From Methyloversatilis sp. RAC08 (lineage in GTDB: Bacteria; Pseudomonadota; Gammaproteobacteria; Burkholderiales; Rhodocyclaceae): DNA of 64,000 bases. Location: positions 3,596,001 through 3,660,000 of the forward strand of contig NZ_CP016448.1 in the NCBI RefSeq assembly GCF_001713355.1, in the 5' to 3' direction. Under the pieces are notes generated by a model that was not told where the DNA came from, made no database searches, and saw only the letters and a program-made list of their open reading frames with translations. Position 1 is the first letter of the stretch. Each line of letters begins with the position of its first letter. The translations under genes and the position numbers were made by a program. Shown here in pieces: positions 1 to 64,000 of this stretch.

Positions 1-418
1 AACTGCCGATGCCGATGCCGGAGCGGGCACCCCGGTCGAGCAGGCTGGCGACTTCGCGCGAATCCAGGTTGAGTCCGTACAACCGGGCCAGCGCCATGCC
101 GACGGCGAGGGCAAGCTGGGTGCCGGAGCCCAGGCCCGAATGCGACGGAATGGCATCGGTCAGCGTGATGCGTGCCGGCGGCAGGTCGAAGCGCGTGCTC
201 AGGTCAAGGGCGTAGCGGTGGGCGCGTTCGGCGTCGTGGCCGGTGACCTGGAGCACGTCGGATGGCTCTATCTCGACCGCGGTGCTCAACCCGCTCAGGG
301 TCAGACCGACGCTGCCGAAGCGCCGACCCATGCTGCCGTCCAGGTCGATGAAGCCCAGGTGCAGACGCGCGGGGGCCCGAACGGTCAGGGCGGCGGCGGT
401 TGCGTGTCTGAAGTTCAT
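1..418 (-). CDS. beta-ribofuranosylaminobenzene 5'-phosphate synthase, partial (GHMP family)
   Basis: N-terminal 139 residues of a leftward gene that runs off the left edge. It starts MNFRHATAAALTVRAPARLH and carries the GHMP-type glycine/serine loop PSHSGLGSGTQLALAVG at about residues 89-105, in the position that binds phosphate in this superfamily. The combination RLHLGFIDLDGS plus that loop is what I know from beta-RFAP synthases, the first committed enzyme of tetrahydromethanopterin synthesis (p-aminobenzoate + PRPP). It is divergent from fhcB, whose product uses the H4MPT-bound C1 unit, which supports the call. The ATG at 416-418 is the only good start seen. The C-terminal part is not visible, so another GHMP enzyme cannot be fully excluded. 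Confidence 0.8.
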   Translation of the reverse strand, partial: MNFRHATAAALTVRAPARLHLGFIDLDGSMGRRFGSVGLTLSGLSTAVEIEPSDVLQVTGHDAERAHRYALDLSTRFDLPPARITLTDAIPSHSGLGSGTQLALAVGMALARLYGLNLDSREVASLLDRGARSGIGIGS

Positions 419-691
419 CGCGTCAATCGTGGTCCGAAGAGCGCCGATTATCCCAAATTCGCCCGCAACACAGGGAAGGCTTGGATGATGAGGTGCAGCG
501 GCGGAGTCCGGTGCTGCCGCGCGACGTCGTTTTCGGATCGTGCTGTATCGCATGTGAAACAGACTGATCTCACGCGTTGGTCGCGGCTTCGATGCTGCAC
601 TGCGGCACCGGAAGGTCGGTCCGCAACGACTTTTTGCATGTTGTATCGTGGCGGGAGCTGTGTGCGACCCAACTGATGAAACGGATGATTC
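419..691. promoter_or_regulatory. divergent intergenic region, beta-RFAP synthase / fhcB
   Basis: This 273-bp gap separates two divergently transcribed H4MPT-pathway genes, so it must hold promoters for both. I see no clear -35/-10 pair, no strong Shine-Dalgarno sequence before fhcB and no convincing operator. The frames that cross it belong to shadows of the neighbours. Confidence 0.4.
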
Positions 692-1990
692 ATGACCCAT
701 GAAGCGATTTCGACTGTCGTCACCGAGGTGGCCTGTCCGCTGTGCGGCCACGCCTGTGACGACCTGAGCGTCGATACCGCCGGCGCGGCACTGGCGGTGG
801 TGGCCCATGGCTGCGATCGGGCGACAAGCGGATTTGCCCGCCTGGGTGCCGGATCGAACGTCGCGACGCCGCGCATTGCCGGGCGTGCGGCCACGCTGGA
901 CGAAGCCTGTGCCGAAGCAGCCCGCCTGCTCGCCGCGTCGGCCCAGCCGGCATTCGGCGGCATGGCGCTTGATGTCAGCGGCGCACGCGGTGCGATGGAA
1001 CTGGTCGATCGGGCCGGTGGTGTCATCGACCACATGAACAACGAATTCGGCTGGCGCGCCAGCCGCGTGATACAGGACGGCGGCGGCATCAACACCACGC
1101 TGGCCGAAGTGAAGAATCGTGCCGACCTGATCCTGCTGGTCGGCACCGATGCGGTCAGCGCGCAGCCACGCTTCTTCGAGCGCTGCGTGTGGGTGGAGGA
1201 AACGATGTTCGACCTGCAGCCGGCCAGCCGGCGCATCGTCTATCTCGGCGGCGGACTCGATACGCAGCCGGGCCACTCGCCGGACGGGCGAGCGCCCGAC
1301 GTGTTCGACTTCGATCTCAGCCGCATGCCGGAAGCGCTGTCGGTGCTCAACGCGCTGGCGGCGCAGCAGCCGGTGGCCGGTGACGCCCCGCTGGGCATTG
1401 CACTGGCGCGCTGGCAGGAGCTGGCCGAAGCGCTGCTGGGCGCCAAGTACAGCGTGATCGTGTGGACGGGGCCTGCGTTCGAGGTGTCGCAACTCGACCT
1501 CAATGTCGGCGCCATCGTGTCGCTGGTCCGTCGGCTCAATGTCACCACCCGCTGCAACAGCCTGCCGCTGGCCGGCAACGACGGCGACCTGTCGATGGGC
1601 GCCGTACACACCTGGCAGACCGGCTATCCGATGCGCACCAGTTACGCCAGCGGCGCACCGAAGTTCGACCCGCTGCACAACGGCATCGACCGCCTGCTCG
1701 CGACCGGTGAAGCCGATGCGCTGGTGTGGCTGTCCAGCCTGAACGACCTGCAGTCGCCGCCGGCCACCGGCGTGCCGACCATCGTGATCGCACCGCCGTC
1801 GCTGAAGCTGGCGAGCGAACCGCAGGTCTTCATTCCGGTCGCCACGCCAGGCATGCATCACACCGGTCATTTCGTGCGTACCGACAAGGTCGTGACACTG
1901 CCGCTGCAGGCCTTGCGCCGGAGCGCGCTGCCGGCAGCCGGCGATGTGGCGGTGGCCATCGCCAACCGCCTGAAGGAGGTGCAGTCGTGA
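692..1990 (+). CDS. fhcB: formyltransferase/hydrolase complex subunit B
   Basis: 432 residues. It is homologous to the molybdopterin-binding subunit B of archaeal formylmethanofuran dehydrogenase. In methylotrophic bacteria this subunit belongs to the four-part Fhc complex, which passes the formyl group from H4MPT through a methanofuran-like carrier to formate and is not thought to act as a dehydrogenase. The N-terminus keeps the CPLCGHACDDL motif near residues 16-26. The gene leads fhcB-fhcA-fhcD-fhcC, and its stop overlaps the fhcA start (GTGA), so the two are translationally coupled. Cytoplasmic. The identity rests on the complete neighbourhood as well as the sequence. Confidence 0.93.
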   Translation: MTHEAISTVVTEVACPLCGHACDDLSVDTAGAALAVVAHGCDRATSGFARLGAGSNVATPRIAGRAATLDEACAEAARLLAASAQPAFGGMALDVSGARGAMELVDRAGGVIDHMNNEFGWRASRVIQDGGGINTTLAEVKNRADLILLVGTDAVSAQPRFFERCVWVEETMFDLQPASRRIVYLGGGLDTQPGHSPDGRAPDVFDFDLSRMPEALSVLNALAAQQPVAGDAPLGIALARWQELAEALLGAKYSVIVWTGPAFEVSQLDLNVGAIVSLVRRLNVTTRCNSLPLAGNDGDLSMGAVHTWQTGYPMRTSYASGAPKFDPLHNGIDRLLATGEADALVWLSSLNDLQSPPATGVPTIVIAPPSLKLASEPQVFIPVATPGMHHTGHFVRTDKVVTLPLQALRRSALPAAGDVAVAIANRLKEVQS

Positions 1991-3657
1991 GCGTCATCAA
2001 GCTGACCGGCGGCCGGGTGATCGATCCGGCAAATGGTGTCGACGACCAGGTACGCGACCTCTACATCCGCGATGGCCGGCTGATCTCAGCCCCGGACGCG
2101 AACGACAGGATCAGCGCCGAATACAACATTTCCGGCCGCATCGTCATGTCGGGCGCGATCGACATGCACAGCCACATCGGCGGCGGCAAGGTGAACATCG
2201 CGCGCGAAATGCTGCCGGAAGACCACCGCGGCGATCCGGTCGAGCGCACCGAACTGACGCGTTCAAGCTGCGGCCACGCCGCACCCGGCACGCTGGCCGC
2301 CGGTTACCGGTATGCAGAGATGGGCTACACCGCGGCGTTCGAGCCGGCGCTGCTGCCGGTCAACGCGCGCCAGGCCCACATGGAAATGGGCGACACGCCG
2401 ATGCTCGACACCGGCGGCTATGCCATGCTCGGCAGCGACGACTTCCTGCTGCGCATGCTGGCGGCGAAGGAAGACCAGCAGGCGATTAACGATTACGTGG
2501 CGTGGACGCTGCACGCGACGCAGACGGTCGGCATCAAGGTGGTGAATCCGGGTGCGATTTCCGCCTTCAAGTTCAACCAGCGCAAGCTCGACCTTGACGA
2601 ACAGAACGCCTTCTACGGCATCACGCCGCGCGAGATCGTCAAGGTACTGTCGCGCGCCGTACATGACCTGGGGGTGGCCAAGCCCTTGCACGTGCATGCC
2701 AGCAATCTGGGCGTGCCGGGCAATGTGGACACCACGCTGGGCACGATGGACGCGGCCGAAGGCCTGCCGGTCCACCTGACGCACATCCAGTTCCACAGCT
2801 ACGGCACCGAGGGCGAGCGCAAGTTTTCGAGCGCTGCGGCCCGCATTGCCGAAGCGATCAACCAGAAGAAGAACGTGTCGGCCGACGTCGGGCAGATTCT
2901 GTTCGGCCAGACGGTGACGGCATCCGGCGACAACATGGTGCAGTACCGCAACGCCGGTCACGGCTCGCCGAAGAAGTCGGTCATCATGGACATCGAGTGC
3001 GACGCCGGCTGCGGTGTGGTGCCGTTCAAGTACAAGGACCAGAACTTCGTCAATGCGCTGCAGTGGGCCATCGGTCTGGAAATCTTCCTGATGGTCGATG
3101 ACCCGTGGCGCATTTTCCTGACCACCGATCACCCGAACGGCGCCCCGTTCACGACCTACCCGCACCTGATCAAGCTGCTGATGGACCGCAGCTTCCGCAA
3201 CGCGATGCTCGACACGATCAATCCGGACGCGCGCGCGATGAGCAATCTGGCGGGTCTCGACCGCGAGTATTCGCTGTACGAGATCGCGATCATGACGCGC
3301 GCCGGTCCGGCGAAGCTGATCGGCCTGGCCGATCGCGGTCATCTGGCGCCGGGTGCGGCGGCCGACATCGTCGTCTACAAGGAAGATGCCGACCGCGAGC
3401 GCATGTTCGAAAAGCCGGAACTGGTGTTCAAGGACGGCGAACTGGTGGTGCGCGACGGCCGCATCGTCAAGGTGGTGCGCGGCGGCACGCATGCCGTTAA
3501 ACCCGAATTCGACATCGGCATCGAAAAGAAGATCAAACCCTATTTCGAACGTTTCCATTCGGTGCGCATGAACAATTTCAAGATCAGTGACGACGAACTG
3601 TGCGAGTGCGGTGGCGGCTCGAAGCTGATCGCCCATGCCTGCCGGAAGCGGGGTTGA
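1987..3657 (+). CDS. fhcA: formyltransferase/hydrolase complex subunit A (amidohydrolase)
   Basis: 556 residues from a GTG start that overlaps the fhcB stop. An in-frame opening exists further upstream, but it lies inside fhcB and gives non-homologous sequence. The protein resembles subunit A of formylmethanofuran dehydrogenase, a metal-dependent amidohydrolase that cleaves formyl-methanofuran to formate. The metal-binding HxH of the amidohydrolase fold is visible in DMHSHIGGGKVN, and later histidines occur in HVHASN and HLTHIQFHSYG, with an aspartate in TTDHPNG. The C-terminus ends in a cysteine-containing tail (CECGGG). It is followed after 4 bases by fhcD. Confidence 0.94.
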   Translation: MSVIKLTGGRVIDPANGVDDQVRDLYIRDGRLISAPDANDRISAEYNISGRIVMSGAIDMHSHIGGGKVNIAREMLPEDHRGDPVERTELTRSSCGHAAPGTLAAGYRYAEMGYTAAFEPALLPVNARQAHMEMGDTPMLDTGGYAMLGSDDFLLRMLAAKEDQQAINDYVAWTLHATQTVGIKVVNPGAISAFKFNQRKLDLDEQNAFYGITPREIVKVLSRAVHDLGVAKPLHVHASNLGVPGNVDTTLGTMDAAEGLPVHLTHIQFHSYGTEGERKFSSAAARIAEAINQKKNVSADVGQILFGQTVTASGDNMVQYRNAGHGSPKKSVIMDIECDAGCGVVPFKYKDQNFVNALQWAIGLEIFLMVDDPWRIFLTTDHPNGAPFTTYPHLIKLLMDRSFRNAMLDTINPDARAMSNLAGLDREYSLYEIAIMTRAGPAKLIGLADRGHLAPGAAADIVVYKEDADRERMFEKPELVFKDGELVVRDGRIVKVVRGGTHAVKPEFDIGIEKKIKPYFERFHSVRMNNFKISDDELCECGGGSKLIAHACRKRG

Positions 3658-3661
3658 ACCG

Positions 3662-4558
3662 ATGATCATCAATGGCGTAGCAATCGACGACACCTTTGCC
3701 GAAGCGTTCGGCATGCGGGGCATCCGCCTCATCATCACGGCCTACAACGAAACCTGGGCCCTGCATTCGGCCAATGCGCTGACCGGCTTCGCGACCTCGG
3801 TCATCGCCTGCGGGGCCGAGGCGGGCATCGAGCGCATGATGTCGCCGGACGAAACGCCGGACGGCCGTCCGGGCGTGTCGGTGCTGGTGTTTGCCGTGTC
3901 GAGCAAGGAACTGATCAAGCAGATCGAACGGCGCGTCGGCCAGTGCGTGCTGACCAGCCCGACCAGCGCCATCTTTGCCGGTCTGGACGAAGGCGACCCG
4001 GTGCCTCTGGGCAAGACGCTGCGTTACTTCGGCGACGGCTTCCAGACTTCGAAGCAGATCGGCGGCAAGCGCTACTGGCGCATTCCGGTGATGGACGGCG
4101 AGTTTCTCGTGCAGGACACGGCGCGCATGGTGAAGGCGGTCGGCGGCGGCAATTTCCTCGTGCTCGCCGACACCCAGGTGCAGGCGCTCGAAGCGTGCGA
4201 GGCGGCCATCGTCGAAATGCGCAAGCTGCGTGAAATCGTCATGCCCTTCCCGGGTGGCGTCGTGCGTTCCGGCTCCAAGGTGGGCTCCAAGTACAAGGCG
4301 CTGTCGGCCTCGACCAACGACGCCTTCTGCCCGACGCTGCGCGGCGCGACGAAATCCGAACTCGACGAACGCATCGGTGCGGTGCTGGAAATCGTCATCG
4401 ACGGTCTGACCGATGCGTCGGTCAAGAAGGCGATGGAAGTCGGCATGCGCGCGGTGTGCAAGATCGGTGCCGCCGGCGGCATCCGCCGGCTGTCGGCCGG
4501 CAATTACGGCGGCAAGCTCGGCCAGTTCCAGTACCACCTGCGGGAGATCCTGAAATGA
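3662..4558 (+). CDS. fhcD: formylmethanofuran:H4MPT formyltransferase
   Basis: 298 residues, homologous to archaeal Ftr, the subunit that transfers the formyl group between H4MPT and the methanofuran-type carrier. The start at 3662 gives MIINGVAIDDTFAEAF, the usual beginning of this family. An in-frame ATG at 3635 lies within fhcA and is disfavoured. The conserved stretch GLTDASVKKAMEVGMRAVCK near the C-terminus is typical of the family. Its stop overlaps the fhcC start by four bases (ATGA). Cytoplasmic, part of the Fhc complex. Confidence 0.95.
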   Translation: MIINGVAIDDTFAEAFGMRGIRLIITAYNETWALHSANALTGFATSVIACGAEAGIERMMSPDETPDGRPGVSVLVFAVSSKELIKQIERRVGQCVLTSPTSAIFAGLDEGDPVPLGKTLRYFGDGFQTSKQIGGKRYWRIPVMDGEFLVQDTARMVKAVGGGNFLVLADTQVQALEACEAAIVEMRKLREIVMPFPGGVVRSGSKVGSKYKALSASTNDAFCPTLRGATKSELDERIGAVLEIVIDGLTDASVKKAMEVGMRAVCKIGAAGGIRRLSAGNYGGKLGQFQYHLREILK

Positions 4559-5370
4559 GCGCCCTGACATTCACGCTGCGTAGCGCACCGGCCCAGCGCG
4601 TCGATGTCGGCATGCTGAACCCCTCTGCACTGGCGGGTCAGACCGCGTCCGACATCGCGGCCATCGCGCTGAACGTCGGCAAGCGCGTCGTGCGCGCGGA
4701 CGAACTGTTCGACATCTCAGGCGACGACACGACAGACATCGTGTTCCGCGGCGACTGCAGCAGGCTCGAACGCATCGGTGCCGGCATGAAGTCCGGCCGC
4801 GTCAACGTCGAGGGCGACGCCGGACCGTATGTCGGCCAGGGACTGCTCGGCGGCACGATCACGGTCGCCGGTTCAGCCGGCGCCTTCTGCGCGACCGGCA
4901 TGAAGGGCGGTCGCATCGACATCGCCGGCAACGTTGGCGAATCGGCTGGCGGCGCCATTCCGGGCGAGATGAAGGGCATGGCCGGCGGCCTGTTGCTGGT
5001 CGGCGGCGATGCCGGCGACCGGCTGGGCGACCGCATGCGGCGCGGCCAGATACTGGTCAGCGGCAACGCCGGTGATTATTGCGGCACCCGCATGATCGCC
5101 GGCACCATCGCCGTGGCCGGCACGCTGGGCGCCTATCCGGCGTACGGCATGAAGCGCGGCACGCTGATCCTCAACGCACTGCCGGCGCAGATGCTGCCCA
5201 CCGTTGTCGATTGCGGCGCGCACCGGCTCGGCTTTCTCAGCCTGCTGTACGCCAGCTGGAAAGGCCTGCCCGGACCGTTCGGTGCGCTCGACGCCAGCGC
5301 CTGCACGGTGCGCCGCTACATGGGCGACATGGCGGTCAGCGGACGCGGCGAACTGCTCGTCCGCGGCTGA
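4555..5370 (+). CDS. fhcC: formyltransferase/hydrolase complex subunit C
   Basis: 271 residues. The central region, about 75-215, is a run of glycine-rich repeats (for example GDAGPYVGQGLLGGTITVAG, then GNAGDYCGTRMIAG) that form a right-handed beta-helix. The same repeats occur in subunit C of formylmethanofuran dehydrogenase and in the C-terminal domain of glutamate synthase. It is the structural partner of FhcA and FhcB. The start ATG at 4555 overlaps the fhcD stop, and its own stop overlaps the next gene's ATG (TGATG), so five genes are coupled in one operon. Confidence 0.94.
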   Translation: MSALTFTLRSAPAQRVDVGMLNPSALAGQTASDIAAIALNVGKRVVRADELFDISGDDTTDIVFRGDCSRLERIGAGMKSGRVNVEGDAGPYVGQGLLGGTITVAGSAGAFCATGMKGGRIDIAGNVGESAGGAIPGEMKGMAGGLLLVGGDAGDRLGDRMRRGQILVSGNAGDYCGTRMIAGTIAVAGTLGAYPAYGMKRGTLILNALPAQMLPTVVDCGAHRLGFLSLLYASWKGLPGPFGALDASACTVRRYMGDMAVSGRGELLVRG

Positions 5371-6407
5371 TGACGGCGGCGGGCTGGTGGCCTGACTCGG
5401 CCTTCGGGCGGGTCAGGCGCAACGCAGCCGGGCGTCTGGTCGTGACCGACGCGCTGCTGCGCGACTGGCTGGCAAGGCCTGAGCTGGCGCTCGTCGAGGA
5501 CAGTTGCGACGCCGAGCGCGCGCTGGTGTCCAGCCTGCTCGGCGAGCCGGCGCGCATCGTGTCGCATGAGGAAATCGCATCGATTGCCGACGCCGATGCG
5601 CGCGACAACTGGTTCGCCTTCATCGCCTTTCGCGACCGCGTGCTCGCGCGGCCGGATATCGAATCGGCCTGGCTGGAACTGTTTCTCGATGGCCTGAGCG
5701 GCATCGCGCCGCTGTTCGTGCCGCAGCTCACGCAGCTCATCCTGCATGGCCTGCTCGAAGGCTGCACCGGCAATGACGGTGCGCTGATGTGGCGCGCAGC
5801 CGAACTGTTCTTCCGCAGCCAGCGCGCAACCCCGCACGCCGGACGCATCCTGATGGCCGATGCCGAAGTGCTGGGCGACTACGCCGAAACCGGCGGTTTC
5901 GGGAATATCGGGCGTCTGATCCGGCAGGCCGGGGCGATACCGCGCGCGGCCGAACTCGACGTGCTCGATGCCGGCAATGCCGCCGAACTGTATGCGCGCG
6001 CCGGGCGCCGCGCCGTGCTGCCGTTGAACTTCGGTCAGCCTGCGCTGGCGGCGTTGTGCCGTGTGATGGAGCGCTGGATTGCCCACTTCTACGGTTCGGC
6101 CGTCCGTATCACGCCGCAGCAGGACATCCGCGACGAACACTGGGCCTGGCACATCGGACTTGACCGAGAGTCGATGGAGCTGCTGAACACGCTGTACGAA
6201 GGGGGCGAACTGGCACCCGACCGCCTGTCGCGCATCGTCGCGCTGCTCCGCCTCGACTTTCTCGATGCCCGCGACATGCGTGCCGAACTGCGACCTGACG
6301 GCGCGGCGCGGCCGGTCTGGCTGGCGCTGGCCATGGATGAAAATGGTCTGGTGCAGATGAAGCCGCAGAATCTGCTGCTCAACCTGCCGCTGACAGGCAC
6401 ACACTGA
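5370..6407 (+). CDS. conserved protein coupled to the fhc operon, function unknown
   Basis: 345 residues, start ATG sharing one base with the fhcC stop. No signal peptide, membrane segment or recognisable catalytic motif is visible. The sequence is globular and acidic with many Trp and Arg (MTAAGWWPDSAFGRVRRNAA, then helical stretches). I recall a family of unknown function (possibly DUF6352) beside methylotrophy genes, but cannot confirm it here. Tight coupling to fhcC points to a job in assembling the Fhc complex or in the methanofuran/H4MPT pathway; that is inference from position only. A weak GC-rich hairpin follows. Confidence 0.75.
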   Translation: MTAAGWWPDSAFGRVRRNAAGRLVVTDALLRDWLARPELALVEDSCDAERALVSSLLGEPARIVSHEEIASIADADARDNWFAFIAFRDRVLARPDIESAWLELFLDGLSGIAPLFVPQLTQLILHGLLEGCTGNDGALMWRAAELFFRSQRATPHAGRILMADAEVLGDYAETGGFGNIGRLIRQAGAIPRAAELDVLDAGNAAELYARAGRRAVLPLNFGQPALAALCRVMERWIAHFYGSAVRITPQQDIRDEHWAWHIGLDRESMELLNTLYEGGELAPDRLSRIVALLRLDFLDARDMRAELRPDGAARPVWLALAMDENGLVQMKPQNLLLNLPLTGTH

Positions 6408-6415
6408 CGTCCATC

Positions 6416-6441
6416 GGGCGGGCGCAGGCGCCCTGTTTGTT
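6416..6441 (+). terminator. possible terminator of the fhc operon
   Basis: A GC-rich inverted repeat (GGGCG at 6416-6420, CGCCC at 6429-6433) follows the last fhc-operon gene by 8 bases. A short T-rich run, TGTTTGTT, comes next. The stem is short, so this is tentative. Confidence 0.35.
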
Positions 6442-6543
6442 CCCTGATCCCTCCGGGTTTTCAGCTTTTCTTGATCGCCCTCAAGCTTGCCTGCATCTGC
6501 TGAGCGCGCGAATGAAATCGTCGCGCAGCGCGTTTAGCATTGT

Positions 6544-6790
6544 GTTGAACCTGAAAACCTCAGTTGATCGGCTTCGTGGGCATGGTTGGCGGGGTGTACG
6601 GCAAGGCGCGAGGACGCGGCAGGATGGCACCCTGCAAGGACGAGCAACGCAGCCGGGCACCCCGCCGGCCGTGCACGCGAGGTCGAAGCGGTGTCGCCTG
6701 GACGGTAAGCGAGCAATAAGCGCCGATCTCCTTGATGCGCAGGGCTTTTAGCGCAATGGCAAGCGGTCAACTGAGGTTTTCAGGTTGAAC
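6544..6790. mobile_element. MITE-like element with perfect terminal inverted repeats
   Basis: CTGAAAACCTCAGTTGA at 6551-6567 is repeated exactly, inverted, at 6767-6783. The match extends outward to a 20-bp perfect arm (6548-6567 with 6767-6786) and imperfectly inward. GTTGAAC flanks both ends as a direct repeat (6544-6550 and 6784-6790), compatible with a target duplication, although the repeat is partly self-complementary. The roughly 200-bp interior has no credible gene. This is the layout of a non-autonomous miniature transposable element. No transposase is in the window and I saw no second copy. The right end abuts the Shine-Dalgarno of the P-type ATPase gene. Confidence 0.65.
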
Positions 6791-6806
6791 CCAAAGGAGC
6801 CTTGAA

Positions 6807-9539
6807 ATGCGGCAGCCGACAGACACGCCGGTACGGCCGGAAAACTGGCACACGCTCACCGGCGCAGCGACACTGACTTCGGTCGGCAGCGCGCGCGAGG
6901 CCGGACTGACGACCGACGAAGCGGCGCGCCGACTCGCGGTCGATGGCCCCAACAGCCTGCCCGTGCCGGCGGGGCGCGGTGTTGTGCAACGCCTGCTTTC
7001 GCAGTTCGAGAACGTGCTCATCCGTGTGCTGATCGTCGCTGCCGTGGTGACGGCGCTGCTCGGGCACCTGCTGGACAGCGCAGTCATCGCCGGCGTGGTG
7101 CTCATCAACGCATTGATCGGCTTTCTGCAGGAGGGCAAGGCCGAAGCGGCGCTTGATGCCATACGGAAGATGCTTTCCCCACGCGCGCAGGTGCTGCGCG
7201 GCGGACGCCGGATCGACCTGCCTGCAACGGAACTGGTCCGGGGCGACATCGTGTTTCTCGCGTCCGGCGACCGGGTTCCCGCCGATCTGAGGCTGCTCGA
7301 CGTGCGCAACCTGCGCATCGACGAATCCGCGCTGACCGGCGAGTCGGTGGCGGTCGACAAGTACACCGAGGTCTGTGCGGATGACGCGGCGCTCGGCGAT
7401 CGCCGGTCGATGGCTTTTTCCGGCACGTTGGTGACCTATGGCCAGGGGACGGGGGTTGTCGTCGCAACCGGCGCGCGCACGCAGATCGGCCACATCAGCG
7501 CGCTTCTTGCCGGCGTGCAGGAACTGGCCACGCCGCTGACGCGCAGGATGGCGGCCTTCAGTGCATGGCTGACCTGGACCATCCTCGGGGTTGCCGCACT
7601 GGCGTTCGGCTTCGGCATACTTGTCCATGACTATTCGGTGGCGGACATGTTTCTCGCCGCGGTCGGTCTGGCGGTGGCTGCGATTCCGGAGGGGCTGCCC
7701 GCGATCATGACCGTGACGCTGGCGATCGGCGTCCAGCGCATGGCGAAGCGTCACGCGATCATCCGGCGTCTGCCGGCGGTCGAGGCGCTCGGCTCCGTCA
7801 CGGTCATCTGTTCGGACAAGACCGGTACGCTGACGCGAAATGAAATGACCGTGCAGCGTGTCGTCACGGCCCGCGACACCTTCCGGGTGAGTGGTGCGGG
7901 CTACGCGCCGCAAGGCGGGTTTGCGCGCGGCGACGGTGAATGCGAACTGATCGACTGTCCCGAACTGGTCGAGATCGGCCGCACCGCGCTGCTGTGCAAT
8001 GACGCCGCGCTGAACCCGGATGGAGAGGGCAGATGGGTACTTGCAGGCGATCCGACCGAAGGTGCGCTGATCACGCTGGCACTCAAGTCCGGCCTCGATG
8101 CCCGCCGCGAAGCGGACAGGCTGCCGCGCATCGACACCATCCCGTTCGAATCCGAACACCGCTTCATGGCGACCCTGCATCACGATCATCAGGGTCATGC
8201 ATTCATGCTGCTGAAGGGCGCGCCCGAGCGCGTGTTCGAACTTTGCCGCGAACAACGCGAGGACGGTGATGCCAAGCCGCTACATCCGGGCTACTGGCAT
8301 GCCTGCAGCGAAGCCATTGCAGGCGAGGGCATGCGCCTGATCGCGCTGGCCGTCAAGCCGATGGATGCGTCGGTGCGCACGCTGACATTTGCCGATGTCG
8401 AATCGGGCGGCTTCACATTGCTTGCGCTGCTCGGGCTCGCCGATCCGCCGCGCGAGGAGGCGGTCGCCGCGGTCGCGCGCTGCCGCGGTGCCGGCATCGC
8501 CGTGCGCATGATCACCGGCGATCATGCGGTCACGGCTCGCGCGATCGGCGAACAACTGGGTCTGGGCGACCCGGTGCGCGTACTCTCCGGCCCGCAGATC
8601 GAACAGATGGATGACGGGCAACTGCGCGCCGCGGTCGGCGGCACCGAAATATTTGCCCGTGCCAGTCCGGAACACAAGCTGCGCATCGTTCAGGCATTGC
8701 AGGCGAATGGCGAGGTGGTGGCGATGACCGGCGATGGCGTCAATGACGCACCCGCCCTGAAACGTGCCGATGTCGGCGTGGCCATGGGTGACAAGGGCAC
8801 CGAAGCCGCCAAGGAGGCGGCCGAAATGGTGCTGGCCGACGACAATTTCGCGTCGATTGCCGCCGCGGTGGAAGAGGGCCGCACGGTGTTCGACAATATC
8901 CGCAAATCGGTCATCTTCATCCTGCCGACCGGGGGCGGCGAAGCCGGCATCCTGGTCGCGGCCATCCTGCTCGGCCTGACGCTGCCGATCACGCCGGCGC
9001 AGATCCTGTGGGTGAACATGGTGACCGCCGTCACCCTGTCGCTCGCGCTCGCATTCGAAACACCGGAAGCGGACATCATGCAGCGCCCGCCGAGAAACCC
9101 GGACGAACCGCTGCTGACCGGATTCCTGCTGTGGCGCATCGTGTTCGTGTCGCTGCTGCTGGTGACCGGCGGTCTGTTCCTGTTCCTTCGCATTCTCGAA
9201 GAGGGCGGCTCGCTCGAACTGGCGCGCACGGTTGTCGTGAACACGCTGGTGTTCGGAGAAATCGTCTATCTGTTCAATGTGCGCCACCTCACCGCAAGTT
9301 CGCTGACCTTCGAGGGGATCACGGGCAACCGCTATGTGCTGCTCGCCATTTTTTTGCTGCTGGTGCTGCAGGGGCTGTTCAACTATCTGCCGGCTGCACA
9401 GATGCTGTTCGGCACCGCTCCGCCGCAGATGAGCGACTGGTGGCCGGTTCTGGTGTTCGGCGCACTGCTGATGGTCATCATCGAACTCGAGAAACTGGCG
9501 GTGCGCTCCTGGGCACGCCGCGGGCGGCAGAGCGGCTGA
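6807..9539 (+). CDS. cation-transporting P-type ATPase (P2 / Ca2+-Mg2+-type)
   Basis: 910 residues. The order is N-terminal cation ATPase domain, two membrane helices, actuator domain with TGES near residue 177, helices with the ion-site motif PEGLP near 292, phosphorylation site DKTGTLT near residue 337, nucleotide-binding domain, hinge [12 protein letters not shown] near 640, then C-terminal helices to the end. PEGLP and the overall length match the PacL/MgtA-like P2 group (Ca2+, Mg2+ or Na+ export or import), not the heavy-metal P1B type, which would carry CPC. Substrate not assignable. The start at 6807 has AAAGGAG at 6793-6799. The promoter must lie within or upstream of the adjoining MITE-like element. 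The next gene follows after 4 bases. Confidence 0.88.
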
Positions 9540-9543
9540 CCTC

Positions 9544-11184
9544 ATGGAATCGCTCTTCCACCTTCTTGGCGGGCTCGGCCTGTTCCTGCTCGGCATGGGA
9601 TTCATGACGGACGGACTCAAACTGGCTGCCGGCCCCGCGCTGGAGCGCATTCTGTCCGAATGGACGCGCACCCGGTTGCGCGCGCTGCTGTCCGGCGTGC
9701 TGGTGACCGGTCTGGTGCAGTCGTCGAGTGCGGTGACGGTCGCCACCATCGGCTTCGTCAATGCGGGTCTGCTGACACTCGGCCAGTCGATGTGGGTGAT
9801 CTTCGGCAGCAATGTGGGCACCACGATGACCGGCTGGCTGGTGGCGCTGGTCGGCTTCAAGATGCCGATCGAGCTGTTCGCGTTGCCGCTCATCGGTGTC
9901 GGCATGCTGCTGCGCCTCACCGGCGAAGGGTCGCGCCGCGGGGCGATCGGCATGACGATCGCCGGCTTCGGTGCGCTGTTCCTGGGCATCGACGTGCTGC
10001 GGGAGGCGTTCGGAGACATCGGCTCCGCTGTCAGTTTCGACGCCTGGACAGGCGGCGGAGCCGGGGCGGTACTGTCTGCGGTGCTCGTCGGCATCGTACT
10101 GACCACACTCATGCAGTCATCGAGTGCCGCGATGGCCGTCGTGCTGACCGCCGTGGCGGGCGGCGTGGTGCCCTTGTCGGTGGCCGCTGCCGGCGTGATC
10201 GGGGTGAACCTCGGTACCACCATCACCGCGATCATCGCCGCACTGGGCGCGACACCGAATGCCCGACGCACGGCCGCGGCGCATGTGGCGTTCAATCTGA
10301 TCACCGCGGTCGTTGCCCTGCTGTGTCTTCCGGTCTTGCTTGCGCTGGTCGCATGGATGACGGACGTACTGGAACTCGAGCCGACGGCGACCACCGTTCT
10401 CGCGACGTTCCACACCACGTTCAATGTGCTGGGCGTGCTGCTGATGTGGCCCCTGTCCATGCGGCTGGAGCGCGCCCTGTCGGCGCGCTTCGCCACGCCC
10501 GAGGAAGACGCCGGACGTCCGCAGCACCTCGATGCGAACGTACTTTCGGTACCGACGCTGGCGCTGGATGCGCTGGCGCTGGAAGCGCGCAGGGTCGGCG
10601 CGATGGCCGGAGCGATGGTGCTGTCGGCGCTGGATGGCGCCGCACCCGCCTCGCTCGCGCATCAGCGTGACGCATTCGACCGGCTCACCCGGGCGGTCGC
10701 CGGATTCGTCGTCAGCATCCACCGCAGCACGATGAGTGCGGCCAGCGGCGAGCGCCTGCCGCGCGTCCTGCGCGAGTTGCGGTACTACGAAACGGTCGCC
10801 CGCATGGCATCCGTGATGGCCGAACCGGTTCCTTCGGGACCGCTTCCGGACGACGTGGTGAGCTGCGAGACGCGATTCCGCAAGCAAGTTCGCGATTGGC
10901 TCGCGTTGGTGCTGCCAGCCGGGGATGCGGTGGCTCTTCCCGCTGCCGCAGTGCTGCCCGATGCGCTGGTGACCGCGTATGCCGCCCTGAAGGACGCAAT
11001 TCTGCGTGCTGCCGCTGCGGACGCGCTGAATATCGCGCGCATGGATGCGCTGCTGGAGCGGGCGCGCGCGATGCGTCTTGCTGCAGAGCAGGCCGGGAAG
11101 GCGCTGCAACTGCTGCACCGGATCGAAATGAATGACGATGCGATGAGTCCGGATGAAAGCCGGATGCATCTGATTGCAGAGTGA
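9544..11184 (+). CDS. Na+/phosphate cotransporter family protein with PhoU-like tail
   Basis: 546 residues. The membrane part, about residues 1-310, holds the duplicated Na/Pi-cotransporter signature: LVQSSSAVTVATIGF and GSNVGTTMTG in the first half, LMQSSSAAMAVV and GVNLGTTITA in the second. The C-terminal 220 residues are soluble and helical, in the position of the PhoU-like domain of bacterial NptA/YjbB proteins. It probably moves phosphate with sodium across the inner membrane; YjbB is reported to export. Four bases after the P-type ATPase stop, so co-transcribed. Confidence 0.85.
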   Translation: MESLFHLLGGLGLFLLGMGFMTDGLKLAAGPALERILSEWTRTRLRALLSGVLVTGLVQSSSAVTVATIGFVNAGLLTLGQSMWVIFGSNVGTTMTGWLVALVGFKMPIELFALPLIGVGMLLRLTGEGSRRGAIGMTIAGFGALFLGIDVLREAFGDIGSAVSFDAWTGGGAGAVLSAVLVGIVLTTLMQSSSAAMAVVLTAVAGGVVPLSVAAAGVIGVNLGTTITAIIAALGATPNARRTAAAHVAFNLITAVVALLCLPVLLALVAWMTDVLELEPTATTVLATFHTTFNVLGVLLMWPLSMRLERALSARFATPEEDAGRPQHLDANVLSVPTLALDALALEARRVGAMAGAMVLSALDGAAPASLAHQRDAFDRLTRAVAGFVVSIHRSTMSAASGERLPRVLRELRYYETVARMASVMAEPVPSGPLPDDVVSCETRFRKQVRDWLALVLPAGDAVALPAAAVLPDALVTAYAALKDAILRAAAADALNIARMDALLERARAMRLAAEQAGKALQLLHRIEMNDDAMSPDESRMHLIAE

Positions 11185-11296
11185 GGCTGCATGCATGCGG
11201 CGTCGCGGCGGGGCGAAGACGGTCGGTTCCGTCGGCGATCCCGTCTGCCGGATGCGGGATCGACAGTGAGGCAAGGATGCGGGAGATAAATGTTTC

Positions 11297-12979
11297 ATGG
11301 TGACTGAAGGGATGCAACCCAGCGTGTTCGCCGAAATGGCACTGCTGCTCGGGCTGACCACGGCCGCCGGTGCGCTGGCCGTGCGTCTGCGCCAGCCGGT
11401 GCTGATCGCCTACATCGTGGTGGGCATACTTGCCGGGCCGGCTGCCTTCGGGTTTGTCCAGGCGCATGACCAGGTCGACCTGCTGGCGCAGATAGGCGTG
11501 GCCGTGCTGCTGTTCGTGGTCGGGCTCAAGCTGGATCTGTCGCACGTCAGGCGCATCGGTCCCGTTGCGCTGGCAACCGGTCTGGGTCAGCTGTGCTTCA
11601 CGATACTTTTCGGTTTCATCCTGGTGCTGCTGCTCGGCAGAGGCGCAATGGAAGCGCTTTATGTCGCGGTTGCACTGACCTTTTCCAGCACCATCATCAT
11701 CGTCAAGCTGCTGTCCGACAAACGGGAGCTCGATTCGCTGCACGGACGCATTGCGGTCGGCTTCCTGATCGTGCAGGACATCGCGGTCGTGCTCGCCATG
11801 ATGGCCATGAGTGCGCTGCGCGGTGCCGGCGATGCGGGCGCTACGGAAGTCGTGCTGTCGCTGCTCGCGCGGGTGTCGGGTGCCGCGCTGATCATCTTCC
11901 TGCTGATGCGCTACATCCTGCCGCCGCTGGTGCACACCATGGCCCGCTCGCAGGAACTGCTGCTGCTGTTTGCGATTGCCTGGGGAACCGGGCTTGCCGC
12001 ACTGGGCGAGTGGGCCGGCTTCTCGAAAGAGGCCGGCGCCTTCGTGGCCGGTTTCTCCCTGGCATCGACCCCTTACCGTGAAGCGATGAGCGCCCGCCTG
12101 ACCGGTGTGCGTGACTTCCTGCTGCTGTTCTTCTTCATCGATCTCGGCGCCCGGCTCGATCTGTCGACGCTGGGTGATGAAGTCGTGCCGGCGATCGTGC
12201 TCAGCGCCTTCGTACTGATCGGCAACCCGCTGATCGTGATGGCCATCATGGGTTACATGGGCTATCGCAAGCGCACCGGCTTTCTGGCCGGACTGACCGT
12301 TGCACAGATCAGCGAATTTTCCATCGTGTTCGTTGCCATGGGCATCACGCTTGGTCATGTAGGCCGCGAGGCACTGGGACTGACGACCCTGGTCGGGCTC
12401 GTCACCATCGCGCTGTCCACCTACATGATCATTCACGCCCAGACGCTGTTCGAGAGGCTGTCGCCATGGCTGTCGATGTTCGAGCGCAAGCATCCATACC
12501 GCGAGGTGACGGTCGAAAGCGGAGTCGAGCGTTCCAGTTCGACCGACGTGATGGTGTTCGGGCTCGGGCGCTACGGCAAGCGGCTCGCAATGCAGCTTGC
12601 CGACGCCGGGTTGGCCGTGCGCGGCATCGATTTCGATCCGGAAGTGGTGCTCGAGCTGCGCGGGCGCGGCGTGAAGGTGGATTTCGGCGATGCCCAGGAT
12701 CCGCACTTCCTCGACAGTCTGCCGCTCGATACGGTGCAGTGGGCCATCAGTACCCTGCCTGACTTCGAATCGAACCGGGAATGGCTGGCGGCACTGCGGG
12801 CGCGCAACTTCGCCGGCGAGGTGGCGATCGTGGCCCGTGATGACGTGCAGGGTGAGCAGCTCAAGCGCGCGGGTGCTCCGATCGTGCTGTACCCGTTCCG
12901 CAATGCGGTGGATTACGTTGCGGAACATCTGTCCGATTTGATACGCAAGAAGGAGGAGCGACATGAAGCCAATCCGTAA
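11297..12979 (+). CDS. CPA2-family cation:proton antiporter, KefB/KefC-like
   Basis: 560 residues. Roughly twelve membrane helices cover the first 390 residues (Na+/H+ exchanger domain), followed by an RCK/TrkA-N domain beginning near residue 415 with a dinucleotide-binding turn, VMVFGLGRYGKRLAMQLADAG minus its last residue. This is the layout of glutathione-gated or nucleotide-gated K+ efflux antiporters. Start at 11297; an in-frame ATG at 11312 is possible. The last 17 bases overlap the next gene, a universal stress protein, which suggests joint action during ionic or pH stress. Confidence 0.85.
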   Translation: MVTEGMQPSVFAEMALLLGLTTAAGALAVRLRQPVLIAYIVVGILAGPAAFGFVQAHDQVDLLAQIGVAVLLFVVGLKLDLSHVRRIGPVALATGLGQLCFTILFGFILVLLLGRGAMEALYVAVALTFSSTIIIVKLLSDKRELDSLHGRIAVGFLIVQDIAVVLAMMAMSALRGAGDAGATEVVLSLLARVSGAALIIFLLMRYILPPLVHTMARSQELLLLFAIAWGTGLAALGEWAGFSKEAGAFVAGFSLASTPYREAMSARLTGVRDFLLLFFFIDLGARLDLSTLGDEVVPAIVLSAFVLIGNPLIVMAIMGYMGYRKRTGFLAGLTVAQISEFSIVFVAMGITLGHVGREALGLTTLVGLVTIALSTYMIIHAQTLFERLSPWLSMFERKHPYREVTVESGVERSSSTDVMVFGLGRYGKRLAMQLADAGLAVRGIDFDPEVVLELRGRGVKVDFGDAQDPHFLDSLPLDTVQWAISTLPDFESNREWLAALRARNFAGEVAIVARDDVQGEQLKRAGAPIVLYPFRNAVDYVAEHLSDLIRKKEERHEANP

Positions 12980-13859
12980 CATTCTCGCGGCAACTGATCT
13001 GTCGGCGCCGGCGCGGGAGGCGCTTGCGCGCGCCTTTCGGCTCGCTGCGGAAACGGGTGCGCAGCTGACGCTGATGCATGCGGTGAGCAGCGGGGCGATG
13101 GCGGCGTTGCATGAGCTGCTCGGCACCCGCGCGTCGACGGTCGAGCAGGGCATCGTCGAAGATGCCTGCAAAACGCTGCGTGACCTTGCCGAAGAGTTGG
13201 GGCACACGCACGGAGTATCCGCCGCAGTGCGGGTATTGACCGGTGCGGTCGTGCAGGAAATCGTTGATCAGACCGATCAGCTCGATGCCGATCTGCTGGT
13301 GGTGGGCGCGCGCGGCGAGGATTTCATGCGCCACCTGATGCTGGGCTCAACGGCAGAGCGCATGCTCGGAGTGATGACGAGGCCAGTGCTGGTGGTACGC
13401 CAGCCGCCTCATGCACCCTACCGGCGCGTGCTCGTGCCGGTTGATTTCTCGATGGCGTCGGAGCCGTCGCTGCAGGCTGTTCGCGCATTCGCTCCGCACG
13501 CTGAAATCATATTGCTGCACGCCTTCGAACTGCCGTTCGAAGGAAAGCTGCGCTATGCAGGCATCGACGATGCGGCAATACATGCGCTCCGGATTGCCGA
13601 GCGCAATTCGGCGTGCCATCAGATCGAAGCACTGCAGGCAAGTGCCGGCATCGCCGACCAGTCGCGCATCATCGTTCGCCACGGCGATGCATGTTCGCTG
13701 ATCCGCGAGGTACAGCAGCAGGAACACTGTGACCTGATCGCGCTTGGCAAGCAGGGGCGCAACCGCATTAAGGAAATGCTGCTCGGCAGTGTGACCCGAC
13801 ACCTGTTGTCGGAATCCGACTGCGACGTGCTGGTCGTCGGCGATTCGGGTGCCGGGTGA
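12963..13859 (+). CDS. universal stress protein, two Usp domains in tandem
   Basis: 298 residues made of two UspA folds. Each half ends with the ATP-binding pattern G-x2-G-x9-G-S: GARGEDFMRHLMLGST in the first and GKQGRNRIKEMLLGSV in the second. Both halves therefore keep nucleotide-binding features. The start at 12963 has a strong Shine-Dalgarno (AAGGAGG at 12950-12956) inside the end of the antiporter gene. Cytoplasmic; likely a regulator or sensor coupled to the antiporter. The role is inferred from linkage. Confidence 0.88.
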   Translation: MKPIRNILAATDLSAPAREALARAFRLAAETGAQLTLMHAVSSGAMAALHELLGTRASTVEQGIVEDACKTLRDLAEELGHTHGVSAAVRVLTGAVVQEIVDQTDQLDADLLVVGARGEDFMRHLMLGSTAERMLGVMTRPVLVVRQPPHAPYRRVLVPVDFSMASEPSLQAVRAFAPHAEIILLHAFELPFEGKLRYAGIDDAAIHALRIAERNSACHQIEALQASAGIADQSRIIVRHGDACSLIREVQQQEHCDLIALGKQGRNRIKEMLLGSVTRHLLSESDCDVLVVGDSGAG

Positions 13860-14023
13860 CCGTGATGCGGGCAGATGTCGCAGCAGCTCGTCACAAGCCT
13901 GCCGCGGCAGGCGGATCACCGTCGCTGCGGTGGGCCGAATTCGAGCTGCATTCGAACGCTGCCGCAATCGGCGCGGCTTGCGCGACAACCCAATGTCGGC
14001 GGCACCTCCACCGGGTAACGCGA

Positions 14024-14046
14024 ATGCCCGATTACGGACCGGGCAT
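14024..14046 (-). terminator. possible terminator of the pga-like operon
   Basis: ATGCCCG at 14024-14030 and CGGGCAT at 14040-14046 form a 7-bp hairpin just beyond the pgaA-like stop, in the gap between convergent genes. There is no clear T-run, so factor-dependent ending is equally possible. Confidence 0.35.
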
Positions 14047-14053
14047 CGTCTGA

Positions 14054-16132
14054 TCAGAACCAGGCGTTGAGCGTGACGCTGCCGAAACGGCGCCAGTAAC
14101 CACTGCCGCCGCCCGGCGAGCCGGCTTCGCTGTCGGAAATGCCGGCTGCTGCCCGCAGTTGCCAGCCGGGCCCGATATCGTAGGCGACCCAGCCTTCGAG
14201 CAGATAGTTGCGGCCGGATGCGCCGTTGCCGTCGCCATCGGTTTCGTCGTAGCGGCCAAATGCAGCCTTGGCGTAGTAGCTCCACGGGCGGATGTCGTCA
14301 TAGATCGACATGAAGGCCCGGTATTCGAGATAGCGGTCCGGGTTGTAGTAGCCGCGATTGGCGCGGTTGATGTCCCACGGCCGGCTGTTTTCGAAGCGGT
14401 TGCCCTCGATGCCCAGCCGGATCTGCGGACGCGTCCACAGTGCGTAGTCCCCGCGCCAGGCGACGCGATTGCGCTGGTTGTCGTCGTCGAATTCGAGTCG
14501 TGCGACGCTGCCGGCGAAGCTCCAGCGCGGTGTCGGCGTGTAGGTCACACCGACCGACACGTCGCGGAAATTCACTTCGTTGCGCAGCGCACTGATGGTG
14601 TCGATGATGCCGCTGCCGGTTTCCGCGTCGATGCGCCACAGATCAGCCGGGACGTAGCGCAGGCGCGCACGCCACACCGTGCTCTGCCAGCCGTCGTAAT
14701 CGCGTCGGCCGAGCGTGAAGCTGGGCCACAGCGTGCCGCGGCCACCGCGCACATCGCCCAGACGCAATCCGTAGGTCGCGCTGATTTCGCTGCCGCTGAC
14801 TGTTCGGCGCGGCGAACGTGTTCCGGTTTCGTAGCCGCTGATCTGCGGCAGGCGTACGCCGACCTCGAAAAAATCGGTCGGCGAGCGTCGCCAGCCGGCC
14901 AGCGCGAACGGCGTGACGATGCGCAACCGGTCGGCGTCGTCAGACCAGTCGATGCCGGCCGAGGCATAGTGCTGCGTGTCGCGCCGGATCCGGTAATCGC
15001 GCAGCCACAGCGCGCCTTCGTCGGTGACATCGGCGAGCAGCGGCATCGCTTCGTCGGCGTGGCCGGCCCAGTACAGGGCGCGCGCCTTTGCCACGTTCAG
15101 GCCCGGATCCGCAGACGCATCCAGCCGGTCGAATTCGCCGACTGCTGCGCGATGCCGCCCGGCGAAATTATCGGATTGCGCCAGACCGAGTCGCGCATCG
15201 GCATCGCTTGGATCGGCCTGAAGCAGGGTGGCATAAATTTCCCGCGCACCGGCTGGATCGTCCGACCACAGCAGCGCGCGCGCCAGACCGCGCTGTGCAG
15301 CGCGGTCGTCCGGCTGGTCGGCGAGCAGCTTGCGCCATGCTTCGGCCGCGCAGGGGTGGCGGTCCAGCGCGGCACAGGCCTGCGCGAGGCCGCGCCAGGT
15401 TTCGGGCAGGCCGATGCCTTCGGCGTGCGCTTCCGAGAACAGCGAACGGGCAGCCGCTGCATCACCTGACCACAGAGTCTGCCAGGCCAGCGGCAGCAAC
15501 CAGTCGGTGCGTCGTTCCGGCGCCAGTTGCAGTGCCTGTCGCCATGCCAGCGCCGACTCGGCGTTGCGGTCGGCATAACCCAGCACGCGCGCCACCTCGG
15601 CGGTGCGCTCGGCATCGGCGCGGTCGACGCGTGCCAGCTGTGCATAGGCGTCGAGTGCGCCAGTGTAGTCCTGCGCCGCAGTATGCGAGCGCGCCTGACC
15701 GAGCAGGGATTCGATCAGGCCGCGCCGGCTGTCGCTGACCGATGCCGCGTCCGACCAGCCATTCATTCTCTGCTGGAACAGCGCCGCCGCGCGTTCGAAG
15801 CGGCCGGCCCAGAGCGATTGCCAGGCGAGTGACGGGAGAATGTCTGCCTGCCGGGTGGGTGCCACGCGCAGTGCACGCTCGTACAGGTCGGCGGCAGCCT
15901 CGTTGCGGTCGGCAAATCCTTCGACGCGGGCGGCTTCGATCAGCAGGTCGGTGTCGTCCGGAAACTGGCTCACCAGAACGCGGTAGAGCTCGATCGCCGG
16001 CGCATAGTCACGCGCGCCAACGAGCAGGCGCGCTTCGTCGCGTTGCGGGTGGACCGCGAAAGCGGGCTTCACTGCGGTGAGCAGAACCATCAGTACGAGA
16101 GCGAGCGTCAGGGCAGGCAGTGCGCGCGTCAT
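14054..16132 (-). CDS. pgaA: PgaA-like outer-membrane polysaccharide export protein (TPR + beta-barrel)
   Basis: 692 residues. The ATG at 16132 gives a clean signal peptide (MTRALPALTLALVLMVLLTA, cleavage after AFA). An earlier GTG at 16204 would overlap pgaC and add a non-signal leader. Residues about 35-400 are TPR-like helical repeats rich in A-x-x-x-Y/L patterns. The last 280 residues alternate aromatic strands (RYVPADLWRIDAETGSG, TLGRRDYDGWQ) and end in LNAWF, with the terminal Phe typical of outer-membrane barrels. This matches PgaA, the porin that exports poly-beta-1,6-GlcNAc. It lies 38 bases downstream of pgaC. The gene name is by analogy; another exopolysaccharide porin is possible. 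Confidence 0.75.
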   Translation of the reverse strand: MTRALPALTLALVLMVLLTAVKPAFAVHPQRDEARLLVGARDYAPAIELYRVLVSQFPDDTDLLIEAARVEGFADRNEAAADLYERALRVAPTRQADILPSLAWQSLWAGRFERAAALFQQRMNGWSDAASVSDSRRGLIESLLGQARSHTAAQDYTGALDAYAQLARVDRADAERTAEVARVLGYADRNAESALAWRQALQLAPERRTDWLLPLAWQTLWSGDAAAARSLFSEAHAEGIGLPETWRGLAQACAALDRHPCAAEAWRKLLADQPDDRAAQRGLARALLWSDDPAGAREIYATLLQADPSDADARLGLAQSDNFAGRHRAAVGEFDRLDASADPGLNVAKARALYWAGHADEAMPLLADVTDEGALWLRDYRIRRDTQHYASAGIDWSDDADRLRIVTPFALAGWRRSPTDFFEVGVRLPQISGYETGTRSPRRTVSGSEISATYGLRLGDVRGGRGTLWPSFTLGRRDYDGWQSTVWRARLRYVPADLWRIDAETGSGIIDTISALRNEVNFRDVSVGVTYTPTPRWSFAGSVARLEFDDDNQRNRVAWRGDYALWTRPQIRLGIEGNRFENSRPWDINRANRGYYNPDRYLEYRAFMSIYDDIRPWSYYAKAAFGRYDETDGDGNGASGRNYLLEGWVAYDIGPGWQLRAAAGISDSEAGSPGGGSGYWRRFGSVTLNAWF

Positions 16133-16170
16133 GGGGCGGAGTGCTGCGAGCAATTCATGTAGCAAAAGTA

Positions 16171-17442
16171 TCAGGCCTCGCGCCCGGTCCGCGGCGTGTT
16201 CCACGTGATGGACTGTCGCGCAGGCGCAACAAACAGGTGGTGCAGCGACATGCAGGTGGTGATCGCAAGGAAGGCCCAGTAAACAAGCCGATAGAACACT
16301 GCGTAGGGGAAATAGCGCCAGATGCCTCGGTCATACCGGTGGTCGATCAGCGTGCCCAGAGCGAGCTGCATCAGGCACAGGGTGGCGATCACCATGCCCC
16401 ACAGATTGGGCAGCGGCGAGGCGCCGACTGGCGGAAAGCCGATGGCCCACGATGCGATCCACAACGTGGTCATTGCCACGAACACAATGGCCCAGCAGAT
16501 CGACAGCACCGACTCGATGAACATCGGCCACATGCGGCGGTAGCGCCAGTGCAGGATGACGTCGCGATGGCGGCGCAGCACCTGCATAAGGCCACGCGCC
16601 CAGCGCAGCCGCTGCCGGAAAAGCGCTCGAAAGTGTACCGGCACCGTCATCCACACGATGGCATGCGGTTCGTAACGGATGTCGTGAAAGTGGCGCTGCA
16701 GCTTCCAGGTCAGTTCGATGTCTTCGGTCGGCATGTCGGGCGAAAAGCCGCCGACCGACTGCACGGCGCTCTTGCGGAAGGCGGCCACCACGCCCGACAC
16801 CGTCACGATGCGGCCCCAGATGCGCTGCGAACGTCGCAGCAGGCTGACGATGGACGTGAATTCGATCGCCTGCAGCCGGCTCAGGAAGGTATCGACGTTG
16901 CGCACCCGCGGGTTGCCGGTGACCGCTGCGACGCGGGCGCTCATGAAGTGCGGAACCAGGTGCCACAGGATGTCGGGCTCGGGCTCCGCATCGGCATCCA
17001 TGATGAGCACGATGTCGCCGCGCAGCATCGGCAACGCGTCGTTCAGCGCCATCGCCTTGCCTTCGTTGATGCGCTTGTCGATCAGGCGCACCCGGCCTGT
17101 CTGCACGAAGGGCAGCACCTGGCGCACCGTACCGTCGCTGGAGCCGTCATTGACCACCACGATTTCGTAGTCCGGGTAATCGACGGCACATACCGCGACC
17201 AGCGAGCGCGCGATCACCGCGTCTTCGTTGTGCGCAGGAATCAGGATGCTGACCGGTGGCGAGAAGCTGCGGTCGGATGGCAGGGCACCCGGCTCGTCGC
17301 GCTCCCAGCGGAACACGAAGAACAGTGATGTAGTGATCCACACCAGGCTGGAAATGATGGGGTATGCAGCGAAGAAGAACAGCGCAACCGAGTAGGTCCC
17401 GGTGTACTGAAAGCTGATCAGCAGGCTTTCAAGCGCGTGCAT
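16171..17442 (-). CDS. pgaC: poly-GlcNAc synthase-type glycosyltransferase family 2
   Basis: 423 residues. An N-terminal membrane segment (about 17-42) is followed by a GT-A domain: ILIPAHNEDAV, VVVNDGSSDGTV, MDADAEPEPD (the DxD), TEDIELTWKL, and the processive-synthase motif QRLRWARG (QxxRW) near residue 283. Three or four membrane helices close the protein. These match PgaC/IcaA, which polymerises UDP-GlcNAc at the inner membrane with PgaD. The gene lies between pgaD and pgaA on the same strand. A hyaluronan or cellulose-like product cannot be excluded by sequence reading alone. Confidence 0.87.
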   Translation of the reverse strand: MHALESLLISFQYTGTYSVALFFFAAYPIISSLVWITTSLFFVFRWERDEPGALPSDRSFSPPVSILIPAHNEDAVIARSLVAVCAVDYPDYEIVVVNDGSSDGTVRQVLPFVQTGRVRLIDKRINEGKAMALNDALPMLRGDIVLIMDADAEPEPDILWHLVPHFMSARVAAVTGNPRVRNVDTFLSRLQAIEFTSIVSLLRRSQRIWGRIVTVSGVVAAFRKSAVQSVGGFSPDMPTEDIELTWKLQRHFHDIRYEPHAIVWMTVPVHFRALFRQRLRWARGLMQVLRRHRDVILHWRYRRMWPMFIESVLSICWAIVFVAMTTLWIASWAIGFPPVGASPLPNLWGMVIATLCLMQLALGTLIDHRYDRGIWRYFPYAVFYRLVYWAFLAITTCMSLHHLFVAPARQSITWNTPRTGREA

Positions 17443-17451
17443 GGCGGCAAG

Positions 17452-17865
17452 TCAGCCCTTGCCGAACAGTCGGGACACTCCTGGATCGACGCTGCGCGGC
17501 GCGAGACAGCGGTACAGCTTTCGGGAATCGACGACGCCGATCACCGTGATGCGCGCGGTGCGCAGCGTGGTCCAGTCAGCCACCACCGGGCGCCCGGCCC
17601 AGTCCTGCAGGTATTCGGCCTTCGCTTCCGGCAACCGGAGCCGGGGGCCCTTGAGCTTGAAAATCGCCAGATTGTGCAGCACCCAGTACAGCGTTATCGC
17701 CGGGCTGATGACCAGTGTGGCAACAATCATCCAGGCCAGTACGCCATAGTCGGGCAGGTCGCGGCCGACCAGCAGCCAGGCCCAGCCGAACAGGAACCAC
17801 CCTGCGCCAACGACGAAGACATGCACCAGCCGCTGACCCGCGCTGCGCAGGGGCTCACGGCGCAT
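17452..17865 (-). CDS. pgaD: PgaD-like synthase subunit
   Basis: 137 residues from the ATG at 17865, which shares one base with the stop of the upstream PEP-CTERM gene (TGATG). Two membrane helices (about 14-34 and 44-67) precede a basic cytoplasmic tail. This is the architecture of PgaD, the small partner that activates PgaC in response to cyclic-di-GMP in E. coli. The stop lies 9 bases before pgaC. An upstream in-frame start would lie within the PEP-CTERM gene and is disfavoured. Confidence 0.75.
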   Translation of the reverse strand: MRREPLRSAGQRLVHVFVVGAGWFLFGWAWLLVGRDLPDYGVLAWMIVATLVISPAITLYWVLHNLAIFKLKGPRLRLPEAKAEYLQDWAGRPVVADWTTLRTARITVIGVVDSRKLYRCLAPRSVDPGVSRLFGKG

Positions 17866-18677
17866 CAGGCACGTTGCCGGACGGCGACTGCGATCAGGCC
17901 CAGCCCGCCGAGCAGCATCCACCACGTGGCAGGTTCGGGTACCGGCATTGGTTGGGACAGGGTGAGCAGGTTTTCGGTCGGCACAAGCGTCCAGTCTGTA
18001 GCCCCTTCGCGCGACCAGCGCAGGTCGACGACGCCGGCTTCGAGCCGGTTGTAGGCGCCCAGCTGAAAACGATACAGACCGACATCAAGCAGGATGTCCT
18101 GCTCGAAGCCGAGCCGGTCACGCGGATTGACGCCGTCCTTGACCAGCGACAACATCGCGCCGCCGGCGCCGTAAAGGTTGAAGAAGAAGCCGTCGTCGTA
18201 CAGTACGCCGAAGTTATAGAGGCTCTTTTCGGTGATGCGGATGTAGCCATCGAAGCGCGACAGCCAGTTGGTCTGTGGCGCGCTCAGCGGCAATTCCAGC
18301 GTGGTGCCCCATTGCGCGGCGTACATCGCGTTGTAGAGCGTGTTGCCGAAATTCACCTGGCTCGCGATGCCGGTCCAGCGTTCGATGACGCCGGACTGGC
18401 CGACCGGCTGGTCGATCAGCGCATGCCAGTCGGCGATGCCCCAGATGCCGGTGCCCCAGGCAAAGTCGGAAATCGGTTGTCCACTGCCGTAGCTGAGCGT
18501 GGCTTCATCCCACAGTACTGTGCTGCCCTGCCAGTTTTCATCGATCTTGACGAACAGCGCATCCGCGCCACCACCGGTGCCGTAGCTTCCGGGGAGTGAA
18601 GGGGCCAGATCGACGGCAAGTGCGGCGAGGGGGGCCGCCATGACCGTCGCCAGCAAGGCCGAGAGCATCTTTTTCAT
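17865..18677 (-). CDS. PEP-CTERM sorted exoprotein with PA14-like region, first gene of pga-like operon
   Basis: 270 residues. Signal peptide MKKMLSALLATVMAAPLAAL. The C-terminus has the three-part PEP-CTERM signal: VPEPATW, a hydrophobic helix (WMLLGGLGLIAVAV) and RQRA. This tags it for exosortase-dependent sorting to the outer surface. The middle (about 135-235) reads like a PA14-type carbohydrate-binding fold: FDGYIRITEKSLYNFGVLYD followed by DGFFFNLYG, then YRFQLGAYNRLEAGVVDLRW. It is coupled to pgaD, so it may bind or organise the polymer made by PgaCD. The PEP-CTERM call is firm, the PA14-like call moderate, the role inferred. Confidence 0.85.
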   Translation of the reverse strand: MKKMLSALLATVMAAPLAALAVDLAPSLPGSYGTGGGADALFVKIDENWQGSTVLWDEATLSYGSGQPISDFAWGTGIWGIADWHALIDQPVGQSGVIERWTGIASQVNFGNTLYNAMYAAQWGTTLELPLSAPQTNWLSRFDGYIRITEKSLYNFGVLYDDGFFFNLYGAGGAMLSLVKDGVNPRDRLGFEQDILLDVGLYRFQLGAYNRLEAGVVDLRWSREGATDWTLVPTENLLTLSQPMPVPEPATWWMLLGGLGLIAVAVRQRA

Positions 18678-19076
18678 GACTGTGGTGTCCGGATTGAGCG
18701 AAGTCCTGCTGCTCAGGATGCATGCTGACGTGCATCCTGGCTGCGCTTTCCCGCGATTATGTAATACAACCTAGGTTATGTGTCTGCAGACAGGCATGAC
18801 ACCTGTCACGGCCGTTTTCATGCAGGCCTGCGGGAATGCCAATTATTGTTACAACGGGCCTTTCGGCGCACCTTGGGGTGATCCAGGCCCCTGCATGCAG
18901 CGCATGCTCGCCCACGCCGTCGGCATTGCACGCTGCGCTTGCCCGGTCCGTTCTGCGCCACCGCAGCGCTGCCGCTATACTTCGCCGCGATTTGCGCGTG
19001 TCTGGCGCATCCAGGCACCATGCCGGCTCATGTGTCGGTGCCAGTTTTTCGTTCAATGACCAGTGACCGTCACGCC
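18678..19076. promoter_or_regulatory. divergent region between PEP-CTERM/pga operon and serC; possible serC -10
   Basis: About 400 bp without a credible gene. TATACT at 18976-18981 could serve as a -10 for serC, but no good -35 is spaced for it. The half near the PEP-CTERM gene contains AT-rich sequence (ATTATGTAATACAACC around 18756-18771) and an inverted pair around 18783-18810 (TGTCTGCAGACA, CAGGCATGACACCTGTCA). I did not find a convincing RpoN (TGGCAC-N5-TTGC) site. Confidence 0.35.
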
Positions 19077-20243
19077 ATGACCCCCGAGAAGCCCTTGATC
19101 CGTCCGTTGCGGCCATCTTTTTCTTCCGGACCTTGCGTGAAGCGTCCCGGCTGGACGCTGGCGGCGCTGGACGACGCTTTCATCGGCCGTTCGCACCGCG
19201 CACCGCAGGGCCTGGCCAAGCTGAAGGAGGTCATCGACCTGAGCCGCGCCGTGCTCGGTGTGCCCGATGACTACCGGATTGCCATCGTGCCGGGCTCGGA
19301 TACCGGGGCGGTCGAAATGGCGCTGTGGTCGCTGCTTGGCGAGCGCGACGTCGATTGTCTGGCCTGGGAAACCTTCGGTCACAGCTGGGTGACCGACGTC
19401 GACAGCGTGCTGAAACTGGCCGGCGCCCGTACGTTTGCGGCGCCGTTCGGCTGCCTGCCTGACCTGAGCGCCGTCAATTGGGCGCACGACGTGGTGTTCA
19501 CCTGGAATGGCACGACCGGCGGTGTGCGCGTGCCGTACGGTGACTGGATAGCCGACGACCGCAGCGGCCTGTCCATCTGCGACGCCACGTCGGCCGCCTT
19601 TGCGATGGAATTGCCGTGGCCGAAACTCGATGTGACCACCTGGTCATGGCAGAAGGTGCTCGGCGGCGAGGCGGCACACGGCATGATCGTGCTCAGCCCG
19701 CGCGCGGTCGAGCGGCTCGAACGCCATGCGCCCGCGTGGCCGGTGCCGAAGCTGTTCCGCATGACCAACAAGGCGGGCCTGATCGAAGACCTGTTTGCCG
19801 GCAGCACGATCAATACGCCGTCGATGCTGTGCGTCGAAGACCAGATCGATGCGCTGCGCTGGGCGGTGTCCATCGGCGGTCTGCCCGGCCTGATTGCGCG
19901 CAGCATGGCCAGCTTCGACGTGCTGGCGCGCTGGATCGATCGCAGTCACTGGGCGGCCTTCCTGGCCGACGATCCGGCGACCCGCTCGAACACCTCGGTC
20001 TGTCTGAAGATCGTCGACCCGTGGTTCGCTGCGCAGCCGACGGCCGCGCAGTGGGCACGGGTGCGCCGCATGTGCGCACTGCTCGAGCAGGAAGCGGCTG
20101 CGTTCGACGTTGCGGCCTATCGCGATGCGCCACCCGGCTTCCGCATCTGGTGCGGCGCCACCGTTGACGTCACAGACGTCGTCGCCCTGACGCCCTGGCT
20201 GGATTGGGCCTATGAAACCGTGAAGCAGGAATCCTCCGAATGA
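19077..20243 (+). CDS. serC: phosphoserine aminotransferase (alphaproteobacterial/archaeal-type SerC)
   Basis: 388 residues. The N-terminus [15 protein letters not shown] is the signature I know from the SerC subgroup found in alphaproteobacteria and Methanosarcina, unlike the E. coli-type enzyme. The PLP-binding lysine is in [25 protein letters not shown] and FTWNGTTGG supply other cofactor contacts. It converts 3-phosphohydroxypyruvate and glutamate to phosphoserine. Start at 19077; an in-frame ATG at 19056 is also possible. The last four bases overlap serB. In a serine-cycle methylotroph this helps set serine/glycine supply; that link is inferred. Confidence 0.88.
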
Positions 20244-20917
20244 ACCGCGCCATCCTGTTCGACTGCGACAGCACGCTGTCGACGATAGAAGGCATCGATG
20301 TGCTGGCCGAACAGGCCGGCGTGGTCGATCAGGTCGTGCCGCTGACCACGGCGGCGATGGACGGCCGACTGAAGCTTGAAGACGCCTACGCAGCGCGGCT
20401 GGACCTGATCCGGCCCGACGCAGCTGCCATCGAGGCGCTCGGCCAGCGCTACATCGATACGCGGGTGGAGGGCGCGTGCAAGGCGGTCGCCGCTCTGCGT
20501 GCGCTGGGCTGGCAGGTGCATGTGGTGAGTGGTGGCATTCGCCAGGCGGTGCTGGCGCTGGCGCGCCATCTCGGCGTGCCCGACGAGCGCGTGCACGCGG
20601 TCGACCTGCAGTTCGACGCCGCGGGTGCATACGCCGGTTTCGACCGCTCATCGCCGCTGGCGCGCAGCGGCGGCAAGGCCGAGGTGTGCCGGGTGGTGCT
20701 GGGCGAGGTCGACAGCGTCGTCATGGTGGGTGACGGCATCACCGATCTGGAAGCCGGCGACGCCGGCGCGACGGTGATCGGCTTCGGCGGTGTCGTGCGG
20801 CGCGACATCGTGGCGCGTCGCGCGCATCACTTCATCGATCGTGCCGACCTGCGTGAAGTCGTGAAGCTGGTTGCCACGCCGGAAGAATTCGACCGCGTCG
20901 ACCTGCTGCTGCGTTGA
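20240..20917 (+). CDS. serB: HAD-family phosphoserine phosphatase
   Basis: 225 residues. HAD motif I is FDCDSTLST at residues 7-15, with nucleophile Asp and acid/base Asp. Motif II is VVSGG near 96, the motif III lysine sits in GGKAEV, and motif IV is [15 protein letters not shown] near 158. A helical cap lies between motifs I and II. The specific substrate is inferred from overlap with serC (ATGA): removal of phosphate from phosphoserine, the last step to serine. The enzyme is shorter than E. coli SerB, which has an extra N-terminal domain. Confidence 0.87.
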
Positions 20918-20920
20918 CCG

Positions 20921-21373
20921 TCAGCGCGCTGCGCCGGTGCGGCGCAGCGGCCCGAAGCACTGCTTCAGTTCTGGCGCCACGCACACGACGTGCTGGTCGC
21001 CTTCCGGGTTGAACTTCACGTACACGGTGTAAAGCTTGTTCGTGTCGTCTTCCTTCGAACCGGCGCAATCCGTGCCGCCGTGGTCCTTCAGGATGGTCGC
21101 CTCCAGCTTGTAGAAGCCTGTGTCCGAACCCTTCGGATCGAATACATAGGCCATTTCGCTGCGCTCTTCGCCGCTCTGCACCGAACCGCTGCCATCGACG
21201 CGGTACTCGTAGGTTTCGCTGCACTGCGCCGGATCGGTCCAGCTCCATGCACCGGCGAGCTGCGGCACGGGCGAAGCTGCGCGCTCGGCATCGGCCGGTA
21301 CGGCCTGCGCGTGCTGTGCCAGAAGCAGGCTGAATGACAGCAGGCAGGCGAACTTCAATGAATGTGAGGGCAT
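20921..21373 (-). CDS. secreted protein of unknown function
   Basis: 150 residues from the ATG at 21373 with a signal peptide (SLKFACLLSFSLLLAQHAQA). The mature part, about 125 residues, opens with VPQLAGAWSWTDPAQCSETY, reminiscent of lipocalin-like or copper-resistance-type small beta proteins (LAGxW), and contains four cysteines (QCSE, DCAG, VVCVAP, QCFG) that could form two disulfides. No family identified. Convergent with serB (3-base gap) and divergent from the HExxH gene. An earlier start inside the same frame adds non-signal sequence and was not used. Confidence 0.65.
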   Translation of the reverse strand: MPSHSLKFACLLSFSLLLAQHAQAVPADAERAASPVPQLAGAWSWTDPAQCSETYEYRVDGSGSVQSGEERSEMAYVFDPKGSDTGFYKLEATILKDHGGTDCAGSKEDDTNKLYTVYVKFNPEGDQHVVCVAPELKQCFGPLRRTGAAR

Positions 21374-21576
21374 GACGGACTCCGTTGCGGGGCGTGTGAG
21401 TGATCGGCTGTACGACGCATTGTGGCAATCGACACCTTGTCCGACACGGGCCCCGTGCCCGAGTTCTTCCGGAACGGAACGATTTCGCGCGGCGATGTCG
21501 AAATGCGCGGATATCTTTCCAGACATGGCGCTGACTGCCCAAACCGGGCGCCTGCCGAGCCCCGAAGGACACACAC

Positions 21577-22128
21577 ATGGTTGACAGCGCAATCATCGCC
21601 CATCTTTTCAGCGTGGCGGCAGCCCTCTCGGGTTACCCGGCGATAGCGGAACCGGATCGACCGCTGCTCAGATTGATGACGCCCGCGGCGCTGGTCGAGG
21701 AAGTGTGCCCGGACGCACCGTCGGACTGCGAGAAGCTGGTGGCGCTGTACGACCACGAACGCCACCAGGTGCTGATGCGCTCGGATCTCGACCTGCAGGA
21801 CGCAGCCGACAATTCCTTTCTGGTGCACGAATTCGTTCATGTGCTCGAAGCGCGCCACAGGGGTGCGGCGTATCAGCAGGATTGCGCGGCCACGCTGCGT
21901 TCGGAGCGCGAAGCCTACCGCGTGCAGAACGTCTATCTCGACAGGGAAGGGCGGCCGGAACGGCATGGCGGCATGCTCGCCCACCGCGTGTGTGCGGCGG
22001 ATCAGCCGGGCGGCAGCGGCACCATGAAGCTGGAAATGGCGCCCGCGGGCCCGCGCGACGAGCAGGCCCTGGAGGCCTTCATGCAGGACCTGAACCGGCG
22101 CGACGCGTCACCGGCGCGTCGCCGGTGA
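21577..22128 (+). CDS. HExxH-motif protein, possible small metallopeptidase
   Basis: 183 residues. HEFVHVLEARH at about residues 88-98 contains the zinc-protease motif HExxH; a downstream third ligand cannot be assigned. The N-terminus is hydrophobic for about 20 residues (SAIIAHLFSVAAALSGYPAIA) and may be a signal peptide. Three or four cysteines (VCPD, DCEK, DCAA, VCAA) suggest an oxidising location. I do not recognise the family beyond this. Activity is inferred from the motif only. Confidence 0.6.
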   Translation: MVDSAIIAHLFSVAAALSGYPAIAEPDRPLLRLMTPAALVEEVCPDAPSDCEKLVALYDHERHQVLMRSDLDLQDAADNSFLVHEFVHVLEARHRGAAYQQDCAATLRSEREAYRVQNVYLDREGRPERHGGMLAHRVCAADQPGGSGTMKLEMAPAGPRDEQALEAFMQDLNRRDASPARRR

Positions 22129-22144
22129 CGGTCGATCGGCGGCA

Positions 22145-25100
22145 TCACAGCAGCACGCGCTCGATGCCGCCGTTGTTGGCCTGGTCGATGTAGCGCTCCG
22201 CCCAATCGGCGCCGAGCAGATGACGCGCCATCTCGACCACGATGTAGTCGGCCTGCGTTGCGCTGTCGTTGTCATAGCGCGACAGGCCCTGCAGGCAGGA
22301 CGGGCAGGAGGTCAGTATCTTCACCTCGCCCTTGAAACCGTCCGCGCGTTGCACATCGGCACCCTTGCGCATCTCTTCTTCCTTGCGGAAGCGCACCTGG
22401 GTGGAAATGTCCGGCCGGCTGACCGCCAGCGTGCCGCTTTCGCCGCAGCAGCGGTCATTCAGCGCGACTTTCGAACCGTCCGCCGTGCCGATCAGCTGAT
22501 TGACCACCTTCAGCGGTGCGTGGGTCTTCATCGGCGTGTGGCAAGGGTCGTGATACATGTAGCGCACACCTTCCACGCCTTCGAGCTTCACGCCCTTTTC
22601 CATCAGGTATTCGTGGATGTCGAGCAGTCGGCAGCCGGGGAATATCTTGTCGAACTCGTACTTCTGCAGCTGGTCCATGCAGGTCCCACAGGACACGATG
22701 ACCGTCTTGATGTCGAGGTAATTCAGCGTGTTGGCCACGCGGTGGAACAGCACCCGGTTCGAGGTGCTGATCTGCTGGCCCTTTTCGGCTTCGCCGCCAG
22801 CGGTCTGCGGGTAGCCGCAGCACAGATAGCCTGGCGGCAGCACGGTCTGCGCGCCGACGTGGTACAGCATGGCCTGTGTGGCCAGCCCGACCTGCGAAAA
22901 CAGACGTTCCGAACCGCAGCCCGGAAAGTAGAACACCGCTTCCTGCTCATCCGACGCGCGCTTCGGGTTGCGGATGACCGGCACGATGGCGGCGTCTTCG
23001 ATATCGAGCAGTGCGCGCGAGGTGCGTTTCGGCAACTTGCCCGGCATCGGCTTGTTGATGAAATGGATCACCTGCGCCTTGATCGGCGGGCGGCCGAGCG
23101 TCGGTGGCGGGTTCTTCGTCTGCCGGTCGATCAGGCCGAGCGCCTTGCCAACCTTGTGGCCGAGCCGTTGAGCCTTGTAGCCGACGCCCATCATCGCCAC
23201 GCGCAGCGCCTTGATGGTGGCCGGATCGGTCGCGTTCAGGAAGGCCATCGATGCGGCCGTGCCCGGGTTGAACTTGCGCTTGCCCTGCTTGCGCAAGGCG
23301 TTGCGCATGGCGATCGACACGTCGCCGAAGTCGATGTCCACCGGACAGGGATTGGCGCACTTGTGGCACACCGTGCAGTGGTCGGCGACGTCGCTGAATT
23401 CGTCGAAGTGGCGAAGCGACACACCGCGCCGCGTCTGTTCCTCGTACAGGAAGGCCTCGATCAGCAGCGAAGTGGCGAGAATCTTGTTGCGCGGCGAGTA
23501 CAGCAGATTGGCGCGCGGCACATGGGTAGAACACACCGGCTTGCACTTGCCGCAGCGCAGGCAGTCCTTGATCGATGTGGCGATCTGGCCGACGTCGCTC
23601 ATTTCCATGATCAGCGATTCGGTGCCGAGCAGCGAGAACGAGGGCGTGTAGGCGCGCGACAGGTCACCACCCGGCAGCAGCTTGCCGGCGTTGAAGTGGC
23701 CATCCGGATCGACCCGCCGCTTGTAGTCGATGAAGGGTGCCAGTTCGTCGTCGGTCAGGAATTCGAGCTTGGTGATGCCGATGCCGTGCTCGCCCGAAAT
23801 GACGCCGCCGAGCGAACGCGCCAGCGCCATGATGCGGGCGACCGCCGCATTGGCTTCCTGCAGCATGTCGTAGTTGTCGGAATTCACCGGGATGTTGGTG
23901 TGCACATTGCCGTCGCCGGCATGCATGTGCAGCGCGACGAACACCCGGCTGCGCAGAACGGCTTTCTGCTCCGCCTCGATGCGTTCGAGGATGGGCCGGT
24001 ACATCGCACCGTCGAAAATCTCTTCCAGCAGCGGCTTCAGTTCGCGCTTCCACGACACGCGCACCGAGTAGTCCTGCAGCCGGTGGAACAGCGTCGGCGA
24101 CGCCGCGCGGTTGAGCAGCGGACCGACCTCGACGCCGAGCGAAAGAATGATCGCTTCGGCCCGCTCCAGCGGCATGTCCAGGTTGTCGCGCAGCCACTGC
24201 CAGCGACCGCGCACTGCGGCCACCTGCTGCAGCGCCTGCGTGCGCCGGTCGCCGAGCAGCTGGTCGGCGTCGATGTTGGCGTCACCGGCGTGCAGCGGCA
24301 GCTCGCCGCGCAGCACGGTCACCAGCGCATCGCAGAAGCGCAGCTTGCTGGCGATCGACAGTTCGATGTTGATGCGTTCGATGCCGTCGCAGTAGTCGCC
24401 CATGCGCGGCAGCGGAATCACCACGTCTTCGTTGATCTTGAAGGCATTGGTGTGGCGCGCGATGGCGGCGGTGCGGGCGCGGTCGAGCCAGAAGGTCTTG
24501 CGCGATTCGGCCGACACCGCGATGAAGCCTTCGGCGCCGCGCTGGTTGCACAGGCGCACGACTTCCGACGCGGCGGCCATGACGGTCGTTTCGTCGTCGC
24601 CGACGATGTCGCCGATCAGCACCATCTTCGGCCGGCCGTGGCGGCGTGCCTTGGTGGCGTAGCCGACCGCGCGCACATAGCGCTCGTCCAGATGCTCCAG
24701 GCCGGCAAGCAGCACACGCGCGTTGCCTGCCTTCGGAAGGGCGTCGAGGTAGTCCTTGATTTCGACGATGGCCGGCACCGCCTCGCGTACCTGGCCGAAA
24801 AACTCCAGACAGACGGTGCGGGTGACCGGCGGCAACTTGTGCAGGATCCAGCGCGCGCTGGTGATCAGGCCGTCGCAACCTTCCTTCTGCACGCCGGGCA
24901 GGCCGGACAGGAACTTGTCGGTGACGTCCTTGCCCAGGCCTTCCTTGCGAAAGCGGGCGCCCGGGACTTCGAGCGTTTCGGCGTCGCCGCGCGGCGTCCT
25001 GCCGTCGGCCTCGAAGTGCTGGATGGCGAAGCGCACGCGCGCCGCGTCGTGGATCTTGCCGAGGTTATGGTCGAGCCGGGTCACTTCGAGCAGGAAGCCG

Positions 25101-26080
25101 TCTGCATCGACCATGCGCCAGCTGGCCAGATTGTCGAGCGCCGTACCCCACAGCACGGCCTTCTTGCCGCCGGCATTGGTCGCGATGTTGCCGCCTATGC
25201 ACGAGGCGTCGGCCGACGTCGGATCACAGGCGAACACCAGTCCGGCGTGCTCCGCCGCATCCATCACGCGCCGCGTCACCACGCCGGCACCGGTGCGGAT
25301 GGTGGCGTAGGGCGCCGCGAGCCCCGGCAGCACGGTCGATTCGACCGGGCCGATGTCGATCAGCTTTTCGGTGTTGATGACCGCCGACGTCGCCGTCAGC
25401 GGCACGGCGCTGCCGGTGTAACCGGTGCCGCCGCCGCGCGGAATGATGGTCAGCCCGAGTTCGATGCAGCCGCGCACCAGCGGCGCGATTTCGTCTTCGG
25501 TATCCGGATACAGCACGACCATCGGGTATTCGACCCGCCAGTCGGTGGCGTCGGTCACGTGCGACACGCGGGCCAGACCGTCAAAGGCGATGTTCGCTTC
25601 GCGCGTGTGGCGGCCGAGCACCTTGACGATGCGCCGGCGCAGCTCGCGCACGGTGGCAAAATGCGCCGCGAAGGCGTCCACCGCGGCGCGCGCGGCCAGC
25701 AGCAGCTCACCCACCTTGCGATCGCGTTCCAGCGTCGCAGCATCACCGCTGCGCTGGCGCCGCTGCTCGATCTCGCCCAGTCTATGGTGCATCGCACCGA
25801 CCAGCGCAGCCTGCCGCTTCGGATTGTCGAGCAGGTCGTCTTCAAGGTAGGGGTTGCGCTGCACGACCCAGATGTCGCCCAGCACTTCGTACAGCATGCG
25901 CGCGGAACGGCCGGTCAGACGTTCGCCGCGCAGGCTGGCGAGCGTGTCCCACATGGGCTCGCCGAGCAGCCGGATCACGATTTCGCGATCGGACAGCGAG
26001 GTGTAGTTGTACGGTATTTCGCGCAGTCGGGTAGGTTCGCGCGAAGCTTGCAAATCGATGAGCGCGGTGGCGGATTCCAT
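22145..26080 (-). CDS. large FAD/Fe-S oxidoreductase (FAD-linked oxidase + two ferredoxin clusters + CCG domains)
   Basis: 1311 residues. The first 180 residues form a helical domain seen in related long proteins (I recall DUF3683). An FAD-binding PCMH-type domain follows ([15 protein letters not shown] near 255), then an FAD-oxidase C-terminal domain with the GEHGIGITK motif near residue 765. Two 4Fe-4S clusters follow, [12 protein letters not shown] and [12 protein letters not shown] (about 835-920), then CCG-type heterodisulfide-reductase-like domains ([35 protein letters not shown]). Homologues are annotated as D-lactate/glycolate-dehydrogenase-like. The substrate is not known. ATG at 26080 chosen; a TTG at 26086 is less likely. 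Confidence 0.85.
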
Positions 26081-26244
26081 CAACAAGCCGTGTAGAGGTT
26101 CGGGGACGCATTATACGTCCGCTGGTTGTGCACTGCGCCAGACTGGAAACGATATGCGCCGATAACCGTCCACCGGCAGTCCGTATTCCCGGCTCGACTG
26201 AACTTTCGATCGTCGGCCACTTCACCTCCACTTCAGGATGTCTT

Positions 26245-27321
26245 TTGGATACCCTCACTCACGCCCTGTCCGGCGCGCTGCTCGGACGCTTGATTGCCCG
26301 CCCGCCCGACCCGGCAAGGCCGGCGCCGAAACCTTGGCAGATGGTGGTCGCCGGCGCAGCAGCCGCGACCTTTCCCGATCTCGATTTCGTGCTCGGCTAT
26401 GTGTCGGAGCTGACCTATCTGCGCGGCCACAGAGGCGTCACGCATTCGGTTCTGCTGCTGCCGTTGTGGGGGCTGCTGATCGCCTGGCTGCTGGCGCGGG
26501 TGCCGAAGATGCGCGCGCCGGGCATCGACTGGCCTGCCTTTTACGTCGTGGTGTGTGCCGGCATCGGCATCCACATCCTCGGCGACCTGATCACGCAGTT
26601 CGGCACGATGATCCTGGCGCCTTTTTCCGATCGTCGCTTTGGCTGGGGCACCACGTTCATCATCGACCTGCCGCTGACCGGGCTGCTTGTTGCGGGGCTG
26701 GTGGCGAGCGCGCTGTGGCGGCGCAGCCGCGCACCGGCCGCATTCGGGCTGATGGCGGTGTGCGCATGGGTGGGCGTCGGCGCCGTCGGAAAGTCGGAAG
26801 CCATCGATGCTGCGCGGCGCCATGCGATGGAACAGGGCATCACCGCGGTCGCGCTCGACGCGATTCCCCGTCCGGCTTCGCCCTTCAACTGGACCGCGGT
26901 GATCGACGACGGAGAGCGCTTCCATACCGCGCACATAAATACGCGGCGCAGCGAAGTCATGGAGGCCGGGCCGGACGACAATCTGATCCGTCGCCTGTCT
27001 TCACATTACCGGCCGGTGACGATGGCGCACTGGCAGGTGCGCGAGCGTTTCGGCAACGGAGGCTATGGCGAGGTGCGCGAACAGGTGCGCGCCGTCTGGT
27101 CGGCGCCGGATTTCGCCTTCTTCCGCTGGTTCGCGATGTTTCCGGTGCTCGACAGCGTCGGCGGCGCGGCGGGCGGGGCCTGCGTCAGCTTTCGCGATCT
27201 GCGCTTCGAGACGCCCGGGCGCGACAGCCTGCCGTTCCGATACGGGCTGTGCGAGAGCAGCGCCGGATGGGCGCTGGTCGAACGAACGATGGCGGGCTGG
27301 CGAAAGCTGAGCGGTCGCTGA
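26245..27321 (+). CDS. YdjM/DUF457-type membrane protein (metal-dependent hydrolase family)
   Basis: 358 residues from a TTG start (TTG GAT ACC) preceded by AGGA at 26235-26238. The resulting N-terminus MDTLTHALSGALLGR is the family hallmark, and ATG starts further upstream give unrelated sequence. It has about five membrane helices in the first 210 residues, with histidine/aspartate clusters TFPDLDF, GHRGVTHS and HILGDLITQFG that match the metal-site pattern of the YdjM-like hydrolase family. The C-terminal 150 residues are soluble. The inner-membrane location is clear; substrate unknown. Divergent from the Fe-S oxidoreductase. Confidence 0.78.
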   Translation: MDTLTHALSGALLGRLIARPPDPARPAPKPWQMVVAGAAAATFPDLDFVLGYVSELTYLRGHRGVTHSVLLLPLWGLLIAWLLARVPKMRAPGIDWPAFYVVVCAGIGIHILGDLITQFGTMILAPFSDRRFGWGTTFIIDLPLTGLLVAGLVASALWRRSRAPAAFGLMAVCAWVGVGAVGKSEAIDAARRHAMEQGITAVALDAIPRPASPFNWTAVIDDGERFHTAHINTRRSEVMEAGPDDNLIRRLSSHYRPVTMAHWQVRERFGNGGYGEVREQVRAVWSAPDFAFFRWFAMFPVLDSVGGAAGGACVSFRDLRFETPGRDSLPFRYGLCESSAGWALVERTMAGWRKLSGR

Positions 27322-27325
27322 ACGA

Positions 27326-27370
27326 AAAAAAGCCGGGCCGGCAGTCCGCAGACCACCGGCCCGGCCTTCA
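27326..27370. terminator. bidirectional intrinsic terminator
   Basis: GCCGGGCCGG (27332-27341) and CCGGCCCGGC (27356-27365) form a perfect 10-bp stem with a 14-base loop. An A-run precedes it (27325-27331), which gives a U-tail for the leftward strand. It sits between convergent genes, 13 bases from the receptor stop. Confidence 0.75.
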
Positions 27371-27383
27371 CTGTGCCGGCAGC

Positions 27384-29603
27384 TCAGTACCTCACCGCCA
27401 CCGTCAGCTGAATGGCACGCTCGGTACCCGGCACGGCGAAGCCGCCGTTTTCGTACAGCGCCTCGTAGTAGCGTTTGTTGAACAGGTTGAGCACGTTCAG
27501 ACGAACATCGTAGCGCCGCTGTTCATAGGCCAGCATCAGGTCGGCGCGCACGAAGCTCGGTGCCTGCGCGATGGCGACCGGGGCGGTGCCGCCGGTACCG
27601 TAGGCGAGGCGATTGCCCTTGGCTTCGAGGCCGCCGCCGACGCGCCAGGCCGGCGTGATGCGATAGGTGGTCCACAGATTACCGGTGTAGCGCGGCGTAT
27701 TGCGAGGACGCAGGCCCACGATGTTGGGGTTGTTTGTCGCGAACACCTCGTCGATTTCTGCCCGCATCAGTGCAATACCGCCGAACACATCCCACTGCGG
27801 CGTGATGCGGCCGGCCGCCTCGATTTCGAAACCGTCGGTGTGGCGTTCCTTCGACAGCACGGCGGTGTTCGCCTGTTCGAGATCGGTATTGCGCTCGTTG
27901 AACTTGGTGGCGCGGTACAACGCGGTACGCAGCGACAGCGCGCCGTCGAACAGTTCCCACTTGGTGCCCAGTTCCACCGTGCGGCTGCGCTCGGCGTCGT
28001 AGCGGATGCCGTTGTTCAACTGGTACAGGTCGGCGGTCGGATTGAACGAATCGCTCCACGCGAAGTAGTAGGTCTGCACGTCGCTGGGCTGGAACAGCAG
28101 ACCGCTGCGATAGCTCCACTCGCTGTACTTCAGGTTGAAGGCGGTCGTCGCCAGCGTGGTCGAATTCAGCGTGTGGTAATCGGCATCCATGTGGTCATGG
28201 CGCAGGCCGAGCAGCAGCTTCCAGTGCGGCATGAATTCGATCTGGTCCTGCGCATAGACACCGATCGAATCGCCTTCATAACCCGCAGGGTTGAACCGGA
28301 CGCGGTTGCCGTAGGCGGCCGGGACCGCGACATCCGGATCCGGGTTGCCGACCGTGGTGGTCGGCGCAGTGACGTTGACCGATGTGTAGGACCAGCGATC
28401 GGCCTTTTCGCGCAGCAGTTCGAGACCGAACAGGGCTTCGTGCTTCATGCCGGCGAGCGCGAACTTCGTCGTCAGGTCGCTCTGCAGCGTGTAGGTGCTT
28501 TCTTCACCACCGCGCGCCTGACGGCCGCGCGTGATGACGGTGGCGTCGTTCACCGTTGCCGTGGTCGTGCCGCCCGGCAGACGCGGTGCCACCGCCCACA
28601 GGTCGCGCTTGTAGTCGGCGTAGCGGGCGACGGTGCGCAGTTCGGTGTCGGGCGAGAAGCGATGCGTCCAGATGCCGGTCGTGATGTTGGTGTCGTTCTG
28701 CTCGTAATCGGACGACGTGCCATAGAAGCGGCTGGCCGATACGTCGAGTGGCTTGCGTGTGACCTGGGAGCGCGTGATCGCGCCCGGACGGGCGACGAAG
28801 GGCACACCGTAGTCCGGCACGTTCTTCGTCGTGTAGTACAGATGGCCGATCGAGAATTCGTCGGCGGTGCCGATGCCCCAGCGCAGCGTCGGCGCGATGC
28901 CTTCGCGGTCCGATTCGACACCGTTGCGCGAACTTTCCGCGTCGGTCTTCATCGCGCTGATGCGCAGTGCCATGTTTTCACCGAGCACCTTGTTCACATC
29001 CGCGGTGACGCGACCGTACTCATAGCTGCCGACGGTGGCCGACACTTCGGTGCGATCGACCAGGCCCGGCTGCTTGCTGACCCGGTTGATGACGCCGCCC
29101 GCCTGACCGCGGCCGAACAGCATGGCGGCCGAGCCGCGCAGCACGTCGATCTGCTCGACGTGGAACACCTCGCGGTTGTACTGGGCGACGTCGCGGATGC
29201 CGTCCATATACAGATCGCCGAACGAATAGAACCCGCGCAGCATGATGTTGTCGCCGATGCGGCCGCCTTCGCCGGAATTGAAGGTGAGGCCGGCAACATG
29301 GCGCAGCGCGTTCTTCATCGTGTCGGAGTTGCTGTCCAGCATGAGCTGTTCGGTCACCGTGGTGATCGCCTGCGGAATGTCCTTGGCCAGTTGATTCGTC
29401 CTGGCCGAACGGACGATGCCCGACTGGTAGCCGTTGTTCGGTGAATTCGGGCGCTCGCGCGTGTCGCTCACCTGAACTTCAGGCAGTACGGGGGTCGTGC
29501 CGGAGGGGGCGGTCTGTTGTGCCTGGGCGACATTGCCGGTCGACAGCGCCATCAGCATGGCGGCCGCCAGCGACAGCGGCTGCTGCGGGGGAGTGCGGGT
29601 CAT
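27384..29603 (-). CDS. TonB-dependent catecholate-type siderophore receptor
   Basis: 739 residues. Signal peptide to about residue 28 (AQAQQ), a TonB-box-like segment (PEVQVSDTR), plug domain (about 60-190, with DNIMLRGFYSFGDLYMDGI and RGSAAMLFGRGQAGGVINRV) and a 22-strand-type barrel ending in QLTVAVRY with the final aromatic residue. The plug is closest to the Fiu/FhuE siderophore-receptor class as I know it. The ligand is not assignable. ATG at 29603 chosen; the frame is open further upstream but without a signal peptide. A Fur-box palindrome lies about 110 bases upstream. Powered by the TonB-ExbBD encoded at 42.5-44.6 kb. Confidence 0.87.
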   Translation of the reverse strand: MTRTPPQQPLSLAAAMLMALSTGNVAQAQQTAPSGTTPVLPEVQVSDTRERPNSPNNGYQSGIVRSARTNQLAKDIPQAITTVTEQLMLDSNSDTMKNALRHVAGLTFNSGEGGRIGDNIMLRGFYSFGDLYMDGIRDVAQYNREVFHVEQIDVLRGSAAMLFGRGQAGGVINRVSKQPGLVDRTEVSATVGSYEYGRVTADVNKVLGENMALRISAMKTDAESSRNGVESDREGIAPTLRWGIGTADEFSIGHLYYTTKNVPDYGVPFVARPGAITRSQVTRKPLDVSASRFYGTSSDYEQNDTNITTGIWTHRFSPDTELRTVARYADYKRDLWAVAPRLPGGTTTATVNDATVITRGRQARGGEESTYTLQSDLTTKFALAGMKHEALFGLELLREKADRWSYTSVNVTAPTTTVGNPDPDVAVPAAYGNRVRFNPAGYEGDSIGVYAQDQIEFMPHWKLLLGLRHDHMDADYHTLNSTTLATTAFNLKYSEWSYRSGLLFQPSDVQTYYFAWSDSFNPTADLYQLNNGIRYDAERSRTVELGTKWELFDGALSLRTALYRATKFNERNTDLEQANTAVLSKERHTDGFEIEAAGRITPQWDVFGGIALMRAEIDEVFATNNPNIVGLRPRNTPRYTGNLWTTYRITPAWRVGGGLEAKGNRLAYGTGGTAPVAIAQAPSFVRADLMLAYEQRRYDVRLNVLNLFNKRYYEALYENGGFAVPGTERAIQLTVAVRY

Positions 29604-29704
29604 CTGAGTCAGTCCTGGAGTGAAGTTGTCGGGACTGGCTTGCAGAGAGGCTGGCTGGTCCGCGGTCTGTCTGGTGGGTACACCGGCAGCGACGCGGGGC
29701 GGAC

Positions 29705-29730
29705 TATAATCGAGAATGATTCTTGTTAAA
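29705..29730. promoter_or_regulatory. Fur-box-like palindrome and -10, receptor/feoAB divergent promoter
   Basis: AGAATGATTCT at 29713-29723 is a perfect palindrome around one base and matches the GATAATnATTATC-type core of Fur sites. TATAAT at 29705-29710 lies directly beside it. It sits between the siderophore receptor (leftward) and feoA (rightward), so one Fur site may control both. Confidence 0.65.
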
Positions 29731-29895
29731 ATTAGCGCTGTAATCAATTGATGCGCGAACGCAACAGCGACCGACCTGCGCGGGATGGGCAGCCGCCCTT
29801 CATCTCTTTTGCCCGGATCGCGCCAGAATGGCGGGCTTCGCAGCACACTCCGCAAGTCGCGCCTTGCGTCTGCCACCGGATCACGGACACCTTGA

Positions 29896-30162
29896 ATGAC
29901 CTTGCCTGACACTGAAATGCGGCTCAGCGATGCCGAAACCGGCGCGCCCATGGTGGTAATCGGACTTGACGACCGTGCCGGACTGCCGGACCTGCAGAGG
30001 CGCCTGCGCGAGCTGGGTTTCATGGAGGGCGAACCGGTGTGCGTGCTGCGTCGCGGGCAGCCGGGCGGCGAGCCGCTGGCGGTGCGCATCGGCGCGTCGA
30101 CCTTTGCGCTGCGCCGCATCGAAGCCGCCTGCGTGCGCGTCGCCGCCAGGCTCGTCACATGA
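29896..30162 (+). CDS. feoA: ferrous iron transport protein A
   Basis: 88 residues with an SH3-like FeoA fold: MRLSDAETGAPMVVIGLDD, then LQRRLRELGFMEGEPVCVLR, then a C-terminal strand pair ending in VAARLVT. The pattern L-R-x-LG-x-x-x-G is the FeoA core. Small cytoplasmic partner of FeoB. Its stop overlaps the feoB ATG (ATGA). Confidence 0.9.
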   Translation: MTLPDTEMRLSDAETGAPMVVIGLDDRAGLPDLQRRLRELGFMEGEPVCVLRRGQPGGEPLAVRIGASTFALRRIEAACVRVAARLVT

Positions 30163-32030
30163 CAGCCGCGATTCCCATCGACAGCAGCCGCCTGGCACCG
30201 CCCATGCTGGCGCTGGTGGGGAATCCGAATTGCGGCAAGACGGCGCTGTTCAATCTGCTGACCGGCAGTCACCAGAAGGTGGCCAATTACGCCGGCGTCA
30301 CGGTCGAGCGCAAGGAAGGCTGGCTGCGCACGCCGGCCGGCAGACGCCTGGCTGTGCTCGACCTGCCTGGCACCTATAGCCTGGCGCCGAATTCACCGGA
30401 CGAACAGGTGACCTGCGATGTACTCGCCGGTCGGCTGCCGGGTGAGCGTCGCCCCGATCTGGTACTGGCGGTGGTCGATGCGACCCAGCTGGCGCGCCAG
30501 CTGCGACTGGTGCTGGGCCTGCGACGGCTCGGTCGACCGCTGGTCGTCGTGCTCAACATGACCGACCTCGCACGGGCACGCGGTATCGATGTCGATGTCG
30601 AGGCCTTGTCGCGCGCGCTGGGCGTCCCGGTCGTATCGACCGTCGCGGTGCGCGGCGGCGGCGCCGATGCGCTGTTCAGGTTGCTGGATGCAGCGCTGCC
30701 TTCGGCGGCGCCCGCAGCCTCCGCCGGCAGCGTGGCGGATGACTACCGGCAGGTGAAGGACATCCTGACGACGCTGGGTCTCGATCGCGTGCCGGCGCAC
30801 GCCTTCACCGATCGCGTCGATCGAGTGCTGCTGCATCCATTGGCCGGTCCGCTGCTGCTGTTCGCGCTGCTGTTCCTGATCTTCCAGGCGGTGTTCGCGT
30901 GGGCCGAGGCGCCGATGGGCTGGATCGAAGCGGCGACGGCGCTGCTTGGTGATGCCGTCGCCCATGTGCTGCCGGATGGCCTGCTGCGCAGCCTGCTGGC
31001 AGATGGACTGATCGCAGGACTGGGCGGCGTGCTGGTGTTCCTGCCGCAGATCGTCATCCTGTTCTTCTTCATTCTGGTGCTGGAGGAATCCGGCTACCTG
31101 CCGCGCGCCGCCTTCCTGCTCGATCGGCTGATGGGCGGCGTCGGCCTGTCCGGGCGTGCCTTCATTCCGCTGCTGTCGAGCTTTGCCTGTGCGATCCCCG
31201 GCATCATGGCCACGCGCACCATCCAGAATCCGCGCGACCGCTGGGTGACCATCATGATTGCGCCGCTGATGACCTGCTCCGCCCGGCTGCCGGTGTATGC
31301 GCTGCTGATCGGCGCCTTCATTCCGGCGCGCCGCGTGGCCGGCGGACTGGAACTGCAGGGGCTGGTGCTGTTCGCGCTCTATCTCGCCGGCATCGTGTCG
31401 GCGGTGGCGGTGGCCTGGCTGCTCAAGCGGCTCGGCTCGAAAGACCGGCAGCACACGCTGCTGATGGAGCTGCCGGACTATCACTGGCCGTCGCTGCGCA
31501 ATCTGGCGATCGGACTTTGGCAGCGCGTGCTCATTTTCCTGCAGCGGGTCGGCGGCATCATTCTCGCGCTCACCGTGCTGCTGTGGTTTCTGGCCAGCTT
31601 TCCGGCCGCACCGGCGGACTTCGCAGGCGCGCCGATCGAATACAGCTTCGCCGGCCGGCTCGGTCATTTCCTGCTGCCGCTGTTCGAGCCCATCGGCTTC
31701 AACTGGCAGATCGCGGTGGCGCTGGTACCCGGCATGGCGGCGCGTGAAGTCGCGGTGAGTGCGCTCGGCACGGTGTATGCACTGTCGGCCACGGCAGACG
31801 ATACCGCGCAGGCGCTGGTGCCGCTGATCGTCGCCGGCTGGAGTCTGCCGACCGCGCTGTCGCTGCTCGCCTGGTATGTATTCGCGCCGCAGTGCCTGTC
31901 GACGCTCGCCACGGTGCGGCGCGAAACCGGCGGCTGGAGCGCGCCGCTGCTGATGGCGGGCTATCTGTTCGCGCTGGCGTATGCGGCCTCGTTCGTCACC
32001 TACCGCATCGCGCTGGCCTGCTGCACATGA
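30159..32030 (+). CDS. feoB: ferrous iron transporter B (GTPase-permease)
   Basis: 623 residues. The N-terminal G domain has G1 GNPNCGKT (about residues 21-28), G3 DLPGTYS, and G4 NMTD near 134; the helical region follows. From about 225 there are two GATE-type membrane domains with the conserved cysteine segments FACAIPGIMA and LMTCSARLPVYALL. It imports Fe2+ under low-oxygen conditions. It is somewhat shorter than E. coli FeoB (773), which is common in proteobacteria. Start at 30159 overlaps feoA, and the end overlaps a small Cys-rich gene. Likely under the Fur box at 29713. Confidence 0.95.
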   Translation: MTAAIPIDSSRLAPPMLALVGNPNCGKTALFNLLTGSHQKVANYAGVTVERKEGWLRTPAGRRLAVLDLPGTYSLAPNSPDEQVTCDVLAGRLPGERRPDLVLAVVDATQLARQLRLVLGLRRLGRPLVVVLNMTDLARARGIDVDVEALSRALGVPVVSTVAVRGGGADALFRLLDAALPSAAPAASAGSVADDYRQVKDILTTLGLDRVPAHAFTDRVDRVLLHPLAGPLLLFALLFLIFQAVFAWAEAPMGWIEAATALLGDAVAHVLPDGLLRSLLADGLIAGLGGVLVFLPQIVILFFFILVLEESGYLPRAAFLLDRLMGGVGLSGRAFIPLLSSFACAIPGIMATRTIQNPRDRWVTIMIAPLMTCSARLPVYALLIGAFIPARRVAGGLELQGLVLFALYLAGIVSAVAVAWLLKRLGSKDRQHTLLMELPDYHWPSLRNLAIGLWQRVLIFLQRVGGIILALTVLLWFLASFPAAPADFAGAPIEYSFAGRLGHFLLPLFEPIGFNWQIAVALVPGMAAREVAVSALGTVYALSATADDTAQALVPLIVAGWSLPTALSLLAWYVFAPQCLSTLATVRRETGGWSAPLLMAGYLFALAYAASFVTYRIALACCT

Positions 32031-32224
32031 GCCTTTCCGTGACCGATCTGCTGGCGCTGGTCATCGTCGGTCTGGCGGCGTGGAAGGTGATGCGCGTCGC
32101 CCGGGCGCGGCTGAGTCCGCCTGCCGAGTCGGGTAGCAAGTCGGATGCCGATGCGGGCAGCGATGGAGGCGATGACGGCTGCAATGGTTGCCGTCAGTGC
32201 CCGGGGCGCTCGTCGCGCCGGTGA
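32027..32224 (+). CDS. small FeoB-associated Cys-rich membrane protein
   Basis: 65 residues, ATG overlapping the feoB stop (ATGA). One membrane helix (about 6-25) is followed by an Arg-rich turn and a hydrophilic tail with DGCNGCRQCPG, three cysteines in a C-x2-C-x2-C pattern. It occupies the position of FeoC, but it is not the winged-helix FeoC. It fits the group of short Cys-rich proteins seen after feoB in several bacteria. It may bind iron or act in assembly; inferred. Confidence 0.7.
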   Translation: MSLSVTDLLALVIVGLAAWKVMRVARARLSPPAESGSKSDADAGSDGGDDGCNGCRQCPGRSSRR

Positions 32225-32238
32225 GCGCTGAGCGCGCG

Positions 32239-33027
32239 TCAGGTGGCCGGCTCGGCCATCAGCAGCGGGCGTGAGGTCTGCGGGTCTACCCAGACGCGGC
32301 ACTCCAGTCCGAAGGCGTCCGCCAGCGCGGTCGACTGCAGCACTTCGAACGGCGAGCCGTCGGCCCGGATGCGGCCGTCGGCCAGCAATACCAGACGGTC
32401 GGCGTAACGGGCGGCGAGATTGAGGTCATGCACGATGGCCAGCACGCCGGTCATGCGGCTGTGCGCGCGATCGCGCGCGCAGGCCAGCACGCGGTGCTGC
32501 CAGGCGATGTCCAGGGCGGCGACCGGTTCATCGAGCAGCAGGAAATGTTCGCCGGGCGTGCCGCGCCAGATCTGTGCCAGTGCACGCGCCAGATGCACGC
32601 GCGCCTGCTCGCCGCCGGACAGCGTGCTGCACAGCCGATCGGCCATGGTCTCGCAGCCGGTCAGCGTCATCGCGGCACGCGCGATGGCGCGATCGTCGGC
32701 GCCCGGCCGGCCGCCGTGATGCGGGAAACGGCCGAGCGCGACCACCTGCTGTACCGAGTAGTCGAGATCGCTGCGCTGGTGCTGGGCGTGCACCGCACGC
32801 AGCGTGGCCAGCTCGGCGGCGGGAATGTGGCGCAAAGGGCGCCCGTTGCACGACACGGCATCGCTTGCGGCGTCGATGTCGCCGGACAGCGCACGCAGCA
32901 GCGTGGTCTTGCCAGCGCCATTGGGGCCGATCAGGGCCAGCATTTCGCCGGGTCGCACATCGATCGACACGTCGTCGATCAGCCGGCGCTGACCGGCCAT
33001 GACGGTGAGGTGGCGGGCGCTCAGCAT
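32239..33027 (-). CDS. hmuV: heme ABC transporter ATP-binding protein
   Basis: 262 residues. Walker A GPNGAGKTT (about 34-42), Q-loop region (HAQHQRSDLDY), signature LSGGEQARV, Walker B HFLLLDEPVAALD, switch histidine IVHDLNL. The sequence and its position behind hmuS-hmuT-hmuU mark it as HmuV, which drives heme import into the cytoplasm. Its start is 1 base past the end of hmuU. Convergent with the feo genes. Confidence 0.92.
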   Translation of the reverse strand: MLSARHLTVMAGQRRLIDDVSIDVRPGEMLALIGPNGAGKTTLLRALSGDIDAASDAVSCNGRPLRHIPAAELATLRAVHAQHQRSDLDYSVQQVVALGRFPHHGGRPGADDRAIARAAMTLTGCETMADRLCSTLSGGEQARVHLARALAQIWRGTPGEHFLLLDEPVAALDIAWQHRVLACARDRAHSRMTGVLAIVHDLNLAARYADRLVLLADGRIRADGSPFEVLQSTALADAFGLECRVWVDPQTSRPLLMAEPAT

Positions 33028-33028
33028 G

Positions 33029-34078
33029 TCAGTGTTCCTGCGCGGCGCGCCGGCGCAGCAGCAGCATGAAGAAGGGAGCGCCGAACAGCGCGGTCAGCAC
33101 GCCGATCGGCAGTTCGGCCGGACTGACCCAGGTGCGTGCCGCACTGTCGGCCAGCACGACCAGCAGGGCGCCGGCCAGCGCACTGGCCGGCAGCAGCAGG
33201 TGATGCGATGGCCCGGCGAGGCGGCGCGCCAGATGGGGGGCAATCAGGCCGATGAAACCTATGGTGCCGGTCAGCGCCGTGGTGGCGCCGACCGATAGCG
33301 CGATCAGCACCACGCAGGCGCGGTTCAGCGTACCGACCGCCACGCCCAGGTGTGCCGCCTGCGCTTCGCCCAGCGCCAGTGCATCGAGCGGCCCGGCCTT
33401 GCGCAGCAGCAGCGCGAGGGCCACACCGACCGCAGCGGCGGCGGCGATGACACCCGGCCAGGTGGCGCCAGCCAGGCTGCCCAGCGTCCAGAACGTGAAC
33501 TGCCGGACCTGGGCGTCGCTGCCCATGAACAGCAGCAAGCCGATGCCCGACATCGCGAGCGCATTGATGGCGATGCCGGACAGCAGCATCAGCGTGACCG
33601 AACTTCGGCCATTGCGGCGCGACGCTGCATAGACCAGCGCCGTGGTCAGCGCGGCGCCGGCGAAGGCGGTCAGCGGCAGCAGCGCACTGGCGGCCCAGCC
33701 CCCCGTGCTCATGGCGCGCTCGCCAAGGATGACGACGGCGGCCGCGGCCAGTGCGGCGCCGCTGCTGACGCCGACCAGACCGGGGTCGGCGAGCGGGTTG
33801 CGCATCAGGCCCTGCATGGCGGCACCGGCGATGCCCATGCCGGCGCCGGCGATCACCCCGAGCAGCACGCGCGGCAGACGCAGCGTCCAGATCACCAGAT
33901 CGGCATCCGATCCGACCTGCTGCCCGAGCAGCGCGCTGACGACGGTGGCCGCCGGCAGGTCCACCGCACCGCTGGCCAGCGCATGGACGACGGCGCAGAT
34001 CAGCGCGGCTGCCAGCAGCCACAGCGTCATGCCGGCCGGCGGGCCGATGCGCGGCAATTCGACACTGCGCAGGTTCAT
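33029..34078 (-). CDS. hmuU: heme ABC transporter permease
   Basis: 349 residues, about nine or ten membrane helices, of the FecCD family. Conserved stretches include LRLPRVLLGVIAGAGMGIAG, QGLMRNPLADPGLVGVSSGA and GTIGFIGLIAPHLARRL. The ATG at 34078 overlaps the hmuT stop by four bases. It forms the membrane channel with HmuV. FecCD permeases also serve siderophores and B12; the heme assignment comes from hmuS and hmuT beside it. Confidence 0.92.
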   Translation of the reverse strand: MNLRSVELPRIGPPAGMTLWLLAAALICAVVHALASGAVDLPAATVVSALLGQQVGSDADLVIWTLRLPRVLLGVIAGAGMGIAGAAMQGLMRNPLADPGLVGVSSGAALAAAAVVILGERAMSTGGWAASALLPLTAFAGAALTTALVYAASRRNGRSSVTLMLLSGIAINALAMSGIGLLLFMGSDAQVRQFTFWTLGSLAGATWPGVIAAAAAVGVALALLLRKAGPLDALALGEAQAAHLGVAVGTLNRACVVLIALSVGATTALTGTIGFIGLIAPHLARRLAGPSHHLLLPASALAGALLVVLADSAARTWVSPAELPIGVLTALFGAPFFMLLLRRRAAQEH

Positions 34079-34914
34079 GGCGCGCGCATCCGCTGCGCCA
34101 GATCGAGGACGGCCGCCGGCAGGCGCGGACCGAAGCCAAGCAGACGCAGCGCGTCCAGCGTCACCAGCCGGCCGGCGCGCGCGGCGGGCAGGGCGGCCAG
34201 ACCGGGTCGGGCGAGGAAGGCGGCGCGGCCGCCGGCGGTGGCGATCGCCTCGTCGGTGGTGACGATGATGTCGGGTGCCGACGCCAGGGCGGCTTCCAGC
34301 GTCAGCGGGCGATAGCCGTTGAAGCGGCCCGCCATGACGTTGATGGCGCCTGCATAGTCGATCATGGCTGCAGCTGCGGTGTCGTCGCCGGCGACCATCG
34401 GGCTGGCACCGCCATGATCGAGAATGAACAGCGCACGCGGGCGCCCTGGCAAGGTCGCAACCTGTTGCCGCGCCGTCGCCCAGTCGGCGTCGAAGCGCTC
34501 GGCCAGCGCGCGCCCGGCGTCGTCCAGCGCGAGCGAGGCCGCAATGGCGCGGATGGCGCCACCGACCTGATCGGCACGATGGCCGGCGTCGAGCTGCAGC
34601 ACGCGCACGCCGGCGCCCTGCAACTGGGTCAGCGCAACCGGCGGGCCGGCGTCGGCGGTGGCGATCAGCAGCGTCGGCCGCATCGACAGCACGCCTTCGG
34701 CTGCCAGCGCACGCTGGTAGCCGACCCGCGGCAGCGCCTGCGCTGCCGCAGGCCATGTGCTCGTGGTGTCGGTCGCGACCACGCGGGCGCCGGCGCCGAG
34801 CGCATAGACGATTTCGGTGACCGCGCCGCCGACGGTGACCAGACGCTGTGCGCTGTCGGCCAGCGCCGGGCCGCACAGCGCGGCCAGAACGCTCAGCAGG
34901 GCAAGACGCTTCAT
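34075..34914 (-). CDS. hmuT: periplasmic heme-binding protein
   Basis: 279 residues with a signal peptide (MKRLALLSVLAALCGPALA). The mature protein is the two-lobed periplasmic-binding type (RLVTVGGAVTEIVYALGAG; VGYQRALAAEGVLSMRPTLL). In HmuT/ShuT a tyrosine binds heme; the Tyr in GYQRALAAEG is the natural candidate. It delivers heme to HmuUV. Overlaps hmuS by four bases and hmuU by four bases. Confidence 0.92.
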   Translation of the reverse strand: MKRLALLSVLAALCGPALADSAQRLVTVGGAVTEIVYALGAGARVVATDTTSTWPAAAQALPRVGYQRALAAEGVLSMRPTLLIATADAGPPVALTQLQGAGVRVLQLDAGHRADQVGGAIRAIAASLALDDAGRALAERFDADWATARQQVATLPGRPRALFILDHGGASPMVAGDDTAAAAMIDYAGAINVMAGRFNGYRPLTLEAALASAPDIIVTTDEAIATAGGRAAFLARPGLAALPAARAGRLVTLDALRLLGFGPRLPAAVLDLAQRMRAP

Positions 34915-35975
34915 GCGGCGACGGTGTCGGTTGACTGGCAGACCTGACGCACCAGCGCACGCCAGTCTTCGCGCTCCGGCTTGCCCGGTTTGCGCTCGCC
35001 GAAGAACAGCGCAATCGTTTCGCCGCTGGCGTCGAGCAATTCGACCGAGGTGACGATGCCATCGGAAGTCGGCTTGCGCACCAGCCAGGTTTCGGCCACC
35101 AGATCGTGCCGCAGATGCAGATTGAATCCGGGGTCGAGCACGTTCAGCCAGTTGCCCATGACTTCGATGCGATGCACCGGCCCGGTGTGGATCTGGATCA
35201 TGCCGGGGTTGCCGACGAAGCACATGATGGATACGGACTGCGCAGCCGCCTGTTCCAGCAGCGGGCGCGAAAGCGCGTTGTCCAGCCGTTCGGCATGGCC
35301 GTCCGGCGCCAGCTGCATGGCCTGTCGGCGCGACACCTTGTGACGGCGCAGCAGCGGGAAGAAGTCATGCGTGTCCTGCATGGCCAGCCAGTCGCGACGG
35401 AAGGCGTCGGCGTCGATCGCGGCCAGCGGCGTTTCCGCTTCCGGCTCCGTGCTGCGCAGTTCGACCGGTTCGCCCGGCTGCTGGTGCTCGGCGGTGTAGG
35501 CGGCCACCAGTGCGTGCCAGGCGTCGAGCTTGGTGCCGGCACGCGAGAACACCTTGTGCACGGCGTCGCCGTGGCGGTCGTAGAACTGGAAGCTGAGCGA
35601 CGTGCCGCGCGGCGTTTCGTCGGTCACGGCATAGCCATGCATCCATTGACCGTAGAAGATGCGCAGGTCGATCACGCTGCCCAGCGCAAGTCCCACATGC
35701 GCGTTGCCGGACATCGTTTCGAATTGGCCGGTCTTTTCATGCACCGCGGCTTCGTTGCGGGTCAGCACCATCACTTCGCCCAGTTCCGGCATGCGCTGGA
35801 ACAGGGCCTCGAACGGACCGCGCAGGCGTATGGCATCGCGGCCGACGCCGCAGGCGATGGCTTCTCCTTCGCTGATGCCCAGTGCGGCAGCGGCGTCGCG
35901 GTTGCGCAGGCGCCGTTCGGCTTTCAGCGCGTGGAAGGTGTGGTACAGGCTTTCGGGATCGGCAGTGCGGGTCAT
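34911..35975 (-). CDS. hmuS: hemin-degrading / heme-trafficking factor
   Basis: 354 residues composed of two similar halves, as in HemS/HmuS/ChuS. The first begins near MTRTADPESLYHTFHALKAE and the second near AAIDADAFRRDWLAMQDTHD. Histidines in NEAAVHEKTG and MIQIHTGPVHRIE are possible heme ligands. Cytoplasmic; it takes heme from HmuUV and releases iron. ATG at 35975 with GGAG nine bases upstream. First enzyme gene of the hmu operon, 32 bases after the PEP-CTERM gene. Confidence 0.92.
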   Translation of the reverse strand: MTRTADPESLYHTFHALKAERRLRNRDAAAALGISEGEAIACGVGRDAIRLRGPFEALFQRMPELGEVMVLTRNEAAVHEKTGQFETMSGNAHVGLALGSVIDLRIFYGQWMHGYAVTDETPRGTSLSFQFYDRHGDAVHKVFSRAGTKLDAWHALVAAYTAEHQQPGEPVELRSTEPEAETPLAAIDADAFRRDWLAMQDTHDFFPLLRRHKVSRRQAMQLAPDGHAERLDNALSRPLLEQAAAQSVSIMCFVGNPGMIQIHTGPVHRIEVMGNWLNVLDPGFNLHLRHDLVAETWLVRKPTSDGIVTSVELLDASGETIALFFGERKPGKPEREDWRALVRQVCQSTDTVAA

Positions 35976-36007
35976 GGAAGTCTCCGGCTCGGGGTGGGCA
36001 GGGCGTG

Positions 36008-36655
36008 TCAGGTGCGGCGGCGTGCGATGACGCCGAGCAGGCCGAGGCCGGCCAGCAGCGACAGCCAGGTGGCGGGTTCGGGTACCGGCGCGGCGAGCAC
36101 GGCCAGCTGGTCGAGGCTCAGGTGGGCGGCCGGGCTGGCGAAGGCGAACTGCAGCGCGAGCGGGTCGGTGACCGTCCAGCGCCACCAGGCTTCCTCTTCA
36201 CTGCCACCGAAGCCGCCCAGCGCGGCGGTGAATGACACGACCTTGCTGGCGGCGACGCCGTTGAGCGTTGCGATGTCATTGGCCGCCGTGCCCTGGGTGG
36301 CGATGCGCAGCCAGACGTCGTAGGTGCCTGCGGCAGGTGCGGCGAGATCGACGATGAAGTTCGCAGCGCCGCCACTGCTGTACAGGTTCCCGCTGCCGGT
36401 CAGGAAGGATCCAGCAGCCGGATTGGTCTGACTCAGCGAGCCGCTGCCGGCGATGTCCGGTGTGGCATCGAGGCTGGTGCTGTCGAACACATTCCATTCG
36501 GCATACACGGATGCGCTGGTCCACGGCGTGGCGGACGTGGCGCCGTTGCCGTCAAAACCGGCGAGCGGGGTGTCCCACACCGCACTGGCGGCGAAAACGG
36601 AAGAAGAAGACAGAACGCACAGCGCGCCGGTCGAGCACAGACGACGGAAAGACAT
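36008..36655 (-). CDS. PEP-CTERM protein inside the heme operon
   Basis: 215 residues. Signal peptide to about residue 23, a beta-rich mature domain (about 25-190: SASVYAEWNVFD, GTYDVWLRIATQ, WWRWTVTDP) and a complete C-terminal sorting signal VPEPATW, then LSLLAGLGLLGVIA, then RRRT. Beta strands of the GTYDVWLR kind are typical of carbohydrate-binding-like jelly rolls. It lies between the small leader gene and hmuS on the same strand, under one Fur box. A surface role in heme capture is plausible but unproven. The segment before the signal (LSLDQLAVLAAP) resembles that of the PEP-CTERM protein at 40338-41093. Confidence 0.82.
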   Translation of the reverse strand: MSFRRLCSTGALCVLSSSSVFAASAVWDTPLAGFDGNGATSATPWTSASVYAEWNVFDSTSLDATPDIAGSGSLSQTNPAAGSFLTGSGNLYSSGGAANFIVDLAAPAAGTYDVWLRIATQGTAANDIATLNGVAASKVVSFTAALGGFGGSEEEAWWRWTVTDPLALQFAFASPAAHLSLDQLAVLAAPVPEPATWLSLLAGLGLLGVIARRRT

Positions 36656-36776
36656 GATGGGCCTCGTTCAGAGCCATGCATCCCTTCCCCGCGAAGGCGA
36701 CTGCTCAGATGTTGTTTCTGATGATGTAAGTCCGCGGCCCCGCGCCGCCGGAAGGTGCTGCAAAAACGGTTCCGGT

Positions 36777-36980
36777 TCAGCCGGCGGCGAAATCGATCAC
36801 GTAGCGGTACTGCTTGCCGCAGTCGATGATCACTTCCTTCTGCCCTCGCTTGAGCAGACGCACTTCCACGCTGAGCGACCCGAAGCCGTCATGCCGTATC
36901 AGCTCGTCGAGCAGGCCGGCAAGGCGGGATTTCAGGGCGTCCGACGACGAAGCGTTCAGACCTGAAGTGGCGTCGTGCAT
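36777..36980 (-). CDS. small conserved protein at the head of the heme operon
   Basis: 67 residues: a helical front (DALKSRLAGLLDELIRHDGF) and a beta back (LSVEVRLLKRGQKEVIIDCG, then KQYRYVIDF). It is soluble, with no signal peptide and a single Cys. It is not the HemP type, which ends in RLTxNGKLILTK and is encoded at 45560. ATG at 36980 follows the Fur box by about 50 bases. It may be a heme-uptake regulator or chaperone like HmuP, but I do not recognise it securely. Confidence 0.68.
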   Translation of the reverse strand: MHDATSGLNASSSDALKSRLAGLLDELIRHDGFGSLSVEVRLLKRGQKEVIIDCGKQYRYVIDFAAG

Positions 36981-37030
36981 GGTGACCGGAGTGTCCGGCG
37001 CGGCAGGGCCGCGCTGTGTTGAACCGGTTC

Positions 37031-37050
37031 AAATAATAATGATTCTCAGT
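37031..37050 (-). promoter_or_regulatory. Fur-box-like site of the heme operon
   Basis: AATAATAATGATTCTCAGT at 37032-37050 (leftward strand: ACTGAGAATCATTATTATT) resembles consecutive Fur hexamers. It lies 51 bases upstream of the small leader gene and would serve the hmu operon down to hmuV. Confidence 0.65.
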
Positions 37051-37116
37051 TCGGTGTCAAGCAAAAACAGCTGGAGGAAGGCGGGCCCTCATTCCGCTGG
37101 GGCGCCGTGCTCAGGC

Positions 37117-37488
37117 TCAGCCTGCCTGCGGTCGCAACACGAAGCGGTCGGTCAGGGCGGGCGTGCCGTGCGGCGTGACGGAGGGGTTGAGCACATCGAG
37201 CAGATATGCGCCTTCGCCCAGCTGCGCGAAAGTGGATGCGTCGAGCCAGTATTCGCAGCCAGCGATCTCGCCCAGCTTGACGTCGGACTCGCCGAGCGCA
37301 ATCGAGCCGATGGGCCGGCACAGCGGCTGCACGCTTTCGGCCATTGCACCGTGGCGGAACATCAGCGGGCCATAGCGCGCGGACAGCCGGATGATGAGCA
37401 TGACGGCATCAACGCTGGCGGTCAGCGAGACAGCCGGACGGTGGCCGGTACGATGGAGCGAGCATTCGGGATCGGATGAATGTGGCAT
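37117..37488 (-). CDS. DUF779-like protein lacking the double cysteine
   Basis: 123 residues. The core, RLSARYGPLMFRHG, GESDVKLGEIAGCEYWLDAS and LDVLNPS, follows the DUF779 family, whose members often sit beside aldehyde dehydrogenases. In the family the segment after LMF reads FHQSGGCCDGS; here it is FRHGAMAES, so the hallmark CC is missing. One downstream Cys (PLCRP) remains. The start is uncertain: ATG at 37488 includes the conserved TASVDAVML region, ATG at 37401 would cut it. No aldehyde dehydrogenase is nearby. It could be divergent or decaying. Confidence 0.6.
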   Translation of the reverse strand: MPHSSDPECSLHRTGHRPAVSLTASVDAVMLIIRLSARYGPLMFRHGAMAESVQPLCRPIGSIALGESDVKLGEIAGCEYWLDASTFAQLGEGAYLLDVLNPSVTPHGTPALTDRFVLRPQAG

Positions 37489-37811
37489 GTGCGGATGTCG
37501 GGGCGCGACGTGTAGGTCTGTGCAATGGTTCGTGTGCGTCGCATCGGCAGGCCGGCGCACACCCCGGTTGAATCAGCAAATCCCGCGCCATATCAGGCGA
37601 TGCGCTGCAGGGTACGGGCGGCAAAGGAAAAGTACGCATTCCTCAGCGCGGTCATTGGCGTCCGGTGTCCAGTAACGGTGCACCGGACTGTCCATGGCTG
37701 GAACGGCGTCTTGCTGCGTGGCCATGCTGCGGCCGGAATCTGTCAGGCCGGTAACATGACCGGAATATGAAGAAAGCTTCCGGTTTGCGCCTCGGAACGA
37801 CATCGGCACTT
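37489..37811. other. intergenic region, nothing recognised
   Basis: 323 bases between the DUF779-like gene and the stop of the TonB receptor. The open frames crossing it are short and show no recognisable family. I see no repeat, hairpin or operator of note. Confidence 0.4.
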
Positions 37812-40256
37812 TCAGAAGCGCAGCGTCAGCGACAGCTTCGCGCTGCGGCCCGGCGCCTGTACGCCGACCGCGCCGGCAAAGCCGTCCTGCAGGCAGTACA
37901 CCTCGTCGGTCAGGTTGTCGATGTTCAGGCGCAGCAGGGCGTCCGGTGTCACGCGCCAGCTGGCGAACAGATCGAACACCCGCGCACCGAACTGGGTGCC
38001 GATGCGGCCGACGCCTTCGATGAACAGCGTGCCCGGGCGCGAGCACACCGTGGGTTCGGTGCCTGCGCTGGCGCGCCGTTCGCCGATGTCGCGCATGCGC
38101 ACACCGGCTTCGATGCGCCCGTCGAAGCCGCGCACGCCGGCACTGGCGCTCAGCGTGTCACCCGGTACGCCGTAGATCGCGTAATCGGTACCGGCGACCG
38201 GGTTCGTGATGCGGCCGTCGATCTGCGACCACGCCAGTGTGGCGAAACTGCGCAGCCCGTCATACGACAGCTCCAGTTCGGTGCCCTTGCGCCGTTCCCG
38301 ACCCGGCTGGGCGATGCTGCCGCCGACGTTGGAGATCGACTGCAGCAGGTGGCGGGTGTGGATGTCGTACCAGGTCGCGCGCGCCTGCCAGCGCCCGTCG
38401 GCGGCGCTCGCCGGCTGCGGCGACCAGGCGATGGTCAGTTCGTGGTTGGATGATTCCTGCGGCCGATACAGCCCGCCGCAGATTTCGTTGTCCGGTGCCA
38501 GATCGAGTGCCGGGTCATACGGCAGGCCGATGCCTGACGGGTCGTACAGCGGATTGGCGTCGCTGACCAGATTGCCCGGAGCAAGCGGATTGCCGGTGGT
38601 TTTCGCGCAGCGACTGGCGAAGCCGCCGCGTGCGAAATACTCGTCGACCAGCGGCGGCCGGAACGCTTCGTTGTAGCGCGCAGTGAGCGATACATCGCTG
38701 GCCGGAACGCGCCAGGTCAGCGCCAGCGCCGGCGACACCTTGACGAAGCGCAGGTCGGGCGACTGGCCGGCTGCAATCATGTTGCTGCGTGTCTGGCCTT
38801 CGGCGCTCACGTGGTAGCGGTCGATGCGCGCGCCCGGCGTCAATGTGAAAGCGCCGTAGGTCATTGCGTTTTCGACAATCAGCGCGTCGGACACCTTGTC
38901 GCCCGGAGGCTGCGCTTCGTTGAATCCGCCGGGATAGGTGCTCGCATTGGTACTGGCGTTCGACGTCACGCGCACGATGTCGCGGCTGTTGCGGATGCCC
39001 TGATAGCCCACCGTGAGCACACCGCGCAATTCGCCGAAGGTGTAGCGCAGGTCGTTGAACAGTTCGCCGGTCCAGATGGCATAGCGCCAGTCATCATTGC
39101 AGCGGTCGACCCGGAAGGCGGCCGGCAGCAGCGGTGACGGTGACACGCATATGCGGCTCTGGCCAATGCGGTGCAGATCGGCCAGTTCGGTCGTTTCGTA
39201 GGCCAGCGTGCCGCGCAGCGCGAGCCACGAATCCGGCGGCAGATAGCGCAGCGACAGATTGGTCGTGGTGTCATCGATGCTGCGCTGGACGATGCCGAAG
39301 CCGCCAGCACCGCTCGCCGTCGCGTCATACGGTGCGCGTTCGGGCCCGCCGGTGTAGCGCGTCTGACTCAGTTCGATCACCAGGTCGTCGGTGGCGTAGA
39401 AGCTTGCCTTGACGAAGCGGCTTTCCGACGCGGTGGCGGTCAGGTCGAGGCGATCGCCATCGGGCAGGCGGAAGTCATCGGAATCGCGCCGGGCGACCGA
39501 CACGATGAGGTCGAGGTGGGCATTCGGCCGGCCGTACAGGGTGACCATGCGCAGCCGCTCGCGGCTGTTCCAGTTGTAGCCGTATTTCACCTCGCTGCCG
39601 AAGGTCTGGCCCGGCTTCAGGAAGTCGGCCGCCGACTTGGTTGTGGCCGATACGGTGCCGCCGAGCGCACCGGACCCGGCGGTGACCGACGGCCCGCGCT
39701 CGACCTGCAGCGCCTTCAGCAGTTCCGGCTCGATGAACACACCGCTGCCGAAGCGGTACTTCTCGAAGCCCTTGACCGCGCCGTCGACCTTGAACAGCAC
39801 GTCCTCGTTGTCGGAGAAACCGCGCAGATTGAATTTCATGCCGCTGGCGCGCGGTCCGCCATCGACCGCCACGCCGGGGATGTCCTTCAGGATGTCGAAA
39901 ATGGTGCTGGCCTGGCGCCGCGCGATGGCAGCGGCATTGATGACGGTGACCGGGCGGTCCGGCGGCAATTCGATCTCGACCGGGCGCTGCAGATCGCGTT
40001 CGTCGGTGACCTCGACTTCGGGCAGAACGGTGGTGTCATCACCGATTGTTTCGTCGGCATTCATTGCATCGAGTCGCGCACCCGATGGCGAACTCGATGC
40101 TGCGTTCTGCGCCTGCGTGCCGCGCTCAGGCGTGTTCGTGCCTTGCGCACCGGCTGCCGATGCGATGAAACAGGCGAACGCACAAAGTCCGGCGGCAGGC
40201 CAGCAGGCGGAACGGCGGACAGGACGCCTTGCGACGGTGGAGGGCTGGGGTGTCAC
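37812..40256 (-). CDS. TonB-dependent heme/hemoglobin-type receptor
   Basis: 814 residues from a GTG start at 40256, the only start that keeps the signal peptide (CWPAAGLCAFACFIASAAGA). TonB-box-like PEVEVTDER near 79-87; plug domain (IFDILKDIPGVAVDGGPRAS, RGPSVTAGSGALGGTVS); barrel ending SAKLSLTLRF. The segment TARYNEAFRPPLVDEYF resembles the FRAP region of heme receptors, and the overall form fits the hemoglobin/transferrin/lactoferrin receptor class. Several cysteines (RICVSP, DRCNDD, SRCAKT, EICGG, TVCSRP, EVYCLQ) may form loop disulfides. It follows a PEP-CTERM gene by 81 bases. Heme as ligand is inferred. Confidence 0.82.
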   Translation of the reverse strand: MTPQPSTVARRPVRRSACWPAAGLCAFACFIASAAGAQGTNTPERGTQAQNAASSSPSGARLDAMNADETIGDDTTVLPEVEVTDERDLQRPVEIELPPDRPVTVINAAAIARRQASTIFDILKDIPGVAVDGGPRASGMKFNLRGFSDNEDVLFKVDGAVKGFEKYRFGSGVFIEPELLKALQVERGPSVTAGSGALGGTVSATTKSAADFLKPGQTFGSEVKYGYNWNSRERLRMVTLYGRPNAHLDLIVSVARRDSDDFRLPDGDRLDLTATASESRFVKASFYATDDLVIELSQTRYTGGPERAPYDATASGAGGFGIVQRSIDDTTTNLSLRYLPPDSWLALRGTLAYETTELADLHRIGQSRICVSPSPLLPAAFRVDRCNDDWRYAIWTGELFNDLRYTFGELRGVLTVGYQGIRNSRDIVRVTSNASTNASTYPGGFNEAQPPGDKVSDALIVENAMTYGAFTLTPGARIDRYHVSAEGQTRSNMIAAGQSPDLRFVKVSPALALTWRVPASDVSLTARYNEAFRPPLVDEYFARGGFASRCAKTTGNPLAPGNLVSDANPLYDPSGIGLPYDPALDLAPDNEICGGLYRPQESSNHELTIAWSPQPASAADGRWQARATWYDIHTRHLLQSISNVGGSIAQPGRERRKGTELELSYDGLRSFATLAWSQIDGRITNPVAGTDYAIYGVPGDTLSASAGVRGFDGRIEAGVRMRDIGERRASAGTEPTVCSRPGTLFIEGVGRIGTQFGARVFDLFASWRVTPDALLRLNIDNLTDEVYCLQDGFAGAVGVQAPGRSAKLSLTLRF

Positions 40257-40337
40257 GGGAAGTCTGCAACGGATGCAGCGCGCCGCGCGCGCTGCAGGGT
40301 GGACCGCCGGACCTTGTCGTCCGGCGGCGGGCGTTGA

Positions 40338-41093
40338 TCAGCCCTTGGTGATGCGACGACGCGCGCTCATCGTGATCAGACCCAGACCGCCCAGCATCAG
40401 GGCCCAGGTTTCCGGTTCCGGTACCGGCGCCGCGACCAGCTGGTCCAGCTGGAAGGCCTCGGTCTGCGAGTGGGTGTCGGTGCCGAAGGTGATGCGGAAA
40501 CTGTCGACCGGCACCGTGATGGCGAGCGCCGCGAGATTCCACGTGAAGGTGGCGTGGTTCGGGTTGTTCGGGTCCGACGCCACGACCTGACCGGTGAAGA
40601 AGTCGGTGTAGCTTAGGTTTTCGGTCTCGACCAGCGACGCGGTCAGGAACTGCGTGCCGTTGTTGTAGCTCAGGCGGGGCTCGTAACCGGTTTCGAACAG
40701 CCCGTCGACGCCATTGGCACCGCGGCTGATGTTGATGTAGCTCTGGAACACGATGCTGGTCAGGCCGTCGGCAGCGTCGGCAACCGCCATTTCGAAAGTC
40801 GAGCCGGCACCGCTGAACTGATACAGGCCGGCCGATGCCGGGTAGGCGCCGCCCGACATCTTGCGGAAGATCGTGTCGCCGGCGCTGCCGTCGACATTGG
40901 CAACTAGGCCCGCGGTCAGTTGTGCCGCCGTGATGCGGCCCGCCGTCAGGTTGTTGAAACCGTCGCTGGCGACCGAATCTGCCGGTGAGGTGAAGGATTC
41001 ATGCGCGGTGGCGGCGATTGCCTGACCGGCGAAGGCAAAGGACAGCAAGGCGGCGGTGGTGAGGGCTGCGCTGGGCAGGCGTGACGTGATCAT
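40338..41093 (-). CDS. PEP-CTERM protein upstream of the heme-type TonB receptor
   Basis: 251 residues from the ATG at 41093 (GAGAGG about 10 bases upstream), with a signal peptide ending near AGQAIA. The mature domain is rich in T, S, G and beta-forming residues, with two or three histidines (TAHESF, NHATF, DTHSQ). C-terminal sorting signal VPEPETW, LMLGGLGLITMS minus the first residue, then ARRRITKG. The pre-signal stretch FQLDQLVAAP matches SLDQLAVLAAP in the PEP-CTERM protein of the heme operon. Same strand as the receptor and 81 bases before it, so co-transcribed. Function unknown; a surface heme-protein capture role is inferred from context. Confidence 0.83.
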   Translation of the reverse strand: MITSRLPSAALTTAALLSFAFAGQAIAATAHESFTSPADSVASDGFNNLTAGRITAAQLTAGLVANVDGSAGDTIFRKMSGGAYPASAGLYQFSGAGSTFEMAVADAADGLTSIVFQSYINISRGANGVDGLFETGYEPRLSYNNGTQFLTASLVETENLSYTDFFTGQVVASDPNNPNHATFTWNLAALAITVPVDSFRITFGTDTHSQTEAFQLDQLVAAPVPEPETWALMLGGLGLITMSARRRITKG

Positions 41094-41375
41094 GATTGAC
41101 CTCTCGAAGCGGGTTGAAGGCGTGGAGCCGGCGCGGTTGCGCGGCCGTGGACAGGAGACACGCCCGGGGGAGGCAGGGCAGTGAAGCGAACCGGTGATGC
41201 AGATAGATGAAGCGAACAGCGACATGTCAGCGTCTCCTGAGGATGCTTGACTGGCTGGATCGCGTGAGCGGATCTGGCTGGCAGCCCCGGCCGCAGCGCG
41301 GGCGGGGGAAAAGTGAAAAAGCAACAGCAGGCAGATCGGGGCAGGGCGCCCTATCGACCTTGTACCGGCAGGTGA
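41094..41375. other. intergenic region before the PEP-CTERM/receptor genes
   Basis: 282 bases between the S4 paralogue and the PEP-CTERM gene. Contains an AGTGAAAAAGCAAC tract (41311-41324). I see no Fur-like palindrome or clear promoter here, so read-through from the S4 operon is possible. Confidence 0.35.
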
Positions 41376-41990
41376 TCAGACGCGCAGGGCGTAGAACTCG
41401 ACCACTTTCTGTGCTTCGAACGCGAAAGGGGTCGCGTCACCCGGCGGCAGGTGGGCGAGGCGCAGGCTCAGCGTCGCGGCGTCGAAGGCCAGCCATTCAA
41501 CCCGTTCGAGTGGCGGTGTCTGCAGTGCGTCGACCACGCTCTGGACCTTGCGACCCTTGTCGGTCAGGGTGATGGTGTCGCCGACGCGCAGCCGGATCGA
41601 CGGAATGTTCACGCGCCGTCCGTTGAGCAGCACGTGCTTGTGGCGCACCAGCTGGCGTGCCGCCGGAATCGTCGGCGCCAGGCCGCCGCGGAACACGATG
41701 TTGTCGATCCGACGCTCCAGCAGTTCGACCAGTTTTTCGCCGGTCGGCAGTTTCGAGCGTTCGGCTTCGCGGAACACGCCGCGCAGCTGGGTTTCGTTGA
41801 GGCCGTAGTTGTAGCGCAGCTTCTGCTTCTCCATCAGCTGAGCGCCGAATTCGGACTTGCGGCGGTTCGGACGTGCGCCATGCTGACCGGGTGGCGAGGT
41901 CCGGTTTTCGACGTTCTTGCGGGTCAGGCCGGGCAGGTCGGTGCCCAGTGCGCGCAGCACGCGCAGGCGGGGGCCGGTGTAGCGGGACAT
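41376..41990 (-). CDS. cysteine-free ribosomal protein S4 paralogue
   Basis: 204 residues with the full S4 fold: MSRYTGPRLRVLRALGTDL, SPPGQHGARPNRRKSEFGAQ, EKQKLRYNYGL, RIDNIVFRGGLAPTIPAARQ, then the S4 RNA-binding domain (VRHKHVLLNGRRVNIPS). The metal-binding cysteines near the N-terminus of many S4 proteins (C-x2-C and others) are all absent; the protein has no cysteine. Such C-minus forms usually replace the main S4 when a metal is short. The gene is not in a ribosomal operon but in an iron island, downstream of an 81-residue protein with a Fur-like box. ATG at 41990 chosen over an upstream start inside the neighbour. Confidence 0.9.
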   Translation of the reverse strand: MSRYTGPRLRVLRALGTDLPGLTRKNVENRTSPPGQHGARPNRRKSEFGAQLMEKQKLRYNYGLNETQLRGVFREAERSKLPTGEKLVELLERRIDNIVFRGGLAPTIPAARQLVRHKHVLLNGRRVNIPSIRLRVGDTITLTDKGRKVQSVVDALQTPPLERVEWLAFDAATLSLRLAHLPPGDATPFAFEAQKVVEFYALRV

Positions 41991-42006
41991 CTTCGGGGTC
42001 TCCGGA

Positions 42007-42252
42007 TCAGTGGGCGGCGCGCAGGCCCGCATTGCCGACGGCATGCAGGCTCCAGCGGCCAATCAGTGCGTCGCACACCTCACGCATCAGCGGATCGGCG
42101 CGTTCGTCCTCGGCGACCACTTCGAGATGGCGGATCACCATCTGCGCGACTTCCGGGCACGGGCGTTCCGCAAACCGGGTCATGACGAACAGCGTGGCCG
42201 CGGCCAGCATGTTCGGACTGGCGTCGCCAGTGGCACTGTGTTCGGTCGTCAT
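42007..42252 (-). CDS. small protein encoded before the S4 paralogue
   Basis: 81 residues, mostly helical: MLAAATLFVMTRFAERPCPE, then VAQMVIRHLEVVAEDERADP, then LMREVCDALIGRW. No signal or membrane segment. Two cysteines. It ends 16 bases before S4 and starts about 90 bases after the Fur-like palindrome, so it is probably the first gene of a metal-responsive pair. I do not recognise its family. Confidence 0.6.
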   Translation of the reverse strand: MTTEHSATGDASPNMLAAATLFVMTRFAERPCPEVAQMVIRHLEVVAEDERADPLMREVCDALIGRWSLHAVGNAGLRAAH

Positions 42253-42344
42253 ACCTGCATCCTCCAGCGGTGGGCGTGCGGGGCACGGGATGGCTGGCGG
42301 ATGGCTGCCGGAGCAGCGGGCTGGCGCATGTCCTATTCAAAAGT

Positions 42345-42365
42345 GAATGGGAATGATTCGCATTC
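42345..42365 (-). promoter_or_regulatory. Fur/Zur-type palindrome upstream of the S4 paralogue
   Basis: GAATGGGAATGATTCGCATTC minus its last base reads as an interrupted palindrome: GAATG at 42345-42349 and CATTC at 42361-42365 around GAATGATTC. It is close to Fur sites elsewhere in the window. Fur is favoured, but Zur cannot be ruled out by eye. Confidence 0.6.
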
Positions 42366-42453
42366 AAACACGGGCGTCAATGTCTGTCAAGCATCGTCGT
42401 GTGCGCGGCAGGTGAAGCAGTGTGTCGGAGGTCGCCCGTCGACGCGAGACGAA

Positions 42454-42482
42454 AAAAAACCGCCGGTCAAGGCGGTTTTCTT
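42454..42482 (-). terminator. intrinsic terminator of the hemP-tonB-exbBD operon
   Basis: AAAACCGCC (42456-42464) and GGCGGTTTT (42471-42479) form a strong stem with a 6-base loop. The leftward strand then has a run of eight Ts. It lies 19 bases past exbD. Confidence 0.85.
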
Positions 42483-42497
42483 CAGGCTGCCGGCGAC

Positions 42498-42917
42498 TTA
42501 CTTCGCGCTGGAAGGATCAGTCACGAACCCGATGCGGGTCAGGCCAAGCCGTGCCGCTTCGCTCATGACGTGCGCCACCGAGCGGTAGGGCACGTTCTGG
42601 TCGGCCCGCAGCTGGATTTCGGCGCTCTTGTCGCGTGCGGCCGCTTCCTGCAGCTTCAGCTTCAGCGTTTCCTTGTCGATCTTCTCGCCCGACCAGAAAA
42701 GCTGCTCGTCGGCACCGATCGCGATCTGGATGTTCTCCGGGGGCAACTCGTTGGCGGAGGTCGATTCCTTCGGCAGGTCGACCTTCACCGCATGGGTCAA
42801 CAGCGGTGCGGTCACCATGAAGATGATCAGCAGCACCAGCATCACGTCGATCAGCGGAATCATGTTGATTTCCGCCATCGGTCCATCATCGTCCTGTTCG
42901 AAACTTGCGAAGGCCAT
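42498..42917 (-). CDS. exbD: TonB-system energy protein ExbD
   Basis: 139 residues: short cytoplasmic start, one membrane helix with the essential aspartate (INMIPLIDVMLVLLIIFMVT), and a periplasmic domain ending DPSSAK. With ExbB it turns the proton gradient into force on TonB. ATG at 42917, 14 bases after exbB. Confidence 0.93.
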   Translation of the reverse strand: MAFASFEQDDDGPMAEINMIPLIDVMLVLLIIFMVTAPLLTHAVKVDLPKESTSANELPPENIQIAIGADEQLFWSGEKIDKETLKLKLQEAAARDKSAEIQLRADQNVPYRSVAHVMSEAARLGLTRIGFVTDPSSAK

Positions 42918-42931
42918 TGATGTGCTCCCGC

Positions 42932-43702
42932 TCAGTGCGCCGGACGCGCGGCGTCGCGGCCGTGCTCGACCAGTGACAGTACGCGGTCGCCGGTGGCTTT
43001 CGGATCGTTCGTGCCGACGTCCTTGATGCCGGTCGACAGCATGACGAACACGTCGTGCGCGAAGCTGTTCAGTTCGGCCATGACGTTGCGCGTCGAGCGG
43101 GCGAAGAAGTTGAATGCCAGCGCTGCCGGGATGGCGGTGGCCAGGCCGATGGCGGTCATGATCAGCGCCTCGCCGACCGGGCCGGCCACCTTGTCCAGCG
43201 TGCCCTGACCGGACATGCCGATCGCCAGCAGCGCGTGGTAGATGCCCCACACGGTGCCGAGCAGGCCGATGAACGGTGCGCTGGACGCAACCGATGCGAG
43301 GAAGGTCTGGCCGTACTCCATGCGGCTGCGGTCACGTTCGATCGAACGCTTCAATGCACGGGTCAGGAATTCGTCGGCGCTGCCCGTAGCGATCAAACCA
43401 CGCGCGCCGGCCTTGCCGTTGCGCAGCGTTTCGACCGCGCTGAAGCCTTCATGCACCAGATGCGAGAACGGGTCGGTGACGCCGTTGGAGCGCATGTCGC
43501 GCGCAACGTCTTCCAGCGACGAGGCGTTCCAGAAGCGATCCATGAACTGGCTGCTGGCACTGCGCTGGCGCAGCGCAACGATGCCCTTGAGCACGATCAG
43601 GAACCAGGTGCCGATGGACGCGAGCGCCATCAGCACGACGATGGTGATTGCGACAGCATCCGCATTCGACAGGAAGTGCGCAAAACCCAGTGATTCATTC
43701 AT
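42932..43702 (-). CDS. exbB: TonB-system proton channel ExbB
   Basis: 256 residues, MotA/TolQ/ExbB family, with membrane segments near 16-40, 135-160 and 180-205. SSAPFIGLLGTVWGIYHAL and GEALIMTAIGLATAIPAALA are the conserved helices. Start ATG at 43702 (a TTG one codon earlier is not needed). Between tonB and exbD. Confidence 0.93.
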   Translation of the reverse strand: MNESLGFAHFLSNADAVAITIVVLMALASIGTWFLIVLKGIVALRQRSASSQFMDRFWNASSLEDVARDMRSNGVTDPFSHLVHEGFSAVETLRNGKAGARGLIATGSADEFLTRALKRSIERDRSRMEYGQTFLASVASSAPFIGLLGTVWGIYHALLAIGMSGQGTLDKVAGPVGEALIMTAIGLATAIPAALAFNFFARSTRNVMAELNSFAHDVFVMLSTGIKDVGTNDPKATGDRVLSLVEHGRDAARPAH

Positions 43703-43789
43703 CAAGACTCTCCATGTGAAGCCAGATCAAAGCCATAGTGCAAAAAAAGGATCGCCGCGCAGTGTACGCCAGCGGTTGCGTCGGTCAAA

Positions 43790-44602
43790 TCATCGCGGCA
43801 GGCTGAAGCTGAGCGGGACCATGACCGACTCGGCGACCGCTTCGTTACCGCGCCGCGCCGGCACGAACTTCCATTTGCGCACGGCATCCAGCGCAGCCTC
43901 GTCGAGTCGGGGGAAGCCGCTCGACTTTTCGATATCGACCTTCGACGGCATGCCGTTTGCCTCGACCATCACCCGCAGCATCACCCGGCCTTCTTCGCCG
44001 GCACGGCGCGACAGCATCGGGTAGGCCGGTTTCGGGTTCGACAGGTAGGCGGCGTCGAAGCGGGGTGGTTCCAGTGGCGGCGGGGCGGCGACCGGTGCTG
44101 CCGTTACCGCGGCAGGTGCCGGAGCGGTTGCCGGTACGACATCGATTGCAACCGGTTCCGGCGGCGCAGGCTCCTGTACCGGTGCGCTCTCCGCGCTGGG
44201 CGCATCGGCAGCCGCAGTCAGCTTCGGCAACACGACTTCCTTGCGTCGGGGCACCGGTTTGGTGACCGGCTTCGGCGGCTCGGGCTCAACCTTCGGCTGC
44301 TCGCGCACCGGTTCGATGTCAGCCATCGGCAGCGGCTCGGGCGCAATCAGCGTCGCCAGCATGACAGTGGCGGGTGCGCTCGGCAGTGGCAGTTGGGCAT
44401 GCATCAGCCAGAAAAGTGCGAGGCCATGCAGCAGCAGCACGGTGCCGAGCGAAAAGATGCGCGCCGGCGCGCCGGCATCGGGCAGGCCGGTCCATCGACC
44501 CGATGAGGTTGCCGGGGCGGCCTGAATGCGGAAGACGGGTGGCAGCTGTGGTGGCAGGGTTCCGGCGCCGCCTGCCAGCGCTGCGCTGCTCATGACGCCC
44601 AT
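43790..44602 (-). CDS. tonB: energy transducer TonB
   Basis: 270 residues. One membrane helix (about 49-68, FSLGTVLLLHGLALFWLMHA), a proline-rich periplasmic linker (EPEPPKPVTKPVPRRKE and a Pro/Ala run), and the C-terminal TonB domain: PAYPMLSRRAGEEGRVMLRV, EKSSGFPRLDEAALDAVRKW. An N-terminal cytoplasmic stretch of about 45 residues is longer than in E. coli; a start at 44593 is also possible. It couples ExbBD to the receptors at 27.4 and 37.8 kb. Confidence 0.92.
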   Translation of the reverse strand: MGVMSSAALAGGAGTLPPQLPPVFRIQAAPATSSGRWTGLPDAGAPARIFSLGTVLLLHGLALFWLMHAQLPLPSAPATVMLATLIAPEPLPMADIEPVREQPKVEPEPPKPVTKPVPRRKEVVLPKLTAAADAPSAESAPVQEPAPPEPVAIDVVPATAPAPAAVTAAPVAAPPPLEPPRFDAAYLSNPKPAYPMLSRRAGEEGRVMLRVMVEANGMPSKVDIEKSSGFPRLDEAALDAVRKWKFVPARRGNEAVAESVMVPLSFSLPR

Positions 44603-44769
44603 ACCGGTGACGGCAAGCGGACGCGGTGCATCGATGGGAAGGAGGACAACGTCACGGCAGGCAGTGTAGGGAGGAACATCCGTGCTACTTCAACTTCGGG
44701 TGAGGACCATGGTCGTGACGGTGAGGGGACGGCCGGCACCCGATTGCCGGTCCTGCCCCGACCGGCAGC

Positions 44770-45249
44770 TCAGCTGCCGATTTCTCCCATCGCGGCCTGC
44801 GTGTAATTCTGCAGCCCCATCTTGTCGATCAGGTCAATCTGGGTTTCCAGCCAGTCGATATGCTCTTCGGTGTCCGCCAGGATCGAACGGAACAGGTCGC
44901 GCGAGACATAGTCGCCGGCTGTTTCGCTGCAGGCGATCGCTTCCTTAAGCGTCGTGTGCGAAACGTGCTCGATCTTCAGGTCGCAGCCGAGCATTTCCGG
45001 CACATTCTCGCCAATCAGCAGCTTGTGCAGATCCTGCAGGTTGGGCAGGCCTTCGAGCAGCAGGATGCGTTCGATCAACGCATCCGCATGCTTCATTTCC
45101 TCGATCGATTCGTGGTGCTCATGGTCGCCCAGCTGCTTCAGGCCCCAGCTCTTGTACATCTTCGCGTGCAGGAAGTACTGGTTGATCGCGGTCAGTTCAT
45201 TCACCAGCTGCTTGTTCAGATACTGCAGAACCTTCTTGTCGCCCTTCAT
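44770..45249 (-). CDS. bfr: bacterioferritin
   Basis: 159 residues. Ferroxidase ligands E18, E51 and H54 are in place, the heme-binding methionine is M52 (EEMKH), and the second half supplies E and H in TEEHIDW. A 24-subunit iron store with heme. AGGAG precedes the ATG. A hairpin sits in the 87-base gap to bfd, just before that Shine-Dalgarno. Confidence 0.96.
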
Positions 45250-45263
45250 GTGCCGTCTCCTGT

Positions 45264-45291
45264 TCAGGCGGTGTCACTGCGTGACGCCTGA
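45264..45291 (-). other. hairpin in the bfd-bfr leader
   Basis: TCAGGCG plus TCAC (45264-45277 with a 3-base bulge) pairs with GTGA plus CGCCTGA (45281-45291). It ends a few bases from the bfr Shine-Dalgarno. It could stabilise or attenuate the downstream message; by eye only. Confidence 0.4.
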
Positions 45292-45336
45292 CCGTATTCT
45301 AGGCCACACGAAGGCTTGTGTTGCACAGCATCAATT

Positions 45337-45552
45337 TCAGGCGGCGCAGCCGGACGCCAGCGGCGCGTGCGCAACGAGTGCCCGCAGATCGGCCCGGGCT
45401 GCATCGATCACTTCCTTTGCGGCGCGCACGCACTTGCCGCAATCCCGGCAGCAGCCGAGCTGACCGGCCACGTCACGCACGTTGCGGCAACCGGTGCTGA
45501 CCGCAGCCTTGATGTCCCGGTCGGTGACCGGTTCGCACAAACAGATATACAT
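45337..45552 (-). CDS. bfd: bacterioferritin-associated ferredoxin
   Basis: 71 residues with a [2Fe-2S] BFD fold. Ligands C4 and C6 (MYICLCEPV) pair with C38 and C41 (DCGKC). In known systems Bfd donates electrons to bacterioferritin to release stored iron. It starts 7 bases after hemP and precedes bfr, a natural functional pair. Confidence 0.94.
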   Translation of the reverse strand: MYICLCEPVTDRDIKAAVSTGCRNVRDVAGQLGCCRDCGKCVRAAKEVIDAARADLRALVAHAPLASGCAA

Positions 45553-45559
45553 GGCAGCT

Positions 45560-45745
45560 CTATTTGGTGAGTATCAACTTGCCATTGCGCGTGAGGCGCA
45601 ATGAGTAAAGTTCGCCACCGTGATTGATGGCGACCTGTTTGCGGCCACCCAGCAACTGCGCCGAATCAAGCGTCGGCGACGGAGTGGGTGACGCGGCGGG
45701 AGCGTTGGCGGGTGTCTGCGGCAGCGGCAGTGCAGGCGTATTCAT
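45560..45745 (-). CDS. hemP: HemP family heme-uptake protein
   Basis: 61 residues: a Pro/Ala-rich start and the HemP signature SAQLLGGRKQVAINHGGELY plus RLTRNGKLILTK at the end. In other betaproteobacteria HemP/HmuP activates heme-receptor expression with Fur. It is first in hemP-bfd-bfr-tonB-exbB-exbD, 14 bases after a Fur-box-like sequence. Confidence 0.92.
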   Translation of the reverse strand: MNTPALPLPQTPANAPAASPTPSPTLDSAQLLGGRKQVAINHGGELYSLRLTRNGKLILTK

Positions 45746-45758
45746 GTGCCAACAAACA

Positions 45759-45783
45759 AATAATAATGAGAATGGTTCGTATT
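45759..45783 (-). promoter_or_regulatory. Fur-box-like site of the hemP operon
   Basis: AATAATAATGAGAATGGTT at 45758-45776, read leftward AACCATTCTCATTATTATT, resembles tandem Fur hexamers and matches the site before the heme operon (AATAATAATGATTCTCAG). About 14 bases upstream of hemP. Confidence 0.65.
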
Positions 45784-45932
45784 AATACAGAAGGCCGAGC
45801 CGGTGTCAAGCGTTCGCTGCGCGGGCTGGAGACAGCCGCTGCTGACAGGTTCGTGCGGTATGCACGTCCCTCCCGGCTGCGCTTGCGGCCGCGTGACGTC
45901 ACGGTGTCAGCGCCGCACCCTACAATCGCCCC

Positions 45933-46910
45933 ATGAACACACCTCCCCGCGACGCAGAAGACACGCAGGCGTCGTCCTGCCCGACACGTCAGCCCGACTT
46001 CCTGATGTCGCAACGTCATGCTGAAAGGGCGGTCGGCCATGTGCTGTGGCTGAGTGCGATCGCCATGCTGACGGAAATCGTCGCCGGCCATCTGACCGGG
46101 TCGATGGCGCTGCTGGCCGACGGTTGGCACATGGCGACGCATGTCGCGGCAATGGGCATCAGCGCATTTGCCTACATGTATGTGCGCAGGCACGCCGGGC
46201 AGGCGCACTACAGCTTCGGCCCGGGCAAGGTGTCCTATCTGGCGGCCTATTCGTCCAGCCTGCTGCTCGCGGGCGTCGCGCTGGCCATGCTGTACGAGGC
46301 GGCGTCGCGGCTGCAGGCGCCTCAGGACATCCATTACGACGAAGCGCTCGCGGTCGCGGTGCTGGGGCTGATCGTCAATCTGCTCAGCGCGTGGCTGTTG
46401 CACGGCCACGATCACGACGATGACGGAGACGAGCACGCGCACGAACATGCGAACGGGCACGCCGACCAGAATCTGCGCGCCGCCTATGTTCACGTGCTGG
46501 CCGACGCGATCACGTCAGTCGCCGCCATCCTGGCGCTGATCGCCGGGAAGTGGGCCGGAATGGCCTGGCTCGACCCGGTGATGGCGGCGCTCGGCGGCGT
46601 GCTCATCCTGCGCTGGGCCTGGCGACTGGCCGGCGACAGCGCCGGCGTGCTGCTGGATCGCCAGATCGACAGTCACCTGCTGCACGACATCCACGACTGC
46701 CTCGCACGACACGGCGTACGCGCGCTCGACCTGCACCTGTGGCTGCTTGCCCCCGGGCGCCATGCGCTGCTGCTCACGCTCGCCGGGACGCCGGAACTGG
46801 ATGCCGACCGTCTGCGGCATGAACTGGGTGCCATGGCGACGCTGGCCCATGTGACACTGGATGTGCTGTCGCCGGAGACATCTTCTGTTGCGCCGCAACA
46901 ATCGCTATAA
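45933..46910 (+). CDS. CDF-family metal efflux protein, DmeF-like
   Basis: 325 residues, six membrane helices. Metal-site patterns HLTGSMALLADGWHMATHV (near residues 52-70) and HVLADAITSV (near 187) contain the paired His/Asp of CDF pumps. A histidine/aspartate-rich cytoplasmic loop lies between helices IV and V (HGHDHDDDGDEHAHEHANGH). Related to the Co/Ni exporter DmeF by my reading; Zn or Fe are possible. TACAAT at 45921-45926 lies only seven bases before the ATG and no Shine-Dalgarno is visible, so the message may be leaderless or begin at the downstream ATG (MSQRHAER). Confidence 0.86.
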   Translation: MNTPPRDAEDTQASSCPTRQPDFLMSQRHAERAVGHVLWLSAIAMLTEIVAGHLTGSMALLADGWHMATHVAAMGISAFAYMYVRRHAGQAHYSFGPGKVSYLAAYSSSLLLAGVALAMLYEAASRLQAPQDIHYDEALAVAVLGLIVNLLSAWLLHGHDHDDDGDEHAHEHANGHADQNLRAAYVHVLADAITSVAAILALIAGKWAGMAWLDPVMAALGGVLILRWAWRLAGDSAGVLLDRQIDSHLLHDIHDCLARHGVRALDLHLWLLAPGRHALLLTLAGTPELDADRLRHELGAMATLAHVTLDVLSPETSSVAPQQSL

Positions 46911-46935
46911 TCGCGGGCTTTTCAAAAGGAGCGAG
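46906..46935 (+). promoter_or_regulatory. ppa promoter -10 and ribosome binding site
   Basis: A perfect TATAAT at 46906-46911 overlaps the stop codon of the CDF gene. AAAAGGAG at 46924-46931 is the ribosome binding site of ppa. The -35 is poor (TTCTGT at 46883-46888 with 17-bp spacing). Confidence 0.5.
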
Positions 46936-46937
46936 AC

Positions 46938-47486
46938 ATGGGTCTGGAACGAGTTCCGTCGGGCAAGGATCTGCCCAACGATTTCAACGTGGTCATCGAA
47001 ATCCCGATGCATTCTGACCCGGTCAAGTACGAGGTGGACAAGGAGTCCGGTGCCGTCTTCGTCGATCGCTTCATGTCGACCGCGATGCACTATCCGTGCA
47101 ACTACGGCTACATCCCGCACACCATCGCCGGTGACGGCGACCCGGTCGACGTGCTCGTGCTGGCGCAGTTCGCACTGCCGCCGGGCGTGGTGGTTCGCTG
47201 CCGTCCGATCGGCATGCTGAAGATGGTCGACGAAGCCGGCGAAGATGCCAAGCTGCTGGCCGTGCCGGTGGACAAGCTCACGCCGATGTACCGCTCGGTG
47301 CAGAGCCCGCGCGACCTGCCGCAGATCCTGCTGGACCAGATTTCGCACTTCTTCGAGCACTACAAGGATCTGGAACCCGGCAAGTTCGTCAAGGTTCAGG
47401 GCTGGGGCGACATCGAAGATGCCAAGCGCGAAATCATGTCGGGCGTCGAGGCCTACCAGAAAGCCGCCGACAAGCCGGCGTTCTGA
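46938..47486 (+). CDS. ppa: soluble inorganic pyrophosphatase (family I)
   Basis: 182 residues, typical length. Metal-binding signature DGDPVDVLV at about 66-74, plus [11 protein letters not shown] and the C-terminal [13 protein letters not shown]. Hydrolyses pyrophosphate to phosphate in the cytoplasm. The window also encodes a membrane pyrophosphatase and a PPi-using phosphofructokinase, so the pyrophosphate pool has three competing users. Confidence 0.96.
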
Positions 47487-47501
47487 CCTTTCGGCGCTCG
47501 C

Positions 47502-48692
47502 TCACGGACTGTCGACATCAATCGCGCCCGGTTCGCGATTCGATGTCGTCAGCGCCTGAACCGCCCGCCGGTAAGGCGTGCGCTCTTCCAGTTCGTCGAT
47601 GTGCAGCGCCACGCCGGCGCGCTCCCGCTCAAGGTAGCGCGCCACGGCGTCGGCAAAATCCGCGTCGCGCAGCCAGTGCGCGGACCAGGTCGTTTCCGGC
47701 ACGAAACCGCGCGCCATCTTGTGCTCGCCCTGGGCACCGCCTTCGAACACCGCGAGCTTGCGCTCGATCGCGTATTCGATGCCCTGGTGGTAGCAGGCCT
47801 CGAAGTGCAGGCAGGGAACATGTTCGAGTTCGCCCCAGTAACGCCCGTAAAGGCGCCTGTCGTCGCGCAGGTTCAGCGCGCAGGCGATGTCGCGTCCGGC
47901 CACCGATGCCACGACCAGCATCAGCGCGTGCGGCACATGTTCGCGCAGCAGTTCGAAAAATCGGAAGTTCAGATACGGGCGCTGACCGCGCACGCGATAG
48001 GTATTGCTGTAGCACTTGAAGAACAGGGCGAGATCGGCGTCGCGGATGTCCGGTCCGTCGACGCGCCTCAGCGAAACACCTGCATCGGCCACACGCCGCC
48101 GCTCCTGACGGATCTTCTTGCGCTTGTCGCGCGCCAGCGATGACAGGAAGGTTTCGTAGCTGTCGTAGCCCGCGTTGTACCAGTGGAACTGCACCGACTG
48201 GCGCAGCAGCAGCGACGAGTGCTGGAGCGCAGCCAGCGATTCGGCGTCCGGAAACAGCAGGTGGGCCGACGACACGCCACTGTCGCGCGCATGCGCCAGC
48301 CAGGCTTCGAGCAGTGCGGTGCGGGCCGACGTGTCGCGCGCCAGCAGCCGCGGGCCGGGCACCGGCGTGAAGGGAATGGCGCTCAGCAGCTTGGGGTAGT
48401 AGGAGCGCCCGGTACGTTCTAGCGCCTCGGCCCATGACCAGTCGAAAACGTACTCGCCATAGCTGTGCAGCTTGCGGTAGCCGGGCAGCGCGGCGATCAG
48501 CTGCCCGTCTTCGTGAACGGACAGGTGATCCGGCTGCCAGCCGGATTCCTCGGTGACGCAGCCCGAACTTTCGAAGGCATCCAGCAGCGCGTGCGACAGT
48601 GTGGCCTGACCGCCGGTGAGTGCGTTCCACTGCGCGGCGTCGAGATCGGCGATCGCGCCATGGCGCTCGACGCGCAGTACCGGTCCGCTCAC
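47502..48692 (-). CDS. GNAT-type acyltransferase-like protein (DUF482)
   Basis: 396 residues from a GTG start directly after the stop of the pterin dehydratase gene. The sequence matches the DUF482/COG3146 family, related to FemAB-like transferases: HLLFPDAES, SLARDKRKKIRQERR, YLNFRFFELLREHVPHALML, GRYWGELEHVPCLHFEACYH, AQGEHKMARGF. Possibly peptidoglycan- or lipid-related acyl transfer; the reaction is not known. Cytoplasmic. Confidence 0.85.
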   Translation of the reverse strand: MSGPVLRVERHGAIADLDAAQWNALTGGQATLSHALLDAFESSGCVTEESGWQPDHLSVHEDGQLIAALPGYRKLHSYGEYVFDWSWAEALERTGRSYYPKLLSAIPFTPVPGPRLLARDTSARTALLEAWLAHARDSGVSSAHLLFPDAESLAALQHSSLLLRQSVQFHWYNAGYDSYETFLSSLARDKRKKIRQERRRVADAGVSLRRVDGPDIRDADLALFFKCYSNTYRVRGQRPYLNFRFFELLREHVPHALMLVVASVAGRDIACALNLRDDRRLYGRYWGELEHVPCLHFEACYHQGIEYAIERKLAVFEGGAQGEHKMARGFVPETTWSAHWLRDADFADAVARYLERERAGVALHIDELEERTPYRRAVQALTTSNREPGAIDVDSP

Positions 48693-49082
48693 TCAGTCGT
48701 ACTTGATGTACTTGAAGCGCGGGTCGTCAGGCGTGCCGGCCAGCGCCGACCCTTCCGCCAGTGCCGGCTGCCACATGACGACCTCTTCGATCTTCTTCGC
48801 CAACTGGAAGTCACGCTCGGTCACGCCCTTGGCTTCGTGGTTCATCAGCTTGACGATCACGAAAGCATAGGACACCGCGAGATCCGGGTGGTGAAAGGCC
48901 GCTTCGGCCAGATGACCGACCGTGTTCACGACCATCAGCGTGCCCTTCCAGCCGCTGGTCTTGTACTTGCGGCGGATCCAGCCGTCCTCGTAGTACCACT
49001 TGGGCAGTTCGCCCTTCAGGCGGGCGTCGATCTCTTCCGGTGTGAAGGCCTCGTTCGGCCCGGCTGTTCTCCACTGCGTCAT
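48693..49082 (-). CDS. pterin-4a-carbinolamine dehydratase-like protein
   Basis: 129 residues. The conserved segment HHPDLAVSYAFVIVKLMNHE plus GVTERDFQLAKKIEEV keeps the H-H-P and the following His of 4a-hydroxytetrahydrobiopterin dehydratases, and W-x3-GWKGT matches their beta sheet. It usually recycles pterin for phenylalanine hydroxylase; in H4MPT/methylotroph genomes such proteins may serve other pterin chemistry. No phhA nearby. The N-terminal 35 residues are longer than in the smallest homologues. Confidence 0.85.
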   Translation of the reverse strand: MTQWRTAGPNEAFTPEEIDARLKGELPKWYYEDGWIRRKYKTSGWKGTLMVVNTVGHLAEAAFHHPDLAVSYAFVIVKLMNHEAKGVTERDFQLAKKIEEVVMWQPALAEGSALAGTPDDPRFKYIKYD

Positions 49083-49200
49083 GTCGTTGCTCCTCGGGTG
49101 GTTCGGTCAAGCCATGAAAAACGCGCTGTCCCGCCCGGCGTGGGCCGGATGAGGCAGCGCGCATCGGCGTCGCATGCCGGAGGCGAACTCCGGCGGGCGG

Positions 49201-49788
49201 TCAGGCCGCGAAGTTCTTCGCCGCGAAGTCCCAGTTCGCGAGACTGGCGAGGAAGGTATCGACGAAGTCAGGACGGCGGTTGCGGTAATCGATGTAGTAG
49301 GCGTGTTCCCACACGTCGAGCGTCAGCAGCGGCTTCGCGTCGGAATTGAGCGGCGTACCGGCACCGCTGGTGTTCACGATGTCCAGCGAGCCGTCCGGCT
49401 TTCTGACCAACCAGGTCCAGCCGGAGCCGAAGTTGCCGACCGCGGATGCCTTGAACGCCTTCTTGAATTCGTCGAAGCTGCCCCACTTGGCATCGATCGC
49501 CGATGCCAGCGCGCCGGTCGGTGCGCCGCCGCCTGCGGGCTTCATGCTGCTCCAGAAGAAGCTGTGGTTCCACACCTGGGCGGAGTTGTTGAACACGCCG
49601 CCTGCCGGCGCCTTCTTGACGATGGCTTCCAGATCGAGGTTTTCGAACTCGGTGCCCTTGATCAGGTTGTTCAGGTTGGTGGCGTAGGTCTGGTGGTGCT
49701 TGCCGTAGTGAAATTCGAGGGTTTCGCGCGAAATGTGCGGAGCCAGAGCGTCGAGCGCATAGGGCAGCGGGGGCAGCGTGTGTTCCAT
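49201..49788 (-). CDS. sodB: superoxide dismutase, iron type
   Basis: 195 residues. Metal ligands are H27 ([11 protein letters not shown]), the His in WNHSFFW, and the Asp and His in [19 protein letters not shown] with Gln is the Fe-SOD pattern. No signal peptide, so cytoplasmic. Fe-SOD is often Fur-linked, but I see no Fur box in the 95-base leader. Confidence 0.95.
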
Positions 49789-49883
49789 GGTGTCTCCCAG
49801 TCGTGTCGGTTCAAAGTCAGGTATGCGAGTTTAGGGTTGCCCAAGTCCGAGCACAAGGCAAAGCGTGCAGGCACAAAGGCCCC

Positions 49884-51251
49884 TCAATTGCTGGGTGTTT
49901 CGTCGGTGGCGGCCGCTGCGCTGACGCGCCCGACCGTCACGCCGGCCCTGCCGCGTGCGAACTGCAGATCAAGTTCCTGTCCGGACGACAGCGTCGCTGC
50001 GTCACGCACGATGCGGCCTTCGCCGTCACGCACGATGGAAAAGCCGCGCGCCAGCACGGCCGCCGGATCGAGCTGCGCGAGTTGGGCCGAATTGAGACCA
50101 CTGCGGTGGCGCGCAGTTTCAAGCAGCCAGCGCGCCGAGGTGCGCAGCCGCTCGGTCAAGCGCTGCAATGCGACCTGACGGCGCGCAAGATCGGGGCGTC
50201 TGTCGTGCAGGCGCTGGGTCAGGGCGTCGGCATGACGGCGCTGCTGCGCCAGGCTGACATCGCGGGCGCGCCGCATCCGCGCGTGCAGCGCATGCAGCCG
50301 CTCGCCCGCCCGCGTCAGCTGTCGTGCTGGCGCATGCAGTCGCGACGACAGGTCGTCCAGCCGCTGGCCGCGCCGCTCGACGCGGGCGCGCATGGCCCGG
50401 GCCAGCCGCCGCGCCAGCCCGATCAGCCTGGCAGCCGCCTCGACATGGCCGGCACTGACCAGCTCGGCGGCGGCGGTCGGCGTCGCGGCGCGCAGGTCGG
50501 CCACGAAGTCGGCGATCGAAAAATCCGTTTCGTGCCCGATGCCGGTGACCACCGGAACCGGGCTCGCTGCGATGGCGCGTGCCACCGCCTCGTCGTTGAA
50601 GGCGGCCAGGTCTTCCGCCGATCCGCCGCCGCGCACCAGCAGCAGCGCGTCGCAGCCGAGGCGCCCGGCCCGCGTGACGGCGGCGGCGATCTGCGGCGGC
50701 GCATCCGCGCCCTGCACGAGACAGGGCAGTACGGTCACCTCGATGTGACGGGCGCGTCGTGCCAGCGTGATCAGCACGTCACGCAGTGCGGCACCCGACG
50801 CTGAGGTGACCACAGCCAGCCGGGCTGGCAGCGCCGGCAGCGGCCGCTTGCGCGCAGCATCGAACAGGCCTTCCTGTTCCAGCTTCGCCTTCAGCCGCAG
50901 AAAGGCGTCGTGCAGCGCGCCCTGGCCGGCCGGCCGCATCGCATCGACGGTCAGCTGGAAGTCACCGCGCGCCTCGTACAGCGACACCTGGGCGCGCACC
51001 TCGACGCGCAGGCCGGCGCGCACTTCGAATGGCAGCAGCTGACTGCGGTTGCGGAACATGACGCAGCGCACCTGCGCCAGCTCGTCCTTCAGCGAAAAGT
51101 AGAGGTGGCCCGACGCAGCGCGCGTCACGCCCGACAATTCGCCGCTGACCCACAGCACGGGAAAGCTGCGCTCCAGCGTCAGCCGGGCGCGTCGTACCAG
51201 TTCGGATACCGGCATGCCGGGTCCGGCCGGCATCGGTGATTCAGGGACCAT
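49884..51251 (-). CDS. xseA: exodeoxyribonuclease VII large subunit
   Basis: 455 residues. OB-fold N-terminus (VSELVRRARLTLERSFPVLW, VSGELSG), then the catalytic domain (AVVTSASGAALRDVL, RGGGSAEDLAAFNDE, VTGIGHETDFSIADFVAD), then a long coiled coil rich in Arg and Leu, and a tail (LARGFSIVRDGEGRIV). It degrades single-stranded DNA in a complex with XseB. xseB is not in the window. Confidence 0.95.
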   Translation of the reverse strand: MVPESPMPAGPGMPVSELVRRARLTLERSFPVLWVSGELSGVTRAASGHLYFSLKDELAQVRCVMFRNRSQLLPFEVRAGLRVEVRAQVSLYEARGDFQLTVDAMRPAGQGALHDAFLRLKAKLEQEGLFDAARKRPLPALPARLAVVTSASGAALRDVLITLARRARHIEVTVLPCLVQGADAPPQIAAAVTRAGRLGCDALLLVRGGGSAEDLAAFNDEAVARAIAASPVPVVTGIGHETDFSIADFVADLRAATPTAAAELVSAGHVEAAARLIGLARRLARAMRARVERRGQRLDDLSSRLHAPARQLTRAGERLHALHARMRRARDVSLAQQRRHADALTQRLHDRRPDLARRQVALQRLTERLRTSARWLLETARHRSGLNSAQLAQLDPAAVLARGFSIVRDGEGRIVRDAATLSSGQELDLQFARGRAGVTVGRVSAAAATDETPSN

Positions 51252-51478
51252 CGTTCACCACGCTGTCATCGAAGCTTAATTTTTGATCGCTGCAAGAAAA
51301 ACGCCTGTGCCGGCCGCGATTTCCCGCTGTCGTCCGGCCGCTACCCACACGGTTATCCACAAGTTCTGTGGATAACCCCGCCCGGCGGCATGCTGCAGTG
51401 CGCAACCACATCGGCTCAGGGTTGCCCCGGCTGGTGTCGCAGGCTACAGTTCGCCGCTTGCTGACGAGGGGAGCGCAC
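51252..51478. promoter_or_regulatory. intergenic region with a DnaA-box inverted pair
   Basis: 227 bases between divergent xseA and exbB2. GGTTATCCACA at 51351-51361 and its exact reverse complement TGTGGATAACC at 51367-51377 are separated by AGTTC. Both cores, TTATCCACA, are the consensus DnaA box. No other feature was identified; GAGGGGAG at 51466-51473 is the ribosome binding site for the GTG start at 51479. Confidence 0.8.
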
Positions 51479-52090
51479 GTGTTTGACATCATCCGGGCGG
51501 CCGGCTGGCCCATCTGGCCGCTGATCGCGGCGTCCATCATTGCGCTGGCGCTCATTTTCGAACGGCTGACAAGCCTGCGACGCAGCAAGGTGGTGCCGCC
51601 GGCACTCCTTGATTCGGTGCTCGCCGATCTGAAGGGCGGTCTGCCGAACGCCGACATGATACGCCGCGTTGCCGCCCACTCGCCGCTCGGCCGCGTGCTG
51701 GCGGCCGGTCTGCGCAACGTGCGCAATCCGCGCGAAATCATGAAGGAAGCGATCGAGGAAGAGGGGCGTTCCGTGGTGCATTACCTCGAGCGCTATCTGA
51801 CGACGCTGGGCACGATCGCCGCTGCCGCGCCGCTGATGGGACTGTTCGGGACGGTCGTCGGCATGATCGAAATCTTCGGTTCCCAGACGGCGACCGGCAG
51901 CAATCCGCAGCAGCTCGCGAGCGGCATTTCGATTGCGCTGTACAACACCGGTTTCGGTCTGCTGGTGGCGATACCGGCGTTGATCTTCCACCGCTACTTT
52001 CGCGGTCTGGTCGATGACTTCGTGGTCGAGATGGAGCAGCTTGCGATCAAGCTGGTCGAAGTCGTACACGGCGAGCGTTCGGCAAAGTAG
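51479..52090 (+). CDS. MotA/TolQ/ExbB-family proton channel (second copy)
   Basis: 203 residues. The GTG start at 51479 follows GAGGGGAG by five bases; an earlier ATG at 51368 would place the DnaA-box region in the protein and is rejected. Three membrane segments (about 11-31, 108-133, 150-175); GTIAAAAPLMGLFGTVVGMI and GISIALYNTGFGLLVAIPAL are family motifs. Paired with exbD2 and lpxK, it is the arrangement of an ExbBD-like set often found before lipid A genes; the cargo is uncertain. Confidence 0.88.
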   Translation: MFDIIRAAGWPIWPLIAASIIALALIFERLTSLRRSKVVPPALLDSVLADLKGGLPNADMIRRVAAHSPLGRVLAAGLRNVRNPREIMKEAIEEEGRSVVHYLERYLTTLGTIAAAAPLMGLFGTVVGMIEIFGSQTATGSNPQQLASGISIALYNTGFGLLVAIPALIFHRYFRGLVDDFVVEMEQLAIKLVEVVHGERSAK

Positions 52091-52099
52091 GGCGCCCAG

Positions 52100-52528
52100 A
52101 TGAACTTCCGACGCGGACGTGGGCGCGAAGAGCTGGAAATCAACCTGATTCCGCTGATCGACGTGCTGCTGGTCATCCTCATCTTCCTGATGGTGACCAC
52201 CACGTACTCGAAAACGGCTGGCCTCGAAATCACGCTGCCCAGCGCGCAGGCGCCGGAGGCCGAGCCGGTGGCGCGCGAAATCAACGTGATGATCACGGCC
52301 CGTGGCGACATTCTGGTCGATCGTCAGCCGGTGCCGGCCGGTGACATCGAGCGGCTGCGCAGTGCCCTGGCGGGCGCCGCGTCGGGCAAGGAAGACCCGG
52401 TGGTGATCATTTCATCCGACCGCGACGCCCGGCTGCAGTCGTCGATCGATGTCATGCAGGCTGCGCAGAAAGCCGGCATCGCCGGCATTTCCTTCGCTAC
52501 CCAGTCCGACGCGCCGGCCGGTCGATGA
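52100..52528 (+). CDS. ExbD/TolR-family protein (second copy)
   Basis: 142 residues: one membrane helix with the essential Asp (NLIPLIDVLLVILIFLMVT) and a periplasmic domain of about 100 residues. It follows exbB2 by nine bases and overlaps lpxK by four bases (ATGA). Confidence 0.9.
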   Translation: MNFRRGRGREELEINLIPLIDVLLVILIFLMVTTTYSKTAGLEITLPSAQAPEAEPVAREINVMITARGDILVDRQPVPAGDIERLRSALAGAASGKEDPVVIISSDRDARLQSSIDVMQAAQKAGIAGISFATQSDAPAGR

Positions 52529-53541
52529 GCGCAGCGCGGGCGCTGCCCGAAGCCTGGCACCGGCGCGGCTGGCTGGCTTGGCTGCTGTGGCCGCTGTCCC
52601 TGCTGTACCGTCTGGTCACCACGCTGCGCCGTGCCGGTTTTCGTTCGGGCGTATTGCGCGCCGACCGGCTGCCAGTGCCCGTGGTGGTCATCGGCAACAT
52701 CATCGCCGGCGGCGCCGGCAAGACCCCGCTTACCCTCTATCTGGCCCGCACGCTGACCGCGCGCGGCCACCGGCCGCTCATCGTGTCGCGCGGCTACGGC
52801 GGCACGGTGCACGGTGTGCACGAGGTCGCGGTCGACGATGACCCGGCGCGGTGCGGCGATGAAGCCCTGCTGCTGGCGCAACGCAGCGGCGTACCGGTGT
52901 GGGTCGGACGTCGCCGCGCGGAGGCCGCCCGCGCGGCACTTGCCCGCCACCCGCAGTGCGACGTCGTGCTGTGCGACGACGGTCTGCAGCACTACGCACT
53001 GGCGCGCGACATCGAAATTGCGGTGTTCGACCGGCGCGGTGTCATGAACGGATTTCATCTGCCGGCCGGCCCGCTGCGCGAGCCGCCGTCGCGTCTGGCA
53101 CAGGTGTTTGCGCAGGTGCTCAATGGCACGCCGGATGCACCGCTGAGCGGCCCGCCGCGTTTTTCGATGCGTCTGCAGGGTGAACGTTTCCGCCGTCTCG
53201 ACCAGCCCGGTGACAGTGCAGGCGTCGCCGACCTGCAGGGTCTGCGCCTGCACGCCGTGGCCGGCATCGGCGAGCCGGCGCGCTTCTTCGACCACCTGCG
53301 GGCGCTCGGACTGGTGTTCGTGGCGCATCCGTTTCCCGATCATCACGCGTATTCGGCGCGGGACCTGACGTTTCAGGACTGCGATGCCTTGCTGCTGACC
53401 GAGAAGGACGCGGTAAAATGTCACGGATTGTCGGACACCCCTGTGTGGGTATTGCCGGTCGAGGCACACCTCGATCCTGATCTGGCGGGCCGGGTATCGG
53501 ACCGCCTTGCGGAGCTGAAGCATGGACCCCCGACTACTTGA
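52525..53541 (+). CDS. lpxK: tetraacyldisaccharide 4'-kinase
   Basis: 338 residues. An N-terminal membrane-associated stretch ([16 protein letters not shown]) and a P-loop-type motif, [20 protein letters not shown], near residues 50-69. Further conserved elements are ILRGYG-type [26 protein letters not shown] and TEKDAVKC. It adds the 4'-phosphate to lipid A precursor at the inner membrane. Overlaps the next small gene by 20 bases. Confidence 0.94.
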
Positions 53542-53743
53542 GATTCTCGTCTGCCCGGTCACCAAGGGACCCCTGGTGCTTGACCGTGCACGCAACGAGC
53601 TGCAGTGCAAGGCGAGCCGCCTGGCCTACCCGATCCGCGACGGCATTCCGGTCATGCTGGAAGATGAGGCGCGCGAAATGTCCGAGGCCGAAGTGGCCGC
53701 ATTGCGCGACGCGGTGCCGGGCCGCGGTACGGCGTCCATCTGA
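53522..53743 (+). CDS. ycaR: Trm112/YcaR family small protein
   Basis: 73 residues: [20 protein letters not shown], then [20 protein letters not shown]. In many members a CxxC pair binds zinc; here only the first Cys of the N-terminal pair is obvious (LVCPV) plus one in LQCKA. It is the usual small gene between lpxK and kdsB. Function unclear (related to Trm112 methyltransferase partners). Confidence 0.9.
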
Positions 53744-53753
53744 GGCGCTCATC

Positions 53754-54518
53754 ATGTTCAAGGTGGTGATTCCCGCCCGCTTCGCCTCGACGCGCCTGCC
53801 CGGCAAGCCCCTGATCGACATCGGTGGCCTGCCGATGGTCGTGCGTGTCGCTCAGCAGGCCGCGCGCAGCGGCGCCGACGCGCTGGTGGTGGCGACCGAT
53901 CATGAAGGCATCGCCGCCGCGGTCACCGCGCACGGTTTCCAGGCGGTGATGACACGCGCCGACCACTCGACCGGTACCGACCGCATTGCCGAAGTCGCGG
54001 AGCAACTGGGCTGGTCGCCGGCGACCGTGGTGGTCAATGTGCAGGGTGATGAACCGCTGATCGATCCGGACCTGATCCGTGCCGTCGCGCTGGCGCTCGA
54101 TCAGGATCCGGAATCGTCGATCGCGACCGCCAGCAGCGCCATCACCGAGGCCGCTGACTTCTTCAGTCCCGGCGTGGTGAAGGTGGTGTGCGATGCGCAG
54201 GGCCGCGCGATGTACTTTTCGCGCGCACCGATCCCGTGGGCGCGCGACGACTTTGCCGTCACGCGCGACGTGCTGCCGCCCGGTCTGGATGCGCAGCGCC
54301 ACATCGGCATCTACGCCTACCGGGTACGCTTCCTGCAGAAGAACGCCCGTCTTTCGCCAGCGGCAGCTGAGCAGTGCGAGGCGCTGGAACAGCTGCGCGC
54401 GCTGTGGCACGGGCACCGCATCCGCGTTGTCGGCAATGTCGCCATGCCGCACGCCGGTGTGGATACCGAAGACGATCTGGCGCGCATGCGTGCGCTGTTC
54501 GCGAACGGCATCGCGTGA
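53754..54518 (+). CDS. kdsB: CMP-KDO synthetase (3-deoxy-manno-octulosonate cytidylyltransferase)
   Basis: 254 residues. N-terminal nucleotide-binding motif [15 protein letters not shown], then [16 protein letters not shown] near residues 92-107, [12 protein letters not shown] and GIYAYR. Activates KDO with CTP for lipopolysaccharide core assembly. ATG at 53754; a longer opening in the same frame lies within ycaR. Part of the envelope operon. Confidence 0.95.
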
Positions 54519-54570
54519 CGCACTGCGGTTTGACCGCGCCGCACATTGGCGGTAAGTTCGCGCCCGCTGA

Positions 54571-55314
<744 letters not shown>

Positions 55315-55319
55315 CACTG

Positions 55320-56576
55320 ATGCCTGCAAACCTGTTCTACGCGCAGTCCGGTGGCGTCACCGCGGTGATCAACGCCACCGCCTGCGGTGTCATCCAGGCG
55401 GCACGCGAGCAGGGCGGGCGCATCGGCAAGGTGTTTGCCGGGCGCAACGGCATCCTCGGTGCGCTGCATGAAGACCTGATCGACACGTCGTTCGAAAGCG
55501 ATGCAGCCATCGCCGCCCTGCGTCACACGCCGGGCGGCGCCTTCGGCTCGTGCCGCTACAAGCTGAAGGGGCTGGACGAAAGCCGCGCCCATTACGAACG
55601 GCTGATCGACGTGTTCCGCGCGCATGACATCCGCTACTTCCTGTACAACGGCGGCAACGACTCGATGGACACCGCATGGAAGGTGTCGCAGATCGCCGAG
55701 CGTCTGAACTACCCGCTGGTGTGCGTCGGTGTACCGAAGACGGTCGACAACGATCTGGTCGGCACCGACAACTGCCCCGGCTTCGGTTCGGTGGCGAAAT
55801 ACGTCGCCGTGTCGATGATGGAAGCCGGTCTCGATGTCGCGTCGATGGCGCGCACCTCGACGAAGATATTCGTCATGGAAGTGATGGGCCGGCACGCCGG
55901 CTGGATCACCGCGGCTGCCGGACTGGCAGCGCGCAATGCGGGCGATGCGCCGCACCTGCTGCTGTTCCCCGAAATCCCCTTCGATCAGGCCGCCTTCATG
56001 GCGCGCGTCGATGCCTGCGTGCGCGAACACCAGTTCTGTGCCATCGCGGTGTCGGAAGGCCTGCGTGGGCCCGACGGCAAGCTGCTGGCCGAATCGGGCA
56101 CGCGTGACGCGTTCGGTCATGCCCAGCTTGGCGGTGTCGGCCAGCAGGTGGCCGAATTGATCAAGGCGCAACTCGGTCACAAGTATCACTGGGCGCTGCC
56201 CGACTACCTGCAGCGCAGCGGTCGCCACATCGCGTCGGCGACCGATGCCGCCCAGGCGCATGCGCTGGGTCGCCGCGCGGTCGAGCTGGCGCTCGAAGGA
56301 CGCAATGCCGTGATGCCCGCCATCGTGCGTACCGCCGACAGTCCCTACCAATGGGAGATCGGCGTCGTGCAGCTGGCGGATGTGGCGAACCACGAAAAGA
56401 TGATGCCGAGAGATTTCATTTCCGACGACGGCTTCGGCATTACCGATGCCTGCCGGAGATACCTGCAGCCGCTGATTGCGGGCGAGGACTATCCGCCCTA
56501 TGTCGACGGCCTGCCGGCCTACGTGAGTCTGAAGAACGAAAGTGTGGCGGCCGTGCTGCCCGCGTTCGGAGGCTGA
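55320..56576 (+). CDS. pfp: PPi-dependent 6-phosphofructokinase
   Basis: 418 residues. GGNDSMDT near residue 110 carries the Asp that replaces the ATP-enzyme glycine (GGDDS-type), and PKTVDNDLVGTD follows. These mark the pyrophosphate-using subtype. It phosphorylates fructose 6-phosphate with PPi, reversibly. It follows adk by 5 bases and precedes the membrane pyrophosphatase. In methylotrophs and methanotrophs such enzymes often also accept sedoheptulose phosphates (established for some species, not tested here). Confidence 0.92.
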   Translation: MPANLFYAQSGGVTAVINATACGVIQAAREQGGRIGKVFAGRNGILGALHEDLIDTSFESDAAIAALRHTPGGAFGSCRYKLKGLDESRAHYERLIDVFRAHDIRYFLYNGGNDSMDTAWKVSQIAERLNYPLVCVGVPKTVDNDLVGTDNCPGFGSVAKYVAVSMMEAGLDVASMARTSTKIFVMEVMGRHAGWITAAAGLAARNAGDAPHLLLFPEIPFDQAAFMARVDACVREHQFCAIAVSEGLRGPDGKLLAESGTRDAFGHAQLGGVGQQVAELIKAQLGHKYHWALPDYLQRSGRHIASATDAAQAHALGRRAVELALEGRNAVMPAIVRTADSPYQWEIGVVQLADVANHEKMMPRDFISDDGFGITDACRRYLQPLIAGEDYPPYVDGLPAYVSLKNESVAAVLPAFGG

Positions 56577-56747
56577 CACAGACCACGTGCAACCGCTTGT
56601 TGCAGTCCGCTCTCCAGCGGTCTGCCGATTTACCAGGGCAGCAGCCGGGGAGGCGGCGCCCGGCGATCCACAAGATCGCTGCAGCTTTCGGACGTCCTGC
56701 TCACGCGGGGTGTCCATCTGGCGCAGTAAAACAAGGGGGGAGGGGTG

Positions 56748-58907
56748 ATGTTGTCGTCCGGTCTGATATTCGCACTCGTGTGTTCGGTGGTCGCCATCGC
56801 GTATGGCGCCGTATCCAGCAAGTGGATTCTTGCTCAACCCAGCGGCAATGAGCGCATGCGCGAAATTGCCGATGCAGTGCAGGTGGGCGCCCAGGCCTAT
56901 CTGAACCGGCAGTACCGGACGATTGCCATCGTCGGGGTCATCCTTACGGTTGTCCTGTGGCTCACGCTAGGCACGTCGACCGCCGCCGGCTTCGTCATCG
57001 GAGCGGTGCTGTCCGGGGCGGCCGGCTACATCGGCATGAACGTATCGGTACGCGCCAACGTGCGCACGGCAGAAGCCGCGCGCAAGGGCATTTCCGAAGC
57101 GTTCGACGTCGCCTTCCGCGGCGGCGCGATCACCGGCATGCTGGTGGTCGGCATGGGCCTGCTGGGGGTGGCAGGCTATTACGCGATCCTGAAAGGCTCT
57201 GCCGCGCACGACGCGACGATCGATCAGATCATCCATCCGCTGATCGGCCTGGGCTTCGGTTCGTCGCTCATTTCGATCTTTGCGCGCCTCGGCGGCGGCA
57301 TCTTCACCAAGGGTGCAGACGTCGGTGCCGACCTGGTGGGCAAGGTCGAAGCCGGCATCCCGGAAGACGATCCGCGCAACCCGGCGGTGATCGCCGACAA
57401 CGTGGGTGACAACGTCGGTGACTGCGCAGGCATGGCAGCCGACCTGTTCGAAACCTATGCGGTGACCATCGTGGCCACGATGCTGCTCGGCTCGCTGCTG
57501 CTCAAGTCCAATGCCGAAGCGGCAGTCATCTACCCGCTGGCGCTGGGCGGCTTTTCGATCATCGCGTCCATCATCGGCTGCATTTTCGTCAAGGCGAAAC
57601 CGGGCCAGAAGATCATGGGCGCGCTGTACCGCGGCCTGATCGTGGCCGGCGTACTGGCGACCATCGCCTTCTATCCGCTAACCACGGCGCTGATTCCCGA
57701 CGACGCGCTCAATGCCGTCATGGGCATCGACGGTGGCGCGCAGATGCGGCTCTACCTCGCGGCACTGGTGGGTCTGGCGCTGACCGGCCTGATGGTGGTG
57801 ATCACCGAGTACTACACCAGCACCGAGTTCAAGCCGGTGCGCCACATCGCCGAAGCGTCGACCACGGGTCACGGCACCAACATCATCGCCGGCCTCGGCG
57901 TGTCGATGAAGTCGTGCGCCTGGCCGGTGCTGTCGGTGTGCGCCGCGATCTGGGCCGCCTACACGCTGGGTGGTCTGTACGGCATCGCGATCGCCGCGAC
58001 GTCCATGCTCAGCATGTCCGGCATCATCGTGGCACTCGACGCCTACGGTCCGATCACCGACAACGCCGGCGGCATTGCCGAAATGTCCGATCTGCCTGCG
58101 TCGGTGCGTGCGGTGACCGATCCGCTGGATGCCGTGGGCAACACGACCAAGGCCGTCACCAAGGGTTACGCCATCGGCTCGGCCGGTCTGGCCGCACTCG
58201 TGCTGTTCGCCGACTACACGCACGCGCTCGAAGCGGTCGGTCACAGCGTCACCTTCGATCTGGCCAACCCGGCGGTCATCATCGGCCTGTTCATCGGTGG
58301 CCTGATCCCCTATCTGTTCGGCGCCATGGCGATGGAGGCGGTGGGTCGTTCGGCGGGCGCGGTGGTGGTCGAAGTGCGCCGGCAGTTCAAGGAAATCCCC
58401 GGCATCATGGAAGGCACGGCCAAGCCCGATTACTCGAAGGCGGTCGACATGCTGACCGTGGCGGCGATCAAGGAAATGATGATTCCGTCGCTGCTGCCGG
58501 TGCTGGTACCGGTCATCGTGGCCTTCGGCATGGCCTTCCTGATGGGGCCTGAAGCTGGCGTGCAGGCGCTCGGCGGCCTCCTGATGGGCACCATCGTGAC
58601 CGGCCTGTTCGTCGCGATTTCCATGACCACCGGTGGCGGTGCGTGGGACAACGCGAAGAAGTACATCGAGGACGGTCACTTCGGCGGCAAGGGTTCCGAA
58701 GCGCACAAGGCCGCGGTGACCGGCGACACCGTGGGCGATCCGTACAAGGACACGGCGGGTCCGGCGGTCAATCCGCTGATCAAGATCATCAACATCGTGG
58801 CGCTGCTGATCGTGCCGCTGCTGCCGTCGGCCACCGGCTCGGCGGTCAGTGCCGCCAACCCGACTGTATCGGTGGCTCAGGTACAGCAGGTTGAACAGGC
58901 GCGCTGA
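56748..58907 (+). CDS. hppA: membrane proton-translocating pyrophosphatase (K+-independent type)
   Basis: 719 residues, about 16 membrane helices. The pyrophosphate site reads [20 protein letters not shown] with [20 protein letters not shown] around residues 185-225. GNTTKA near 465 carries Lys where K+-dependent enzymes have Ala, so this is likely K+-independent and proton-pumping. Energy-conserving partner of pfp. ATG at 56748 preferred over the GTG one codon earlier; GGGGAGGGG is just upstream. A strong terminator follows. Confidence 0.95.
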
Positions 58908-58922
58908 GCATTCCGTGAACTG

Positions 58923-58959
58923 AAAGGGCCGTGCCGGAGTTCCGGCACGGCCTTTTTTT
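58923..58959 (+). terminator. intrinsic terminator after hppA
   Basis: GGCCGTGCCGGA (58927-58938) and TCCGGCACGGCC (58941-58952) form a perfect 12-bp stem with a 2-base loop. Seven Ts follow. Confidence 0.92.
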
Positions 58960-59137
58960 GGTTCATCCTGGTTATTGGTCAGCCTTGATTCCGGGCGCAT
59001 CCACATACGATCGAGTCGTTTTCACCGGAAGTATTTGTCGGCTGACTTGCGCGTGACGACCTGAGTACGTTCGTCTCGCAGCCGGCTGACTTCCGGAAAG
59101 CGGACATGGCTTGAGTGTTCTTGTCCCGGGTCGGCCA

Positions 59138-59437
59138 ATGAACTACCATTTGCCGATGGAGTTCGAATGGGACGAAGCCAAGAACAATGCCTGCTTTCGA
59201 GAGCGCGGGTTTGATTTTGCTTACGCCGCGAGGGCATTTTTCGATCCGGATCGCAGGGTCGAGGCTGACATCCGCTACAGCTATGGCGAGGCGCGCTTTC
59301 AGTTGATGGGCAAGGTCGGGTCGCGCCTCTTCATCGTCATCTACACGCCGCGTGGCGCGGCAGTCCGCATCATTTCCGCCCGCAAGGCCAATCAGAGGGA
59401 AGTTCGACGTTATGAAGACAATACGAGTGACGATTGA
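59138..59437 (+). CDS. brnT: BrnT-family toxin (RNase-like)
   Basis: 99 residues from the ATG at 59138; a shorter start at 59156 gives MEFEWDEAKN, the canonical BrnT opening. Conserved features are FEWDEAKNNACFRERGFDF, DPDRRVEADIRYSYGEARFQ and VRIISARKANQREVRRYE. BrnT toxins are small ribonucleases that block translation. Overlaps its partner by 26 bases. The G+C looks somewhat lower here than in the flanks (not counted). Confidence 0.85.
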   Translation: MNYHLPMEFEWDEAKNNACFRERGFDFAYAARAFFDPDRRVEADIRYSYGEARFQLMGKVGSRLFIVIYTPRGAAVRIISARKANQREVRRYEDNTSDD

Positions 59438-59747
59438 CCCTGCCGAGCCTGAGTCGCTGAAGCAGGGGCGCATTGATGCCGAGCGGGTGGATGCAACAAC
59501 CGAGGGCGACATCGCTGCGCAGGTTGCGGTCGACGACGCGCTGTCACGGCAGGATGCTGGCAGGTTCGTCCGCCGCGTGCGCAAACGTCTAGGGCTGAGC
59601 CAAGCCGAGTTCTCCGCGAGCATCAATGTGCCGCTCGAAACGATAAGAAACTGGGAGCAAGGCAAGCGCAGCCCCACCGGAGCGGCGAAAGCCTTGCTGA
59701 AGGTACTCGACAAGGCGCCGGAGGCAGCGCTGGCGGCATTGAGCTGA
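59412..59747 (+). CDS. HTH antitoxin partner of BrnT
   Basis: 111 residues. The C-terminal half is an XRE-type helix-turn-helix (RVRKRLGLSQAEFSASINVP, LETIRNWEQGKRSPTGAAKA), and the N-terminal part is the likely toxin-binding arm. Classic BrnA is a ribbon-helix-helix protein; this one is HTH type, a recognised variant of BrnT partners. Probably binds the pair's own promoter. Confidence 0.8.
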   Translation: MKTIRVTIDPAEPESLKQGRIDAERVDATTEGDIAAQVAVDDALSRQDAGRFVRRVRKRLGLSQAEFSASINVPLETIRNWEQGKRSPTGAAKALLKVLDKAPEAALAALS

Positions 59748-60093
59748 TCGTCAGTACCCGCCGTTCGAGCCAGATTCAGGAGGCGGGGCCGGTCAGGTCG
59801 GGCAGGCCTGCGGCCCGATGCACCGTCGCCGCTTCATGCGCACCTGACCGGGCATTTGCGCTTGTGCAGCCTCGATGTCACCTGGCCGCCGCACAGTCGG
59901 ATGGGCCCAAGGTCTTCCAGGACGTCGCGTCGCTCGACAGCTTTGGTGAGGCTTTCCCGGATAACTTGTCCGGCATCGCATCCCGCATGACAGCGAAGAG
60001 GTTGAGGTTTGTTTGGCGGCTTCCAATCTGCCAGCCTCCGAATCGCCAACCACTGTTTCTCCCCGGTTCACGTGATGATTTTTTCGGATGCGT
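59748..60093. other. intergenic region, no gene recognised
   Basis: 346 bases between the antitoxin and the serine protease stop. Short open frames cross it on the leftward strand (for example 59834-60049), but none shows a family, signal or codon pattern that I trust. It may hold remnants from a toxin-antitoxin insertion. Confidence 0.35.
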
Positions 60094-60900
60094 TCAGCGC
60101 GGCGGCAGACGGCTGGCGCGCACGGCGGCTTCGATCGCCGCACCATTGCGCGGCTCCGCTTCGACCCATTCCTGGGTGACGGCCTGCAGGCGGTCCCATT
60201 CCTGGTCGTTTTCGTGCTGGATGGCGCGCAGGAAGAACGGCTTGTCCGCTTCGGCTGCCGCCCAGAAGGGCGGCGCCGTGGCGGCGACCGGCATTTCCAC
60301 GTCCTGTGCATTGTCCAGCCCGGCCTGCATCCATTCGGTCGGCACCGCGAAGTGACGCTTCATGCCCGGGATGAAGAAGGTCAGCACGCCGACCAGCCGG
60401 CCTTCTGAATCGAACAGCGCGCCACCGGATGCGCCTTGCTGGAATTGGGCGTCTGTTTCGATCACCGCCGCGTTGTCCATTTCGTGCAGTGCAGTGACCT
60501 TTCCGACGCTCATCGACAGCGCCTTGCCGCCGGAAAATCCCATGGCATGCACTTCGTCGCCGATCTTCAGCGTGCGCGACGACGACACTTCGACCGGGCG
60601 CGCCATCGGCTGCGCGATGCTCAGCAGGCACAGGTCGTGCCGCGTATCGACCGAACGCGCCTGCGCCGGCACGCCGGTGCTGCCACGCGCGACGATGACG
60701 TTCTGCGCACGGCCAACCACGTGGCAGTTGGTGATCACGTGTCTGGCATCGAGCTGCACGCCGGTGCCGCTGTTGATGCGGCCGTCGGGTGCCGCGGCAA
60801 GGATTTTCACCATGTGCATCGAAAGCTGTATGTAGCGCTCGGCGCTCGCCTGGGCGCCGGTGGCAAACAACAGCATCAACAGCAATCCGGGGATGCGCAT
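60094..60900 (-). CDS. secreted trypsin-like serine protease
   Basis: 268 residues with a signal peptide (GLLLMLLFATGAQA). Catalytic triad in chymotrypsin-fold order: His in HVITNCHVVG, Asp in TRHDLCLLS, Ser in GASGGALF. No PDZ domain is present, unlike DegP. The C-terminal 80 residues are acidic and may recognise a partner. Periplasmic or extracellular. Single gene, convergent with the HTH antitoxin. Confidence 0.85.
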   Translation of the reverse strand: MRIPGLLLMLLFATGAQASAERYIQLSMHMVKILAAAPDGRINSGTGVQLDARHVITNCHVVGRAQNVIVARGSTGVPAQARSVDTRHDLCLLSIAQPMARPVEVSSSRTLKIGDEVHAMGFSGGKALSMSVGKVTALHEMDNAAVIETDAQFQQGASGGALFDSEGRLVGVLTFFIPGMKRHFAVPTEWMQAGLDNAQDVEMPVAATAPPFWAAAEADKPFFLRAIQHENDQEWDRLQAVTQEWVEAEPRNGAAIEAAVRASRLPPR

Positions 60901-61320
60901 GATGATTCTCCTTGCAGCCGTCTGGCATTGGATGAAGCCCGGCGGCGATGAATGGACTAACGGAACATGTGGTGGAACCTTGTGGGTTTTTTCAGCTTGG
61001 TGCGGTGCACAACACTAAGCGTAAATCGTGCCAAGCCCTCGTGTCTGTGCGGGAGGGCACTCACGTCCGGGTCCTGTAAACATGGTCTTTATGGCAGAAA
61101 TGACGTCACAGGGCGCAACGCAGCCGGTTTTGTGCGTTGCCGCATGATTGACGTGTGGGACAAAGGATGAAGAGGGCGTCGCGCGAGCGTTGAAGTCTGC
61201 GACGCCCAACCGTCCGACGTTGCAAATTGCCACTCGGTACGGGCGGGTAAACAGTGCAGCGGACGCTGCACCGTGATGCAGGGTGCCCCGTTGTGGTGCG
61301 GTTGCCGCGTCGGGCCGAAG
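60901..61320. other. 420-base intergenic region with two hairpins
   Basis: GGGCGTCGC (61174-61182) with GCGACGCCC (61199-61207), and GTGCAGC (61254-61260) with GCTGCAC (61265-61271). The second lies about 50 bases past the response regulator stop and may terminate the pip-kinase-regulator operon on the leftward strand (TGTTTA follows). No gene recognised. Confidence 0.4.
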
Positions 61321-61959
61321 TCAGGCTTCGATCAGCCCGTTGCGCAGCGCAATCAGCGTCAGCTCGGCCTGATTGGATGCGCCGAGCTTCTGCTTCACGT
61401 TGTACAGATGGGTGCCGATGGTCGAGGTCGACAGATGAAGGGTTTCCGCGATCTGGTTCACCGACTGGCCGCGCGCGAGGTGGATGAACACTTCGAATTC
61501 GCGTTCCGACAGCGCCTCGACCGGGTTCTGCGCACCGGTCACGTCCTGCATCGCCAGCTTCTGCGCAATCTCGGCGTCCAGATACATGCGCCCGGCGGCC
61601 ACCGTGCGCACCGCGTCGATCAGCGCTTCCGGCGCACCGCGCTTCGACAGGTAGCCGGTGGCGCCTGCCTTGAGCACGCGCTTGGGATGCGCCGTGTCTT
61701 CGTGTGCCGACAGCGCCAGGATGCGCACGCCCTTGTCGCGCGCCGTCAGGCGGCGCACCGCCTCGATGCCGCCCATGCCGGGCATCGACAGATCCATCAC
61801 CACCACGTCCGGCTTAAGCTCGGCATAGCGCACATAGGCGGTTTCGCCGCTGTCCGCCTCGCCGACCACCTCGATGTCCTCGCACGCGGCCAGCAGCAGC
61901 TTGAAGCCCATGCGCACCACCGCATGGTCGTCGACCAGCATCACCTTGATCGGGCCCAT
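61321..61959 (-). CDS. NarL/LuxR-family response regulator
   Basis: 212 residues. Receiver domain with D10, D11 and the phospho-acceptor D56 (VVVMDLSMPG), Lys in LSKRGAPEA. HTH domain (about 148-205: LSEREFEVFIHLARGQSVNQ, STIGTHLYNVKQKL). Partner of the kinase encoded 18 bases upstream. Targets unknown. Confidence 0.93.
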   Translation of the reverse strand: MGPIKVMLVDDHAVVRMGFKLLLAACEDIEVVGEADSGETAYVRYAELKPDVVVMDLSMPGMGGIEAVRRLTARDKGVRILALSAHEDTAHPKRVLKAGATGYLSKRGAPEALIDAVRTVAAGRMYLDAEIAQKLAMQDVTGAQNPVEALSEREFEVFIHLARGQSVNQIAETLHLSTSTIGTHLYNVKQKLGASNQAELTLIALRNGLIEA

Positions 61960-61977
61960 CCTGTTGTCTCCCCTGTC

Positions 61978-63324
61978 TTATTCGAGTGGCAGTCGAGCCA
62001 CGACCTGCGTGCCGCCGCCATCACGCGCCGTCACCTCCAGTTCGCCGCCGAGTGCCTGCGCACGTTCGCGCATGCCGCGCACGCCGTGGTGGCCGCGCTT
62101 GTGTGCCCAGCCTTCGGCCAGCCCGCTCCCGTCATCCTCGACTGTCAGATGCAGGAACTGTTCAGTGCCGCGCAGTGAAATCATGATTTTCCCTGCACTG
62201 GCGTGCTTCAGCGCATTGGTCACGGCTTCCTGCACGATGCGGTAGGCCGCCAGCTTGAACGAATCGCCCGGTGCGTCCGGCAGATCGGACATCTGCAGTT
62301 CGAACTGCATGTGCGGGTGATGGCGCCGCCATTCGGCAACGAGGTCGTCCAGCGCATCTTCCAGTCCGAGATTGTCGAGCGCCAGCGGGCGCAGGCGCGG
62401 AATGATGCTGTGCATGACGTCGTACAGATGATCGGCCGTATCGACGATGAGCTGTGCCGCCTCGGCGCTGCGCGGATCGCTCTGCACATCACGCCGGGCG
62501 ATCGACAGACCCATGCTCTTGATCGCCGTGACCGCCTGGCCCATTTCGTCGTGCAGCTCGCGTGCGATGTCGCGTCGCTCTTCCTCGATGCGGCTCTGGA
62601 TGAATTGCGTCAGTTCGCGGTTTTCTTCCAGATGGCTGCGCGCCTCGAGCGCTTCCTGCCGCGCCGTCATGTTGTCTTCGATCGACTGCGCCATGCGGTT
62701 GAACGCCTGCGCCATCGAGCCGGCTTCGCGTCCGGGCAGGTCTTCGAGTCGCGTGTGGTAGTCGCCCGCGCGCATCTGTTCCAGCCCGCGCACGATGCGG
62801 TTGAACGGCCGCGTGGCCCGCCCGACCAGCCAGAACACCAGCGCATTGCCCAATACCAGCGCAATCGTGCCCGCGATCAGCAGGTGCACGGCTTCGTCCC
62901 AGCCGTCGAGAATGGCGCGCGAGGCATCGGCCTCGACCACCAGTTTTGCGCCATCGGTCAGCGTGATTTCCTGCCGCGGCCGGCGCGGAAGGATGGTGTC
63001 GGAATACCAGTCCGGCGCCTCACGCCCCGCCTTGTAGGGCGACGGCGGTGATGCATACAGTTCGGTGCCGCTGCCGTCGACCAGGCGGATTTCGGTTGCA
63101 CGCACCCGGCCCAGCCGGTGCAGGAAATCGACCAGGGCGGGCGAGCCGGTATTGGCATAGACCAGCGTGACGCGCGACAGCAGTTGCGTGGCTACCCGGT
63201 TCGCCGCCTCGATCTCTTCGCTGACAGCGCGTCGCGTGCCCATCAGTTCCAGCGTCAGCATCGTGCTGGTAAAGGTCAGGATGACCAGCGCGATCAGCAG
63301 ATTCAGTTTCAGGCGCAGGCTCAT
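61978..63324 (-). CDS. sensor histidine kinase (HisKA_3 type)
   Basis: 448 residues from the ATG at 63324. Two membrane helices (about 8-30 and 145-168) flank a 115-residue periplasmic sensor region. A HAMP domain follows (GRATRPFNRIVRGLEQM), then a coiled coil, the phospho-accepting histidine in RDIARELHDEMGQAV (near 255), and an ATPase domain with N-box VQEAVTNALKHA and EDDGSGL. Same class as NarX/DegS/UhpB, which pair with NarL-type regulators like the next gene. Signal unknown. Overlaps pip by four bases. Confidence 0.92.
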   Translation of the reverse strand: MSLRLKLNLLIALVILTFTSTMLTLELMGTRRAVSEEIEAANRVATQLLSRVTLVYANTGSPALVDFLHRLGRVRATEIRLVDGSGTELYASPPSPYKAGREAPDWYSDTILPRRPRQEITLTDGAKLVVEADASRAILDGWDEAVHLLIAGTIALVLGNALVFWLVGRATRPFNRIVRGLEQMRAGDYHTRLEDLPGREAGSMAQAFNRMAQSIEDNMTARQEALEARSHLEENRELTQFIQSRIEEERRDIARELHDEMGQAVTAIKSMGLSIARRDVQSDPRSAEAAQLIVDTADHLYDVMHSIIPRLRPLALDNLGLEDALDDLVAEWRRHHPHMQFELQMSDLPDAPGDSFKLAAYRIVQEAVTNALKHASAGKIMISLRGTEQFLHLTVEDDGSGLAEGWAHKRGHHGVRGMRERAQALGGELEVTARDGGGTQVVARLPLE

Positions 63325-64000
63325 GCGGATCCTCCCGGCCAGTCCGCGAAGTCGCCCGCGCGCGCATGGGCATCGACGGCCGACACCAGCAGCGCTGCGC
63401 TGGCTGGATGGAAGGGGTCGTGTCCAGCCCCCTGCGCCCAGGCCAGTTTGCTGCCGTGTGCGGTGAGGTGCGCGCGCCAGGCGTTCTGTGGCCGGCACAC
63501 CATATCGTGGCTGCCATGCACGATGGCCACCGGCAGTCCGTGCAGATGCGCGATGGCATCGAGCACCTTCGCTTCGCCGAGAAAGCAGCGGTGGGCGAGG
63601 TAGTGCGCCTGCACGCGGTAGCGCGTGCGCAGTGCCGGCCATTCGTCGTCGGTGGGTGCAGCAGGCAGTCCGGTGTGCGGCCAGCTGCCGAGGGCGTGTT
63701 CCCAGTTGCGCCAGGCCAGCACGGCGTGATCGACGCGCGCTTGATCGCCTGACGACAGCGCGCGGTCGAGCCACACGACGATGCGGTCGCGCCAGCGCGC
63801 CGGCACCGCCTGCATCAGCGCGCCGTGCGCCTCGGGGGCGAGGGCCGCCGCGCCGTGGAAAAACCAGTCGAGATCAGCGCGCCCGGCGAGGAAGATGCCG
63901 CGCAGGATGAGCCCGCTGCACGCTGCGCGATGGCGCGCCGCCCAGACGGCAGCAAGCGTCGAGCCCCATGAACCGCCGAACACCAGCCAGCGTTCGATGC
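63321..64000 (-). CDS. prolyl aminopeptidase-like alpha/beta hydrolase, partial
   Basis: The last 226 residues are inside the window and the gene continues past the right edge. The nucleophile elbow FGGSWGSTLA (G-x-S-x-G) near 63965 matches proline iminopeptidases, and the catalytic Asp and His are in HGSHDMV and GAGHDPF. AALAPEAHGAL and WEHALG fit the helical cap. Releases N-terminal proline from peptides. Its stop overlaps the kinase start, so it heads a pip-kinase-regulator operon. Confidence 0.83.
   Translation of the reverse strand, partial: IERWLVFGGSWGSTLAAVWAARHRAACSGLILRGIFLAGRADLDWFFHGAAALAPEAHGALMQAVPARWRDRIVVWLDRALSSGDQARVDHAVLAWRNWEHALGSWPHTGLPAAPTDDEWPALRTRYRVQAHYLAHRCFLGEAKVLDAIAHLHGLPVAIVHGSHDMVCRPQNAWRAHLTAHGSKLAWAQGAGHDPFHPASAALLVSAVDAHARAGDFADWPGGSA

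Follow-up and report, generated by a model that had tools for sequence, protein, structure and literature searches.

A conserved PEP-CTERM protein family paired with heme-type TonB-dependent receptors, and a candidate role in extracellular heme capture, at the hmu locus of Methyloversatilis sp. RAC08

We have analyzed a 64,000-nt stretch of the Methyloversatilis sp. RAC08 chromosome (NZ_CP016448.1, positions 3,596,001-3,660,000), referred to here as the window, and all window coordinates are counted from its first letter. The host is a methanol-using water bacterium, and its genome consists of one contig of 3.94 Mb. An iron island on the minus strand of the window begins with hemP, bfd, bfr, tonB, exbB, exbD, an 81-aa ORF, an S4-type protein and a PEP-CTERM protein (PC2), and continues with a heme-type TonB receptor, a DUF779 protein, a Fur-box-like site, a 67-aa protein (lead67), another PEP-CTERM protein (PC1), hmuS, hmuT, hmuU and hmuV. 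Beyond hmuV lie feoAB, which are on the plus strand, as well as another TonB receptor. We named bfd, bfr, tonB, exbBD, S4 and feoAB by eye, and these names are what we take the genes to be. The features used below are as follows.

32239 to 33027, minus strand: hmuV, ATPase (NF010068, 294 bits against a cut-off of 261)
33029 to 34078, minus strand: hmuU, permease (PF01032, 2.3e-86)
34075 to 34914, minus strand: hmuT, periplasmic binding protein (PF01497, 5.3e-33)
34911 to 35975, minus strand: hmuS, HemS/ChuX heme-handling protein (PF05171, HemS, 7.8e-82)
36008 to 36655, minus strand: PC1, PEP-CTERM protein of 215 aa (PF07589, 31.5 bits; model pLDDT 88.5; 57-sequence family), made up of a signal peptide, a mature beta jelly-roll at about residues 23-189 and a PEP-CTERM signal at 190-214
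36380 to 36382, minus strand: codon of PC1 Tyr92 (Y70 of the mature fragment), a candidate ligand suggested by the family alignment
36777 to 36980, minus strand: lead67, conserved 67-aa protein, encoded by the gene that follows the Fur-box-like site first (the scan gave 204 relatives)
37029 to 37053, no strand assigned: Fur-box-like site ahead of lead67 (two matches of 13/19 that overlap)
37812 to 40256, minus strand: heme-type TonB-dependent receptor, placed in the larger receptor clade of PC1 loci (profiles, solved relatives, tree)
40338 to 41093, minus strand: PC2, PEP-CTERM protein of 251 aa, directly before the receptor (PF07589, 29.5 bits)
42498 to 44602, minus strand: presumed exbD, exbB and tonB (named by eye; similarity relatives in other PC1 loci), separated from PC2 by the 81-aa ORF and the S4-type protein
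45560 to 45745, minus strand: hemP, 61-aa ORF (PF10636, 1.7e-18)

The first-pass annotation of this DNA had placed one PEP-CTERM protein within the hmu operon, between a small leader gene and hmuS, and another immediately before a heme-type TonB receptor, and it was right about both: the PC1 gene sits between lead67 and hmuS, with hmuT, hmuU and hmuV downstream, and 81 bp separate the end of PC2 from the start of the receptor gene. PC1 itself is separated from the receptor by about 1.2 kb. The signal peptides and sorting signals claimed for both proteins are likewise present, the former as Sec-type N-termini recognized by eye and the latter as PF07589 matches (31.5 bits for PC1, 29.5 for PC2) above the cut-off of 20.7, and the host genome contains two matches to the exosortase family PF09721. 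The similar stretch ahead of the two sorting signals also holds up, in that the pattern [LIVF]DQ[LIVMF] was found in none of 31 other PEP-CTERM tails of the host genome (40 of 78 tails were fetched, of which nine were unreadable). Nevertheless, PC1 and PC2 showed no significant similarity by BLASTP, and hhalign gave a probability of 1.2% (E 0.045). A third PEP-CTERM protein of the window (17865-18677) lies outside the iron island. The 81-aa ORF (42007-42252) matched no family above cut-off and has relatives between hemP and hmuS in two other loci (L026, L027).

The window receptor matched the heme/hemoglobin receptor model TIGR01785 at 3.1e-73 (247 bits, below the cut-off of 317), and its closest solved chains are heme receptors, including ShuA, PhuR and HasR. 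No Pfam or NCBIfam family above cut-off was found for lead67, and no signal peptide was seen in it by eye. Its identification as HemP was considered and rejected, as it has no PF10636 match whereas the 61-aa ORF at 45560-45745 does. The four nearest relatives of lead67 in a scan of a species-genome collection are from Methyloversatilis (96-100% identity). Many of its relatives outside heme loci (L082-L118, e.g. L099, L103 and L118) directly precede prepilin-like (GFTLLE) genes, and such prepilin-adjacent copies occur in Methylophaga, Colwellia, Methylomonas and others.

The same lead67-driven scan served to follow PC1 across genomes. It returned 204 lead67 relatives, the best 80 of which were kept as loci, a sample biased to lead67 and to Methyloversatilis, Methylophilaceae, Aquabacterium and Methylococcaceae. 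PC1 (E<1e-8) was present in 50 of these best 80 loci, and in all 50 a heme-type receptor lies at most 1.3 kb from PC1 (at most 1 kb in 43). Receptors were recognized by BLAST to the window receptor in 46 loci and by receptor profile only in the other four, which are from Methylomonas. A PC1 match in L111 (2e-8) was dropped at the 1e-8 line. The 30 PC1-negative loci have lead67 directly before hmuS in three Aquabacterium, and no hmuS was seen in the others. An 11-row PC1 profile was then run against 399 genomes of the same order, and 12 genomes, host included, had a match at E<=0.001; in 11 of them a copy neighbors a gene related to the window receptor, and most of these stretches also contain lead67 and hmuSTUV. 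In the single miss (G340), the match is a fragment of 50 residues that contains a stop, and no receptor was seen. Five weak single-sequence matches (E 0.002-0.01; G093, G104, G153, G195 and G240) were dropped, and those genomes are not among the 12. When a 57-row profile was run against 369 genomes of the class, four additional genomes besides the host were found, each with an adjacent receptor, so that overall the PC1-driven searches found a heme-type receptor beside PC1 in 15 of 16 genomes. At the level of single copies, one PC1 of G468 (L156) had no receptor in its 5-kb stretch, and two PC1-family copies of G116 (L031, L036) are located away from heme genes. These sequence comparisons show PC1 to be a conserved family paired with heme-type receptors in Burkholderiales, Methylococcaceae and a Nitrospira MAG. 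The expectation that PEP-CTERM genes and heme genes would be linked in relatives was accordingly borne out for PC1, and for PC2 only in loci of the window's own layout (7/8).

In the 50 PC1 loci of the lead67 scan, hmuS was found within the stretch in 38. The remaining 12, several of which are short stretches, comprise eight Methylophilus, two Methylovorus, one Nitrospira and one Methylomicrobium, and they would fit a reading in which PC1 captures a non-heme substrate, such as an iron-siderophore, and the hmu genes are merely neighbors. We consider this quite improbable, given that the window receptor has heme receptors as its closest solved relatives and that G116 carries hmuSTUV on another contig.

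HemS was detected above cut-off in 19 of 120 sampled genomes of the order, and all six PC1 genomes in that sample are HemS-positive (hypergeometric 7e-6, assuming that the 120 HemS-scanned genomes belong to the PC1-searched set). Exosortase was present in all 15 PC1 genomes tested, compared to 5 of 13 HemS-positive, PC1-negative controls. PC1 occurs in six of the 11 sampled order genomes with both HemS and exosortase; the other five lack it, and PC1 is therefore accessory rather than required for heme uptake. Stretches of 16-20 kb around hmuS in 13 PC1-negative genomes contained neither lead67 nor PC1, nor any credible PEP-CTERM protein; regular-expression matches to PEP-CTERM in two of these control stretches (L166, L172) were judged false from their tails.

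Since the host genome has 78 PEP-CTERM matches in 3.94 Mb, with clusters elsewhere, adjacency by itself is weak evidence, and two common genes could have landed in an iron island by chance or hitch-hiking. Within the host genome, a PEP-CTERM gene is directly upstream (same strand, <1.2 kb) of three of 14 Plug-domain TonB receptors versus 0.16 expected (P ~3e-4), under a random placement that ignores operon structure. The location of PC2 homologues away from heme genes would suit a chance origin, whereas the PC1 linkage is kept in Burkholderiales, Methylococcaceae and the Nitrospira MAG, and as judged from the genomes compared its conservation is far beyond chance. Chance is contradicted for PC1 and possible for PC2; as an account of the locus, it is highly improbable.

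Regulation by iron was addressed through the sites upstream of lead67. Four Fur-box-like sites scoring at least 13 occur in the whole window, and two of them are those at 37029-37053. Sites of at least 13/19 within 300 bp upstream of lead67 were found in 36 of 50 PC1 loci, versus 13 of 30 PC1-negative leader loci. The site outscored every one of 30 shuffles in 30 of those 36 loci, and the gap between its end and the lead67 match is 20-96 bp in 34. No Fur-box-like site was seen before lead67 in the methanotroph loci, in which the receptor precedes lead67. Because such sites also stand ahead of lead67 in loci that lack PC1, iron control is likely rather than shown, and the pattern is suggestive of Fur control of a lead67-PC1-hmuSTUV operon.

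To compare receptors with and without PC1, 14 control stretches were used (the 13 controls and the hmu stretch of G116), 12 of which contained receptor-like ORFs. The tree comprised 52 rows: 19 of 43 first-kind PC1-locus receptors, the window receptor, 13 other PC1-locus receptors, 12 controls and seven others. It is a quick tree built with no bootstrap, in which long branches are flagged for non-heme receptors. PC1-linked receptors fell into two supported groups of 23 rows (SH-aLRT 100) and 10 rows (SH-aLRT 99), neither of which contains a control; the 10-row group is nested in a larger group with ten of the controls. One member of the order (G005) carries a methanotroph-type PC1 together with a methanotroph-type receptor, which fits PC1 and receptor travelling together. 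That receptor clades track PC1 presence is also what would be expected if PC1 were a lid or other structural partner for the receptor in the manner of SusD, shaping access of substrate without binding heme itself. PC1 copies can exceed receptors, as in one Methylobacillus locus with four PC1 copies and two heme-type receptors (L068; L029 7403-12811), and this is easier to reconcile with a soluble or matrix pool than with a 1:1 lid, to which we assign a low probability.

The mature domain of the window PC1 had no Pfam or NCBIfam match, and members of its family had only weak and differing matches, in at most three of 57. Searching the PDB by sequence with the PC1 profile gave no matches. On these searches, the PC1 mature domain is a family with no name in Pfam or NCBIfam and with a specific genomic partner. 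In these two respects PC1 is unlike general PEP-CTERM/exosortase cargo, with which it shares the complete sorting signal and an exosortase in the genome. The sorting signal itself varies: among the 60 PC1 proteins of the scan, pattern matching assigned 49 PEP-CTERM-like and 10 VPxPA-like C-termini, the latter in Methylococcaceae and Nitrospira, and neither type to one. The signal-less member is a 592-aa Methylotuvimicrobium protein (L088/G645, L088 10415-12193) with the PC1 domain at its start; its gene nevertheless keeps a heme-type receptor, lead67 and hmuSTUV as neighbors. As the signals differ while domain and context are kept, mature domain and context outlive a change of sorting signal.

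Protein hemophores such as HasA of the HasA/HasR system are secreted proteins encoded beside a heme TonB receptor. The solved chains most closely related to the window receptor include HasR, with ShuA and PhuR, but PC1 differs from HasA in lacking its domain, in its predicted fold and in its export route. Pfam matches to the HasA, NEAT and HmuY domains were absent from PC1, PC2 and all 57 PC1-family mature domains, and for the whole PC1 and PC2 proteins PEP-CTERM was the sole Pfam match. The AlphaFold model of PC1 is all-beta and confident (pLDDT 88.5, pTM 0.87), whereas that of PC2, built from eight close sequences, is unusable (pLDDT 47.6). Top Foldseek rows for the PC1 model were mostly jelly rolls of the CBM35/CBM6 type (best E 3.5e-3, TM ~0.3-0.4), and known hemophore, NEAT or HmuY folds were not among the best 50 of 1045 rows. 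Of the hemophore-like role first suggested for these proteins, a role of PC1 at the heme receptor is well supported by the conserved pairing, and the likeness to HasA and NEAT found no counterpart in the domain matches or the jelly-roll model.

Tyrosine is a known heme ligand in hemophores. W32 and W138 (numbering of the mature fragment) are invariant in the 57 family members, and W5 and Y70 are conserved in 56 of 57, Y70 being replaced by His in the remaining member. Conserved His, Cys or Met residues are lacking: His is most frequent in column 156, with 29 of 57, and Cys and Met stay below half in every column. Given the role of Tyr in hemophores, Y70, which is Tyr92 of the full protein, is a candidate ligand and the only strong one that the alignment offers.

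The two invariant Trp, the lack of conserved His, Cys and Met, the CBM35/CBM6-type Foldseek rows and the ties of PEP-CTERM proteins to exopolysaccharide, for which later papers cite Haft 2006, all agree with another reading, in which PC1 is a glycan-binding (CBM-like) matrix protein that does not bind heme and instead anchors or concentrates hemoproteins or the receptor in exopolysaccharide. The genomic linkage observed is to heme receptors, however, and jelly rolls bind tetrapyrrole-type ligands as well, the B12-binding DUF4465 domain being described as an augmented beta-jellyroll in the part of PMC13398666 consulted. We regard the glycan-binding reading as rather unlikely.

We propose instead that PC1 is an exosortase-sorted surface protein that acts as the extracellular substrate-capture partner of the heme-type TonB-dependent receptor, with a probability of roughly two in three. 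The basis is the signal peptide seen by eye, the PEP-CTERM signal, the two exosortases, the Fur-box-like site, the nearby receptor and the conserved pairing. Also in its favor are the co-occurrence of PC1 with HemS and exosortase, the PC1-free control stretches, the two receptor clades devoid of controls, the retention of domain and context under a changed sorting signal, the B12, copper and zinc loci of the host genome described below, and the zinc-uptake exoprotein ZepA. Under iron limitation, Fur would release the lead67-PC1-hmuSTUV operon. PC1 would be exported through Sec and, after processing by exosortase, be retained at the cell surface or in exopolysaccharide, where its jelly-roll domain may collect heme or a hemoprotein and hand heme to the receptor. 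The receptor would be energized by the products of exbD-exbB-tonB, so that TonB-ExbBD would drive heme into the periplasm, HmuTUV would carry it inward and HmuS would handle it in the cytoplasm. A role of PC1 at the heme receptor is well supported, and we infer direct binding of heme. The capture role is weakened by the lack of conserved His, Cys and Met, by the CBM-like fold and by the absence of PC1 from five genomes with HemS and exosortase. Further points against it are the Methylotuvimicrobium member that has no sorting signal, the G116 and G468 copies with no heme genes or receptor nearby, the 12 loci in which hmuS was not found, and the Fur-box-like sites of PC1-negative loci.

In its slot ahead of the receptor, PC2 probably fulfils a second role that is specific to this group. 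Among eight loci of the Methyloversatilis layout, PC2 precedes the receptor in seven (six Methyloversatilis and one Gammaproteobacteria MAG), and in the eighth, from M. thermotolerans, a PC1-family protein (9e-27) is encoded at this place. The first PC1 copy of the Methylobacillus locus L068 likewise precedes the receptor. The presence of PC1-family proteins in the PC2 slot elsewhere hints that a PC1 was replaced by PC2 or gave rise to it. Sequence comparison falls short of proof (hhalign probability 1.2%), though the two have in common the LDQL stretch before the signal. Four stronger PC2 homologues, two each in G025 and G072, are located away from heme genes. A weak match in G126 (0.001), excluded from these four, lies in a stretch (L038) with no heme gene.

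Other TonB receptors of the host genome also have PEP-CTERM neighbors. A B12 locus (L175 = G000:C1:3790001-3806000, 7057-11178) comprises a cobalamin riboswitch (110 bits), a PEP-CTERM protein, a DUF4465-PEP-CTERM protein (L175:8247-9047; PF14717, 3.6e-49) and a BtuB-like receptor (TonB-B12 1.8e-41, below cut-off). DUF4465 was found in three of 274 genomes of the class sample, all three with an exosortase-like tail by eye. Both other DUF4465 genomes retain the preceding partner gene; one has a cobalamin riboswitch and receptor in its stretch, and the second, at a contig end, showed neither. In the portions of PMC13398666 consulted, DUF4465 proteins from several phyla are reported to bind B12, a tetrapyrrole-type ligand, and the binders BtuJ1, BtuJ2 and D5EK51 resemble PC1 in having a beta jelly-roll, a signal peptide and genes often beside TonB receptors. 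The main text of that source contains no occurrence of PEP-CTERM or exosortase. Profile similarity to PC1 is lacking, as DUF4465 had no match in PC1 or PC2, and hhalign gave 0.3% for PC1 and nothing for PC2.

At a copper locus (L174 = G000:C1:968001-986000, 6122-11069), a TonB-copper receptor (1.6e-107, below cut-off) follows two PEP-CTERM genes; a DUF1775 protein and a second TonB receptor are nearby. In a zinc locus (L177 = G000:C1:570001-588000, 6000-13337), a ZnuD-like receptor (1.7e-96, below cut-off) is accompanied by a Fur-family regulator and a CobW protein. Three PEP-CTERM genes are also present, none of which stands immediately upstream of the receptor on its strand. This gene context matches that of ZepA in Anabaena, a PEP-CTERM exoprotein mediating zinc uptake, according to the portions of PMC10957091 consulted. 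ZepA is like PC1 in its signal peptide, PEP-CTERM and control by a Fur-family regulator, which is probable for PC1, and hand-over of its cargo to an outer-membrane receptor is proposed by its authors in the same portions. ZepA serves zinc and is Zur-regulated, in contrast to PC1, which lies in heme genes and has no conserved His; the two are likened here by description rather than by sequence comparison.

Taken together, these loci may indicate, as a tentative reading that we hold at somewhat below even odds, that the PEP-CTERM/VPxPA route is a general display platform for capture partners of TonB receptors in exosortase-bearing biofilm bacteria, in which each nutrient has a protein of its own: PC1 for heme, a ZepA-type protein for zinc, another for copper and a DUF4465 protein for vitamin B12. 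If true, such a platform would be the counterpart of Bacteroidetes surface lipoproteins that do the same. A literature search, with most subscription journals and all preprints outside its scope, returned no title or abstract start naming a pairing of PEP-CTERM/exosortase with heme uptake or TonB receptors, and the consulted portions of PMC11072679, PMC5023235 and PMC2907700 contain nothing on this locus. PMC5023235 does describe mutants of Methyloversatilis universalis FAM5.

Some genomes carry dozens of PEP-CTERM proteins, whose functions are, to our knowledge, largely unknown. A conserved and probably Fur-controlled pairing with heme receptors gives one PEP-CTERM family a concrete, testable job, and, taken with the zinc, copper and B12 pairings in the host genome, it suggests that exosortase cargo can capture nutrients and need not consist of matrix proteins alone. 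For methylotrophs, PC1 is a lead on how heme may be collected in biofilms.
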